The position numbers were made by a program, and so were the translations under genes. DNA of 64,000 nucleotides from NCBI GenBank assembly GCA_009746045.1, contig RPFO01000972.1, forward strand, positions 175,001 through 239,000. Direction: 5' to 3'. The notes below the pieces were generated by a model. It did not search any database. It worked only from the letters and a program-made list of their open reading frames with translations, and was not told the DNA's origin. Positions 1-64,000 of the stretch are shown piece by piece (position 1 is the stretch's first letter; each line of letters begins with the position of its first letter). This DNA is from Mesostigma viride (taxonomy: Eukaryota; Streptophyta; Mesostigmatophyceae; Mesostigmatales; Mesostigmataceae).

Positions 1-175
<175 letters not shown>

Positions 176-589
176 AGTCCAGTCGCAAGCAGAAGAACAT
201 AGACTCCTCTGGGCGGGCTGGCTCGAGCTACGAGCAGGCAACACGTGTGCCTCATGATTTCCCTCGTAAAAATAAACGACGTTAAAATTAACCCGTAATT
301 ATACCTCAACCTTAATTAATTTTATTAGTAGCATCGTGCTCCGTGAATTTTTTGGCCGAAATGCCGCGAGTAAATACCTTATTTGCAGGCTCGATCCGTT
401 CCGGAGGTCGTGAATACTTTGAGGTTTCTGCCGCCATGCTTGCTAGCCCTTACCTGCTCCCTCACCTTTGAGGGGAGCTTACACGCAATAAGTGGATGGA
501 ACAGCAACCTGGAAAACTGTCAATCTCTGCATTGGCGAACGGGCAGTGTCTTTTAGATCCTTGCCGGTGGTGACAGCTTCTATGCCGCC
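176..589. promoter_or_regulatory. Intergenic region and 5' UTR upstream of the AXDND1-like gene
   Basis: About 400 bp without a convincing reading frame, AT-rich at 270-340 with several TTAA motifs. It must contain the promoter and 5' UTR of the gene starting at 590. I see no clear TATA box at a fixed distance, and the transcription start cannot be placed. Confidence 0.35.
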
Positions 590-593
590 ATGA
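582..593 (+). promoter_or_regulatory. Three-codon upstream ORF overlapping the main start codon
   Basis: ATG CCG CCA TGA at 582-593. Its stop codon TGA (591-593) overlaps the main ATG (590-592) as ATGA. If transcription starts upstream, ribosomes would terminate exactly on the main start codon, an arrangement compatible with termination-reinitiation. This is inferred from sequence only. Confidence 0.35.
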
Positions 594-3500
594 GCAAACC
601 AAGCGACGCCAGGGACGCCGGTGGAACCTCCATGTTTCCAGCTGCCTTGCCTAGACCCCTGCCGAAACCTCTGTCGGCGAAAAGGGACAAGGAATTGGAC
701 TCTCCAGCGGAAGGAAATGTATCATCCAGGCGCACAGAGAAGCCAAAAGTTGGGAGTAAGTAGAAACGCGAGCTGCCCATGCAATCTCTCGTGTTCCCCC
801 CCCCTCAGCACTCCCAGCTCATCCGCAGCACATCGGATTCTAGACATGGCGATATTTTGCTTACAGGGCACAGGAAACATCCCTCAAGGTCGGGGGATTT
901 GAGGCTTGGTAACGCGCTGTACCTGAGCTCCTACATATGGCTACGGCTTGTGGGAGGAGTTTAAGGCCCTCTTCGCAGCGCTCCCGGCAAGCCCACACAT
1001 AATTTCCACATCGACATGCGGCCACACATCTTCCATTAATAGGCTCTGTACCTATGCTTTGAACTCAGAGAGTTCGTGGATATTTGTAATACCAATGGAA
1101 GGCTTCCATGAACACAGTAGCTGGCTCCCTGAGTCAGTGCACGCCTAGAGCATTTGCGGTGCTGCCATTCCCAGAAGAGCGAAGAATCCCCAATTTCTGT
1201 GGGGTGCATTAGAGACCTGAGGCATCGCTGTTGTTTGGTAAATTTGGCGCTCTTTCAGTGTTCAAGGTTCTCCATACCATTAGGCTATAGGTTTGTTGGC
1301 TAGGGCTTCTTCCCTTCCTATTGTCTGTTTGATGCGCCAACTGTCGGCGTTCCGTTCACTTTTTCGTGGTGAAACAGAATCTACCTTATAAATAAGATAT
1401 TACCATGCATAGGGCAAGTACACATCATCAAATAACCTGCGTGCCTTGAAACACTTTCGTCGTGCTATCAATCGCCACGCGCTCCTTCATTCAATTCCAT
1501 GATATCTAACAATGCCATCTAATGATATCCATGCTATCTAGCAACCATGGCACCAGGATATCTAACAATGCCATCTAATGATATCCATGCTATCTAGCAA
1601 CCATGGCAACGCTTTGACGGACCATGTACAACATCATGCACATAACGCTATCTTACAAAATAAAAATGCGTTATGTGCATCATGGGCATGGGTCATCATG
1701 TCCATTGGTCATCATGGGCATGGGGCATTAAGGGCATGAAGCATTATGGGCATGGGGCATCATTCCTTTCCCATGCTATCTGACAAAAGCGTTAATCCTT
1801 CCACAGACAACGCCCATCGAGATTGCACAATGTCGGCATCGTCATCGTCATTGTCATCGTCATTGTCATGGTCATGGTCATCGTCATGGTCATCGTCATC
1901 GCCTTCGTTGTCGTCGTCGTCGTCATCTTTGCGCGTTCTATTGGCGTGCAGCGTCCCAGGGCCAGGGCGCCAACCGCCACTTCCAGCAGGTGCTGCAGCA
2001 GGTCGAGGAGGCGGTCGCTAAAAGTAGCCGCAACATGGACGAGGTCATGCTGCAGAACAACACGCACTATCACCCCGGCGCGAACGCGAGACGACGGGGA
2101 CATGGAGGGGGAGCGAAGGGGGAAGCTGGACACTCGCCCAGGGTGCCCTCGGCACGCCGCAACGGTACACAGGGAGGGGGCCGCCTGGTGCGGGGGGGGG
2201 GCGGAGGGGGGAAGGGGAGGGATTGCCTGGTTCCAGGGCGCGAGTTTCTTTCTCTTTTGCTTTGAGGGTGCGGGGGAGGGGTTGGGAGGGAAACGCCTCG
2301 TTTAGGGCTGAGATTTTGAAGATACGGTGGAAAGGAAGGCGCTCAATTCAAGGGTCTGTTATTTGGGGCGTGAGTTTTGCTTTTGAATAGCGCTGAAAGG
2401 GTCTGTTATTTGGGGCGTGAGTTTTGCTCTTGAATAGCGCTCAAAGGGTCTGCTATTTGGGGCTTGAGTTTTGCTCTTGAATAGCGCTCAAAGGGTCTGT
2501 TATTTGGGGCGTGAGTTTTGCTCTTGAATAGCGCTGTTTGTTGATAAGGCAGTCTATGTTCGAGGCTGTTGGGGTTTAGCTAGGGGGTTCAGGGCGTAGG
2601 GCCCAAGGGTTAAGGGGCTCGGGGGTTGGTACTGTTTATAGTCTGTGTTGTACATTTTACATGTTAGGTTGATGGGCTTTCATCCGATAGGCTATAGGCT
2701 TGGACTTCTTACATGGAGTCCACATTGAGTGGTTTCGTTACCTCCTACCTGCGCTCCATTTGGAATTCTGTCATGGCTCCTATCGTAAACTGATTGTTCA
2801 TGGCCCCTATCGTAAACTGATTGTTCATGGCCCCTATCGTACACTGAGTGTTCATGGCCCCTATCGTAACCTGATTGTTCATGGCCCCTATCGTACACTG
2901 AGTGTTCATGGCCCCTATCGTGACCTGATTGTTTATGGCCCCTATCGTAACCTGATTGTTCATGGCCCCTATCGTACACTGAGTGTTCATGGTCCCTATC
3001 GTGACCTGATTGTTTATGGCCCCTATCGTAACCTGATTGTTCATGGCCCCTATCGTAACCTGATTGTTCATGGCCCCTATCGTACACTGAGTGTTCATGG
3101 TCCCTATCGTGACCTGATTGTTTATGGCCCCTATCGTAACCTGATTGTTCGTTTGTTGGTTTGTTTTGCTACCCTGCGCTCCCTCTGGGATCCTTCCACG
3201 CTACGCCACAGCGTCCGTCCCCGTCCCCCCCCCCCCTCTTCGAGCCCTTCCAGCCCCCCCCTCGCCCGGAGTCCGCCCTCCCCTTCCTAGCCAAGATCGG
3301 CGAGCTGTCATCCCCCAGGGTGGTGGCCCCTGACCACCCTGCCGAGGCCTCTCCAGGGCCCCCCTTGGGTGGCCACAGCAAGTCGGGCGGTCCCACACGA
3401 CCTCGAGCACCCAACGCCCATGGCCCTAACAGCGCCACCGTTCAAGGCCCAAACAGCCACAGCGTTAGTAGCGGCCCCAGTAGCCATCCGCATACGTCAG

Positions 3501-5257
3501 CAAGGGACCGCCTCACTGGCGGCACCTCAGGTGCGAGTGCCAGCATAAGTTCAAGTGGCAGCACGGGTTCTACTGGCGTCGGTCACGGCGCGCGGCCCAT
3601 GTCGGCCCAGGTGCCCTTGAGCGCGCCCATGGTGGCGCCGCACCACTCGGGGGCCGCCACATGTCGCGGCCTGGGACCATCATCGTCGCCGCCCGGGTCA
3701 AACGCTGCTGGCATCCCAGAGACGGGTGTGGTAGGTTGTTGCCGAAACTACCGTGGTCGGTTGCAACAACTAATGTGGTAGGTTGTTGGCAAGAGATCGA
3801 GGTGAAAATGCTGCCAAAAACCAATGTGCTGTGGCTCAGATGGTAGAGCATCTGATCAAATGTGGTAGGCCTCGCCGCCGTGTGTTTCTTCACGTCCTGG
3901 TCACCTGTTGGATGTTGCAGGGAAAAACCGGGCAACACTGTGGTCGTTGCCCGTGTGTTGTGTTCATTTTCCAGTCAGTTTTTGGATTGCAACCCTACAA
4001 CCAGGGAGATGATCAGCATTAACTTGCCATCAGGGCTGCAGGCTGTAGCACCAGATCATGCATGCACTACCATACGCAAGTATGTAATTTTTCTTCTTCT
4101 GCCTTACACTTACACACCAGCCGTGGCATCTTGCACCAAATGCACTAACATCCGTGAGTGTTTTATCCCTGCTTCTTCTTCCTTACACTTGAATCCTCAC
4201 ACACACCAGCCGTGGCAACTGCGCCGACCCACCATATGGGACGTTGACCGCAGCCAAGAGAAGGAAAAAGAGAAGGACAAGGAGGTGGAAAAACTCAAGG
4301 AGAGGGACAAGGAACTCGAACGGGCCCGCCCCTCGCCCCCCTCACAACCACGTCCGCAGGGTTCCGCCACCCCTAGCGGCGCCACCCCTATTATGCCATC
4401 CTCCATCAACCCCACCCAGGCCATTCTCCACCAGATCGACGTCTCATACCGCTTTGAGCGCCCTCTCTCCACCCCTAATGCTGTGGCCTCGTCCACCGCC
4501 GACACCGCCCTGGCGGGCAGAGTGGCAGCAGCGGTGGCCAGTTCAGCCACCGGAGACGGCGGCGTGACGGGGGGAAGCAGTACCCCATGGGGCATGATCA
4601 CTGGCGATGTTGCGGCAGCTAGCATCGGTGCCGATGCCAGCCTTAGTGCCAGATCGGAGACGGGAGGGGAAGGGGCCAGGACCGGTGGGGCGACTGCGAG
4701 GAATCCCAGCAGTGGCAGCAGTAATAATAACAAAGCAATGCATCATAATTCTGGGGACGACACTCGCACCGGAAGAAACAGCATCTCCCATGCGGGCTAT
4801 GCCGGTCCGCCGACCGGTGACGGCAGCAGTAGTACCAGCGGCCCAGGAGGCACGGCCAGGGCCGGTGCGGACGCCAGCGCTGCCGCCCCAGGGTCTATTC
4901 CTCCGTCCCTGATCCATGTGCACGCGATTGGTGGACTAGCCACCCCCTTTTGGCCCCAAGTGCCCCCCCGGAAACCCCGCGCCAAGTCGGCGAGCCCTGG
5001 AAGCCTGATGGTGTCATCATCGCCGGCGGTCGTGGCGGCAGAGGCTATTGCCTCACACTCCGCAGCTAGTAATAATAGTTATTTTGCCGCATCGCTGGGC
5101 CAGGCAGCCCCCTCCTCGGCACCCAGTCAGCCCTTTTCTGCGCGGCCTGATGCCGCTGAGCTGGCGCAGTATTCGGCGAATCTGCGCCAGGGTGTGTTGC
5201 CGGATTCAGAGATCCCTGCCCGGTTCCAGATCTTCAGCCACGACCCTGTGTTCAAAG
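590..5257 (+). CDS. Exons 1-3: low-complexity N-terminal region of the AXDND1-like protein
   Basis: Exon 1 (590-755) encodes a basic, Pro-rich start (MSKPSDARD...) and ends in phase 1 at GTAAG. Exon 2 (3291-3730) is Ser/Gly/Pro-rich and ends in phase 0 at GTAGGT. Exon 3 (4210-5257) opens with PWQLRRPTIWDVDRS and a charged E/K/D helix (about residues 211-235), followed by a long Ala/Ser/Gly linker and then EIPARFQIFSHDPVFK, which begins the conserved core. Start choice: 590 is the first ATG that leads into an open frame with a good donor; the ATG at 582 stops after three codons. The tripeptide join across intron 1 (PKVG-T-KIGE) is consistent but not independently verified. Confidence 0.65.
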
Positions 5258-8200
5258 GTAAGGACGCGCTTCGCGGCAACGTTTTCACAATCCAACCCCA
5301 GGGGGGTGCCTTTCGGACCCGTAGGGTGCCTTTGCGTTTTAAAGTAGGAAATCGCCGTGTTTGAAGGCCTCTTGTGATTTTGAAGGTGATTTTTTTTCCC
5401 CACAGAGAATGATGGCGTGGTAGCGGGGAAATCCTAGGGAGACAGGCCCTAGGATCGATGAGCCTGTTACACCACCTATGAGTGGCTGCCTTGCGAACAC
5501 AGGCGCCACTCCTAGGCGGGAGGGGTAGGATAAGATGGGGGCCGGAGGGGGAGGATTGCGTGGGTCTTTGCATGTCCTCCTTCCTGGTGCTGTATAGGGT
5601 CATCTTTCTCTTGGTCTAGCTGTTTGGGCTCATTATCGCTTGGTCTAGCTGTTTGGGCTCATTATCCCTTGGTCTAGCTGTTTGGGCTCATTATCTCTTG
5701 GTCTAGCTGTTTGGGCTCATTATCTCTTGGTCTAGCTGTTTGGGCTCATTATCTCTTGGTCTAGCTGTTTGGGCTCATTATCTCTTGGTCTAGCTGTTTG
5801 GGCTCATTATCTCTTGGTCTAGCTGTTTGGGCTCATTATCTCTTGGTCTAGCTGTTTGGGCTCATTATCTCTTGGTCTAGCTGTTTGGGCTCATTATCTC
5901 TTGGTCTAGCTGTTTGGGCTCATTATCTCTTACTACTAGAGTTGAGCTGTTTTGGATCATCACCTTGGTCTAGCTGTTTAGGGTCATTATCTCTTTTGGG
6001 GTTGAGCTGTTATGGGTTATGTTCTTGGTCTAGCTGTTTAGGGTCGTTATCTCTACTGGGTTTGAGCTGTTTAAGGTCATTCGCTTGATATAGCTGTTTA
6101 GGGTTTAGCTGTTTGGGGTCTAGCTATTTAGGTTCATTATCTCTTGGTCTAACGCGGCAGGCACGGGGGAGGACAGCGCGTCGTAGCCTTGTGTGTCCTG
6201 TGCGTGCCAACCAACCTAGTCGGCAACCGTGTGTGTCCTGTGCGTGCCAACCAACCTAGTCGGCAACCGTGTGTGTCCTGTGCGTGCCAACCAACCTAGT
6301 CGGCAACCGTGTGTGTCCTGTGCGTGCCAACCAACCTAGTGATTTTTGTATCATGGCAACACAAGGAAGGAAAACTTATAAATTATAACATGACTCCGTT
6401 GGGAGATCATGTAGCAATCTGGAGGACAGTTCAGAGTATTCACAAGGAATTATACACTTTTGTGTTCGATGCGTCTGGATGGTGTCGAACAGGCGCGGCA
6501 GGCAAGGGGGAGGACAGCGCGGAACTGTTGCGGCTCGCGGACCCGAGTGTGGCGCAACGCGACCCGACGCAGGGCGCCGCCGACGAATGGCGTGCACTGC
6601 AGTTCCCCTCCAAGAGGTATCGCCGCTTGTGTCCTGAGAAGCGATGGAGGGATCGTTATCTTTTTAGATGCGCCTCCATTTCCCTCAATGAAGTGGGCGC
6701 TGGTTTTGTCCCTGAGAAGCATTTGGGGTAGTGATTTTTTTATGCGCTTCATTTCTCCTATAAAAGGTTGACACCGCGTTTGGCCTTGTAACAGATTGAG
6801 GGGTGAATTTTCATGCACGCCACACTCCACATCGCAGCACTCCGCACTCAACACACTGCAAACCAGTGGGGGGAAAGATGGGCAGTGTTCTGTTCATGCA
6901 CTCCACGCCTCAGTTCCCTTTTATGGGGTGGGAACCCCAGCGCTCATCGAGAAGTGGGTGTTGGTGACATCTTCATGCACGCTCACTCACGCCGGTTCCG
7001 GGAGCGGTGCATGCCCATCGCTGCCAGTTCCGCGCCCAAGGGGGCAGTGTAAAGTGCAATAAGCATACGATAGGAAACCCCTTGCCTGTCTTGTCGCTTG
7101 TAGCTTCTGGGTCACTTGTGGCTGGACCACTCTTGGCTAAGCAGCGGCTGGAAGACGTATTGGAATCGAACAGTGACGGACACCCCTTCCTGAAGAAACT
7201 CACTTGATTCATAAAGACCCCTTTGTTCTATCAAGGAGACAAACCCTTTGTTCTATGCTCCCCAGAGGGTCCCCCGGCGATGTGCGGCTAGTTGCCAAGA
7301 AAGCAAATAAGAAAGCAAATAAGAAAGCAAATTAGAAAGCAAATAAGAGAGCGAATAAGAAAGCAAATAAGAAAGCAAATAAGAAAGCACATTGGAGCGT
7401 CCCGTGATTCATGCTGATCTGTCGACTTATCCAGTTACAGGTCACTTCCTCCGAGATCCTTGCTTGTGCGTCCAGTCCCTGCTAGCTTGCTTTTTCTGCT
7501 AGCTTGCTTTTTCCTGATAGCTTCCTTTTCCGGATAGCTTGCTTTTTCCTGATAACTTCCTTTTCCTGATAGCTTACTTACTTTACTTGATTGATTTTTG
7601 TCAATAACCCACTCTCCCTGCCAGGCCATTGGTGCCGATGGAGGTAGTGCACTTCATTAAAGCTAGCGCTGTTACCATTCACTACTGACCCACCCACGGA
7701 GCTAACTCATGTTTCTACCCATCTACCGATTACTGTCTTCTCAACTTGCTTAGGGACGTGCGTCCCCACCCTTGCTCCCTGCCCTTGCTCCACCGCCCTT
7801 GCTCCCTGCCCTTGCTCCACCGCCCTTGCCTGCTTACTCGCAAGCTCGGTTGCTTGCTGATACCTACCACCGCTCCAGGCCGTCGGGCCACCCGGTGGCA
7901 TGTGGTATACCTCACAAATGCTAGCTTTGTAGTCCGCTTCATTTGCCAAGATGCCCCCTTTACAAACAATTTCTGCGCCCACTTTCCTGCTTACATGCCA
8001 GACCCTCGGGCTGGCCGGAGGTGGTCTACCCCATCAAGTTCCCCATCAAGTTAGACTAGCTTCCTTGTCAGCACACCTGCTTGTGTGCCCACGTATGTTC
8101 CCACCAATAGCTATAAGCTCATTCGCCTATTTAGTTTAGTACTCACCGATATTCCTTACCTGTGTAAGCGCCTTACCCTGGCGCCCTCTGGAGGTGTTCT

Positions 8201-11200
8201 ACCTCGCAAACGCTAGTTCTGCTGCCAACCCACTTCCCGCTAGCTTTCTTGTCAACTTACGGACGCCCTTGCTATCGCGCGCTTGCCATCCCGCCCTTGC
8301 TCCCCCGCCCTTGCTTGCATGCTTTCTTCCTCACTATTCCTTCCCCCCCGCACCCCACCCACCAGCCCGTCGGGCCGACTAGAGGTAGTATGCCTCGCGC
8401 GCGTGCTGGACCTGATGTGTGCAGAGATCATCGAGAAGATGCCGGACAAGGAGGCCCCGCAACAGGCCATGGGCGGGCGGGGGGCACCAGAGGAGTTGGC
8501 CGCGGTGGACCTGGACGCGTCATCGTACGCACTGTGGGACGTGAGTACGAGTCTCTTGTAGGAAAACACTGTTATTTACTATCACAGGACCTGGACGCGC
8601 CATCGTACGCGCTGTGGGACGTGAGCCTTCCTTGGGTCTTTAAGCGTCATGAAAGGACCTCGACATACTGCAGTATGCTACTATCATACCTTGACGCGCC
8701 GTCGTGTGCCATCTGGCATGTGAGTGGTTGCAATAGACCTATGACGTATCATAGCCTGATGATCGATTTCGCCTGTCTACCGAAACCCGCTTCTTACTAC
8801 TATTTGATCTTTGTTAGGTCTACTCGGTGATCTGGAAGGAGCTGGTAACCCAAGCGGGGGCGCACTGCATATTCCTCCATCTCCATTCCATTTACTAAAC
8901 GCCCACAATCCGATTCCATGATTCGACTAACAGATCCCCCCACAAACAAACATGATTCCACTAGCAGGACCCCACACAAACAAACATGATTCCACTAACA
9001 GACTCACACACAAACAAACATCATTCTACTAACAGACGCGCACACTAGCAAACACATTAATCTCCTACCCCCACACTAACAAACACAATTGTACTACCCC
9101 CCACATTAACATTCGCGCCAGGTCTATTTGGCCATCTGGAAGGAACTGGAGCACCTAGTGCCGTGGTTGCTCACCCCAGTCCGCCCAACATGTGTCTTAC
9201 CAAATATTGGCCGCCAGGTCTACTCGGTCGTCTGGAAAGAGCTCGTCCGGCAAGTGTGGGTGCACTGCGTTGAGCGGGGAGTGCTCCTTGAGCGGCTCCG
9301 CCGCGGTGTGGCCGACATCCTGTCCTTCCTCTCTTCTTATGCGGTTGCGGCGCGGTTGGCGCTGGGCGACCTTCTCCGCCAGCTGGCGGAGAAGAAAGAC
9401 GCGCTCATCGGGGTCACGAGGGACGTCTCGGAGAAGGGCGTGCATATCCAGTCGCTGGAGTGCCAGGTCCAGGTGCTGGAGGTGAGGGCTGGGGAAGAGT
9501 TTTTACATGGCCTATAAAGGGGATCTCACGGCTGCCAGCATATATCCTGTTTGGCGTGTCCATCCAGCCGTAGAGTGCCAAGTCCAGGTGCTGGAGGTGA
9601 GGGATTTTCTCTGTTCTTGAAATGGATACGCCATCCAGTAGCATAGATCCTGTCGGGTGTGCGCATGTAGTCGGTTGAGTCTCAGGTCGAGGTGGTGGAT
9701 GTGGGTGGGGGAGACGGGCGCTTGCACCCCCCGCTTGAGGCTGATGACGGATCCGGCCGATCCAGGGCTGCGATCTTAAACCTGAAATCAAATCCAGGGC
9801 TGCGATCTTAAAGTAGAAAACGAATCCAGGGCTGACCATCTTAAACATCAAGTAGGCACATCCACCCACCCTCGCGTACGACTGACCGCTACTTAGCAGC
9901 GCTTGGTGCCTGCTTTGAGATCTTTTTCCCCCAAACCAGCCCTGCGATCCCCGATTTGCAAAATCCAGGGTCTCGAGATCTTAAACCTGAGAATCATAAA
10001 CCTCGAACTGGGGGTGTATCTGGCTTCTGAAGGTGGTTTTACAGCCCGGGCTTGCAGGTCGGTTTTGATGCACATCGCAGGTCATTTGAGTGCCAAGTCC
10101 AGGAGCTGGAGGTGAAGCCTGGGGATGGCTTCTCATTAGCAGGGCTGGTGTTTCTTGGCCGTCATTAGCGTCACGCATTACTGGGTGTGCGCGTCCAGTC
10201 ATTATAGCGCCTGGTCCGGGTGCTGGAGGGGAGCCAGGGGGGGAAGGGGGGGAGGGAGGGGTAGGCAGCCTGATTGTGTTACAGTAGGCAGCCTGATGGT
10301 GTTACGGTAGGCAGCCTGATGGTGTTACAGTAGGCAGCCTGATGGTGTTTCGGTAGGCAGCCTGATGGTGTTACAGTAGGCAGCCTGATGGTGTTACGGT
10401 AGGCAGCCTGATGGTGTTACGGTGGGCAGCCTGATTTTGTTTTACTGTTTTAACATGATTGTGTTGCGGTAGGCAGCCTGATTGTGTTTTACTGTTTTGA
10501 CCTGATTGTGTTACGGTAGGCAGCCTGATTATGTTACGATGAGCAGCCTGATTACCTTTTTGTAGTGTTCAACCAAGGTGTCTGTCGGTTGGGTAATGCT
10601 GAGTGTCTCGAAGTCTCTCCTCCACGCAGCATCCCTACCATAGAACGCTGCTTTGAGTTCGTTTCGGTGCAGAGAAACTCATGGACGGCCGGTCCACATC
10701 ATGTATTAGTACGACCGGGGCTCATGCGGTGGTGCAGTGAGAGAGGCGTGGAGGGGCTTCCCCCTCCTGGTCGTGTAGCAGAGATCTACTGCACCGCCTT
10801 CCATAGTTCGTTGGTACCTGTGCTGGGTTTTTGCCCCTATTTAAAAGATACCTTAACACATATGATCTTATTTCCTTTCTCTATCTAAGGCCCCCCTCCT
10901 CGTTGTGTATAGGGGTTGGAGGTTCCTTTACTTTGCATTGGCACCCATTTGACGCACTCGCGTGCTTATTAATTATTAATAATTAATCTACGGCCTTGCT
11001 TGTATCCACCCTCAATGACCATCGTACCCTATGTCCTGCTCCCGCGCTATGCACAGGCCATGCTCGAAAAGGAGCGGCCGCGCACGACCCAACAGGCTAT
11101 TGTGCCAATGCCGTTACCACATTTTATGGGATGCACAGTTATTTGCCCCATTTGTCCCATTCGACATGTAATTGTTCTGTACATGCAGGCCATGCTGGGA

Positions 11201-14200
11201 ATGGAGCCCTGCGCACAGCCAAGCCAGATTACTGACAGCGCTTTATTATACCAAGCGGGTTGTGAGTGCGTTTGCCATCTCTCAAAGCTAATCAGACTTT
11301 TTTTTTTTCACTCTTGCGCCCCCATCATCTCCGTGTGCAGGCCATGCTTGAGAAGGAGCGCCTGCGCACGGCCAAGCAGGCGGAACAGCTGGCCGAGCAC
11401 GCGGGCCGCGCGACCACGCAGCAGTCGCGCATCGACCAATTGGAGATGACATCCGATGCGCTGAGGGACGCGCTTGCTGATGTGCTGGCGCAGGCGAGGG
11501 GGAAGGGTTCCACGCTGGCGGTGCCGGAGGCTGTACGCACGATTCTTGCGAACGCGGGTGCGGCCAACACGTACGAGGAGGACAGGGAGGTGGGTGGGGG
11601 CTGAGTGTGTGTGTGGGGGGGGGGGTGTTACTCCATCGATAAAGAGTAGGTTGAGATAGTATTGATGGGGGGCCGCATGCACTATCGTGGGTAACACATA
11701 CGAGGAGGACCGAGAGGTGCGCGGGTGGGACAGGGGGCGGTTGCTGGCGGTGGCTACTGTGTTATGAACGAGGTACGTATGTGATATTGATAGGAGGCTG
11801 TGCGCAGTTTTTGTTGCCAGCAAATGTAAGGAGGATTGAGAGGTGGATGGGGAGGGCGCGACCGTGAGGAGGAGGCAGGGGTAGGTGTGGGTGGGGAGGA
11901 GGTGGGGAGTGGGGTCGCTGTGTGTTAATGTTTTGCTGTGTGTTAAGGTGTTTGTCCGCAACACTCGGCTCTGTTTGTCTTGACTCCAATCTATCTCCAA
12001 ATATATTTCTGATGGATGCCTGTTGCTTAACTGTCCATCACAGGCCATGAAGCGGCTGCGCCCTTATGCTTCGCTGTGTGTCTGGAACTCACTCATTCCC
12101 ATGCCTGATGGCTTCACTTTCTGTGATAATGTCACAGGCCGTCGAGCGCCTGCGCTCATTCCGCAACGCTCAGCTGGTCGAAGCGCTGGAGAGCGCGCGC
12201 TCCTCCGCCGCCGCGTGGGAGGCGCTCGCCACCACGGCGATGAAGCAGCTCGCGTTGCAGGCGGTGGAGCGGCCGGTGGTGATGGGGGCGGGTGTCGCGG
12301 GGGTTGGGCTCGGTGAGGCGGAGGTGACAGCTGGCAGGAGCGGGTCGTCCGCGCTGGGATTGAAACGGACGGGACGTGGTGAGGACTTGGACCCAACAGG
12401 CCTGTTTTGCTTGCTTTCTTCATCGTCTGTGATGCGGACTTGAACTAAAAGGTTTACTACAGCGGCTTATCAAGGCAACCCCCTATTTAGGCTGTTTAGG
12501 CTTATTACTGTATTTTACTTTCTTTTATTATCCTCTATTCTCAACCCCCTATCCTGTAATTTCCGTTCTGTAATCTGCTCTCTACATTCTTCAAAGTGCC
12601 TTTACAAAATAGAGCGTCCCAAGTATGAGTGCTTGCGCGTTCTGTTCTCTCTAACGTTAAGGCCCTCTTTCTGACTTTTGACAAGGGCAACTCAAACAAC
12701 TGTTCTCACTGACGATGGATGCACGGCTGTTCAATAGTAGTAATAGTCTATATTTAACGCACAGCAGGCCCATGAGATAGTCACACAATCATAACATAAA
12801 TATGTTCCCCGAATCATAACATCAATATGGCTGGAGGAATGGCCCCAGCCATCCAACTGGGTCGACACCTCGACCGGTAAATATAGATTTTTTTTGCGGC
12901 CTCAGGATAGCTGCTATGACGTTTCCGGACACTTTTCTGTATGCCCATCCTCGCGACAGCTGAGCATTCTATAATCCTCTTCTGCCCTCTGCGGCGGCAC
13001 ACTGATTCTACTATTTTTCTGAAGTATCCAAGTAGCTGCTTTGAACATGTCCGCCACACGGTCACCATGATTCCAGTTTCCACGTCCTTGCTTATGCTTG
13101 CTTTCGCAAATCCTCCTGCCCGCATGTCCCTCACATCCCCAGTTAGCATCGAACCACACACGTTTGTACTGTAGACGTACGTGCGGTACACATATGCTTG
13201 CAAGCAGTTAGGAGTGTTTCTGAGAACGCTCCTGGCCAACTCCCGCCTTGATGGTTTCTTAATTTATGACGAGATCTGATTCCATCAAGTGACTCCTGCC
13301 TTCGCAAGCCTCCCTACCACCCAGCTCCCTCCTCCCTCCTCCCTCCTTTCTCCTACTGATCCCCCCAGTTGGCATCGAAACATGTACGTTTGCGTGCGTG
13401 TGCGTGTGTGTATGCGTGTGTGGCGACAAGTCTTCCCGAGAACGGTCCTGACAAGTTTCTGTCTTGAAGCGTTCCTGATGGGTCACGAGATTGAGTTCAA
13501 ATTACTGACTCCTGCCTACAAGCAACGTCCCCGACACACCTCCAGGTGTCACCAGGTGGCATCGAGCGAGCATATATTTCTGTGTGCGTGTGGGCATGTG
13601 GCTAGGCCCTAGGAATGTTCCTGACCAGCCCCTGCCTGCAAGCAACGCCCCTGACCAACTCGCTTGCGTCGCCAGGTGGCATCGAACGGTGCGAGGACGG
13701 GAGCACCATCGACATGGGAGGTGCCGAGGAGGTGGACTCGCGCAATGCGGAGGAAGACACGGCGGCGAGTGCCGCCCGTGCAGGTAGGGGCAGTATGGTA
13801 GATGGGGTTCCTATTGTAGGTATCATAAGGCAGGATCATTGGAGGGGGTTATATATAAATATATAAGGGTTATATAGGAATGGAGAGCCGCATTGGATCA
13901 TTGGAGAGGGACGATGTCACATACTCAAAAGTTTGTACTCTCCCAGTGGAGGCACGCGAGTGAGTGAAGGAAGGAAGGAGTGTCACCCGTCACCCGTCAC
14001 CTGTCACCCTCGCCATCCCCCGGCATAACGCTCCCCTCCCTCCCCCACCCTGTCCCCCAACACGCGCCATTGTGCCCCGCCAGATGGCGCCCCCTCAGGG
14101 CTGCCGCAGCCCCGCCCCAGCTTCCACCTCCCCAACCTCCGCATCAAGATCGACGAGGACCGGACCAGCGCGACCACCAGTGGGTCGCCCAGCCCGTCTT

Positions 14201-17200
14201 CGGCGACCCTTCGGGGGCCAATTTCGGGCGACAGCTTGCGCGGCGGCGGCGGCAGCGGCGGGCTAACCGATGGCCTTCGCCACGGACTGCTCGTTCGTGT
14301 CCCTCGCAGCACAGGGTCGCCGCGCGGCAGAAAGGAAATGGGGGGGACCGTGTCGCCGTCGCTGCTGTCGCCGCGCAGCCCGGGCGCTAGCCCGAGGTGA
14401 GGGTCTTGGCTTCATGCTGTTTTTTTTTTTTGCTTTTTCTGATGAATGCGGTAGCCCGAGGCAAGGGTCTGCTTCACAAGCTTTTCACTCCTCTTTGCGG
14501 CGCTGTCTTTAGATTCATGTTGATGCCATTTGCTAGCGAGTGCGGTGGCTCGAGCTATGGGTCACATAAGCTTGATTGGGCTCTTGCTATTCTTTTTTAT
14601 TTTCGCCGAAAGCATATCCGATACCTCAGGGTGTCAGGTATCGAGCCTAAAGGTAGAGGGGCCCAGGAGTTTCGGTATCGATCCCAGATGTAGGTGGGTT
14701 ACCGATAGTGCTGGTATTGAGGGTAGAGGTAGGTGCCCAGGAGTGTTGGTATCGATCCCAGATGTAGGTGGGTTACGGTAAGTGCTGGTATTGAGGGTAG
14801 AGGTAGGTGCCCAGGAGTGTTGGTATCGATCCCAGATGTAGGTGGGTTACGGTAAGTGCTGGTATTGAGGGTAGAGGTAGGTGCCCAGGAGTGTCGGTAT
14901 CGATCCCAGATGTAGGTGGGTCACCGTTAGTGCTGCTATTGAGGGTAGAGGTAGGTGCCCAGGAGTTTGGGAATAGGTCCAAGGGACAGGCTTTGAGCCT
15001 GTTTGGTGTATTGATCGCTATTAAGTGTATTGAGCCTACTAGTAAAAGCCGGGGAGCATTTGCAGGTTCAGTCGGAAGGTAGGGACCCGGGGGGTTGGGG
15101 GATCAGGACCTGCTGGACTACAAATCTAATACTACTAGTTAGATGTAGTGGAAGTATGAGACATAGCCATGCGTTGTTAATTCTAATACTACTAGTTAGA
15201 TGCAGTGGTAGTATGAGACATAACCATACGTTGTTAAATCTAATACTACTAGTTAGATGTAGTGGTAGTATGAGACATCACCATGTGTTGCCCTCTCTCA
15301 TAATCCCAGGTGGACTGCGGAAGACCGCGATGACAAGCCAAGTCCTTCCCTGACATGCTTCCCCCCACTCTTTCCTATCCTTTTGCCCTGTGATAGGGCT
15401 GTGATAGGGCTTATGCCCTGTTTGCCCTGTGATAGCGCTTTTTGCCCTATAGTAGGCCCTATAATAGGCCCGCTAATAGGGCTTATTTAATAATGATGAT
15501 TGCCCTTTATTACCATCAATTCCCAATGGCGCCGTGGAGGGCCGCGCTGTCTATGTCATCAGCGCGCATTGCAGGACATACCCAATGTCTATAACGGACT
15601 GCCATCCTCGACTACTTTCATCCCAGGTGCACTGAGGAGGACCGCGAGCTGGTCATGTGCTCCTCTCGGATGCTCCCCGAAACTCTCTCCTCTTCTCTCA
15701 CATCCAATCATGCGTCATCATGGCCTCTCTCCTCGTCCCAGGTGCACTGTCAAATATTTCGATTGACCAACAAGGTCCATTGCAAATGGAGAGGAGGAAT
15801 ATCTTTCACCCTTATTCAACCCTTATTCAACCCTTATTCAACCCTTATTCAACCCTTATTCAACCCTTATTCAACCCTTATTCAACGTTTGTATTGAGCA
15901 TCATGCGTGGTCCGCCAAAAAGGCTAGGCAAGCCAACAAGGCGTAAAACATGGCCAGCAATGCCAGGCCAACAAGGCCTAAAACTAACCAACAAGGTTAA
16001 TACAGACCAACCAGGTCTAGGCTCCGCGAGGGCCTCCCCTCGCTTTCCCAAGATCTAGGTCATAACTCCGCCATACTTAGCCTCAGGCTTGGAGGCGACC
16101 AACAAGGTGCATCGAATGTGCTAGGCACTTTGCCTTTGACAAGGCAAAAACACTTGTGGCAACCGTCGATGTGAAAATCTACGGTGTAGGACTAATTTAG
16201 TTGACAACAAGCCAAAATCACACATATCATGCTTGCGACGGCGGTACCACTAGAAAGGTGGCGCGGCGCACACCTGAGTGAGTACAAGTCATCTGGACAT
16301 CCAGTCCTAAGCGTGAGTGGCGTTGGCATGTAGGCACTAGGGCTATATGCCTCCAAGGCGGCGCCCGATGCTTACATCGCGCGAAGCGCGGATCCCCACG
16401 CAGGTCACAGTGGCACTGTACGGACGTACATAGGCAGTATGACGAATCAGCCACTGCACCGATCAATAGCTACATCGGCCAGGGAAAAAAGTATTTTCAC
16501 ACCGATTTTTTTTAAAAAAAAACAGCTCCTAGAACCAATACATACGCCTAATTCACTCATAATTGCTCATGTGTACGAAGTATGGCACACCCGCTACCAG
16601 CAGCATGCTTTTGTATTAAAGCAAGGCAACAGAGGGTAGCAATTGTTCACGATGCCAACCCACAATCCGGCCTGTACAAAATCCTCAAAATATGGCAAGT
16701 AGTGCTAGAAATTCTGACATGCGCCGTGGAGGACCGCGAGCTAGCTGTACTGTTCTCTAACATGCTGTGCTATTCTCTAACATGCTAACCCCACAAAGCC
16801 TCACATCCTCTTGCTTCTCCCGGTAATATTTTACTCATTTCAGGTCCACAGCACGCAGGCTGTACCATTCTCTAACATGCTTGCCCTGCACTTTCATATT
16901 GTTTGGTTGTCCCCCCTATACCTTGTGTTCCAGGTTCACCATGGAAGACCGCGAGCTGGCGGCCATCCCTGGGGAGACCTTCCTGGCGCGCCTCATGCGC
17001 ATCAAGCAGCTGCAGGAGTCACAGATGCGGCGGCGGCGCAAGGGCGCGCCCACCACGGCCACGGGGGGCGGAGAGCAGTGGAGCTGGGGGCTGATCGGGG
17101 GGGGTGTCGACCGCGCACCGCCCGTAACCGGCATCTCTGTGAGTGGGCAAGCATTCGTAGGAATAATGGTAAGTGACAAAATGGTCGATGCCTGATGGTA

Positions 17201-20200
17201 AGATGGTAAATGATACATGATAAAATTCTAAATGATACGTGGTAGAATTAGATGGTATCATGATTTTATAAGATCGGGATGAATGGGAATGCTCTGCTCC
17301 CGTAGTGCGCGGTTGAGTAAATTGACCAGCGTCCAAGTGAGTGGGCAGGCCTGCTAGGAGCAATTAAGGGCGACTTAATCATAACAAATTTGGGAATGCA
17401 CTCGATGCAGGCATGGTCTGTTGATCGAGGGTATACTTGAGCGGTGTCACCGGCAGATGAGTGAGTGGGCTTGGCATCGTCGTAGAGATTATAGCATGTG
17501 CCCTCCTCTTCCCACCCCTTCCCACCCCTTCCCACCCCTTCCCACCCCTTCCCACCCCTTCCCACCCCTTCCCACCCCTTCCCACCCCTTCCCACCCCTT
17601 CCCACCCCTTCCCACCCCTTCCCACCCCTTCCCACCCCTTCCCACCCCTTCCCACCCCTTCCCACCCCTTCCCACCCTTCCCACCCCTTCCCACCCCTTC
17701 CCACCCCTTCCCACCCCTTCCCACCCCTTCCCACCCCTTCCCACCCCTTCCCACCCCTTCCCACCCCTTCCCACCCCTTCCCACCCCTTCCCACCCCTTC
17801 CCACCCCTTCCCACCCCTTCCCACCCCTTCCCACCCCTTCCCACCCCTTCCCACCCCTTCCCACCCCTTCCCACCCCTTCCCACCCCTTCCCACCCCTTC
17901 CCACCCCTTCCCACCCCTTCCCACCCCTTCCCACCCCTTCCCACCCCTTCCCACCCCTTCCCACCCCTTCCCACCCCTTCCCACCCCTTCCCACCCCTTC
18001 CCACCCCTTCCCACCCCTTCCCACCCCTTCCCACCCTTCCCACCCCTTCCCACCCCTTCCCACCCCTTCCCACCCCTTCCCACCCCTTCCCACCCTTCCC
18101 ACCCCTTCCCACCCCTTCCCACCCCTTCCCACCCCTTCCCACCCCTTCCCACCCCTTCCCACCCCTTCCCACCCCTTCCCACCCCTTCCCACCCCTTCCC
18201 ACCCCTTCCCACCCCTTCCCACCCCTTCCCACCCCTTCCCACCCTTCCCACCCCTTCCCACCCCTTCCCACCCCTTCCCACCCCTTCCCACCCCTTCCCA
18301 CCCCCACCCTAAACGATTACTCCCTCCTCGTCCCCCAACCCCCAAACCCTCCACCCTCCTGGCCCCCCCACCCCTCCCCCCCCAGGTCCCCCTCACCGTC
18401 GCCGTCGACGTCAACGGCACGTGCGAGATCACGGTGTCCCGGCTTGGTCCCTGGCAGCTCCCCGCCGGCTTCCGCGTGCACCTGCTCCTCCTCGGGCGGG
18501 CTGACTTGGCCCTCGTGCGCGGGCCGGACTCGTTTGACCTGCGCGACCCGGCGTCCACGAAACAGATCGTGGCAGGTCTGTCCGGTCTTGATGAGGCCAC
18601 GTTTGTAATCCTGGTCGCTGTGGGGGAGGGTCATCGAGACGCCGCCTCGGTCCAGCGCGTGCAGACGCTCCTGCACTCGTGCGGGGCCAAGTTCTGGCAG
18701 CAGCTGGGCGCGGCGGGGCGGCGGGCAGCGCTCCAAGGGGAGCCAGAGGCTACCGGTAATGCTGGCGTCGATGCTGATGCGGACACGGGTGCAGACGCTG
18801 GTGGGGCCGTGTCTGCGGGGGTGGCCAAGGATGGGAAAGATGGACATGTTCTACCGGGTGGCAGCATTAACGCCCCCAGTGGCAGCAGCGGAGGAGGTAC
18901 TGTAGGTATGTCAGGGATGGAAGCCTTGAGCTCCCCGGGCGGTGATGCCGCCGCGGCGACCGATGGCGCCCCCAGGGACGCGCCAGGGACCGCCATTCAG
19001 GGCAACGGGCAAGGCACCGCCGGTGCGCCAGGTGGCGGTGAGCGAGGGGGGCAACCGTCGCAGGGTCTTTTGGGCGGTGCCACTGGCGCGGAAGGGACTG
19101 CTGGGGGACCAGGGGCACACCCGGGTCGAGGCCTCAGCAGTCAGGCGGACGTCAGTAGCAAGGAACCTGGAGGAAGTGCCCCGTCAGGCATGCCGGCCTC
19201 TGGAGGGGAGGATATGGGTCAGGTGGGGGCCGGCGAGGGTCAGACAACTGACAAGGTTCAACCAGATGACAAGGGTCTAACGCAAGGGCATGACCAGGAG
19301 GGCCAACCACAAGGCCTTAATCGTCAGGAATCTTTATCGGGGGGCATCATCCCTGTCCATGGAGACAAGTCGCTTACCAACATGCTCCCGCCCGCCCACT
19401 TCTCGCCTTCTTCTGGCGACGGTCACGTCTCGCCCTCGTCTGCCAGCGGGGTGCCGTCCCCTGCTGGCGCGGCGGCTGCGGTGGCGCCAGCTGGCGTGCC
19501 GGGCGGGGGCGAGGGTGCCTCTGCCGCAACGACAAGTGGAGCTGGGGAGGGGGAAGTCACAAGGAGTGATGGAGAGGGGAGGAAACCGAGCAGTGCTGGG
19601 GGGGGTAATGGGGCGGAGGGGTCAAACCCAGGGGGTGCTAATGCTAGCGCGCCCAGTGATTCTGTCCGCGCAGTCACTGCCGTATCGCCAGAGACAGGTA
19701 CCAGTGGGTGTCATCCAGGCACTGTGGGCGCCCACAAGGAAGGGGAAGGCGCCCTGAACGTTAAACAGGGAGGGGTGCCCTTGGCTGCCGATGCGGCTAT
19801 CAAGGCAGAGGGCATGGGAGCAAATGATGCTGGGCCTGCGGCCACGGAAAAGGTGGAGGGGGCAAAGGACGCAGGGTCGGACGGGGAGCAAGACCGAGCC
19901 AGGGAGCAGGCTGGTGGGCAAACTGGCACCAGCCAGCCAGAGGCGGGCAAGGGGGCGGAGGGCGGTAAACAGGAATCCGGGGGGGCAGTAGAGCCGCAGA
20001 AAGCGCCTGCAGAGCCGAGTGTTGGGAAACCACAAGATGGCGGGAAGGAATGGGATAGGAGCAAAGCTGGGCAACCACAACCACAAGGGGTGGATGGCAG
20101 CAAGGCGGGGGTGGTGGATGGCGTGCCCCAGACGCTGGCGTATTCCTTCATCGGCTTCACGGGCGCCCCCTTTGCACCCGAGAGCAGCGTGGTCGGGTCC

Positions 20201-23200
20201 GGCGTGCAGGGCTGGTTCGTGTGGGACCCGTCGACTCGGATGTACGACGTGCTCACGCAGCCCCATGCATCTGCGCTCGCAGGTACGTATCTTCATCACA
20301 CTAGTATCTTATGGCTCACATGTCTTTACAGGTATTAAAGATAGGAGCGGCTGCGCTCGCAGAGATGTGGCAGCGCTTGTCCGACGACACCCCTCGTGGT
20401 TGCGGTTTCAGGGTTTAGGGTTCAGGGTTTTTAGGGTTTAGGTTTTACGATTTTATGGTTTATGGTTTAGGGACGACTATGCTTTTCGCGCTTGTCCGAT
20501 GACTATGCTGTTCATGGGGGTTTCGTTGGGTTTGTATAGCAGTCGCGTGCTTTAAAATTGATCTACAGAACTTTCATCAACTGACTTAAACGTTGCAAAG
20601 CACAGCCAGCTGTCTCTTTCCATTCCCGTCTAGCCCCTAGGACATGCTCATGTATGTTCATGTGTATTAAAAATAGGTGCGGCCACGCTCGCAGGTGGGG
20701 TGGGTAGGTGTTGGGTTTTGCGTAGCGGCTGCTTCGTTTCATGTTTGTGGGGTGTGCCTAGCCTGGTCGGCTGCTTCTTTTCATGTTTGTGGGGTGTGCA
20801 TAGCCTGGTCGGCTGCTTCTTTTCATGTTTGTGGGGTGTGCCTAGCATTGTCGGCTGCTTCCCTTTGTTCCCTATGAATAGTAGAACTGGGAGAAATTTG
20901 CTTGAACTAGATTTGTTAGATGAACTCAGGGATCCCTTTGTTCCTGTAAAAATAGCAAAGTAGAGATTTACTTGAGCTAGATTAACTGTTTTCCCAGCTT
21001 ATTAGATTGGCTGGTTCCCTTAGTTCCCTTAGAAGTACTAGAACTAATGGAAATCTACTCGAACTAATACTAGATTCATTAGATTAACTGCTTTCCTTTG
21101 TTCCCTTCTAACTCCTATGATGTGCTCATCCAGCCTCAGCACGCCACGCTCACAGGTGGGTCGTTGCTCTGGTAGGGTGCCCATGCAGGTTTTGGCCAGA
21201 GGCACGCGCAGGTGGAGTGCTGTGCTGCACGTGTGTAGCATTGCTACTATGCCACTAGTGCTGGTTTGAGACCAGACCGGGACATGACAGGCCCGTGACT
21301 GACGCAGGATCCTGATTCCATCAGCGATGCTATTTCAACATGTTTTTATCATAGTTAACCCTGCTAAGGGTTGCTGCACGTTCTGTCTGTCGCACTTGTC
21401 TTTTCCTGTAAGATACTAGAGCACTCCCATGCTAATTTTCTGCCCTCTACCCTCCCCCCCCTCCCCCCTCCCTCTTTCTCCCTCTCCCCACACCTATGCA
21501 CCCGGGCACCACCCTCCCCGTCTTTCGGACCATGCCCATGCGGTCAAACGCCCCTGGAACACCCGCCAGGTGTCCGTGCGCTTGTGGAGGGCGCGGAGCT
21601 GGTCGCCCCCGGCATGAACAGCGCCCAGCTGGCGCTCTGCCTACAGTGCCAGCTAGCGCAGTGCATGCGTCCGTTGGAGCGCGTCTTCCAGCGTTACTGC
21701 CTCATGCTGGACTCGACAGGGCAAGGTGGGCCTTCCAATCCATGAGAGCAAATAGAGAACATGATTTTTTAGTCTCCATACGACCTGCAGGGTCTTCCAG
21801 GGCGACTGCCTCATGCTGGCAAGAAAAGTTTTTGTTGCTCATGGTCTTGTTGGTCATGTTGGGGCTCCATGTCAAGGCTCATGGGTAAATTATCGTGGGG
21901 CTCCATGTTTCTTGTTTCTTCTCTTAGCTCCTCTCATGCCCACTTTATCTTATTCCTCTTATTGTGTAGTAGTATAATATTTCTGCAGCGCTCATTTGGT
22001 TTGGAACAGGGCGGAGTTCAGTCTTCTTCACTTCCACCTCTCGGCTCTCCCCCGCCCTTCACCGCCCCTTACTTCCCATCGCCCCATTGCATTCACACGC
22101 CATCCACTCAACTCACTTTCCCTTCAACCCCCTTTTCTCTTATTCAACCCCAAGGGACCCACCCTACCCCACCCCCTCCGCATCCCCATTATATTGCCCC
22201 CCCCCCCCTATGATCCACCCCTGGTCATCCCTGGACCTATGATCCATCCCCCCTGGTCATCAACCCGTTGCGATATACCACGCACGCGCCCCTCTTCTGC
22301 CCGCGCCCCCACCGCCACCACCATACAAACACCCCTTCACCGCCTGCAGTCACAAGCCACCCCTTCCACTGCGACCTGCGCCAGTTTGAGATGCTCTGCA
22401 AGGGCAGCCGCCTCAAGCTCAAATCCTCCGAGATGGCCCAGCTCTACAGCGACCCACGCCCAACGCCCAATGCCACCACGGGGGGTGACGGCAGCAGTAA
22501 CAACTCAAGCCCTGCCTCCTTTGAGCTCAGCTCCTCTCCCCGCAAGGGGGGTGTTGGGGCCAAGAACTCGTCCAATTTGTCCAACTTGTCGAATCTGTCC
22601 GCCAGCTCCGGCGAGGGTGCCTTGATGCCAGGGTACCAGGCGCCCCCTGAGATGGACTTCATCGGCTTCCTGGAGTCGTTGGCGCGGCTCGCGGTCTTCC
22701 GGTGGGCGCTTGTGGACGGATCATGCTCAGGATCTGGTCACTATCCGCGTATTGTGTACTGTGCTACAATACGCCCCCGTATTGTGTACTGTGCATGTAC
22801 TACAATGCTGCATGCGCTACTAGTACCTACCTTTTAGCCTTAACTACGATACCGCATGCTCTACTAGTACCTACCGTGAGCCTTAACTACGATGCTCCAT
22901 GCTCTACTAGTACCTACCTTTTAGCCTTAACTACGATACCGCATGCTCTACTAGTACCGACCGTGAACCTTAACTACAACGCTCCATGTTACACTAGCAC
23001 CGACCGTGAACCACTGCTACCGATGCCAGACCGACAGTCTACCGGTGGGTGCTTGTTTAGTATGGGTGCTTTGTAACCAAGCGTGCTTGTTAGCATGCAT
23101 CCCCTTGTTGTCTCTTGCACGCCTTTTCGCCTACTGTTGCACCATACTAGGGTATCGCACCGGTGCATTCGCATCCTATACCAGTACTATGTGCCATAAT

Positions 23201-26200
23201 TAGTCCACAGGCTCGCGATATACCGGCGCATGCTTATGGGCTCTCTGTGAGCTTCACCAAGAGTGCTTGGTAAATATATTGATTGAGAGTGCATGATAAA
23301 TAAATTAGTTAAGAGTGCTTGGTAGATAAACTAATTGAGAGTGCTTGGTAAATAAAAACCACACCATCTGTCTGTCAACCTTTCCCCGTGCCACGTTACC
23401 CTGTCCGCCAGCAAGCTCGGCCTCATGCAAAGTTTCTACCATACTCCTTTTAAAATTTGCCTAACTGTTGAACTATCACTTCCTTGATAGCTATTTTTCT
23501 TTTGCCTTTGATGGCTTTCCCTTGGCTATCTCTTTACCATTCCTTGCCGTCTCTCCTTTTCCCGTGCTATCTCCCCGTGCAGCTTCGCCATGTCCGCAGG
23601 CAAGCTCGGCACGGTCTCTGTCCTCCAACAAGGGAGCAGCGCCACCGCCGGTGCCGCCTCCACAGCCGCCACGTCAGCAGCCAACGAGACCAGCTTGACG
23701 GCCTCGCTGACCAGCGGGGGGGGTTCTGGTGCCGGCAGCAGTGGCGGAGGCGCAGCCACCAGCACAGCCACCACGATCCCGGAACACCTGGCGGAGGTGC
23801 TGCACAAGCACGTGCTGCGATATGCCGCTGCCATGAGGCACCCGCGCAACTTCTTCCGGGAGTTGGGCGATGACAACGTCCAGGTATTAAGTAACACAGT
23901 TGCCCGCTTTAACTACGCTGCAATGTTCGCTACTACTATCTATGCTTTGGTTTGTGTTTCTTCCGGGAGTTGGGCGATGCCAACGTGAAGGTATTAAGTA
24001 ACACAGTTGCCCGCTTTAACTACGCTGCAATGTTCGCTACTACTATCTACGCTTTGGTTTATGTTTCTTCCGGGAGTTGGGCGATGACAACGTCCAGGTA
24101 TTAAGTAACACAGTTGCCCGCTTTAACTACGCTGCAATGTTCGCTACTACTATCTATGCTTTGGTTTATGTTTCTTCCGGGAGTTGGGCGATGCCAACGT
24201 GAAGGTACCCCATCTCCCTCTCCTAGCCTTACACCCCACGTCCAACTATCGATGTATTACTTGATTGCCTCACTCCTTGATTTTCCAGTTGAATCTGATA
24301 AAATGCTTTGTTATATACTAGGTGACATGAGTTGGGATAACCAAGTTAAAGTATTATGTACACTGGTATCTCAATACTACTTGTCGACGCTGGTACTTAA
24401 CTACTATCAACTGACAAAAGCAATTGTCATCTTTGCCTTTGACCCTTAGCGCCGGCACTTACCAGCTTGCTCCCATTTTCCTTGCCTTTGACTCGATATC
24501 CCATCACCATCGCCACCCTTTTGCCTCACACCTGTACCACCCCGTTTGCGCGCCTTCGTTCCCACCTATCTTCCCTACCCCTTCTAGTAAATACCCGTTT
24601 GCCCCCCCCCCCCCCCCTTGTGGTCCTCACCTTTTTGCCCCCCCCACCCCCCTCTTTTGGCCCTCACCTCTTTTGGACCCCGCCCCTTTTGGCCCTTACA
24701 TATTTTAGCCCCTCACCCATTTTGGCCCTCACCTCTCCCCCCCCCCCCCCTAGTGGCCCTCACCTCTTTTGGCCTCATCACCCCCTTTGGCCTTCCACCC
24801 CTTTTTGGACCCACCCGCCCACCTTTACCCCCCCCCCGGCCAGGCCATGCTGCGCATCCCCTACGCCTCGTTCCTGCGCAAGTTCTTCATGTACGCGCGT
24901 ACGCTCGGCGCAAACCCCGGGCGTGCAGACAGTGATGACGAGGGCAGTCGGTCAGGCACCCCGCGTGCTGACGCCCGCAACAAGCCCCACCCCGGGAAGT
25001 ACAACAGCTCCAACAACGACAACAACAATGACTCCCCAAAGGAGCCGAATCGCCCCGAGCTCTCGATATCTCGTCGGGGGCAGCGCGCGAGAAGCCTCGA
25101 CGGGACTGCGTCGAAAGACAAGGAGTTGGACGCGGCGGTGGAGGCAGCGATGGCGAGCAAGAAGGCCCGGTCGAGCGGGCGGGGCGTCACCTACTCAGCG
25201 TGGCTGCGGCTGTGTGACGTGTGCGAGATCACGTCAATGGACACGTCGCGCCACGCGCATGACGGGTGGGCGGGTCACGTGATGGCGCCCGACACGGCGG
25301 CGCAGGTGTGTGGATGGGATGTTATTTTATGGATATATATAAAGCAGTATGGGGATGGACATTAGGTGTGTAATGGTGTGTACAATGACAGTCACGTTGC
25401 GAGCTGGTGGACGGGGGTCGATGAAGTTATGCTGCTGTACGCGAGTGTTTGTGTAGTGAAGTGAGTACGTGTACATGGCTGGAATCGAACATGTGACTTG
25501 GAATGGAGGGTCGCGGTGGTCTTGATGATGCAGCCGAGTCGCCCGTGACAAGAGATTTTGTTTGCCATTATTATAGAAGTCTGTTAAACAAAGGGGGGGG
25601 GGGGGGGGGGGGGGCGCCCGCTATAGCTTGATTCCACCATTAACTCGTCGTCTGTCCCAACTCAGTCCTCACAGGAGGACTGAGTTGACAACTTTCAACC
25701 GCGTGTAGCGACTAGGTGGGGGGTCCATCCCAAATGTTTTGATGTGGATCAGGGGTGTACTAGATGTCATTTTGTTGGCAAAAATACTGCATATGTGAAA
25801 ACTTGACCCGAACACCTGAAAATTACACGGACGTTGGGCACCCCTCGCGAATTTGCATTTTTCGGGATAAGAACGAGTGGGAAAAATTCAATCAAATCCT
25901 GGTGCATGAAGAAAAAATATAGGCATGTAAACAATATAGTTCTTGAAACGTGGCAAAAAACTGGGCTCGATTTGGCCACTGCAACTGCCTGAAACAATTA
26001 AAAAACTCTCAGTCCTCAGGAGAGGAATGGGGCTTTTGCTAACTTTGCTAGCATGTAAGTGCGGTCATACTACACACCACCGTGGCCACCAACCATCCCA
26101 ATCAACTCATTTCCCTTCAAGCATTACAGGACAACACACTTGCATCATCATACTTCAGGTATATCATACCTTATCATGTAGTGAGAGCCTATGCATGCAT

Positions 26201-27834
26201 GTAGGGAATGGGCTTGGATACCTACCAACAAAGGGTTATGTTATAAGTGTCAACCACCAATATAATGGGTAGGTTAAGCATATTTCCATTGTTTCTAACA
26301 ACAATAGATATGGCTATAACTGTTTTGCCTTGCCATTATGTGGCCAACATAGTTGCTGGCACATGATGGCAGTGGTTTGTCACCAAGACTTTTCACTCAC
26401 CCGTAAAAGCTTGAATGCACCCTTGACGCAGCCCGTGGCCACACAATCATGCAGTATGAACGTAGCAAGAGAATAACTAACATCTATGAAGGTGTTTAAA
26501 CCTGCACAGCTCCTAAAACCCTGCACAACTACACTGGGTTAAGGTACATCCCCGGGTTAGGCTACGTTTTTTTCTCGTGGGCGGCGACCGTAACGTAGAC
26601 CGGGTGTGACTCTATGTGGATATATACTCTGTGTGGATAGATACTCTATGTGGATAGATACTCTATGTGGATATATATGGATGTAGCTTAAATGATCATC
26701 ATAACAATAGAAGCCATCAGGACAGCACAAGGAAGACATCCTAACTAGAGAAACGAAAAGTCCAAGCAAACAAAGAGAATGGAACAGCCAAGGTTGGTTT
26801 ATTTATTAATACAACTGTCAGATAATCAATTGATTTTGTTCATTTTATTGATGTTTAATAATTTAACTGTGGTATCACGCAGACGGCGACAAGATGGACA
26901 TATACAGAGATATCACTTTTTTCCCTTCATCCGCTCGCCCTGCCTATCCATACAATCCCTCCCTCCTTCAGGTATTTGTCGAGGTATTAACAGAGGACGA
27001 CACCGACCCGATCCTTCGCCAGCTCAAGGCGCGCAGCGAGGCAAACCCCCCTCTCCAGCGGCAAAGCATCAGCACACGGCAGGGGTCCACTGACAGCGCC
27101 AACAGCACGGGCGTCAGCATAAATGAGTCGGGCCGCGGCGACAGCGGGGGTGTCGGCAACGGGTCCTCGGTTGGGGGAAGCCGCGGCACCCTCTGGCGTG
27201 CCGGTCTGGACCAGCTGCGGCGGGTGCAGTGGGAGCCATCACTTGACTTGGAGTCGTTCTCTTCGGCACTTGCACGGTGGGTTGGTGCATGGAAGGGCTT
27301 TTGTTCGGCACTGGCGGTATGGTTTGTGCGCACATGTTGTCATAAGTGGTTGCGTCTTGCTGTACTATCACTTTGTTGAAACCGTGAGAGATGTTTATGC
27401 ATTGTGCTCTTCTAGAGCTTATAAATCTAAAACTAGAAATCTAAGACTGAAATCTGTGTTCTTCTGTTGTTCTGCTGGTAGAGTCAAATAACAGAGAAAG
27501 AGCTAATCATTTAGGTACCTATGTTGGCTTTTCACCTCACTGCCATATGCTGCAGAAAAACACAGTTATGTCCTGTTACAAGCTCCACATATAGAGAACT
27601 GCAAGGCCAGTACATGGATGTTCTCATTTGTGCCCTTGTTGCCTTCCTGTAAGTCTTCTCTGCATGTTGCATGTTGCATGTATGGCTGTATGGCTGCATG
27701 GGTGCAGGTGCGCGGACCTTCTCTTTCATGACGAGGGTGAGGGCTTTGAGTCCCTGGAGGCCAAGATACAGCTACTGATGACAAAGAAGCTCCTGCCTAT
27801 GGTGTCTATCCTGCCTTCCTTCCCTGCTGTTTGA
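590..27834 (+). CDS. Very large AXDND1-like axonemal protein with extra C-terminal domains (18 exons)
   Basis: Exons inferred from GT-AG sites and unbroken phase: 590-755, 3291-3730, 4210-5257, 6502-6616, 8366-8540, 9218-9481, 11341-11589, 12138-12378, 13676-13783, 14084-14396, 16934-17138, 18386-20282, 21570-21725, 22350-22701, 23583-23883, 24844-25305, 26972-27276, 27708-27834. They sum to 6,924 nt with no internal stop, giving 2,307 aa ending in TGA. Residues about 535-820 follow the order of conserved blocks known from AXDND1: an IPxxFxI segment, then FPSxxPSGRLEV spanning two introns, then KELVRQVxVHCxERGxLL, then coiled coil. AXDND1 is named for an axonemal dynein light chain domain, so a role in the flagellar axoneme is inferred. 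Residues about 1109-1710 look like a split ILEI/FAM3 domain, and about 1741-2307 are helical. Much of the rest is Ala/Gly/Ser-rich. The exon chain is strong. The family assignment is good for the N-terminal third and weaker beyond it. Fusion of two genes in annotation is possible, but phase continuity argues for one. Confidence 0.8.
1501..1612 (+). repeat. 56-bp tandem duplication in intron 1
   Basis: Two near-identical copies of a 56-bp unit beginning GATATCTAAC at 1501 and 1557. The following stretch to about 1760 is an imperfect array around GGGCATGGGGCATCAT. Confidence 0.9.
1832..1925 (+). repeat. GTCATC/GTCATG hexamer-trimer array
   Basis: Interrupted (GTCATN)n simple repeat in intron 1, open in several frames on both strands and so giving spurious reading frames. 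Confidence 0.9.
1926..2290 (+). other. GC-rich exon-like block in intron 1
   Basis: In one frame this block reads like a real protein: QGQGANRHFQQVLQQVEEAV, then AKSSRNMDEVMLQNNTHYH and an Arg/Gly tail, preceded by a CCCAG acceptor-like site near 1960. It is as GC-rich as the confirmed exons. It does not join exon 1 (phase 1) in frame with the acceptor I can see. It could be an alternative or lost exon, or a fragment of another gene. No homology recognised. Confidence 0.3.
2350..2537 (+). repeat. 47-bp minisatellite, 4 copies
   Basis: Units start at 2350, 2397, 2444 and 2491 with AAGGGTCTGTTATTTGGGG and differ at only a few positions. Located in intron 1. Confidence 0.95.
2771..3149 (+). repeat. 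27-bp minisatellite, 14 copies
   Basis: Unit TCATGGCCCCTATCGTAACC plus TGATTGT, repeated about 14 times with two interleaved variants (CTGATTGT and CTGAGTGT). 27 is a multiple of three, so both strands stay open and give repeat peptides such as HGPYRNLIV. It lies in intron 1, about 140 bp upstream of exon 2, and is not counted as coding. Confidence 0.95.
3826..3862 (+). other. tRNA-like D-arm (A-box) fragment
   Basis: TGGCTCAGATGGTAGAGC (about 3831-3848) matches the eukaryotic tRNA D-arm/A-box pattern almost perfectly. No anticodon arm or T-arm follows, so this is not a tRNA gene. It could be the head of a tRNA-derived SINE or a processed tRNA fragment in intron 2. Confidence 0.35.
4100..4209 (+). 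repeat. Echo of the exon 3 acceptor in intron 2
   Basis: ACACCAGCCGTGGCA at about 4113-4128 repeats the exon 3 acceptor plus first exon bases (ACACCAG|CCGTGGCA at 4203-4217), with similar CTTACACTT flanks. It is a decayed tandem copy of the splice junction. Confidence 0.7.
5610..6150 (+). repeat. 29-bp minisatellite in intron 3
   Basis: About 11 near-perfect units of TTGGTCTAGCTGTTTGGGCT plus CATTATCTC between 5610 and 5930, decaying into degenerate units to about 6150. Confidence 0.95.
6150..6180 (+). repeat. Echo of the exon 4 acceptor
   Basis: CGCGGCAGGCACGGGGGAGG followed by ACAGCGCG repeats the true exon 4 junction at 6495-6520 (GCGCGGCAG|GCAAGGGGGA followed by GGACAGCGCG), about 345 bp upstream in intron 3. 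Confidence 0.75.
6191..6345 (+). repeat. 40-bp minisatellite, 4 copies
   Basis: Units start at 6191, 6231, 6271 and 6311 with GTGTGTCCTGTGCGTGCCAA, nearly identical. Located in intron 3. Confidence 0.95.
6378..6425 (-). mobile_element. Severely truncated LINE 3' end
   Basis: On the minus strand it reads CTACATGATCTCCCAACGGA followed by GTCATGTTATAA. This is the same terminal hairpin (CTCC-N2-ACGGAG) that ends the LINE copies at 28.7, 36.4, 47.5 and 54.6 kb. Only about 45 bp survive, inserted less than 130 bp upstream of exon 4. Confidence 0.6.
6502..12378 (+). CDS. Exons 4-8: AXDND1-like core and coiled coil
   Basis: Exon 4 ends FPSK and exon 5 begins PSGRLEVVCLARVLDLM, giving the family's FPSxxPSGRLEV block across the intron. 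Exon 6 (9218-9481) encodes VYSVVWKELVRQVWVHCVER with GVLLERLRRG, the strongest family signature, then a helical stretch ending QSLECQVQVLE. Exon 7 (11341-11589) is coiled coil (AMLEKERLRTAKQAEQLAEH). Exon 8 (12138-12378) continues with AVERLRSFRNAQLVEALES. Phases: 115 nt (2+111+2), 175, 264, 249 and 241 nt, all consistent. The family role is a ciliary/axonemal protein. Dynein binding specifically is inferred from the domain name, not shown here. Confidence 0.75.
7296..7392 (+). repeat. 12-bp minisatellite AAGAAAGCAAAT, about 8 copies
   Basis: Perfect to near-perfect 12-bp units in intron 4. It is followed at 7490-7572 by an imperfect GCTTTTTCCTGATA array. Confidence 0.9.
7622..8365 (+). repeat. 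Series of four echoes of the exon 5 acceptor
   Basis: The true junction (8361-8395: CCAG|CCCGTCGGGCCG, then GGTAGTATGCCTCGC) is preceded by four decayed versions at about 7622 (CAGGCCATTGGTGCCG), 7876 (CAGGCCGTCGGGCCA), 8000 (CAGACCCTCGGGCTGG) and 8178 (ACCCTGGCGCCCTCTGG). Each is followed by a GGTNGTNTACCTC-like stretch and each sits in a roughly 130-250-bp block rich in CCCTTGCTCC and GCTAGCTT. The series forms a degenerate tandem repeat of intron end plus exon start. Confidence 0.7.
8586..8725 (+). repeat. Echoes of the exon 5 donor
   Basis: GACCTGGACGCGCCATCGTA and CGCGCTGTGGGACGTGAG at 8588-8625 repeat the exon 5 end and GTGAG donor at 8508-8545. A more decayed third copy lies at about 8690-8722 (CTTGACGCGCCGTCGTG, CATGTGAG). 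The second copy is close enough to be a usable alternative donor context. Confidence 0.8.
8815..9155 (+). repeat. Echoes of the exon 6 acceptor flanking a roughly 42-bp array
   Basis: AGGTCTACTCGGTGATCTGG at 8816-8835 and AGGTCTATTTGGCCATCTGG at 9120-9139 copy the true acceptor AG|GTCTACTCGGTCGTCTGG at 9216-9235. Between the echoes, 8880-9115 is an imperfect array of ACAAACAAACATGATTCCAC units. Confidence 0.8.
9570..10235 (+). repeat. Four echoes of the exon 6 donor
   Basis: The exon 6 end (GAGTGCCAGGTCCAGGTGCT plus GGAG|GTGAGG at 9457-9487) recurs in intron 6 at about 9571-9605, 9675-9705, 10088-10116 and 10207-10232 with increasing divergence. The first retains GAG|GTGAGG exactly. Confidence 0.8.
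10262..10555 (+). repeat. 23-bp minisatellite, about 8 copies plus decayed units
   Basis: Unit GGCAGCCTGATGGTGTTACG plus GTA, clean from 10262 to about 10430 and degenerate to about 10555, in intron 6. Confidence 0.95.
11055..11225 (+). repeat. Two echoes of the exon 7 acceptor
   Basis: CAGGCCATGCTCGAAAAGGA at about 11055 and CAGGCCATGCTGGGAATGGA at about 11186 copy the true junction CAG|GCCATGCTTGAGAAGGA at 11338. The first copy extends about 35 bp into exon sequence. Confidence 0.85.
11690..12065 (+). repeat. Echoes of the exon 7 donor and exon 8 acceptor in intron 7
   Basis: ACACATACGAGGAGGACCGA then GAGGTGCG at about 11695-11722 copies the exon 7 end (ACACGTACGAGGAGGACAGG, GAG|GTGGG). 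A weaker copy sits at about 11822-11850. ATCACAGGCCATGAAGCGGC at about 12038 copies the exon 8 start (GTCACAG|GCCGTCGAGCGCC at 12131). Confidence 0.7.
12379..13675 (+). other. Intron 8, with acceptor echoes near its end
   Basis: 1.3 kb with no convincing reading frame. CCCAGTTAGCATCGAACC (13137), CCCAGTTGGCATCGAAAC (13366) and CCAGGTGGCATCGAGCGA (13552) are progressively closer copies of the exon 9 start (CCAG|GTGGCATCGAACGG at 13673). The flanks also repeat: a GACTCCTGCCT, then GCAAGC, then CCTGACCA theme. Confidence 0.6.
13676..17138 (+). CDS. Exons 9-11: linker region of the AXDND1-like protein
   Basis: Exon 9 (13676-13783) is acidic (GGAEEVDSRNAEEDTAASAA). Exon 10 (14084-14396) contains PSFHLPNLRIKIDEDRTSAT followed by a Gly/Ser/Arg-rich stretch. 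Exon 11 (16934-17138) encodes FTMEDRELAAIPGETFLARL and MRIKQLQESQMRRRRKG, an amphipathic basic helix. Phases run 1, 2, 0 and fit their neighbours. I recognise no named domain here; these segments are linkers or family-specific sequence. Confidence 0.65.
14640..14970 (+). repeat. 74-bp minisatellite, about 4.5 copies
   Basis: Units beginning GTGCTGGTATTGAGGGTAGA recur at 74-bp spacing (for example 14708 and 14782) in intron 10. Confidence 0.95.
15115..15295 (+). repeat. 58-bp minisatellite, 3 copies
   Basis: CTAATACTACTAGTTAGATG recurs three times at about 58-bp spacing in intron 10. It is followed at 15390-15480 by short GCCCTGTGATAGGGCT-type repeats. Confidence 0.9.
15300..16750 (+). repeat. 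Echoes of the exon 11 acceptor in intron 10
   Basis: CCAGGTGGACTGCGGAAGAC with CGCGA (15307), CCAGGTGCACTGAGGAGGAC with CGCGAGCTGG (15623) and GCCGTGGAGGACCGCGAGCT (16723) copy the exon 11 start (CCAG|GTTCACCATGGAAGAC, CGCGAGCTGG at 16931). The 16723 copy is about 210 bp upstream of the real junction. The region also contains an 11-bp CCCTTATTCAA array at 15812-15886 (about 7 copies) and an A/T homopolymer stretch near 16505. Confidence 0.7.
17511..18303 (+). repeat. 10-bp pyrimidine minisatellite (CCCACCCCTT)n, about 79 units
   Basis: Nearly perfect 10-bp units with four 9-bp variants (CCCACCCTT) near 17671, 18030, 18090 and 18240. The plus (sense) strand has almost no G and no AG dinucleotide; the minus strand is G-rich (AAGGGGTGGG)n. 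It ends about 80 bp upstream of the exon 12 acceptor (AG at 18384-18385). The long Pro/His/Ser frames across it are artefacts of the repeat. Confidence 0.98.
18386..20282 (+). CDS. Exon 12: probable ILEI/FAM3-like domain split by a long low-complexity insertion
   Basis: This 1,897-nt exon encodes residues about 1109-1740. The first 115 residues (VPLTVAVDVNGTCEITVSRL, then LLLLGRADLALVRGPDSFDL, TFVILVAVGEGHRDAASVQR and LLHSCGAKFW) follow the ILEI/FAM3 pattern: a strand ending in a phenylalanine-aspartate turn, a valine-rich strand before an acidic/glycine turn, and a helix ending in a leucine-glycine-like motif. The closing strand of that fold appears only at residue about 1694 (YSFIGFTGAPFAPES). 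About 460 Gly/Ala/Ser-rich residues lie between. The ILEI fold is known in FAM3 proteins, POMGNT1 and other proteins; its role in an axonemal protein is unknown. Assigned by eye, so moderate confidence. Confidence 0.55.
20330..21165 (+). repeat. Echoes of the exon 12 donor, telomere-like tract and 42-bp array in intron 12
   Basis: Copies of the exon 12 end (TCTGCGCTCGCAG|GTACGT) occur at about 20345-20360 (GGCTGCGCTCGCAG), 20680-20695 (CGGCCACGCTCGCAG|GTGGGG) and 21146-21160 (GCCACGCTCACAG|GTGGG). The first two follow a GTATTAAAGATAGG / GTATTAAAAATAGG stretch. 20738-20863 holds three 42-bp units starting TTCATGTTTGTGGGGTGTGC. Confidence 0.7.
20402..20472 (+). repeat. Short telomere-like TTTAGGG-type tract
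   Basis: GGTTTCAGGGTTTAGGGTTC and further degenerate TTTAGGG/TTTTAGGG units over about 70 bp in intron 12. It resembles the plant/algal telomere motif, but is too short and imperfect to be more than an interstitial relic or chance. Confidence 0.4.
21570..27834 (+). CDS. Exons 13-18: helical C-terminal module of the AXDND1-like protein
   Basis: Conserved-looking segments alternate with Ser/Gly linkers: VRALVEGAELVAPGMNSAQL (exon 13), HCDLRQFEMLCKGSRLKLKS then MDFIGFLESLARLAVFRF across introns 13-14, EHLAEVLHKHVLRYAAAMRH, MLRIPYASFLRKFFMYARTL then VTYSAWLRLCDVCEI (exon 16), and FVEVLTEDDTDPILRQLKAR (exon 17). Exons 17-18 join as LDLESFSSALARCADLLFHD. The repeating 'F-x-x-F-L-x-x-L' helix-loop pattern recalls degenerate EF-hand pairs, but I see no canonical calcium loop. 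The gene stops at TGA 27832-27834. No named family recognised with confidence; the phase chain supports membership in the same gene. Confidence 0.65.
21787..22349 (+). other. Intron 13 with donor echo and C-rich 3' half
   Basis: GTCTTCCAGGGCGACTGCCT, then CATGCTGG, at 21790-21817 copies the exon 13 end (CGTCTTCCAGCGTTACTGCC, then TCATGCTGG). The last 350 bp are pyrimidine-rich up to the acceptor CTGCAG|TCACA at 22349. Confidence 0.6.
22830..23420 (+). repeat. 44-bp array, donor and acceptor echoes in intron 14
   Basis: Four imperfect units of about 44 bp around TACTAGTACCTACC and CCTTAACTACGAT cover 22830-23000. CTACCGGTGGGTGCTTGT at 23039 and ATACCGGCGCATGCTTATGG at about 23221 copy the exon 14 donor (TTCCG|GTGGGCGCTTGTGG). 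At 23388-23432 CCCGTGCCACGTTACCCTGT then CCGCCAGCAAGCTCGGC copies the exon 15 start (CCCGTGCAG|CTTCGCCATGT, CCGCAGGCAAGCTCGGC at 23572). 23275-23355 holds short GAGTGCTTGGTAAATAAA units. Confidence 0.65.
23851..24204 (+). repeat. 107-bp tandem repeat of the exon 15 donor, four splice donors in a row
   Basis: The last 33 bp of exon 15 plus 74 bp of intron (TTCTTCCGGGAGTTGGGCGA through CTTTGGTTTGTGT) are repeated at exactly 107-bp spacing. Donor points follow positions 23883, 23990, 24097 and 24204. Copies 1 and 3 read GACAACGTCCAG|GTATTAAG; copies 2 and 4 read GCCAACGTGAAG|GTA, so the array behaves as a 214-bp dimer. The first copy keeps phase 0 with exon 16; I cannot tell which donors are used. 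Confidence 0.95.
24598..24843 (+). repeat. C-rich TTTTGGCCCTCACC array upstream of exon 16
   Basis: Imperfect repeats of TTTTGGCCCTCACCTCTTTT with several poly-C runs form a long pyrimidine-rich approach to the acceptor CGGCCAG at 24843. Contains no AG in long stretches. Confidence 0.8.
25306..26971 (+). other. Intron 16 (1.67 kb): homopolymer, hairpin, short repeats
   Basis: Holds a G22 run at 25593-25614, a perfect 12-bp stem with 4-nt loop at 25659-25686 (AACTCAGTCCTC / GAGGACTGAGTT), and a TATGTGGATAGATACTC array at 26600-26685. Near 25485-25500, minus strand, a B-box-like GTTCGATTCC occurs. No convincing exon. Confidence 0.7.
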
Positions 27835-28319
27835 GGTGCCGAGTGGTTGACTGGATCACCAAGTAATTTTATTAATGAAACATAGTGGTATTACTTCAAA
27901 ATGTCTTTAAAGTGAATATCTTAAGTACACAACATGTTGTCACATTGACATGGTCCACTTAATTCATGAAGAGGCTGGTCATGCTCCATTGATATAGCTG
28001 GTCATGAACGATATATCCTGATTGATGTAGGATGCGCGAGGACGCTTACCTTTCATGCATGCTTACCGTGCACATGATTCTTTCAGGCCAGTGAGACATG
28101 TGTACGTACACCTTGAAGGTGTATACCTTCAACCTTGCAGTGCTGCGGTTTCGCTTAATGGTGCACCCATGTGTAGGCACTTTTGTGGGCTGGCTGCTAT
28201 AGCTGGACATCCATTCCACAGATATTGTCAATCATGCAAGTGGTGCACATAAATCAATTTACATCTAGTCTACTGGCGCATGTGCATGTGAGCATATTCT
28301 TGAAAGTGCATTCATTTTA
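27835..28319. other. Intergenic region after the AXDND1-like gene
   Basis: No supported gene. It must include the 3' UTR and polyadenylation site of the upstream gene, but I see no signal I would assign. TGTGCATGTGAGCATATTC-like short motifs only. Confidence 0.5.
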
Positions 28320-28372
28320 TTAACCCATAGTCCGGAATTAATTAATTAATTAATTAATAGATAATAGTCCGG

Positions 28373-28443
28373 AAACTGGGCGATATATCGCCCAGTTTGA
28401 CCCCCGGTGGCGCGGCGCTTAATTCCAGGAGCGCCGCGCCACC
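28373..28443. repeat. Perfect 26-bp palindrome followed by a 14-bp-stem hairpin
   Basis: 28373-28398 is a perfect 26-bp palindrome (half-site AAACTGGGCGATA). 28406-28443 is a perfect 14-bp stem (GGTGGCGCGGCGCT) with a 10-nt loop. They lie just inside the left end of the piggyBac-like element and are GC-rich in an AT-rich setting, so they are probably part of its subterminal structure. Confidence 0.9.
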
Positions 28444-28739
28444 CGTGACGGATGTAAGTTGTCCGGTGGGTCTGGGAACACTTTGGGACGAAGGTGATGC
28501 ATAGGTTTGGGGGTAATATTCGCCATAGCCTGGTAATTACAACGTGTATTGAGAAAGTATCACGTGACTTTGGCGGGAAATTTTCACTCGCGCGCGCGCG
28601 TAACTAGATATGGCTGCCAGCGTGCCGTTGTCATGGAAATTTGCGTCTCGCGGCTTGGAACGGTTCAGAATGTTGCTCAGAATGATGATGCGTGATTTTC
28701 GTAGGTCAGGGGTGGCCACATGTATAGCATTGGGAAAAC

Positions 28740-29175
28740 TAAAATTAAATTAAATTAAATTATAACATGCCTCCGTGGGGAGGTCATGTAGCACATATTT
28801 CATGATGGATGGGGTGGAGGAAGCCGCGTGATCGAACTATCCTAACTCTATCTAGAAAATCCTAACTACACTACTCATCAAAACGCCTCCTCCGCTTGGG
28901 GGGAGGTGGCTTGCCCACAGGGTCGGGCGTGTGCGCCTTGACAATCTTCTTCCACCGCGTCTTGTCCTGCATGGCAGTCCAAAGACGGGAGAGAGAGTGG
29001 ATGCGGTGCTCAAACTGGGCTGGGACCACTAGGTCGTCCAGCAACATCTGAACGTAGTTGGTGACAGGTTTCCCTACCCTTTTGGGAATGTCCGCGGGGC
29101 CAGGCCAGGTCAGAATGTGCCGCCCTGGCTGGCCAAGCCGCTGGGGGCCGGCCAGACCAAGGGTGGTGTCGACCT
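28740..29175 (-). pseudogene. 5'-truncated LINE: C-terminus of a reverse transcriptase ORF2 plus 3' UTR
   Basis: On the minus strand from about 29175 an open frame reads SQVDTTLGLAGPQRLGQPGR, then PKRVGKPVTNYVQMLLDDLV, SRLWTAMQDKTRWKKIV and PPPPKRRRRFDE, stopping at TAG about 28875. The W-x-x-A-M-x-D-x-x-x-W-x-x-x-V ending is typical of non-LTR retrotransposon ORF2 C-termini. About 130 bp of 3' UTR ends with the CTCC-CC-ACGGAG hairpin and an (AATTT)n-type tail. Upstream of 29200 the frame is broken. The element is dead and 5' truncated. Confidence 0.7.
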
Positions 29176-30178
29176 GGCTGGTGCGTATTTTAATGGGAAA
29201 ATACAGGTAGGGAATTGCTGATTTCTTGGTCGCCAGTACCAGATGAGTAATGGCACGTCATATTTCGATTTTCTTCTTATGGCCGGGCAGGCTTCGCCAG
29301 CCCGAGCACCCAGTTTTGGTACTGGACATCCGCAGCAGCGTCCCTATGAATTCGGATGCGTTTATTATAGGTCATCTTTGCACAGAACATCAACCTGGTA
29401 ATCATGGTGGATGCATGCATTAATTATCAGGCTATGGCGGCCTATGCCTGGAAATCATTAGCCCGTGTGAGATATGAGGGTCCCGGCCAGCAGAACCCGG
29501 AAAGGTCGTGATCGAGCCAGGTACGGCAACGTGTTTGCATGTTGTTTGCACGGGAATCTGTCGTTTATGCATCCTTGTTTCACGAGTGTATCAGTGCCTC
29601 TTGCAGCAGGTTTCCATGCCTGCTGTATGAGTGCTATTAGCCCCAAATCTGCTCAGTTTGTTGTGTTTCTTTGGAGGATGCCATTCCGTTGGTGCTGGTT
29701 TAGCAACTTCTTTGTTTTCCAGCACTTTTGACAGTCCTATGTGGCTGTATACAATGCATAAGTGTGTGGCAATTCATGGATAGCTGCATACGCGCGCGTA
29801 ACCCACACACGTAAGTGAGCGGATTATATAGGTCAGTTGGGCTATCCGTGCGGTCTGACCCAAGGAAAGCATGGTGGCACTATCTATTGACATTGTCCAA
29901 CCCCAGAATAATTTTTTAGAACCCTCCCTGCAGGGGTAAACTACTAAGGGGATTTCCCTTGCCTGAAAATGATCGTCTTTTGGCCAACTTTGACATTAAA
30001 TATCTTGCAAACCACTTTATAAACTCATGATATTATTGCATATTCTGAAAGCCCTTGAAGTGTAGATATTCCTAGCACCTTGGTTGGGGGTATTTGGAGT
30101 TGTGGTCTATGAGTTATGATTTTTTTCATTTTCAGGGGTCAAAAAATGCCAAAAACCCATTCCCGGACTATGGGTTAA

Positions 30179-30960
30179 TTTCAGACAACACACACACTGA
30201 CAGGCAGCTCATAACTAGATCATAGTACCCGAGCTACGTAGCGAAAGATCCTTTCTTGCTGGAGCTAGGGAAAAGCTGAAAGTGGCCTAATGCAGACTGT
30301 GCTTCACGACTGCGGCCGTGAGGTTTCTGGCATGCATCACGACATATGCCAACCTTATACCGCAGGGGCACACTTATATAATAGAATAGAATAGAATAGA
30401 ATGAAGATTCCTTTATTGGTAACCACATGACACAGTCTACGTGATAATTAATTAATGGAAGAGCAAGCTGCTTGCGCTGGGCTTATGCGTATGGCTCAAG
30501 CCGGACAGCACGTCATAAGGTATTAAATAAAACAATTTATAATTATAGACGTGCTCCCATTTCCAGTCACGGAGCACATCCAATGAGAGTGCTTTACATC
30601 ACGAGGTATACTATCATAGAGACTCACGCACATTATACTATACATGCTCATGCACGCATGCACTTAATTTATCCTCCACGGCTAGCTGGATGCCGGATGG
30701 TCATCTCACAGCAGCACTCGGATCAACAAGAGTGCGTGGCGCGTGAAGCCCAAATTGCCGATCGCGCCTTGTGTGGGACCATGCATCCCATTTCGATCCT
30801 GCGTGGTACACCCTGCCGGCCACTCTACCACCCTATATCATCCCACCACCCTAGGTCGCAAGATTGAAACTTCAAACCGGACTTGATGTGCACCTCGACA
30901 GAATGGCCGGACAAGAGAAGACACGGCGAGACCCAGGCTAGCTCGCACACGCCTACCACT
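30179..30960. other. Intergenic region, no gene seen
   Basis: AT-rich with a short TAGAA array at 30380-30402 and a GTATTAAATAAAAC stretch. Short reading frames only, none protein-like. The 3' part may be the decayed 5' portion of the LINE that follows. Confidence 0.5.
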
Positions 30961-30964
30961 TTCA

Positions 30965-31517
30965 CATTCTCTGACGTTCAACCATGGCCATTCGTAAGAC
31001 GGGCCAACCAGGTAGACACCTCCTCCTATGGCAGGGTCCCCTTGTCCCATCGCAACCTACTCGGGCAAACTTGCGCGGGCCCGGCACCGGCGCGGCGCGA
31101 CCCGGACCTATGTGACACAACTGCTTGAAGATGCAGGGCTTCTGGGACTATCTGTACTCCGCGCCCGCATGATTGACAAGGAGAAATGGGCTGCCATCTG
31201 CGATAAGCACCTTCCTGAGGGGTGTGCTCCTGTTTTCTCCCCACGGGCCCCGCGGCCCGTTGCTAGCCAGGGTAGAAGTCCGCAGGTGGAGGTTATTGGC
31301 CCTGAGGATAGCTATAGTAGCCGCTACACTACCGCCTCGTCTGCAATTACAGTAGAGGACAGCTCGGATGAGGATTACATCCCCATCTAGTGCTTGGTCG
31401 TTCTCGTTGGTTGGGGAATGATGCAGACGATATTTGTTTAAACTTTTGTGTAATTATTTTTTCTAATGAGATTAGCATAGTACTCCTCCGTGGCATGCCT
31501 TTGCGCATGACACGCAA
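30965..31517 (+). pseudogene. 5'-truncated LINE: ORF2 C-terminus and 3' UTR
   Basis: Frame 31028-31390 reads GKLARARHRRGATRTYVTQL, LEDAGLLGLSVLRARM and IDKEKWAAICDKHLPEG, ending in an acidic tail (EDSSDEDYIPI) and TAG. The pattern R-R-G-x-x-R-T-Y, then L-x-x-D-x-G, then M-x-D-x-x-x-W, is the C-terminal end of LINE ORF2 proteins. An upstream frame carries ANQVDTSSYGRVPLSHR, matching the QVDT block of the 28.9-kb copy, with an apparent frameshift between them. A 130-bp 3' UTR leads directly into the (ACTT)n tail. Confidence 0.65.
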
Positions 31518-31656
<139 letters not shown>

Positions 31657-32249
31657 TGGCCATTCTGGGATCTACGAGCCATTCGGCTTCCTACTCCCTC
31701 GAATAACACGCTGAGTGTGCTTTGCGGTCTTTGCAACACCGGTCTATCCTCTGACGGATAAGTTCATGGAATCTACCCATGTGGTGCTTCAGCAAGCTCA
31801 TAGCAACACAGCTAGATAGATACAGCCATGAAGCCCTGCATTATTTACAGAATGAACCAAAAAGAAAGAAGTCCACACCCAATGAACTGTGATACATATA
31901 CACAATACGGTTTGCAGAAAAATAACAAAATGAAAATAAGATAAAATATGCTAACACAAAAACGAAATTGTATGCACCCATGCCTGAACTGGTTGTTGTA
32001 CGGATGATGGAGAGACTATTATAGTGTCATGTATGCATGCAAAAAAAAAAAACACCGCAAAGCTTTCTGGCACTGGCAGGCCCATGAGCAGGCCCCGGAA
32101 ATGCCTGAAGTCCAAATATGAGCCGCACCCGCAGCCCTTCAACCAAAGGGCCTGGCATTCCATCTCCCGCACTGCCGGGCCAGCTGACCCTTCCCCTATG
32201 GCAACAGCCTTCCCGGCATCCTTGCTGCTGATCTCAGTGTCCAGAGGCC

Positions 32250-33140
32250 TCAACTGAGGCCTTTTGGCTCAATTGAGGCCTTCAGTTTTACCAAGATCTC
32301 ACAAAGTACGGTATTTTGGCGGGAAGGACCGGTCCTATGGGTCGTCCGGCCACAGTGGCGCGAATCTGGTACATGTGCTGAGCGTCCTGACCCGTTGGGG
32401 TCGACAGGGGTCGACGGTTACTGAAAAATACGTGAGGTGGAAAAGTACCTATTTTGGCCACTTTCGTGCAACGGGACGAGGAATTTTGGGTGGTCCCACG
32501 CCGAATGGGGTAGTTTTTCGCGCATTTTGCAAGAAAAAAACGCTGTTTTCGACTTTCTGTTTCGAAATTTTTTCTGGCGATTTGAGAACGCCCGCAAAAT
32601 TTTGCACAATTTCGCGTGATTTTCGCACGATTTTCGCACAATTTCACACAATTTCACACGATTTCACAGGATTTCGCATAATTTTACACGAAGGGTCTAG
32701 CTGCAGAGAGACCCTTTGAAAATTTTCGCATGAATTCACGCATTTTTTACATGTCGTAATTTTTTCACAATCGAACTTTTTTGCATGAATTCGCACTTTT
32801 TTGGTCAGTTTTTGGTCAATTTCAGCAAAATTTTCAAGATTTCGCATGATTTTACACTTTTTTGGCCTGGTTTTGGTCAATTTCAGCAAATTTTGCGCGA
32901 TTTCGCACGATTTGCGAAGGGTCTAGCTGCAGAGAGACCCTTTCCGGCCGGCGGAAAATTCGCTCGGCTGCAAATTTTTCGGCAAGAATTTCGGCGCAAT
33001 GTCCGTTTTTCGGACGATTGAAACTAGCGTTTTTTTCTTGCAAAAATCTACCCCATTCCGCGTGGGACCACCCTTTTCACGAATGCACGACCATGGCGGC
33101 CTCGAGTAGAATGGACCGTATGGCCACGTTCGTGCATCAT
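32250..33140. mobile_element. Foldback/MITE-like element with long inverted repeats
   Basis: 32488-32545 (GGGTGGTCCCACGCCGAATG, then TTTTGCAAGAAAAAAACGCT) is matched in inverse by 33020-33074. Outer parts with GGCCAC and TTCGTGCA also pair. The interior is made of TTTCGCACAATTTCACAC-like repeats and contains two copies of AAGGGTCTAGCTGCAGAGAG with ACCCTT (about 32690 and 32915), itself a hairpin. The left 125 bp (32325-32450) recur at 50.09-50.21 kb. No coding capacity. Confidence 0.6.
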
Positions 33141-33260
33141 TTCGAGCAGTATGGAGCGCGTTGGGCAGATAAGTTATCCTTGAAGCTAGCCCAACCGCTA
33201 AATGTGTCAAAAGTCGATTTATAGATTCGTGGGGTCGTTATTTGTGTGCTGAATGCCAGG

Positions 33261-33686
33261 TTAGTGAAGATAAGATGGGGCGTAGATGGCGTTGATAGTG
33301 CGCCTGCCCGCAGGACGATGCTTTGATATGTTGGGAAGGAGACTAGCGGAACGGCAGGGGGGGATGTTGGCCGGGGCAGCCGTGACTAAAGGGGCACTGG
33401 CTATTTTCGAGCCTTTTGTCGTGAATCCATAGGTAGAGGAAGCTAGGGGGGGGTTAGCTAGGAAAAACTGGATTGCGGACAATAAATGCGCCCGCGCCCC
33501 CAGATATGCCGGGAGCGCAATTATGCGAACAGCGCTGGTGAGGCCGCTGCAGCCGCTTTCATACGTCCACGGACGACGCATGGAGCGTCTGTCCGGCCAG
33601 ATTAGCGGGCTGCATCGCTTCCGGACAACTTGAAAACCAACGCCGAGCTTGAACAGCTTTTCTGATGCAGCCACGTTCAGCGCCAA
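33261..33686 (-). other. Uncharacterised open frame
   Basis: A 141-codon frame with mixed composition (MALNVAASEKLFKLGVGFQV..., ending INAIYAPSYLH). No domain, no splice-site support and no recognisable homology. It lies among transposon remnants and may be a decayed transposon segment or chance. Confidence 0.2.
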
Positions 33687-33913
33687 CGCATATGCGTGCT
33701 TAGTGATCCCGGGTGTGAGGGGTGTGAAAGGTAAGTGCGTCCTGGTGGCAGAAAGGGAATGGCATCGATTTGCTTGTGATATCGCCTGTTTTTAGTTGCC
33801 TATCGGCGCCTAGTGCCGAGGTGACGTAAGGCAGGCTATACTACTTCGTGCAGTGCTCTGCGGCTGGCCCCCACCGTGTAGACGTGTTTGCTTTCCATAA
33901 GAAGCATGGCAGT

Positions 33914-34107
33914 CAGTGTGAGCTAGTACGCCGTATTATACGCCGTATTATACGAAATACGCAATACGCCGAGGTTTGGCGTATTGCCGTACTAGAAATT
34001 TTGCTAGTAGTACGCCGTATTATACGCGTATAATACACGTATTATACGAAATACGCAATACGCCGAGGTTTTGCCGTATTGCCGTATTGCCGTACTAGCT
34101 CACACTG
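33914..34107. mobile_element. hAT-type MITE with 8-bp target site duplication
   Basis: Terminal inverted repeats CAGTGTGAGCTAGTACG (33914-33930) and its complement (34091-34107), flanked by the identical 8-bp sequence ATGGCAGT at 33906-33913 and 34108-34115. CAGNG-type ends and an 8-bp duplication are the hallmarks of the hAT superfamily. The 194-bp interior is built of CGTATTATACG and AATACGCAATACGCC repeats, with internal palindromes. Confidence 0.9.
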
Positions 34108-34603
34108 ATGGCAGTTCCTGCCATGCTGGCCATGTCTCAGGCAACCGTTGCAAAGCTTAAAATCAAGCTAGAGGTCTAGAAGACAGTGCAAATGGTGTCC
34201 AGTTATGCTTGTATATCTTGCCATGTGCTGTTCATCTGCTGCCGCGGCAGCAAACCCCTGTCAAAATATACCGTAACAATGTAGATATTGGGGCTATGTG
34301 AGTGAAGCTAAGCGCTTGGAAGGTTACACCTATCATTATAATGCATGATCCTTGTGCGTGTTTGTAATAGCGGCTTTGGATTCCTCATGGTTACGTGCAA
34401 TACCTGGGGCATGGCATGGCAGTTTTGTTTCACAGAGCCTGCATATGTTGCCCAGAGGACAAATTCCGGCCACGAGGTAGCCATGGCTGTCGGAGCTCAT
34501 AACTTTCACGTTTGAGCACCGAATTTAGCCGTGAATATCACAATCGCTTCGTCTTTCTAAGACGCACATGCTGATATAATTTTCCGACGCTATTACGCAA
34601 TAT

Positions 34604-35959
34604 ATGGCGAATAAACGCGCCTCGACGCAACGCAGCCTGGCGGCTGCGCTCGGCAATGAAAATACGTCTGCAGCTCAGGCTGCAGCTCCGCCATCAGGTC
34701 CGGCAGGCAGCGGCGACACTAGTCGTGCACTGGTGGTCGTCCAGCAACCTCCCGGGCTTAACGCCTCGCCATCTGCATCGCCTGACCCCAAGCGCACCCG
34801 CTCAGCCGACAAAACAGGAGGGCCCTCCCGCCCCTCAATCGAACCGAGCTTTCGGCAACTGCCTTTCATGGTCACTGATTACGACTGGACCAACCCGTCT
34901 CCGACCGATGCTATGAGATGCATCTTATTCGGGGACTACGCTTCGCTTTACGACCTGTGCCTCCATCTCCACGAGAACAATCGCCTCCTTCTCCCGGACG
35001 GCCGCCTCTGGCGACACCTCACCCTGCTGCCCGGGTGCAAGCGCCCCGAACTCCAGCACGCCATCCTCAACTCCCTTCTCAAGCGCTCCGACGGCGAGAT
35101 CTGGGCTCCATCCATCTCCGCCCCCACACTCCGTTCCATCCTGACGGAAGCCTTCCAGCAGCACGTGACCCCCCTTGCTGCCGACATTTCAGCAATCGGC
35201 GGCACGCTGACTGCTGAACTTCCTCAGATTTCCACCGCCGCCGCCTCCACCTCCACCGCCGTTTCCGCCTTCACTGCCGACATCAAAGCCCAGCTCCTCG
35301 ACCTCGACCAACGCCTTCAAGCCACCGCCACCGCCCTTGAGAGCTTGCATGACACCGCCGGCCTCACCGCCCAAGCGGTGCAGGAAATCGCTGCCCAGCC
35401 GGCACCTGCTGGCCCGGCCAGTGATGTTCCCTCCACCTGGGCGGACTTGCTTAAGCATCACACCACCTCCACCACCTCCACCATCGCGGCACAACTCAAG
35501 CAACAAGCCCTCGACCTTCGCGAGGCGGCCGAGCTCGACAAGCGCAGCCACAATGTCATCGTCAAGCACTTCGACCAGCCGGCAGGTGAGACCTCCACGA
35601 GTCTCCTTGAGGCAGTTAAGCGCGCCATTCTTGCCCCCATGTTACTCACTGGTGAGCTGGACATGTCGGTTGTCCGCCTCCCCCGCGCGCGGGGGAAGGC
35701 TGGCCCGGCACCCGTGCTCCTCACCTTTAAGTACATGACGGACAAGCTGGCGTTCCTTAAATGCCGCAAGAAGCTCTCGGAGACTCGCTTCACGCTGGAC
35801 GACGACTTGACCTTGGCCCAGCAACAGCGGCGACGCGAGCTATGGCCGACCTACCTTCAGCTCCGGCAGCGTGCAGGGGGGAAGCCGGTATACTGGAGGG
35901 GGGCGGTCATCCACGTTGACCACAAGCCCTGGCAGGCCCCTCCTGCCACTCCAGGCTAG
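34604..35959 (+). CDS. Non-LTR retrotransposon ORF1 protein (451 aa), element lacks ORF2
   Basis: An intact frame from ATG 34604 to TAG. An Ala/Ser/Pro N-terminus is followed by a conserved-looking segment (residues about 85-180) and a predicted coiled coil rich in Leu/Ala/Gln (about 180-310). An RRM-like C-terminal domain follows: HNVIVKHFDQPAGETSTSLL, PAPVLLTFKYMTDKLAFLKC, RFTLDDDLTLAQQQRRRELW, KPVYWRGAVIHVDHKPW. This order (coiled coil then RRM then basic C-terminus) is that of L1-type ORF1 nucleic-acid chaperones, which trimerise and bind the element's RNA. About 490 bp after its stop comes the element's 3' terminus, so no reverse transcriptase frame exists in this copy. The frame is uninterrupted, implying recent insertion or selection. 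Confidence 0.8.
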   Translation: MANKRASTQRSLAAALGNENTSAAQAAAPPSGPAGSGDTSRALVVVQQPPGLNASPSASPDPKRTRSADKTGGPSRPSIEPSFRQLPFMVTDYDWTNPSPTDAMRCILFGDYASLYDLCLHLHENNRLLLPDGRLWRHLTLLPGCKRPELQHAILNSLLKRSDGEIWAPSISAPTLRSILTEAFQQHVTPLAADISAIGGTLTAELPQISTAAASTSTAVSAFTADIKAQLLDLDQRLQATATALESLHDTAGLTAQAVQEIAAQPAPAGPASDVPSTWADLLKHHTTSTTSTIAAQLKQQALDLREAAELDKRSHNVIVKHFDQPAGETSTSLLEAVKRAILAPMLLTGELDMSVVRLPRARGKAGPAPVLLTFKYMTDKLAFLKCRKKLSETRFTLDDDLTLAQQQRRRELWPTYLQLRQRAGGKPVYWRGAVIHVDHKPWQAPPATPG

Positions 35960-36446
35960 GGAATATACCAGTAGTGTAGATTAGATAGGCTTAGCCTTGC
36001 AAGTGGCCCACGCGCATGTGCGCCCATAATGGCCCCCATGGATGATGCTTTCAGTATCTAGCCGCGCCCAGCCTACAATGGGACCTCCCATGGATGATGC
36101 ATTAAGAATTTAGCCATGCGATGCCTATGCAGGGAGTTACTCTCTGCTGAGATGCCATGTGTACACCAGCTATAGCCTAGCCACATACCCTCCACCCCAT
36201 ATGTCATGCAGGCCTTCTAGGCCCTCTCCTCAAGCCCCCCCTGGGTGCCTGTGCTTGTTAAGGAGGCATGAACCATCATGGCGGTGCAGGTGCACCTTGT
36301 GCACCCAGAGCAGGTGACAGTTGTACATCCTCCACCTGCAGGTTGTAGCCCTGATTGTATTACAAACCCATAGATGCCCCTTTCTCAGGGCTATGTGTTA
36401 CATATGCTCCCAACGGAGCTATGATTTTAATTAATTAATTAATTAA
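35960..36446 (+). mobile_element. 3' UTR and (TTAA)n tail of the ORF1-only LINE
   Basis: 487 bp ending GTTACATATGCTCCCAACGG, AGC and a run of TTAA. The last roughly 330 bp are nearly identical to 47523-47872 on the opposite strand, and the last 120 bp match 54487-54606. CTCC-CA-ACGGAG near the end forms a small hairpin shared by five copies in the window. Confidence 0.85.
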
Positions 36447-37300
36447 TGGCATGGCAGGCTGTTGCTGCCTGCAGTGCTGCGCGACAGCCCAGGCCGTGCA
36501 ATTGTGCATGAGGCGTCCCTTGGGGAGCATGCCATGTCATGCCATGCTTACCGTGTTGTGGGGAAACCTCGTAAGGTCCAAAAGACACCTAAGAGGCAGA
36601 GGGAACTGAGTACTAGCGCTTTTTTCTGCTTGCATCTATGGTCATGCTGTGTTGATGGTGCCACCGCAGCGACACCCTGTTTTGTTAAATCATAATTAAA
36701 TAGGTATTGGGGCTATATCACTGATGTTAAGTGCTGGCAACCCCAAAACAATCATAATAATGCATGGCCTATGCTCATATTTGGAAAAAAGTTGTTTGGC
36801 TGCATGCAACACCCAATATAAAAAAGGCCCAATTGAGGCCTTTTTCTGGACATTGGGACAGCTGGAGGATGAAGAGAGTCTCTTCTCGCTGCTACCCGCC
36901 GGCACGGTGGTGCCTATAGTGCCACCAGTGATGACGTCAGCGCCACTGTGCTCCTGTGCGTACCCTCCATGGACTCCTCCGCCGCTGCTGGCACCTATAA
37001 ACCCCCTCACTATCATTGACGCTACTGCCATCTGTCACCCAATCATCACCCGCTGCACCGAGGCCAATACAGGCACGTCTGGGGGGACGCAGAGACCCTC
37101 GGACGCTCCCCGCCATTATCATCGAGGTCATCGTCATCGAGGTCATTCGCGTCAACAAGGCTATTCCATGTGTGCGCTCCACCCCCTGCAAAATACTCCG
37201 CATCTGCATTGACAATATAGGCATGAGTTGGACCTGCATGAGGCGATCACCAGAAGCACAGCGACATGGTAGTAGTACAGAATTATGAGGGGCCACCCAA
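36447..37300 (+). other. Region with diverged repeat and an uncharacterised frame
   Basis: 36640-36760 is a diverged copy of 34220-34350 (shared GTATTGGGGCTAT and TAAGTGC, and ATAATGCATG), the DNA just upstream of the ORF1 LINE, so it may be LINE 5' sequence. A perfect 9-bp stem (AAAAAGGCC) sits at about 36819-36843. Frame 36724-37212 contains KKGPIEAFFWTLGQLEDEES, LFSLLPAGTVVPIVPP; I recognise no domain. Confidence 0.35.
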
Positions 37301-39400
37301 CAAGAGGGCTTGCCACTCGCCCTCTTAACGGAGGTTAATTGAGAGGGCCCCTCACCCTTAATTACCATTGACAGTGAGAGGGTATAGCGGACACTGTCAC
37401 ATTGGTAGCCCCCCCCCGACTAACATTAGTAACAGCTGTTTTGAACAGTCAAGCAGCGCACATATGGTATGGAAGCACAACACACATATGCTAGCAAACC
37501 AAATTAGCGTGGTGAGCGAGAAGCAGTACAATATCGAAAGTACCGTTCGCCAGCATCCAACGTACCGTCTGCCAGCATCCATGAGTATCCAATAGACCCA
37601 GGAACCGCCGTGCAAGGCGCAAGCTACCTCCTGATCCAACCCACATCCATTTCAGTACATTTGTGCACAGAGTTTGTAGCTTCGCCTGAATAACCAGGCA
37701 GGGCGTGGAATGGGAAATGAACTCTGGTATAATAAATTGGTATAATAAGAATAACACTGGGCAAGCATGCTATAGCCAGCCCTGATAGCATAGTGGGAGA
37801 ACATATTTGATCAGACATGAGCCAGCAGCTATTTTTCAGCTCAGCTTGGTTTGGGGGGTTGGGGAAAAAGGCCTTGGAGGAAACCGGGCTGTTGATGCAT
37901 TGAAGGCATTAGAGAATAGCGGGCAAATTTGTAAAAGCGGGCGGTAGGGGTGAGGGGAGGGCGGATGGGGGGTTGGGGGTGGAAGTGTTGGGAGCGGCAT
38001 GGTGGGGGGTATGTAAGGGGGGGGGGGGGGACTGGGGACTGTGCGTGTGTGCGTGCGTGTACGTGTGTGTGTGTGTGTGTGCGTGCGTGCGTGTGTGCGT
38101 GTGTGCATGTGTGTGTGTGTGCGTGTGTGTGTGTGTGTGTGTGCGTGTCTCACTGCGGAAATTGAGGTGGTGGACAGGAAATATGAAGCATCTTCATACC
38201 TCGTCAGCGATCTAAACAGAATTAACGGCAGCTGGCTTTCCTAAAGTATGCTAAACGTGAAGCATTAGACCAGTTCCAACCTTGATGTATTTAGGTAGTA
38301 TTTAAATACACTCTTTTGTCTTCCTTGGAACCATATTTAAATACACTCTTTGTCTCTTCCTGGGAACCACGCTGTCTGGAAAAATCACCGCGTGTATGTG
38401 AAACAGTCTTCAACAGGGAAAGGCGGAAAGGAAACCGAGGAAACATGGGAAATGAAATTGTATGCTGCAGCGACAATACCATTAATAAGAATTCTCCCTC
38501 ATCATCGTATTTGCGGTCAACCACAGTAGGATGCAAGCAGCTAACATAAATTGTTCAACTGCCTGGGCTATCTATACAGAATTTTTTTATTTATAACGTA
38601 ATAGCAGTAGTATATATATTCCCTCTTCGGAGGCTCTTGGTTGTTTGGTAGTTAGTTTTGTTGGATTTGGATTTTGTCTTGTGTGGTACAGTTTGGGTGC
38701 ATTTACTCTGATGTAAGTAATTATATTTTTTAAGTACACCGAAAGCCTTCTCTTCTATCGAACGCCTTCTACTTCTAGGAAATCATGATATGTGTTGGAT
38801 ATTTGTGGACATACATATTACACAGTATCTTCAGTGCCAAATCAGAATATTACATAGTATCTTCAGGATTTAGTTCCGACATTGAACGGAGATGGGGGTT
38901 GAGCGTTGCGGAAAACTTGCAAGTTCCCAAATGGGCGGCCGTCACGTCCCCTTGGGTGTGGCTCATGCAGCCACACCACAATATCCGCATGCAAAAAGAG
39001 GGCGGGCTCCGCGAAAGCAGAACTATCACTACTTCATAAAGTTCAAGTCAAGGGCGAACAGTTTAGAGTCGCCATCCCAGCACACAAGTGGCCTTATTTG
39101 TTAGACAAAAGGAGCAATAACTCAGGCAATGATACACTGATGTTAGCAAGCCTACTGGCTAGCATGACCCTCATAAGCGGAGAGGTTAACACCATTGTAA
39201 TTACATGGCTCACCCATGTATGTCCCACTGACAAATGAACCCAGAGTTTTTCCAGTAGTACCGAAGGGAAGTCAGAGACAAGGAAAAGTTCATACAGCAC
39301 ACCAAATATCAATCTGGGCAAACAAGAAAAGCCGAACAAAGAGGAGCTACCAACTTGAGCGCCCAATTTCAACACGTAAAGGCAGCGAAATGCATGCTTT
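37300..39400. other. Gene-poor stretch within the F-box pseudogene span
   Basis: No supported gene. It contains an imperfect (GT)n/(GTGC)n array at 38041-38150 preceded by a G11 run. Two short segments at about 38158-38200 (+) and 38490-38530 (-) both encode VVDRKY in a GTGGTGGACAGGAAATATGA-like context, suggesting a small inverted duplication. The rest is AT-rich. Confidence 0.5.
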
Positions 39401-39816
39401 TCTCACCATAAGAAAACCCGGGCCAGCGCAGCCCTGCCGTCCTCTGCGACATGGCCTTCCAGCCGATGGTACAGATCCTTGCCCAGCTCCTTGAAGCACT
39501 GCTTCTTCCAAAGCTGCGGTCAGCCACATTCAATAAAAAAGCCGTAGATTAGGTGGAAAATATATAACTGCGCGTCATAATCAATAATAATAAGAAAAGA
39601 AAATAAATCAGAATAGTAAGAAAGAAAAGATAAAGGGACAAGAAGGGGTCTTAATTGGCATACCTCTTGATTTTGTCCTAGTTTCCGCCAGGCTTTGCAT
39701 TGCATGGCACACTACGGCAGATCGCCCGGACTCAACAAGCCAAATATTTTCAAACACAGGTCGTCGCTCAGGCTGGTGTAGTCAGCCGGCTGCCCCAGCA
39801 GCAAACGAGTCTCCAT

Positions 39817-41619
39817 TGCTGTCGCTCTTCTATCCACCCCTGGCACAGCTCCTACAAGGTGCAGAGAATTGAGCTAGACATGACGACTTAGTGCTTCATG
39901 TTACCACTCAAATATCGTTTGACCCAGGCAACATGTTCTCGGAAACCATCACACGCACAGCACGTGGGCTCTGCACACGCAGAGTCGCACACGTTGAACA
40001 AACTGAGCTGAAAACTAATATCCAGTTGTCCAAGGCCCGGAATGTTCAATAAGAGCAATGTTGACGTTGAATCTCTCGCAGCATGCACAAGGTGTGCCAA
40101 TTCTTAATAACTCGACATAAACACGCGGTCACAGTTGTTGCATGCTGGCGTATTTCAAGACCCGACACGAGCAATGCCAGGTACACAAAGAACGCTCTCC
40201 CCGTCGCCCCAGGACGCACCACCTTGGAGCATCAGAACGCAATATCAAGGTCACAAGCAGACGTCTCCACCCGAAAAGACTGCACATGATAATAAGCAAC
40301 GTCACTTTACACTTACACATGCACGGTAACTTTCGCTGTCTATCTTTGATGTTGTGTTGCACCGATACACTACAGGCAGAGCCAGATTGATATAGTAGCT
40401 TCCAGGTTACCAGTTTCCACGTTTCCAAGTTCCCACCATGTTCCCACCGCCCTGAATTGATTAAAATTAATAAACTACGTATGTACATACCGTAGTGGCT
40501 AGAATCTATTTACGAATAATGTTTACGAATACCCCCCCGAAAATGCTTGAAATCCGGGTTCATTTTGGCCCGGAAATCATGAAACCCGGGGTACGCTTTG
40601 GGCGCCGCGCTGGCGTTTCCAGCGTCGCGCCGCGCCGCGCAGCGTTTTGCCGCGCATCACATGGCCTCGAGCCTACTTTTTCGTGGTGGACCAATCCGGT
40701 CTCGAGGATTCGGCGCCAACTGTTAATAGCCTGATTGAAAAGGCAGATTGCCTGACATCTTGATACCCTAGGCTTAGCAGGGATTAACTACTGGCTATAT
40801 TTGGAATCAACGTACACCTATTTACCTGGAAAAGGCAGATTGCCTCGCGCATTTTTGCCAATGGCCTAGTACTAGCGTTTGGCACAAACGGGGCCCAGGC
40901 CACGGAAATGTGCAAAACCGGGATGGAAAACCCTCGGAAACAGGAAATCCGGGACCAAAAACCCTCGGAAATATAATTATTCGTAAATAGATTCTGCCCA
41001 CTACGGTATATGCCACGTGGCAGGAGGAAGGAAATTGGGTAGGTACGGTAGGCAACCACTTCGAGACTTCGGCTGGATGCATCGCCGAACACAGGATTGA
41101 CAGGAAAACCGCGGATTCGGTAATGGTTGGGGACTTGGGGGGATGGGGAAGCAAACACGAGTTAGGGGACTGCGGAGAAATCTCCCGTGCGCGTTGAGGA
41201 ACGTTTATATTCTTCCTTGGATGGTTATTGCTTTGATGTGACGCTTTTATTTTCAAATATTGCTTTCTAGTGTCGTCCGGGTCGTGCTTTTATTAATGAC
41301 CTAGCTAGGGGTGCAAACCAGTAACAACGCGTTTAGGTCGCTCGTTTATTAATGGTATTCCTTGTATCCGCGTCGGAGGTCAGACTTTGATTAGATTTCT
41401 TTGAAAAAGATGATCCCTTGCGTGTGCAAGGGTGCATCTTCGTTTAGTGCAGCTCCGTCCAGCTCTGAAGGAGCGCGCATTTGTATGGTTGGTAACGAAT
41501 CCGAATGCGTAATTATTTGAAGGTGTTTCCCACTTGTTACGCACAAACAAGGATTTGCTTCGTTTGATACGCGGCGTTCCAGAGCTGAGCTTCCGAGCTG
41601 CAAGAAAAACATCTCAGCA
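39817..41619. promoter_or_regulatory. Divergent intergenic spacer between the two F-box copies
   Basis: About 1.8 kb between the start codons of the minus-strand pseudogene (39816) and the plus-strand gene (41620). It should contain the promoter of the intact gene. The middle is occupied by a TA-flanked MITE (40490-41006). I see no TATA box I would commit to. Confidence 0.5.
40490..41006. mobile_element. TA-flanked MITE (mariner-like ends), 517 bp
   Basis: Ends TA|CCGTAGTGGCTAGAATCTAT and its imperfect complement before CCACTACGG|TA. The inverted repeat extends about 31 bp through TTTACGAATAAT with two mismatches. TA duplications at 40488-40489 and 41007-41008 suggest a Tc1/mariner-type integration. 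The interior is GC-rich with CCGGGTTCATTTTGG / AAACCGGGATGGAAAA themes and no ORF. Confidence 0.8.
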
Positions 41620-44600
41620 ATGGGGTCGAACGCTCCGGGAGAGGACCACCCGGCTGACTATACGAGCCTCACCAACGATCTATGGCTGAGAATACTCGAT
41701 TTCCTGGAGCCCTGCGATCTGTCTAAGTGCGCGATGGAATGCAGAGACTGGAGCGAACTAGGGCAGCGGCCAGAGGTATTTTCACGTGAATTTGTTCCCC
41801 TGCTTCTTACTTCTTGCTATTGCGGGATATCATGTGATTTTTTCCTCCCTGATAGCTACGGGCTTGCATTTGTATGTGCTTAACGTACCGCAGCTCTGGA
41901 AAAAGCATCTGTCCAAGCTGCTGGGCGACGCCGTGGTCCACCAGCTGGAAGGACATGTGCTCCAGGATGGTTGGGTTGCGCTTGCCCGAGTATTCTTCTG
42001 GTAAGTAAGATTCCTATTAAAAATTATGACTTTCTCCTGCATAGTTATATAAAGGACATGGAGAAGGTCGCAGACAAAGTCGTGACGTGGTTGAAAGCCG
42101 GACATTGTAATCAACTTTGACTTCCCGCTCTGCTATTATTGCTGGGCCCGTAAGACTTGTTGTCTGCCGTGTTGTGGTAACGTCCAACTAGTGTCATCGC
42201 GGGAGGGTCCTAAAGTAATTCCATTTTTACGAAGTATGTTTTGCTTTCCACATTTAGAAACCTGCTTTGAAGAATGTTCTTCCGTAACTCAGATATGGTA
42301 CCACCCCCCGTGCTAGTTCCCCCTCTTTACTTCCAGTTGCGATTTACGTTAACACGTACTCAAACTGTCCTCAGTCCACTCTTGTGTACTGGGTCGGGAC
42401 AGTTGAAGTGTGAGCGTGTGTCCCGCTACCCTATAGTGTATGGTGGCAATGTTTATAGTGTCGCTATATGCGTGGCTGTGGCGTACATGTGGCCATAGAG
42501 GGCCATGGGCATGGGCATGCACATTGCAGTTTCGGGCTCTGGTCTCGCCTCGCGCATCTCTTGATTGCGCGCACATGCGAGCAATCGGACGGCGTATCCT
42601 CTGCTGGGTCCTTGCTGCAAAAGGTGCTCAGTGAGGCACATTGAAGTAAAGCCGTAATGTCGATGCCGTTTATTTCCATGCGCAGTTGCCTAGGGAAGCG
42701 GAGGCTTTTTGCCACATTAATCGCATACTAGTGAAACATGTCCCACTTAGTATGTACTACTTTTCCCATCCACGGCATCTCTGTATACGATCCTGCTCTG
42801 TTTTGTGCGGTGAGCCTGCCATGGTCCAGTCCTGTAAGTTCTGTTTACCTACAAGTTTGGACGTGGATGCGCTTCCAATGGTTGTTTGCCCCAGGGTCTT
42901 GATGCAGGTACTCCATTACCATAGCATCATAACCAGCAAGTCCTGAACACTAAAGTCCCAGCACTCCCCAGAGGATCCGCATTGTGCAGTGTATGCTACG
43001 TAGTGTGACACCGAGACCTTTTCTTTCCATTTTCTTGGCTGGCTTCTGCACCCCTCCTTTGCACCGCCAGGTGTCCCTGCAAGAGGGCGGAGCTCTCGCT
43101 CCTCCCTGAGATTTCTGCAGTAGTGCCTCTTGTGGGCAAGGATAGGAAAGGCAAGAAGTCGGTCAAGGGCCACAGTGACCAGGCGTCTGCGTCACAGAAT
43201 TGGGATTGGGATTATCCGCCGTATTATAGTGCCTCCTGGAAAACGGAGTTCACATGGTTGGTCAGTGGCTTTGATGATTGCCTTGGCAGTGGCAGAAATT
43301 GGCTTGACAAGGAGGTGGCGCGCTACACCGATGCGGCCAGGGATCATTTCAAGGGACTGCGCGGACTGTCGCTGTGCCCTTCTGTGTACCACTACGCGGT
43401 ATGTGTGCCATGGGGGGGGGGTATGTGTGCCAGCAGTGCCACCCCTGGTTACTAGCGTGGGAACACATATGCCAACAGATGCCAACTTGTTAACTTGCTA
43501 GCATTATAACACAATTTTGGAAAGAGATGGATAACATCCATCCGTCTGCATCCATCCAGGTTGTTAGCATCTGAAACGTGCTAGGTTTGTTTGCGTAGGT
43601 TGTCATGACAAGTAATAATGATACTAGCACGCTTACATCGGTGAGCTACAGCTAGCATAAAGGAAGCTTGATAGCACCATGACATTGGCAACATCTGGAC
43701 ATAATAGAGGTTGGGATAGTCAGGAGTCGTCCTGTACATTTACGTTGTCCTGTGCATTTAGGTAGGTCCTGTACATTTACGTTGTCAGCGTAAGGGGAAC
43801 GTTCTAGTACTGACCTATGGAATTTTTCAAATGAAATTGATGCTGACATGCTACGATGCTCACTCGCTAACTTTGATCATTTAAATGCGTGCTCTCTAGA
43901 TTGGGATGCCCAATAGGGAGCCCAGAAAAGTCACAGAGCACTGTAAGTGCTGTAAATGCCGCTACGCAATGTGGGATGGTGTGGGACACTGCACCACGCA
44001 TCCTTCACCGCCGTCTAACGGTGCGCCTTGCATACAACAATCCAGCTGACTAGCTACTAGGAAGCACACAAGGGTATAATACTGCTGCATGCCCATGTCT
44101 CATCACCCGACCGTTAAGTGAGATAGCCTTTACCTATGCTAAGTTGCCAGCATGATGACACCACCGTGGAAACAAGTGGATGGCAGCCTTGGTTGATAGA
44201 GTGACCCCATTTCTAGGATTTGTAAGAACTTGTTAGCTAGTTCTGTAAAGCATGTATTTGTATGAACTTGTTAGCTAAAGTTCTGTAAAGCATGGATTTG
44301 TATGAACTTGTTAGCTAAAGTTCTGTAAAGCATGTATTTGTATGAACTTGTTAGCTAAGTTCTGTAAAGCATGTATTAGTATACTGAAAATGTTTACTCA
44401 CATTGTTATCACAAAGGATAACAAAGCGGCCTTAGTAGCATGCATGCTAATGTACGTGCAGTTGGTGGCATTAGTAGCATTACGTTGGTAACGAGCTAAC
44501 GTGCTTGTTTTACCACATGACACAACAACGGCAACAAAATGGACATAGGATCCTTATCCGAGGCTAAGTTCTGGACTATGCGATGCGCAGTCTCGGCATG

Positions 44601-47143
44601 CCATTGGTTAGTCCAATTTTGGTTGGTCTCACTTAGTAGGATGGTCCAATTTTGCCTTGGCTTTCCAGGGCTCTTTACAGGGTCCCTCTCTGGAAGCATG
44701 TGACTAATTTAGTAAGTAATGACTCCCTTTCCTAGTGTTGAAACCCCCCCCCCCCCCCCCCAAGTGTGCCTCTGTTGTTAAGTAATTTGGGATTGGTATA
44801 ATATTTCTATTGTTTGCTGACGAGGGCCGCAATTATGTCATCATCATGGTAATGTCAGCTAGCTCACAAAATAAGTTGGTACTTTGGTTTCCATTTACAG
44901 CCAGCGTACGAGTGCTCTCATTTTGTGCATACCCACAGTTAACCAGGGTAAATAGACTGTGGTGTGATTGATTTGGTTCCAAAGTTTTTTTGACACTTTA
45001 TCACTCTAGTGTCGTATAGTATTATGCTAGTAGTAGTATGTATGTATATATGTGCTCTTTGTCACGAGTATGTATATATGTGCTCTTTGTCACGACAATA
45101 TGTGCTCTGCTGTAAGTAGTTATATTTTTTAATGTATATACTACTATGTGTCTGTGTTATGACGACAATATGTGTAGGAACATTGTTAGGAGGCATGCAA
45201 ATTGTAAGAAACTTTTGGAATTAATTAATGACCTGAACAGGACCCTATCATTATCTACATTTTGTAGGCATCACAGAGCCTGGTTTATCTTATATCATCA
45301 TCATCATCATATATCATCATCATACACAACAGCGTATGGCCACACGCCCATCGTTCTACAGGTGCATCTCAAGCCCCTTGCCAGCGCTGAGAAAAGGCTA
45401 CTGGCTGATGCCAACGATGCACTAGCAGAAGCATTTCGCGCTGTTTCCATCAGCGGTGCAGCAGGCGTGGCGGGTAGCAGCGGTGGCCATCCAGGCATCC
45501 CCGAGTTGACGTCTGGAGCCGGCGGGGGCACTCATGCCAACGTCCGTGGCAGGGGTAGGAAAGGCAGGTCGAAGGGGGGGCGTGGTCGCGGCGCTGCGGG
45601 TGCCAGCGCGGCTGTGGGGGACAACCGTGGCTCCGTGGCGGTGAGTAGCATCCAACATGAAGGAGCGTCCAGCAGCAGGAGCGCCGGCGAGGCTGCTGTA
45701 AGCAGCAATCAAGGAGCATCGACTTGCAAGGGCGCTGACCAACCCGCTAGTAGCGCTGGCAAGAGGCCGCCCGCACAGCTGAAGGTGACCTGCCAGGCGA
45801 TTCTCGGGGACACCTGTGGTTGTGAGCTGGTGGATGACGTGGCGCACTTCCGGGGCGTACTGCTGGGACTGCCAGAGGCGTTTGCGGTGGGTTCACAAAT
45901 GTGCATGTAGGATCATGCCTTGTGTTTTTTTGGAGTTTGTTGCCCGTGGCGTGTTAATGCTGTCAGTGCTGATGAGCAACGGGGAGGATGTGAGGTGGTG
46001 ACACACCAGCTGGCCTAGGGTGTCCTGTGCCTGTTCCTTGTGCTGTTCGACACCCGGTGCTCAGGCTAACCAACTCGCGTTAATCAGTAGTAATCGATGT
46101 GGACTTGTGAGGCTTTAAAAGGCTAACAGGACCGGCCAGTTTGTAGGCAACGGTCATGTTTGCCTGGTATGTTTTGGAGCTAGTGCCTGGCATCTTCCGA
46201 TGGATGTGCATGGTTTTGCAAATTATTATTGCTCAATCTAGTACTGAAGCCATTGCTTGTCACGTCACGGCACGGCGAAGCAAGTGGTCTTCCACCACCA
46301 CCAGCCCCTGTAGTTCTTCTCCGACCGTACCTTGCCAGCGAGATAGATCCGATCATCAGTGTCAAAGTCTGACTAGTGGTGCAATATTTTGCTTTGGTCT
46401 CTATATTTTTCCATTTGGGATTTTATTTCCTGGTTTGGGGGTGGGGGAAACCATCAGGAGGCAATTGCTGCCTGGGACCCAAGCCCTCGCGAGGGCCCCC
46501 CTTGGCATCCATCGTACTGCCCCTGGTGCCCCGCGCGAGCGATCTACTTGCGCCTGTCCAGTGTGGATGCACTGGGATTGGTCCCTTCTTGGCTGAAGAG
46601 TCTGGATGCCCTGGCGCTCGTGTGCGAGAAGGTAAGAGCTCTGGTTACTAGCCTCCCGTCGCAGCATTTGTTTTGCCTGCTCTCTGGGAGCACCTTGATA
46701 TTCTTCGATGGAGGAATTCTGTGTGGGCGAGCGTTGCTGTGGCGGTGTTCTTCTAGTGGGTCAATTGCTGGTGTTAATAACTGGTAAGCTATTTATCAAT
46801 GAGACCACCAGATAACAGATTTATGTCTTAGTAGCTAGTTCCAGACTGTTTGTATATGCCTACTATAAGGATGAGATTGCCCTGACATAAAAAGAAAAAA
46901 AAACTGTTGTTTTGGCCTGCGCTGTTTGTCACATTGTTCATGTCATGCATGGCCGGTGACCCATTTGCTGCACTGCAGGGACACCTTGTAGCGTGGAGGA
47001 GGGACACCTTGCGGCGTGACCGCGATGATGTCGATGATGGTCATGATTATGGCAGTGGTGGTAGAGATTATCGCAACTGGCATGGATACGATAGCATCTT
47101 TGACTACGATGAGTGCCGAGAATATAATTGCGAATCATGGTAA
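41620..47143 (+). CDS. F-box protein, 484 aa, six exons
   Basis: Exons 41620-41775, 41894-42000, 43071-43398, 45362-45886, 46458-46631, 46979-47143 (1,455 nt including stop), all GT-AG and in phase. Residues about 14-60 form an F-box: YTSLTNDLWLRILDFLEPCD, LSKCAMECRDWSELGQRPEL, W. F-box proteins bind SKP1 and recruit substrates to SCF ubiquitin ligases, so that role is inferred. Exon 2 adds LSKLLGDAVVHQLEGHVLQD. Exon 3 contains WDWDYPPYYSASWKTEFTWL. Exon 4 carries an Arg/Gly-rich patch (VRGRGRKGRSKGGRGRG) and ends in CGCELVDDVAHFRGVLLGLP. Exon 5 has a CPWC pair. The C-terminus is acidic and Tyr-rich (GYDSIFDYDECREYNCESW). No WD40, LRR or Kelch repeat is visible, so the substrate-binding part is unknown. 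Confidence 0.8.
42001..45361 (+). other. Introns 2 and 3 of the F-box gene
   Basis: Intron 2 (42001-43070) shows no exon-like sequence. Intron 3 (43399-45361) contains four units of about 41 bp (CTTGTTAGCTAAAGTTCTGT...) at 44222-44385, a C18 run at 44744-44761, a 27-bp direct repeat at 45040-45095 and an ATC tract at 45296-45325. Unlike the AXDND1-like and carrier genes, I find no copies of the flanking splice junctions here. Confidence 0.7.
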
Positions 47144-47310
47144 TGATGCAATTTCCATACAACTCTCGGCGTCCTGGCGTCAGCCGCTCATGTGGTGGTC
47201 GAGGCCTGCGTTCCCCTCAATCATGCTGCTCGATGATTTAGCCCAGCAGCAATATTGACTGAATGACGCCCTCTCAATGCATGATAATATGAGCTTACAT
47301 GAGTGAGCGA

Positions 47311-47394
47311 TTAATTAATTAATTAATAGACACGTGACTGCGTCACGTGAGCATAAGTCCTCAGTGGGAGGGGAACATGGGATGGAATGGATGG
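47311..47394 (-). mobile_element. Retroelement 3' end, second family, with (TTAA)n tail
   Basis: On the minus strand: CCATCCATTCCATCCCATGT, TCCCCTCCCACTGAGGACTT, ATGCTCACGTGACGCAGTCA, CGTGTCTA then (TTAA)n. CACGTGAC-GCA-GTCACGTG is a perfect hairpin next to the tail. The same end recurs at 48505-48577 (+) and 52918-52988 (-). Confidence 0.7.
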
Positions 47395-47522
47395 TGAGCG
47401 ATATAAAGCTGAGTGAGCGATATAAAGATGAGTGAGCGATATAAAGCGCAAAAAGGCAGACGTATAGTCAATACTTACCGACCCTGTTGGCGGGCCCGCC
47501 CGACTTCCTACCTGTCATGGCA

Positions 47523-47872
47523 GGAATTAATTAATTAATTAATTAATTAAAATCATAGCTCCGTGGGGAGCATATGTAACACATAGCCCTGAGAAAGGGG
47601 CATCTATGGGTTTGTAATACAATCAGGGCGACAACCTGCAGGTGTAGGATGTACAACTATCACCTGCTCTGGGTGCACTAGGTGCACCTGCACCTCCATG
47701 ATGGTTCATGCCTCCTAAACAAGCACAGGCACCCAGGGGGGGCTTGAGGAGAGGGCCTAGAAGGCCTACATGACATATGGGGTGGAAGGTATGTGGCTAG
47801 GCTATAGCTAGGGTACACATGGCCTCTCAGCAGGGAGTAACTCCCTGCATGGGCAAAGCATGACTCGACATT
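47523..47872 (-). mobile_element. 5'-truncated LINE copy (3' UTR only)
   Basis: The reverse complement matches 36115-36446 at high identity, including the terminal hairpin (CTCC-CC-ACGGAG) and (TTAA)n tail. Upstream (minus frame 48084-47827) a short frame with VRQYVHYLKPFLPFLRDGPT may be the end of an ORF of the same or another element. Confidence 0.85.
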
Positions 47873-48504
47873 GCTACGGCTAGTGCAAGGGCGGGTGTGG
47901 GCCCATCACGCAGGAATGGCAGGAATGGCTTCAAGTAGTGTACATACTGCCGTACATTGCGCTTGCATGGGGATCTTTCATATTGGTCTGGGTTTTGCTG
48001 CGTGTCGTCTCTGGGCTCCTTCCCCGGGCACTTGCTTGTGGATTTCCCACTGTAGAGGCATCTTGTTATTAATCGATCAGTCATTCATTAGTTTGAAGAG
48101 CGCTTAGACGCCACTCCTTTGACGCTAGCATTTATCTCATGTTGTCCATGGGCTTTCAGGTGACACGCAGCTTAGTAATATCCTGGTGGCATAGCGTCTG
48201 TTTAACAGTGACCCTCAGATCATGTGTCCCCGTTGGGGGGTCACGGAGTATTAACCCCAGCTAGGATGGGTGGACGGGTGCAAAGATGTCTACCAGTTCT
48301 ATTCGATCTATCTCCTACACTATCTATATATTGTCTATCTATACCGATGAGAAATTGTCTACACTACAAACACGACGGATAAAGGAGACCACCCCCAAGT
48401 CTGTGGGGGCTTCGCGTGTGACCGCGTATGGCGCCATTCATAGCGATTCGGGCCGTGGTGCCCACAATTAACCCTGTAACTAGGATCGACCTAGGTAGCT
48501 TACA

Positions 48505-48577
48505 CCATCCATTCCATCCCATGTTCCCCTCCCACTGAGGACTTATGCTCACGTGACGCAGTCACGTGTCTATTAAC
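48505..48577 (+). mobile_element. Retroelement 3' end, second family, plus strand
   Basis: Near-identical to the 47311-47394 copy in opposite orientation, ending ...GTCACGTGTCTATTAACCC. The element body may extend back to about 48180, which I cannot delimit. With the 47.3-kb copy it forms a 5'-to-5' inverted pair enclosing a LINE fragment. Confidence 0.65.
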
Positions 48578-48590
48578 CCTTAAACCGTGT

Positions 48591-48622
48591 CCAACTGCCC
48601 TCTATAAATAGCGGGCAGTTGG
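48591..48622. repeat. 10-bp-stem hairpin, dispersed (also 48945-48975 and 51990-52021)
   Basis: CCAACTGCCC...GGGCAGTTGG around a TATAAATA loop. A related hairpin CCAACTGTCCGCTATTT / AGCGGTCAGTTGG sits at 51990-52021, followed like this one by CGGTTTAAGGGTTAA (inverted here). A third partial copy lies at about 48950. The arrangement suggests a dispersed element whose end is this hairpin. Confidence 0.65.
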
Positions 48623-48639
48623 CACTTTCCATGATAATG

Positions 48640-49970
48640 TCCGCAAACCAACCTAATAATTATTTATGGCCCATACTAGGACCAAAGCACACACATATGT
48701 GGACCTCCTTGGGGGTCATGTCATTGGTCATATTGCAATGTCCTATGGGTGCTAAATATAGCACCCCCTGGCAGGGGGTGCGCAGGGTGCGAGACAAGAG
48801 ACACATATCATGCAATATTGGATGTCAAATCTTACTTGTTGGTCCTGGATTCAACAAGGCAGTGAGAAAGGAAGCTAGAAAGGGCTCCTGACCACTGACA
48901 TCATGGGGTGGAGCAGGGACCCAGCTGCAAGCTCTAAAAATAAATGCCCGCTACAAATAGCGGACAGTTTGGTTGGTGACGCCTGCTAGCATTACAAAGC
49001 TAAATTCTCATCCCGTAGCAACAAAAAACATCATGGATGATCAAACATGCTAATTACATCCTGTCCAGGCTGCAGAACATCCATCATAGCATATAAAGAT
49101 AGGTAACCACGCCTATGCACAGTCACATTTGTACGTATCATAGCATGGTAAGGGCACACCCTTGAAACCACACAAGCCAAACACGATGCTCACTTTTTTC
49201 TTGTGCTGATGCTGTAATAAACAAGTGCAAGTAAGCCTAGCTCAATGACAGTGCTAGCTAGTGCTCCCTGTATGCTGGGCTTTATTATAGTAGCTGCTAA
49301 CTGGCTATGGGGTGTCCTCTACTAACAAAACCAAAAAGCTAACCAAAACCTGGCCAAGATACCATCTTTCCAAAGAATGTAGGCAAGAAAACCCATCACA
49401 ATACCATGCACAACATATTTAAGCATTACATCGATCGTTACTCTAGTATATAGGATGAAGACGCAGCTAACCATGAACAAAACGGATGATAAACTGGGCG
49501 AAATGGTTGTACGCAGCCACCACGACAAACCATTACATAAAAGTAGTAAGGAGGGAACTTAAACACCACGAAACCTTAATAATAAGTCCGGGATTACTTA
49601 CCGAGCAATAAAACCACTTTACCTCCTTCACGGCAGCGGCAGGGACTGCAAACTGCGCCAGGTCCAACTACAGCAAAAAAGGCTGGCTGACAGGTAGCAA
49701 GCTCATGACAGAAACGATGCCCCGAGGCTATTCTGGCCCACAGCGCTGATGAACTATGCGATATACATCATAATAAAGTTAATCGTTGCGAAATATTCGA
49801 TGATAAAACGGCAAATACCAAGTGCTAGCTTCATCGGCATCCCCGTAGTAGTAAACGCGTGTTGACGCAATAAAAACCAGCCCGAGATGATTGCGCGCCT
49901 CGTTAGAGGTTGCGCAACTAGGTCTATAGCATCTTTATGACGTATAAAGTGTGCCTACAAAATTTGGAAC
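48640..49970. other. Gene-poor stretch
   Basis: AT-rich, no supported gene. A 68-codon minus-strand frame at 49528-49322 is hydrophobic (two possible membrane segments) but has no other support. A further hairpin remnant lies at about 48950. Confidence 0.5.
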
Positions 49971-49971
49971 C

Positions 49972-51808
49972 AGTCCGTGCATGAATGCTCCTGCGCCAGT
50001 CAGTTTTCTGCACCGCCATTGTCCAAAAACCAAATGTCCTCATTTGAGGACATAGTCCTCGTTTGAGACGGGGGGGGTCAGGGGCGCGGTTTTGGAGCCA
50101 AATTTGGTCCTAGGGTCACTTGGTGGGTTTTGGCGCGAAACTGGGATAGGTACTGAGCGCGCCAAGCCCCTGGGGTCGACAGGGGTCGACCGTACCTGGA
50201 AAATATGAGGCGACGAAAAGTACCTACAATAGCAAGAACATCGCAATGCAATCGAGTGTTTTGTCGAGTGGCGGCTATGGGGTCGTGCCAGTTCCGAGGC
50301 TTGCCTGAATGTTATAGGGCATTATTTTGCCCCGGACGAAGACAGCATTTTAGATCGTCATCTAGTGATTTCGAAGATGCTATTCTTCACGTGCAGGTGC
50401 TTTGTATATGTCGAAAATTTTGTTCATGAACGGATTTTGGCATTGTTGAAGAAAATCTGAGAGCTACGTAGATCGCATGATAGGTCAGTTCGCAGTTCGG
50501 TTTTACAATTTCTTTTTCCGCCCAGGCGCTGCGGATATCGCGAGTATGGGTTATGGTACGCTTCTGGGCTTATGGGCGACATGGGGAGAAGAGGGACCTG
50601 GGCAGTTGCATGCGTCAAAGAGTCTCTATTTTTTCGTCGTGATGTCGCAGTCGCGCCTGGCGAAAACCAGGGCGAGCGCGAGCCATATTTTTCTTTTGCC
50701 GCAAGGCTTGGTGCTTCCCACGCGTCACCGTCCTTTAATATATATTTCTTGAGCTGGCCCGCGCAGCTGGCGGCCTGGGCGCACGTAAAGAACAAGGATC
50801 CGGCTGTCATTCTCAACCGCATCCTTCTAAGTAAGCGTGTTAAGCGGATTGTAACCTATAACTCCCGCAGACGTGATAATTCCGGTTGCTTTCAATGCCC
50901 AACTTCGTGGTTTTGATTACGTTTATGTCCGGGGATAACGGAAGTTTGCTGGGCGGTACTTTCTTTTCCCGTTGCGTCACTGAAAAGGTAAACGGCCTTG
51001 CGTTATCAAAACAGCAGCAAGTAGAAGTCGCTGTGCTTAATTGCGATGTGGTAGTTTGATTCAACACATATACTGCCTTGTTGCTGAGAAGTTTTTCAAG
51101 GCTTGCTGGTATGTTGCCCATATGTTTCTAATGCTTCAACTCATGTCCAAGTGATCAAGACTGGCTTGGAAACTTGAGCTTGTCATGTTTACATTGTGCT
51201 TGTGTTACAACTTGTGCCTCTTTGCAGTATATGTTTCATATATAACGTAAGGGTTCAACATGATGGTTTAGCACCGTGGTGGCAGCCAAGCCTCTACTAA
51301 CGATCATGGACCTAACCTTGGCAAGTATTTGCATCATATTTCACTCTTTGGACTGAGCTAGCTTTACACCTGCTGTTTGGCCTGCACCATGGTCCCTGGC
51401 TGCCAGTTCATTTTGTGCCCCCCCCTGGCAGGCTGCAGGGTCTAGGACTGCGAGGGTGTAACATAGACATGTTGTGGGCACCATGGGTGCATTTTCAGGA
51501 CCAGCCATGACCTGGCCATGCCTTCTTTCTTGGCATATTGTTGACTTGAGTGCTATTTGGTCACTCGCGTAGCGACCCCCTTGCATTCATAAATCGTAAA
51601 CAATTATACAATGAGCATATTTCATGGATGTTAAGCATTGCAACTCTTGAACATATCATAAATGAACATGGTTCCATGCCGTACCCGTGGATGTGTTGAC
51701 ATGTGTTAGTTATTACAAATGGTATCCATGCTAGAAAATGTCCTCATTTGAGGACATTTTCTTGGTGATTAGACACCATGGCCGCAAATCTGCACGGACG
51801 TCAATATT
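49972..51808. mobile_element. Possible inverted-repeat element with palindromic ends
   Basis: Left (49972-50053) and right (51734-51808, inverted) both contain GTCCGTGCA, a GCCAT-N-GTGTC / GCCATTGTC stretch, ACCAA and a palindrome ATGTCCTCATTTGAGGACAT (20 bp at 50034-50053; 28 bp at 51734-51761 with a 2-nt centre). Inside are a 125-bp segment shared with 32.33-32.45 kb (GGGGTCGACAGGGGTCGAC core, 50090-50215) and an uncharacterised frame at 50572-50916. No target duplication identified. Confidence 0.4.
50572..50916 (+). other. Uncharacterised 114-codon frame
   Basis: Contains YFLSWPAQLAAWAHVKNKDP, AVILNRILLSKRVKRIVTYN, which looks protein-like and is basic at the end. No domain recognised. 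It lies inside the possible inverted-repeat element and could be a remnant of its gene. Confidence 0.25.
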
Positions 51809-52040
51809 TTACATTCACGTTTTCGTCCCATTGAAAAGGGTACCCCTTGTACTTGGGTCAATAATTAGTCCCTGTGTACTTGTCAGAATATAGTGATGTT
51901 TAGGTACGGGACGCAGTACACATCTAGCTGAAGACGCCTGGCTAAAAATATCACGGAAATACCTACTGGCATTCGCGTTATTCTCACTACCAACTGTCCG
52001 CTATTTGTAGCGGTCAGTTGGTACTGTCCGCTGCAAATAT

Positions 52041-52410
52041 CAGTCAGCACGGTTTAAGGGTTAATTAATTAATTAATTAATTATAATTAATTAATTAGTT
52101 TTAATTAATTAATTAATTGACGACGGAAAGTCTCGTGACGACCTTGCCGCGCGCGGTCCCGGCGTCGGGGGCATGCATGCATTGCCAGTTTTGCCACATG
52201 AGCTCATGAGGACAAAACGCCCGGGCTGCACGGCTTTATAGTGCCAGCTAGTCTGTCTGATGTGTCTGCCTGATCTGTGCGGGCCAGGTGCCCCGCTAGG
52301 CCCAGGCGCCTTTGCCTAAGCATGTCGGAAACATATGGTATAATTCATTCATTAATTAGTACTAATTAATTAATACTAATTAATTAATTAATAAATGTCT
52401 GTAATTAATT
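52041..52410. repeat. (TTAA)n-rich segment
   Basis: Repeated ATTAATTA runs at 52057-52120 and 52345-52412 flank about 200 bp of mixed sequence without a gene. These resemble the tails of the LINE families found elsewhere in the window. Confidence 0.6.
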
Positions 52411-52413
52411 AAT

Positions 52414-52917
52414 AAATGAATGAATGAATGAATGAATGAATGAATGAATGAATGAATGAATGAATGAATGAATGAATGAATGAATGAATGAATGAATGAA
52501 TGAATGAATGAATGAATGAATGAATGAATGAATGAATGAATGAATGAATGAATGAATGAATGAATGAATGAATGAATGAATGAATGAATGAATGAATGAA
52601 TGAATGAATGAATGAATGAATGAATGAATGAATGAATGAATGAATGAATGAATGAATGAATGAATGAATGAATGAATGAATGAATGAATGAATGAATGAA
52701 TGAATGAATGAATGAATGAATGAATGCATGAATGAATGAATGAATGAATGAATGAATGAATGAATGAATGAATGAATGAATGAATGAATGAATGAATGAA
52801 TGAATGAATGAATGAATGAATGAATGAATGAATGAATGAATGAATGAATGAATGAATGAATGAATGAATGAATGAATGAATGAATGAATGAATGAATGAA
52901 TGAATGAATGAATGAAT
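52414..52917. repeat. (TGAA)n microsatellite, about 126 units
   Basis: About 504 bp of TGAA with one interruption (TGCATG near 52726). On the minus strand it is (ATTC)n directly following the 3' end of a retroelement at 52918-52988, in the position where other copies carry (TTAA)n. The long reverse-strand frame of Ile-His-Ser-Phe repeats is an artefact. Confidence 0.98.
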
Positions 52918-52988
52918 TACACGTGACTGCGTACGTCACGCGAGTAAAAGTCCTCAGTGGGAGGGGAACATGGGATGAAATGGATTAT
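52918..52988 (-). mobile_element. Retroelement 3' end, second family, with (ATTC)n tail
   Basis: Minus strand: ATCCATTTCATCCCATGTTC, CCCTCCCACTGAGGACTTTT, then ACGTACGCAGTCACGTGTA and (ATTC)n. Matches the 47.3- and 48.5-kb copies. A further short terminal fragment lies at 53236-53256 and a (TTAA)n tail at 53141-53160. Confidence 0.7.
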
Positions 52989-53259
52989 GCTAGCTATCAA
53001 GTTCCTAGTTACAGGGTTGTGGGCACCACATATGCTAAATCAGCGTGCGTACAAATCCTCATTGCTACTAATGTGCAAACTGAATAATTGGCCTTGCGCA
53101 ACATCTTTGGTTGCCGTATACTTCTCGCATGGAACTTCGTGATTAATTAATTAATTAATAGAGACGTCATCGGAACTTCGTGATGTCACATGCAAGCCAG
53201 CGTTGTGCCTTTCTGAAGTGACGCAACGGTTACATCAATTAATAGACACGTGACTGTGT

Positions 53260-54000
53260 ATATTCTGATCAGGCACTCCGCAAAGGTGAAAACCATTGCG
53301 TTCAGTGCCGGGCCGCGGAAAACGCGGAAAACGCGATCTGCAAATGAATCCGACCGGAATCGAACTGGGGACCTCTCGCACCAATTTTGCTGACGATAGG
53401 ACGGACGTCTCCGGTTACCATGGCATCGCCAACTTACACCTACAGTCATCCGCAAAAGTTCTCCTGTCCGGGGAGTGATGCAAGCCTTTCGGATTTGGTA
53501 CTAGATAAATCACTCGAGAGGAGTACTACACACGTGTCTGCACGCGAGACTTGTGACGTGTATATGCACATGCATATTCTGATTTACGTACATGCACATG
53601 CATATGTACATGTCAGGATATATGATCTCAAGGAGACAACCAGCGCAAGCCAGAAATCGGGAGAATCCGGACCATGGTAGCTCGAGCCTGCCGTTATCTT
53701 GTCCGCGTGTTCGAGTCGTTCAGGATGATGAAGATGAATGGTGATGGAAATGTGTATCCTTGTGCATTGAAATTATGGCTGGCTTACGTGTAAAGCGACT
53801 AGATGACCTAGACGGCCGGTGGGGCCGGAAACAGCATGCTTGATCAGGGCGTGTGTTTCGAGCCTAACTGGCCGGGAGTGTCTAGTGGTGAGCACCATTG
53901 CTGCGATCGCTCTCCCACCATTTACGAGGCGGAAATACCCGCAAATGGAAAACCACTGAAAAGGTCTAGCTAGTCAGTCATCACGTTAGCCATGCCATGA
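53260..54000. other. Intergenic region with a degenerate tRNA-like segment
   Basis: On the minus strand about 53440-53340 a B-box (GTTCGATTCC) is preceded by GGTAACCGGAGACGTCCG at tRNA-like spacing, but acceptor and T-arm stems do not pair, so it is not a functional tRNA. GTGTTCGAGTC (53713) and TTTCGAGCC (53855) are further B-box-like motifs. No protein gene seen. Confidence 0.35.
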
Positions 54001-54324
54001 TTCCAAACGTCCAAGAACTGCACATGGTGCAAAGGCAAAAAGCCGGAGGACAGCACTTTCAAATGTGCGGCAGGAACCAAAAGCCCGCGTATGCCAGAAA
54101 ACATCGTGTTGCTGCAGCAACGCGACGATGTGGACAACGAATCCAGCCAGTGCCAAGCTCGGAACGGCCGCAAAGGAGATCTGGCATCACAGGGTTCAGA
54201 TGTGCCGAGATACTATGCGATCCAGCCGGTCCACGACCTGCATGTTTGTAGAGCTTGTGCCAAGGGGCAGCACCGAACAGATGTGGGTGACGTTGCAAAA
54301 AACACCGGACTTGACGGAGCATAA
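54001..54324 (+). CDS. Possible exon with zinc-binding cysteines
   Basis: Open frame without its own ATG: NCTWCKGKKPEDSTFKCAAG, then much later DLHVCRACAKGQHRTDVGD. Two C-x2-C pairs and an additional Cys suggest a small zinc module. No splice acceptor is obvious and no family is recognised. Confidence 0.3.
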   Translation, partial: FQTSKNCTWCKGKKPEDSTFKCAAGTKSPRMPENIVLLQQRDDVDNESSQCQARNGRKGDLASQGSDVPRYYAIQPVHDLHVCRACAKGQHRTDVGDVAKNTGLDGA

Positions 54325-54486
54325 TGTCTCGGTCATAGCCTTTGACCAACAAACGATGCAAGAGTTAATTCAACAAGAGTCGTGATGAAATCGACACGAT
54401 AAGAACAAAGACGGGAAAAACGATGTAACTGACTGTGTGACTGACGATGATCTGTTTAATTGATTAGCATGATCAGATCAGCAACC

Positions 54487-54606
54487 ACCAACCACCTGCA
54501 TGCAGGTTGTCGCCTAAAATGTATTGAAAACCATAAGCCCTTTCTCAGGGATATGTGTTACATATCCTCCCCACGGAGGTTTATTCTTAATTAATTAATT
54601 AATTAA
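54487..54606 (+). mobile_element. 5'-truncated LINE 3' end with (TTAA)n tail
   Basis: About 120 bp matching the last part of the 35960-36446 3' UTR: CACCTGCATGCAGGTTG, CCCTTTCTCAGGGATATGTG, the CTCC-CC-ACGGAG hairpin and TTAA repeats. Confidence 0.8.
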
Positions 54607-55261
54607 TCAGATCAGCATACTTCTAAATGATCTGGTTGTCTCGATTTGATATAAGAGCTGTTGCTGTATTGCTGTTGTAAATTGAACAATTATAAAGCAA
54701 AGGCCATTGCATGCCATGCATGCATGCAGCTGTGGGTGCCAAGGCATGGCCAAGTGAGCTGCTGACGGAGTAAATTAATTAACGCGCTGGCTCGGTCGGT
54801 AGAAGCCTGTACTAGAATACCATGGAATATAGACATGTCAGGTACTCACAATTGCTTGACTTTGCTCGCTCACAATCACCAAACATTAGTGACCCGTGGA
54901 AACCAACAGTTCCACGCTTGCTGTCTGGCCTGCCTGTCAGATTAGCCACTGACTGATGGCTCCTGTACATAGCAGATGCGTAATCTCCTTACTCCTGCAA
55001 TGGGTGTCTCATTGATGCACCACAGCCAGTCTTAAACAGACAACAACGTCCTGGAATAGTTGCCTCACTTAGCACTGGGGGGAGCCGTGTAGCTTTGCAA
55101 CGCAACCAGCCTTTGTGGAGCACCATGCAGCGAGAATGCAATATATCCTTCTGAGCTTCCGCGGTCTGGATGTTCCGGCCAGAGGTCTGACTTACGCTGG
55201 TTGTCTCAAGGACACAATGGTCACTATAGTATAGTCATGCCATGCCTGTGCTGGTTGTCTC
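54607..55261. other. Intergenic region, no gene seen
   Basis: No supported coding sequence. TGGCTCGGTCGGTAGAAGC at about 54788 resembles a tRNA A-box without the rest of a tRNA. Confidence 0.45.
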
Positions 55262-55397
55262 ATGGACAAACAGCGGCAGCCCATGGCTACCCAGCGGCGG
55301 CGGGGCTTACCTCCAGGGAACCTGAGGCAAGGCACGCGCCAGTGCCATAGGTGCGGCCTTTCAGCAGGAGTGCCCCATCATGCATGCGATGATGAGT
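55262..55397 (+). CDS. Possible first exon with a zinc-finger-like motif
   Basis: ATG at 55262 opens 45 codons: MDKQRQPMATQRRRGLPPGN, LRQGTRQCHRCGLSAGVPHH, ACDDE. CHRC...HHAC has the spacing of a small zinc finger. It ends GATGA|GTAAGTAC, either a TAA stop or an excellent splice donor, so it may be exon 1 of a plus-strand gene whose other exons I cannot identify. It overlaps nothing else. Confidence 0.3.
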
Positions 55398-55593
55398 AAG
55401 TACTTGCGTGCACAGGCGTATGTCACGAAGAACTATGAATGCAAAATCGCACCGTTATCTCGTAATGCATGCAATATCTCGAATGCGTAGCTGTAGCACC
55501 CCATGTCAGTTTCTATCGTGGTAGTGGCTTGCCAGCCGCTGATAGTAGTGATGTGATTTACCACGGCTTGTGTGAAGCTGACCTGTACACGTA

Positions 55594-56238
55594 TCACGAT
55601 GACCTGTACACGTTGCACTGGCATTTCCGGGCAGGCTTCCAGGCGGCCAAGCACACGTAGCAAAACTCGTTCCCGCAGCGGCAGGTCACGTGGTTGCACC
55701 CTTGGGTGAGCTCGATGAAACATCGGCACTTGAGGCACTGCTGCCATCCGTAGATCAGCGCATAGCGCTTGAGCGCGAGCTCGTCCTCCCGCTCGTGCGC
55801 GCAGACGCCGGCGTGCGGGAGTCGCCCGCATGAACCGCAGAAGGCGCCGTCGCAGGACGGACATTTGTGGCAGTCCGTCCTCGCGAGCGCTTGCTGAGAT
55901 CCCAGGAACCGGGAACAGCCCAGGTGAGGGCAAAACATCCCGTCAATGGACGCGTGCTCCTTTGAAGCGCGGTCAAATGCCTCCAGTTCGGCCACGTCCA
56001 GTACCGAGCCCACTAGTTCAAGGGCGATAACTGTATTGCAACATTTAATTGGCAACAGCATCCTGTCACGCATCGCCCGCTCGCACCAGCCGCGAAGGCA
56101 CGGCACGCAGAAATGATGCCCGCACGCAGCCGGAGGCAGAGCTGAGGATCTTAGTTCCATGCAAAGAGCGCACAGAACATTGCGGAGCGCGCCGGGATCG
56201 CTGGGAGCGATGCCAGGATGCGCTCTCCATGGAAACAT
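55594..56238 (-). CDS. RBR (RING-IBR-RING) E3 ubiquitin ligase core
   Basis: The 214 residues from ATG 56238 hold three zinc modules in RBR order. RING1 has C23, C26, C39, H41, C44 and C47 (CALCMELRSS...CGHHFCVPCLRGW). The IBR has FCPHLGC...CHKCPSCDGAFCGSCG and a HAGVC end. RING2 (QQCLKCRCFIELTQGCNHVT through CRCGNEFCYVC) has the catalytic cysteine at C181 in the GCNHVTC motif. RBR ligases transfer ubiquitin through that cysteine, receiving it from an E2 bound by RING1. The stop is TGA at 55596-55594. The true start probably lies further upstream: the frame continues back to an acceptor at 56270, and an exon with donor GTAAGT ends at 56318, but I could not join these in frame with an ATG. Confidence 0.75.
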   Translation of the reverse strand: MFPWRAHPGIAPSDPGALRNVLCALCMELRSSALPPAACGHHFCVPCLRGWCERAMRDRMLLPIKCCNTVIALELVGSVLDVAELEAFDRASKEHASIDGMFCPHLGCSRFLGSQQALARTDCHKCPSCDGAFCGSCGRLPHAGVCAHEREDELALKRYALIYGWQQCLKCRCFIELTQGCNHVTCRCGNEFCYVCLAAWKPARKCQCNVYRSS

Positions 56239-56762
56239 CGAGTTGTATCCCGATCGGATACAGTATGGCCTGCAGACCCGGGTGTAGCAATGGCAACCTC
56301 TGGCAGCAGTAACTTACCTCGCGGTCCGCCATAGCGTCCAAGAAATTTTTACTAATCCCAATCCTGATTGCTCCTGTGGTAACAGGATCCCTCAACATCC
56401 GTGTTATAACACCAGGGCGAGTCGGTTGCGGTCCACACGTCCACACCCACACAGAAAACGTGGGATCCACTGACTGCACAGAACTCTCGCTTAACCAGTT
56501 GCTTACCTGGAAAATCTCCTGGATGCCAGGTTTGCTGACGACTGCGTCCGTCCGTACGCCACTTGGCACTCCTCGGAAGCGGGGTTTGAAAATGCGGCTC
56601 TAATGCTGCCGACTCCGCTTTTCCCATCTGGCAAGAAAATGAACTTGTTTGCTGATCGGCAACCATAGCCGGCAGAGGTGCGGGCAATAGTAACGTGCAT
56701 GCTGAGGTCTCGTCACGCTGGGTACAATTTGGGAAATTGTAGTTCGCCCGCGCATGCGTCAA
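56239..56762 (-). CDS. Candidate N-terminal exons of the RBR gene
   Basis: Minus strand: a frame from ATG 56762 ending at donor CCAG|GTAAGC (exon end 56507), a 56-nt candidate exon 56373-56318 (CCACAG acceptor, GAG|GTAAGT donor) and the RBR exon start at 56269. Phase through the 56-nt exon reaches the RBR frame only from an exon 1 frame that lacks an ATG; the ATG frame leads out of frame. So either one junction is different, the N-terminus is elsewhere, or the gene is damaged. Confidence 0.35.
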
Positions 56763-57158
56763 GTGGCGAGGACTTTATAGAGTGAAATTTTACGGAGCCA
56801 TGCCATGCGGATTTCCGGTCGTTGTGAGGGGCATCAACGCTCTCGAACTTTGGCATTGCGTCCCCTCCTGGCCGTCAATCGATGAAGGGCCGATGCCGTT
56901 GAAGATGCAGATGACCGTTATGTTCCATGGCTTATTGTGACATCACCCCTTCAGTTCTATATACACGCCCTTAAGCACTTTTGTCTTCCTTTTCCACGAT
57001 CGCACAGGACTGGGCTCCTTGCCTTCGCATTGCGTGGTGTTGGGGAGGCTTCGGCCTCGGAGATGCGGCTTGCAATCACGTCCTCCGTTAGTACAACACT
57101 TAGGACTTTCATTTTCTCATAGTGACATTCACAGCTGCAGCAAGGCATTGTCATCACC
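56763..57158. promoter_or_regulatory. Divergent intergenic region between the RBR and carrier genes
   Basis: About 400 bp between the candidate starts of a minus-strand and a plus-strand gene, so it probably serves as promoter for both. No specific motif recognised. Confidence 0.4.
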
Positions 57159-60100
57159 ATGAGCATCCAGGAAAAGTCAAGCGCCGCCAACGCTCTCCCA
57201 CAGCTCGCGCTCACCATGACAGAGCAGGGCCGCGACTGCGAAGGTGTCAGCCATCAAAGCCAGCCGTTGCTGGTCCACCTGAACAGCGCGATTACCTCCT
57301 TGCAACGGCTGGCTGGGTTCCGGCCCCCGTCGAGGCGTTCCCGGGAAACGACGCGAATGCGGGCCGCCCGCTCCCAGTCCCTGTTACCGCGCAGTGACAG
57401 CAACATGATCAAGGCAGTCTCTGCCGGCGCCGCGCCGCGCCCCATCGCTCATTTGGAGCACTTTGTGGCGGGCCTGTCCGCCTCGTTTGCCACCAAGTTG
57501 TTGCTCCAACCTTTTGACACCGCCAAGACCGTGATGCAGGGGACCAGGTAGGTCGGGTGATGGTTGTCTACTAGTACATAGCGGCAGATGTGGTACTTAT
57601 CCCTAACCCGCTTACTACTGCCAAGACCGTGCAGCCGACGGTTAAACCGTGAGTCTATGTGGCACTCCAAGTGCTTGCCGCTGTCGTGGATTGGTTTTGT
57701 TTGTAAGTCTTTCATCCCTGTGCATGTCTCAACTTGTAATGATTATATCATGGTCGCTGCCTCCCCTCCCTCGTCTGGCACCCATCGCGCCTGTCCCTGG
57801 CACCCATTCATACCTGTCATTGCCAGAGAGAGCGTTGCTTCGCCCACGATGTTGCCATCAACTTAATGCTGCCAATTTTCCGTCCCACCAACGCCCCCGC
57901 CTTCCCGCTATAGACGCCGGGCAGCACGATCGCCATAACCTCTTCCTCCAAAATCTCTCCCAATGGAACACTGCTGATCCCATCCCATCCCTCCTCTCCC
58001 CTCCCCTGCACTTTCTCCCCTTCTCCCCCCCTTCCCCCCTTCCCCTTGCTTTCCTGTTCTCCTCCTTACAGAAAGAAAATTAATTTCTTTTCCTTTTCCC
58101 TCTTCCCTTCCCCCCACGCCCTGCACCGCCCCCGATGCTCCTGGCCTCCCCTCCCCACCTTCCCCCTGTCCCATCCCATCCCCATCCCCCCTGCCCCTCC
58201 CAACTCTCCGGCTCCGTCCGCGTGCCACCTGGCAGAGCGAGCATGGCTGGCGGCGCCAACATGGCGGCATGCATGCGCCACATTGTCGCGACACGGGGCG
58301 TGCCGGGGCTGTACACGGGGCTGCTGGGGTCCATGGCCACCTCTGCACCCTCCACGGGCGTGTTTGTCACCGTGTATGAGACGGTCAAGGTAAGTGGATG
58401 GTTAAGGAGGCGCTGTTGGGTCACTATACTAGCTGGTAGCGGATCACTATGGTTAATGATGGCCACACCTCTTCACCAAATCTCAGGCGTGTTCTATGGC
58501 TTCGTCCAAAGGGGTTGGATTCCCACTTACAACCAAGGTCACTACACCTCCTGGTTGGAACGCCGCCTCGTTCACCCCCAGTCTCCAAAGGGGTTGGTTT
58601 CCGTCCTTGTTGGGTGCACTAAGGGCATATGGCGGGTAGGTAGCTCTAATTGCTCTAATACGAGACCCGGGGCGTCGCGAGGCACCCCCCTTTAGTGGGG
58701 TTGGTTTCTGGACTTGTTGTTCTGGAGGCCATCAGGGCTATCGTCCATTGGGTGGGTGGACATTGCTGGGGGACGCCATTGTTTGGTATGGTAGAGAGTT
58801 GGTGTAGTATAGTGATTGTCTAACGCAGTAGAGCGATTGTTTGATACAGTGTAGTGATTATTGAATAGATTATAATGTAGTAGAGTGATTGTTTAGTACA
58901 GTATAGTGATTATTTAATACAGCATAATGTACTATAATGATGGTTTATTACAGTGTAGTGATTGTATATTACAGTAGGCTGACTGTTTGGTACCGTAGAT
59001 GGCTATAGCAATGTCTGCGCCTCGACGGGCGTGTTCATGGGACTGTCAAGGCACGCAAACGGAAGGATCCGTGCTTCTAGTACGGGCTTTTAGCACACAT
59101 CGGACCATAGCAGGAAGTTGGTGGCCGGACCTCAACTTGATCTGAAGCACAGTTTGGTTATATAGGCTTTCAGTCCAACTTAGTATGATAAAGTATGTCC
59201 AACTTAGTATGATAAAGTATGATAAAGTATAGTATGATAAAGTATAGTATAGTATGATAAAGTATGTCCAACTTAGTATGATAAAGTATAGTATGATAAA
59301 GTATAGTATAGTATGATAAAGTATGTCCAACTTAGTATGATAAAGTATAGTATGATAAAGTATAGTATAGTATGATAAAGTATGTCCAACTTAGTGCGAT
59401 AAAGTGCCCAGGTGCAGACCTGGTGTCCCATGTGGAGGTTGACACGGCAGACCTGTGGCTGATAGGCGCATGCCGGCCGTGTTCCTTGCATGAGGACTTG
59501 CACGCCGGACGTCCGATGCGCGGCCTAACTTTATGTCCGATGCGCTGCCTAACTTTATGCACCAGACGTCTGATGCACGTAGTCATATCCCTGATGCGTC
59601 GGACACTGACGCGTGGGAGTCTGATGCGTGCAACACGTTAGTAAAGCACTGGGATGGATGCTGCTAGATTACACGCAAACAATCGCCATCCGCAGGCCAC
59701 TCCAACCACCGAATCAAACCCCGTCCATCCTGTATTTGCAAACTGAAGAATGTAGCCGCAAATATCTCCCTCTGACGAGTGCTCCTCTCCGCAGGCCGGT
59801 TGACCAAGGCCGCCCATAAAACAGTCTATATGTAACCTAATAAAATGATCACAAGATAAATAGTAGTATAAGATAAAGGTAAGATAAGAATAAGATTAAG
59901 TGCTAGCACATAAATCCATCCCTTCCGCAGGCCAGGCTGACCAATCCACCACCATGTGGAAAATAAGTCCATTCCTCATTTCCTGGCTATCGAAACCCTC
60001 TCCCCTTCTAACTTGTCATCCCATGCGCAGGTCGGGCTGACCAATCCACCACTATGTAGTAATAAACAGTAGCGAATCAGTCCATTCCTCATTTCCCTGG

Positions 60101-62411
60101 TATTGAAACGCTTTCCCTTTAAACTTGTCGTCTGCTGCTACCTGTGCGCAGGCGGCGCTGACCAAGGCAGCACCCGCGACGACCCCCTTTGCGCCCATGG
60201 TGGCCGCGCTCGTGGGCAACATGGTCGCGAGCGTGGTGCGCGTGCCGCCCGAGGTGGTCAAGCAGCGCGTCCAGATGGGGCTGTACCCCAACATGGTCGC
60301 GGCGTGTGGCACCATGTGGCAGCAGGGGGGCGTCCGGGCGTTCTACCTGGGGTACTGGGCGCAGCTTATTCGGGACATTCCGTATTCCGCGCTCCAGTTT
60401 GCGACATTTGAGGCGCTCAAGGCCCGCACGGCGGATGCAGACGCCAGGATAAAAGCGGCAACGGCCGCAGAGGCCAGGAATAAAGTGGCAGCGGCGGTGG
60501 CAGCATTTTCCACGGATGCCAGCAATAATGCGGAACCAGCAGCACCGCTTTCAGTAGAGGCAAGAAATGCGGCCGCAGCGGGTTCCGCGGAGGCTAGCAC
60601 TATGGCAACGGATGCCAGGGCGGCAGGGCTTGCCACAGGTGGCATCAGTAGGGCGATGGCGGCAGGGAAGCAGGGGCCGGCAAGCAGCAGAGAACGGCAG
60701 CAGGAGGGAGTAGGGGCGATAGGGCTGATGGGGCCAGTAGGGGCAGAAAGGGCAGAAAGGGGGAAGGCGGCGCCAAAGCCAGCATTAGCATTGGATGGGC
60801 ATGATCGGGAAGCCATGGCACTGGCAGGGAATTCTGCGGTAGGTTCTGCTAAGGATTCTGCTGTAAGTTCTGCGGTACTGGCGCAGGTTGCTGCCGCCAG
60901 CATAGCAACGGCTGCCGGCAATGAGGCAGACGGGAACATGCGAGCATGGCAGGACAAGGGGCGGGTGGCCCCGTCGAGGGAGAGAGAGGCTGATGCCAAC
61001 GCGGGGCCAGAATTTGAAAACGTCGCCGTGAAACTTGCCCGTCTGGGTACATGTGACGGCGCCGTAGAGGGGCAGCACCCTGTGCCCAGCAACGGGGGGA
61101 AGGGGGGCGAGAACCCTGGCATTCCTGGTGGCCGTGGCAAGGGGGGGATGGATGCCCAGGGCAGTGGTTGCCCCCTCGGTCAAGAGCGCCACCCGTCTTC
61201 GCAGATGTTTCAGGAAGGCGGGGGTCCTTTGGCAGGTGCTCAGGGGCATGAAAGGGCACCGGCGGCAGCTCACACGGGGACAGGGGACAAGGGGGGGGGC
61301 AACGTGGCGGCTGCGGTGCGGCCGAAATGGCAGACAAACCTGATCAACGGAGCGGTGCGTTGTCTTGTATCTGCTGTCTCACTACGATGTCTTCCATGGA
61401 GCGGTATATGGCCTTACTGTACTGTCTTAGAAAAGGATTCTACTCTCAAGTTTCTTCATTATGACATTACTATCACGATGTCGGCTTCAGATGAGTTCAG
61501 CATCAGCACATGGCCACAATCGGTGATAGGGGCAATCTGGGTCAGATTGCCCCTAGATTCTTTCTTGACTTGAGAATAATTTTAATAACCTATGTGCCCG
61601 TCATCTGCGGTGCTGCCAGTTACGATGCTACCTTCATTGCTTCAGTGGTGTAGTGGCAGCTGCGCTTTTGCTTGATGCAGGCTCAGTCGTCAATGGGCGA
61701 ATCATTGGTCGATTGGTGTGATACGCTGAATGCTGGCATCCCCCCGTACATTGGGGGCGAGGTCGCCAGCTCTGCAAGCTCGCTCACCCGTTTTGCTTGC
61801 TGTACAGTATACTGTTTATAGTCCCTTACCTCTTGGTGCACTCGTCGAGTTACTGTCTGGTGCACTCCTCAATTTACAATCTATTAATAGTAGATACTAA
61901 TAGTAGGTATAAATCTTACCCATCTATTAACTTGGTGTACTTGTCTATCAACTACCTCTCCCTACTACCGGCTTGCATCCACCCCCAGATGCTGGGTGTG
62001 GTCGCCAGCTTGGACACCCATGTCATTTACCGTACAGATAGCGTGTATAGTGTATAGTGTATAGTGTATAGGGTATAGTGTATAGGGTATAGGGTATAGG
62101 GTATAGGGTATAGTGTATAGTGTATAGTGTATAGTGTATAGTGTATAGTGTATAGCGTACAGTGTACTGTATGTATACCAAACAGATAGTATGATAGCGG
62201 TGTGGTAGAGACTGCTTCTGATAGTAGACATGTGACTCGTGCCCCTTGCTCTCCCCCCCAGATCGCCGGGGCGGTCGCCAGCTCGCTCACCAACCCCCTG
62301 GACGTTGTCAAGACCCGCCTCATGACGCACGCGGGGGCGGCCGCTGGTGTTGGCAGCGTGGGGGCGGGTGGCAGCATCCAGGGCACTGTGCGGACATTGC
62401 TGGCCAATGAG
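57159..62411 (+). CDS. Mitochondrial carrier (SLC25), S-adenosylmethionine carrier-like, 3' end not in window
   Basis: Exons 57159-57547, 58236-58389, 60152-61354, 62262-62411 join in phase (632 codons so far). All three carrier signatures P-x-[DE]-x-x-[KR] are present: PFDTAK (residues 118-123), PPEVVK (213-218) and PLDVVK (594-599). RVPPEVVKQRVQ followed by GVRAFYLGYWAQLIRDIPYS closely resembles the mitochondrial S-adenosylmethionine carrier (SLC25A26), which exchanges cytosolic AdoMet for matrix S-adenosylhomocysteine. Residues 1-100 are a basic, probably targeting or regulatory, extension. About 300 Ala/Gly-rich residues (272-572) separate helices 4 and 5, on the intermembrane-space side by standard topology. 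The sixth helix is missing; after the donor at 62412 I see no matching exon before the window ends. Confidence 0.75.
57548..58235 (+). other. Carrier intron 1 with donor echo
   Basis: ACTGCCAAGACCGTGCAG at about 57616-57633 copies the exon 1 end (ACCGCCAAGACCGTGATGCA at 57521-57540). The last 250 bp are pyrimidine-rich (TCCCCTCCC...) up to the acceptor GGCAG at 58235. Confidence 0.6.
58995..59060 (+). repeat. Echo of the carrier exon 2 donor
   Basis: GTCTGCGCCTCGACGGGCGT, GTTCATGGGACTGTCAAGG at 59014-59052 copies the exon 2 end (CTCTGCACCCTCCACGGGCG, TGTTTGTC...GACGGTCAAG|G at 58342-58390), about 660 bp downstream. Confidence 0.75.
59175..59400. repeat. AGTATGATAAAGTAT array in carrier intron 2
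   Basis: Short units AGTATGATAAAGTAT and GTCCAACTTAGTATGATAAA alternate for about 220 bp. The stretch 58800-58990 upstream has looser TAGTGATTGTTTAATACAG repeats. Confidence 0.9.
59690..60062 (+). repeat. Four echoes of the carrier exon 3 acceptor
   Basis: CGCAGGCCACTCCAACCACC (59691), CGCAGGCCGGTTGACCAAGG, CCGCCC (59791), CGCAGGCCAGGCTGACCAAT, CCACCAC (59927) and CGCAGGTCGGGCTGACCAAT, CCACCAC (60028) precede the true junction GCGCAG|GCGGCGCTGACCAAGG (60147). The last two also share CATTCCTCATTTCC flanks at about 100-125-bp spacing, so whole intron segments were duplicated with the junction. Confidence 0.85.
61355..62261 (+). other. Carrier intron 3 with acceptor echoes and a 7-bp array
   Basis: GGGGCGAGGTCGCCAGCTCT, GCAAGCTCGCTCACC (61755-61790) and CCCCCAGATGCTGGGTGTGG, TCGCCAGCTTGG (61982-62013) copy the exon 4 start (CCCCCCAG|ATCGCCGGGGCGG, TCGCCAGCTCGCTCACC). 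62037-62160 is a (TATAGTG)n array of about 16 units. It lies about 100 bp upstream of the real acceptor. Confidence 0.75.
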
Positions 62412-62568
62412 GTGGGTTTTGGGGGGTGGCTGGTAGCATTTGAAACACAGTGTGAGGTGGGTGTGACACCATCCTTTTTTTTTCTAATCGTGTGAGAGAA
62501 GGGGGGCATTCTAGGGGTGATGCTTCTAGGTCTTGGCTGGCACTACTGAAACCGTGGTCCACTGCATA

Positions 62569-62954
62569 CCGTAGTGGTCAAGATCACTTTGCGACAAACT
62601 ACTTTGCGACCCAAAAACAAGGTGAAATTTATGGTTTGCGACCCAAAATGAAGGCAAAGTTTCAGGTTTGCGAGCCGATCGACTTGTTTATGGTCAGTGG
62701 CTCGTACCTACTTATCAATGAATGATTACCTATGTGATTTGATTGATCAATTGGGTTATTTGGTAGCACTATCATAATATACTTCATGAAATAGTTGTCT
62801 CATTTAATAATATCGCGAAGATTGTGGTGCGCCAACGCGTTCGCTGGCTAGACGGGCTGTGCGGCACGACAACTTTTGAACTTTGCGACCCAAAATGAAG
62901 CCCATCAAAAGTAGTTTGCGAGGTCAATTCGCAAAGTGATTTTGACCACTGCGA
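62569..62954. mobile_element. TA-flanked MITE, 386 bp
   Basis: Left TA|CCGTAGTGGTCAAGATCACT, TTGCGA; right end is the imperfect complement, TCGCAGTGGTCAAAATCACT, TTGCGA, before TA at 62955-62956. Subterminal TTTGCGACCCAAAA repeats lie on both sides. It shares CCGTAGTGG ends with the 40.5-kb MITE. No ORF. Confidence 0.8.
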
Positions 62955-63156
62955 TAGTTACATGCGGGTAAGGGGGGCGAATGGAGAGATAAGGGAATAA
63001 TAATAATGGCGAGGTGGTGCATCATCAATTCACCATACTAGCATCTATTGGATTGCAAACGGAAGAGTCAGCCGTGAGCCATGGCTGGTAACACCAGCAC
63101 GATGAAAAGGTACTACTACGACAACCGTGGATGGTGATAGCCTTGGGTAGTCCTTG

Positions 63157-63434
63157 ACCGACCGACCGACCGACCGACCGACCGACCGACCGACCGACCG
63201 ACCGACCGACCGACCGACCGACCGACCGACCGACCGACCGACCGACCGACCGACCGACCGACCGACCGACCGACCGACCGACCGACCGACCGACCGACCG
63301 ACCGACCGACCGACCGACCGACCGACCGACCGACCGACCGACCGACCGACCGACCGACCGGCTGACCGACCGACCGACCGACCGACCGACCGACCGACCG
63401 ACCGACCGACCGACCGACCGACCGACCGACCGAC
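63157..63434. repeat. (CGAC)n microsatellite, about 70 units
   Basis: About 278 bp of GACC/CGAC repeats with interruptions near 63361 (GGCTGACC) and at the end. The Arg-Ser-Val-Gly and Thr-Asp-Arg-Pro frames on the two strands are repeat artefacts. Confidence 0.98.
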
Positions 63435-64000
63435 CCACCGACTTGGGTAAATTGTTACAAAAGCTAGTGGTTGGGGCACGGGGCCTCAGAAGGGGCATTG
63501 CACGGCCTAGGCTGTGACCCACTGAGGCCATCATCACAAGGACTGGAGCTAGCGGCATTCACAAGCAAAGGCTGTGAAATCCTGTTTTTCGCAGTATCAT
63601 TGTGCACGTCGCTGTCATTGCTGTCATTGCGGCGTGTTTGTCCCCTGTCATGCTGTCCAGGAGGCAAACTGCCAAACTCCTGCGATGAACGGGATGAAGC
63701 TGCCACTATAATCTGGGATGTAGATTAAAGTGAACACGTCAGATTTTTTAGTAGACAACATGGGATTAGATTGTGCGGTAGATTTTCTCCGCGCCAAGCT
63801 CCGTACAAACCTGCAAGGTTCACGTAGTAAGCTACTACAAGCACATGATATTGTGCATGTATGGTAATCTATGTTGGGAGCACGCATACATACCAATCTA
63901 TATCGAGAGAACTAATCATCTTGTTCTGCGACCCGTCACATCAGGGGAGCAGGCCATGCTTATAGCCCTTGCCTTAAAGCCCTTTGAAGGAGCCTGATGG
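63435..64000. other. Window end, no gene assigned
   Basis: No exon that I can connect to the carrier gene. GGGGAGCAGGCCATGCTTAT at about 63943 could be an acceptor with exon start, but the reading does not look like carrier helix 6. If the gene continues, this is probably intron. Confidence 0.4.

Follow-up and report, generated by a model that had tools for sequence, protein, structure and literature searches.

Introns of at least three Mesostigma viride genes contain copies of their own exon-intron borders, candidate fossils of intron growth by tandem duplication

Why would an intron contain pieces of the very exons that border it? This question is raised by a 64,000-nucleotide stretch of Mesostigma viride contig RPFO01000972.1 (hereafter, the window), in which the introns of an AXDND1-like gene were originally predicted to hold degenerate copies of their own splice junctions. 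The gene lies on the + strand at 3212-27831 and is modelled with 17 coding exons (3212-3730, 4210-5257, 6493-6616, 8366-8540, 9218-9481, 11341-11589, 12138-12378, 13676-13783, 14084-14396, 16934-17138, 18386-20282, 21570-21725, 22350-22701, 23583-23883, 24844-25305, 26972-27276 and 27708-27831), with a frame open over all joins; the Ax_dynein_light domain (PF10211) falls in exon 9218-9481, and the annotated Mesostigma viride protein Mesvir1 Mv00932 agrees with the model at 16 of 16 junctions. A mitochondrial carrier gene (SLC25A26-like; Mito_carr, PF00153) occupies 57159-62411 of the same strand (exons 57159-57547, 58236-58389, 60152-61354 and 62262-62411) and continues past the modelled part; its model and Mesvir1 Mv00935 are 100% identical throughout the 632 aa, with 3 of 3 junctions as modelled, so that annotated proteins confirm all 19 modelled splice junctions of the two genes. 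Tandem repeats are abundant (127 TRF rows over the whole window) and the introns are rich in minisatellites; no RNA families or tRNAs were found in the window.

We compared each exon edge (50 exon nt plus 10 intron nt) with its own intron and with the other 18 introns of the two genes. Own introns (41,698 nt) gave 42 matches, distributed over 23 of the 38 edges, and the other introns (740,304 nt) gave nine, from which 0.51 would be expected in own introns; the predicted excess over unrelated introns is thus borne out. If exon 2 is taken to be 3212-3730, the numbering that we infer, all nine acceptors (exons 3, 4, 5, 6, 7, 8, 9, 11 and 15) and all nine donors (2, 5, 6, 7, 11, 12, 13, 14 and 15) named in the prediction have a match, the copy of donor 13 stopping 15 nt short of its junction. 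The wording "nearly every exon" was somewhat strong: 19 of the 32 edges of the AXDND1-like gene match, and the 13 that do not comprise four donors and four acceptors between exons 4210 and 23583 and the five edges from exon 24844 onward. In UPF1, on a different contig, 4 of 18 edges have copies, against 0.22 expected. Copies of their own exon-intron borders are therefore a confirmed feature of introns in at least three Mesostigma viride genes, these three (AXDND1-like, mitochondrial carrier and UPF1) being those with verified models that show copies.

The controls place the copies at junctions and in one orientation. Windows of 40 nt taken 80 nt and 100 nt inside the exon matched the adjacent intron in 0 of 38 cases each at score 26, and a wider target in 1 of 38 and 2 of 38; among non-array exon-interior windows (n = 310), 5.2% had some match within 800 nt. 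No more than 1 of 38 reverse-complement windows reached score 26. Self-BLAST of 3600-25600 returned 38 direct and no inverted matches, and all 12 matches that touch an exon span a splice junction; an origin by inverted copying, as in templated insertions, was ruled out by the lack of inverted matches in the AXDND1-like gene.

All copies lie on the + strand, and their identities are given here as matching over compared positions. The donor of exon 3212-3730 recurs at 3774-3787 (14/14, with just 4 exon nt), and the acceptor of exon 4210, with about 70 nt of intron, at 4062-4131, which pairs with 4140-4220. An acceptor-side copy of exon 6493 (6153-6180, 27/28) has lost its AG. Exon 8366-8540 has acceptor copies at 7621-7648 (23/27) and 7868-7889 (19/21) and donor copies at 8587-8625 (37/39) and, second and older, 8688-8725 (28/38). 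Around exon 9218-9481, acceptor copies lie at 8816-8867 (43/50) and 9116-9147 (26/32), and four donor copies follow at 9553-9603 (45/51), 9655-9703 (37/49), 10069-10121 (43/51) and 10183-10233 (39/51). Exon 11341-11589 has acceptor copies at 11054-11097 (37/44) and 11184-11224 (38/40 aligned columns, gapped), donor copies at 11693-11725 (28/33) and 11829-11852 (20/24), and a G-rich donor-like match at 11869-11896 (24/24 aligned columns, gapped) that may reflect low complexity. Acceptor copies of exon 12138 (12038-12061, 20/24) and of exon 13676 (13365-13379, 14/15; and 13511-13568, which includes 45 nt of intron and pairs with 13631-13688) are followed by a donor copy of exon 14084-14396 (14448-14470, 20/23), absent from the earlier list, in which GT has become GC.

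Farther downstream, exon 16934-17138 has acceptor copies at 15306-15330 (20/25) and 15623-15652 (25/30), an acceptor-side copy without AG at 16724-16745 (19/22) and a donor copy at 17446-17470 (20/25). Exon 18386-20282 has a donor-side copy without GT at 20351-20362 (12/12), inside a repeat that is also present at 20664-20694, and a donor copy at 21116-21157 (32/41). An edge copy on the donor side of exon 21570-21725 (21792-21819, 25/28) is the one ending 15 nt before the junction; exon 22350-22701 has a donor copy at 23037-23054 (16/18), and exon 23583 an acceptor-side copy at 23384-23421 (30/38). In the carrier gene, weak edge copies short of the junction accompany exons 57159-57547 (57617-57631, 14/15) and 58236-58389 (59014-59035, 20/22), and exon 60152 has three acceptor copies (59790-59813, 59926-59953 and 60024-60052), which form a decayed tandem array over 59790-60052, with a 158-column self-match. 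Acceptor-side copies of exon 62262 lie within 61739-62018 (61739-61772, 61774-61788 and 61978-62018), the first two being adjoining pieces that may be one copy.

The geometry of the copies is regular. None contains more than 51 exon nt, 28 of 32 reach the junction, and 35 of 42 are closer to their own junction than to the intron's other end. The median distance between a junction and its first copy is 116-118 nt, and neighbouring junction copies are spaced by 80-152 nt in 22 of 41 cases, by less in 3 and by more in 16. Mean identity is 0.868, that is, about 13% divergence on average. After masking of arrays, 41 direct repeats remain in the 19 introns, and 36 of these involve a junction or a copy.

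The unit of duplication is clearest in a young array at 23851-24207 (+ strand, period 107, 3.3 copies), which is supported by TRF, BLAST, alignment and the protein junction. Exon 23583-23883 contributes 33 nt and the donor to each 107-bp unit, and 74 nt of intron follow; the units are 99% identical, splicing in the annotated protein is at the first donor, and the last unit stops just beyond the donor, where unrelated intron begins. Some series include 45-135 nt of duplicated intron, and in some the homology covers the whole unit. Serial tandem duplication, as originally proposed, is upheld where the intron remainders of adjacent units can be matched (8 of 37 comparable pairs exceed the 99% null level), but in the other 29 pairs the remainders do not rise above that level; the acceptor copy 11184-11224 matches its exon at 38 of 40 columns, yet its adjacent intron remainder has no detectable homology. 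Of 35 copies, 25 lose the intron-side match within 12 nt of the junction, against 41-55% in simulated plain tandem duplication. The idea of a duplication that always spared the intron side was dropped, since simulation largely predicts such short matches. In 24 copy pairs, chosen by exon similarity and including one that is nearly a single site, similarity on the exon side is 0.69 at a distance of 30-50 nt from the junction (null 0.56) and 0.55 at 50-70 nt (null 0.42), and it continues past the exon-derived part into the intron; the intron side is near null (0.64, 0.56, 0.63 and 0.44 vs 0.54, 0.57, 0.55 and 0.43).

We consider it reasonably probable that the copies are fossils of short introns lengthened by repeated tandem duplication of junction-straddling segments of about 100 bp. 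Serial duplication of such segments would lengthen a short intron; the outermost copy, contiguous with the exon body, would keep the splice site, and the inner copies would decay. Duplications that span a junction would be tolerated because splicing at the outermost site restores the old mRNA, and selection would purge those inside exons. The junction bias could arise because nearly every duplication in a short intron touches a junction, and copies with more than about 50 exon nt may be missing because a longer exon piece, next to a splice site, would act as a competitor or pass for an exon. The exon half would stay recognisable longer because its partner is coding-constrained. Growth would be mostly old, with a quiet time of about 0.2 substitutions per site in the fitted model, and with some recent activity represented by the 107-bp array. 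Units as alike as those at 23851-24207 (99% identical) fit poorly with such a quiet period.

In simulations, rapid growth with a 51-nt exon cap and a quiet time of 0.2 fitted in 27 of 120 replicates over 12 settings, and in 9 of 10 at the best setting, a fit in which rate and quiet time were tuned and the cap value was read off the same data. At that setting, frequencies were 0.51 at the junction (observed 0.46), 0.17 just inside (0.11) and 0.24 in the nearby intron (0.25); 20.7 edges had copies (18), the first distance was 127 (118), and 0.06 of edges exceeded 51 nt (0). When duplication rates were set low, the same capped model fitted in 0 of 120 replicates, whether quiet time was included or not. 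The reading of the copies as growth fossils is supported by their direct orientation, the homologous remainders in 8 of 37 pairs, the spacing of the first copy, the capped-model fit, the recurrence in UPF1, the 36 of 41 repeats tied to junctions or copies, and the exon-side similarity of the 24 pairs reaching into the intron. The 29 remainders without detectable homology, the near-null intron side of the pairs (a lopsidedness also seen in simulated tandem duplication), the tuning of the fit, the failure of all 120 low-rate replicates and of steady uniform duplication in all 480 simulations, the poor match of quiet period and young array, and the verification of just three genes count against it.

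An alternative that we regard as unlikely, although ahead of the others, is a duplication process aimed at the junction and tied to transcription or splicing, which would recurrently copy 10-50 exon nt and the splice site into the intron, for instance through break repair at the splice site or staggered-break fill-in around a spacer. Such aim would explain why most copies reach the junction and none carries more than 51 exon nt despite the first spacing of about 118 nt; uncapped tandem models matching that spacing predict 50-67% of edges beyond 51 nt, and 0 of 22 were observed. The early end of the intron-side matches also speaks for it, as does the end of the last unit in the young array, which looks like an exon edge and donor duplicated around a spacer. 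However, plain tandem simulation also produces short intron-side matches, some series contain 45-135 nt of duplicated intron, and capped growth can fit without any such process. "Junction-anchored", in the original prediction, holds as a description, given the excess over other introns and over the uniform model, and need not be the mechanism, since capped growth of short introns can reproduce it. That splice junctions are duplication hotspots from which introns in this lineage grow outward, so that a dated series of border copies builds up inside them, is in our estimation marginally less likely again.

Compared with the growth-fossil reading, retention of the copies for a function, as decoy or poison sites or as alternative acceptors or donors regulating through nonsense-mediated decay, appears improbable. 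GT or AG is present in 29 of 42 copies (CAG in three of three acceptor copies of exon 60152), use of 41 of the 42 would cause a frameshift or stop, as poison sites would, and the exon-derived side is the better preserved in copy pairs. Against this, the 29 retained sites (ungapped placement) compare with 31.7 expected from mean identity alone, the lopsided pairs were picked by exon similarity and function-free simulation of tandem duplication yields the same pattern, at each of the 19 junctions it is the outermost site that the annotated proteins use, and some copies without a site remain recognisable. Service as alternative coding sites is unlikely from the sequence, with the frame kept without a stop in 1 of 42 (9116-9147, +96 nt). 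The suggestion that the copies act as decoy or alternative sites thus finds no sequence support, and they mostly look like harmless leftovers.

To no greater degree do we credit ordinary background, in which duplications are uniform across a repeat-rich genome and are noticed at junctions since exons decay slowly. The minisatellite-filled introns are in keeping with it, as are the 17.6% of non-array intron windows that have a direct repeat nearby, and bursts followed by quiet time without an exon cap attained both the junction criterion and the intron criterion in 7 of 288 replicates. However, uniform neutral duplication at matched intron rates, in steady state or simple growth, fitted in 0 of 480 simulations: those set close to the intron rate (0.15-0.22, against 0.25 observed) missed both the junction frequency and the junction-minus-intron difference. 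The uncapped burst settings gave an excess of copies deep in exons (0.08-0.39 vs 0.04 observed), and masking of arrays left the repeats concentrated on junctions and copies. An assembly or collapse artefact is very improbable: assemblers are prone to errors at tandem repeats, but most copies have diverged, the exons read cleanly and agree with annotated proteins, UPF1 repeats the pattern on a separate contig, and a published Mesostigma viride assembly, which may not be the window's own, is described in the available part of its report as 113x PacBio, Illumina-polished (PMC6947507).

Intron sizes and transposon content are the usual evidence from which intron lengthening is deduced. Here the introns themselves seem to keep a record of the individual steps: every copy can be assigned a source, a direction and an age, and intron growth may accordingly be readable stepwise. 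If the pattern is genome-wide, it would allow the growth of introns to be timed, as by a clock, in this early-branching streptophyte. Introns of this species are unusually long, with a mean of 1141.9 bp in the available text of PMC6947507. The stop at 51 nt also serves as a natural experiment in the amount of duplicated exon that a splicing machinery tolerates, and we suggest a link to the bound of 51 nt set for mammalian micro-exons, as given in the accessible portion of PMC4317164.

Among the literature matches listed, a scope outside which most subscription papers lie, neither exon-edge copies nor intron growth by such duplication is described. The nearest relative is intron gain by tandem genomic duplication, in which, as outlined in the available part of PMC3443670, an exonic segment containing AGGT is duplicated to create a new intron; in both cases, a segment bearing a splice site is duplicated and the mRNA stays intact. 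Unlike in such gain, the Mesostigma introns seem to have been lengthened, repeatedly and at both ends, with copies mostly on their own side, and no donor-edge match abuts its intron's acceptor, the hallmark of tandem-duplication gain being the upstream exon end directly before the acceptor. Intron gain with short direct repeats around the whole new intron also involves direct repeats, but in Mesostigma the exon-edge copies lie within the intron. Intronic minisatellites likewise consist of tandem intron units, and interior arrays here have units of 6-87 nt, whereas the junction copies are mostly more decayed, contain coding sequence and are often 80-152 nt apart. Duplicated cassette or mutually exclusive exons also place exon-derived sequence and a splice site in an intron; here, in contrast, a single edge is copied (at most 51 nt), and 41 of 42 copies would lose the frame as site extensions. 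Introner elements are a bulk source of intron sequence in algae. Unlike such elements, the edges of the two genes match their own introns far above others (42 in 41,698 nt against 9 in 740,304 nt).

When each of the 38 exon edges of the 19 introns in the AXDND1-like gene and a second gene of the window was aligned to its own intron and to each of the remaining 18, 42 own-intron matches were found on 23 of the edges (in 41,698 nt), whereas the other introns gave nine matches in 740,304 nt, corresponding to 0.51 expected in own introns; the excess over unrelated introns implied by the original prediction of junction echoes is present. With 60-nt exon-only edges (score of at least 26), 12/38 edges matched their own intron and 1/38 any other intron. 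Exon windows at least 80 nt inside gave no match to the adjacent intron at score 26 (0/38 at each of two offsets); with a wider target, 1/38 and 2/38 matched. Self-BLAST of the 22-kb gene yielded 38 direct and no inverted matches, and all 12 that touched an exon spanned a junction. The 18 junctions originally listed as echoed were all matched, provided that exon 2 is 3212-3730, and the unlisted donor at 14396 was matched additionally; however, 13 of the 32 AXDND1-like edges lacked a match, so that echoes at "nearly every exon" hold for the named junctions rather than for all edges. In the second gene, four of six edges were matched, two of them weakly and ending before the junction; the copies are not limited to a single gene.

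Our hand-built AXDND1-like model comprises 13 exons from 4210 to 25305 with an open frame of 1904 aa. Residues 330-860 matched a sole protein at E 0.001, Mv00932 of the eukprot set jgi/Mesvir1, which we take to stand for Mesostigma viride (99% identity, 97% coverage); this protein supplies the extra exons 3212-3730, 6493-6616, 26972-27276 and 27708-27831 and moves the start of the exon ending at 8540 to 8366. The AXDND1-like label is fair, since exon 9218-9481 contains an axonemal dynein light chain match (PF10211, E 6.8e-06). The second gene (57159-62411) encodes a mitochondrial carrier with 100% identity to Mv00935 over 632 aa; its long exon 60152-61354 contains, by eye, a low-complexity insertion of ~300 aa. 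Between the two genes lies an RBR-type ubiquitin ligase frame (55594-56313, minus strand) with IBR and weak RING matches. The annotated proteins read through all modelled junctions (16/16 in the AXDND1-like gene, 3/3 in the carrier). For a published assembly of this species (strain NIES-296), the available text of PMC6947507 gives 113x PacBio reads and a mean intron of 1141.9 bp.

A wider sample comprised 16 pieces of 10 kb from the same assembly; nine of the first eleven were tested blindly, using coding blocks from a codon model. At a score of at least 30, 4/80 edges matched, compared with 0/640 comparisons with other flanks and 0/73 interior windows; one of the four appears low-complexity, and reverse-complement matches numbered 3/80. 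At score 26, the values were 8/80 for edges versus 6/640 for other flanks. UPF1 (P0006, Mv00399), a core factor of nonsense-mediated decay, was identified in piece L006 (contig C1:9000000-9009999) together with L012 and L013; L006 was sampled blindly, and UPF1 was pursued since two L006 edges had matched in the blind test. With nine introns placed exactly from the protein, UPF1 bears five copies on 4/18 edges versus 0.22 expected, a rate below that of the window genes. In piece L011, near 4851-5048, a donor-edge match begins ~53 nt into the flank of a predicted exon end; the gene fragment is presumably PP2C-like, as judged by eye.

The copies are in direct orientation, and 35/42 sit in the half of the intron closest to their own junction (median distance 237 nt); the median distance between the junction and the first copy is 118 nt (18 edges, score 28). 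When the search used 120 nt of exon, 28/32 copies reached the junction, with exon parts of 4 to 51 nt. Some of the series form simple tandem arrays, such as 23851-24207, which has a period of 107 bp with 33 nt of exon per unit, and in other series the duplicated intron portion is 45-135 nt; homology between the intron remainders of adjacent units exceeds the 99% null level in 8/37 and does not in 29/37. Interior intron arrays have shorter units (6-87 nt). The 19 introns hold 41 direct repeats outside arrays, of which 21 span a junction, nine join two copies, six involve a copy at one end and five involve neither junction nor copy.

Local direct repeats occupy 3.3% of 1232 non-array windows in unannotated DNA (28-55 kb) versus 17.6% of 655 in introns, which suggests differing age or turnover. 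Directly before the acceptor of exon 18386 lies a (CTTCCCACCC)n array of 80 copies (17508-18304), so that a ~880-nt pyrimidine-rich stretch precedes this exon. Very long, near-perfect tetranucleotide runs also occur: TACT x34 (31519-31656), AATG x129 (52403-52917) and GACC x72 (63156-63442). A 459-aa frame at 34580-35959 has no Pfam match; a piece of contig C2 (L015) contains protein stretches that closely resemble it, and it is therefore a dispersed repeat, probably a LINE-type ORF.

We modelled rapid growth in which introns of ~80 nt would have lengthened via ~100-nt duplications, with the exon part capped at 51 nt, and then passed through a quiet period corresponding to 0.2 substitutions per site. 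The best setting gave 0.51 at the junction, 0.17 just inside, 0.24 in near intron and a first distance of 127, against observed values of 0.46, 0.11, 0.25 and 118. Over 12 settings, 27/120 replicates agreed with the observations, and at lower rates 0/120 did. Capped rapid growth is thus sufficient after tuning, not proven. The cap is set empirically and may reflect selection against longer exon pieces. Without a cap, models that reproduce the spacing predict copied exon longer than 51 nt at 50-67% of edges, compared with 0/22 observed in three genes. Because the model shows sufficiency rather than proof, a process aimed at junctions may still hide in the excess; we regard this as rather unlikely, and the narrowness of the fitting region gives it slightly more weight. 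Uniform tandem duplication with frozen exons predicts approximately the same rate at junctions as in the intron nearby. It is rejected, as none of 480 replicates with an intron rate close to the observed one (0.15-0.22 versus 0.25) attained either the junction rate or the difference that was observed.

At 19/19 window junctions and at 9/9 resolved in UPF1, the splice site used by the annotated proteins is the one adjoining the exon body. If used as alternative sites, 12/42 copies would lengthen the exon by a multiple of three and 5/42 would introduce no stop codon; only 1/42 combines both, the acceptor copy at 9121 (region 9116-9217), which could make exon 9218 longer by 96 nt without a frameshift or a stop. 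GT or AG is intact in 29/42 copies in ungapped placement, where a mean identity of 0.868 predicts 31.7. Similarity between copy pairs in four outward bins is 0.76, 0.66, 0.69 and 0.55 on the exon side (null 0.54, 0.57, 0.56 and 0.42) and lower on the intron side (0.64, 0.56, 0.63 and 0.44). We do not read this lopsidedness as upkeep by selection, because the pairs were chosen by exon similarity and simulated functionless copies show the same pattern.

Among the literature matches listed, there was no description of existing introns being repeatedly lengthened from their junctions in several genes. Tandem duplication is an established source of introns; whereas the process described in the available text of PMC3443670 makes introns, in Mesostigma existing introns appear to have been repeatedly lengthened from their junctions.
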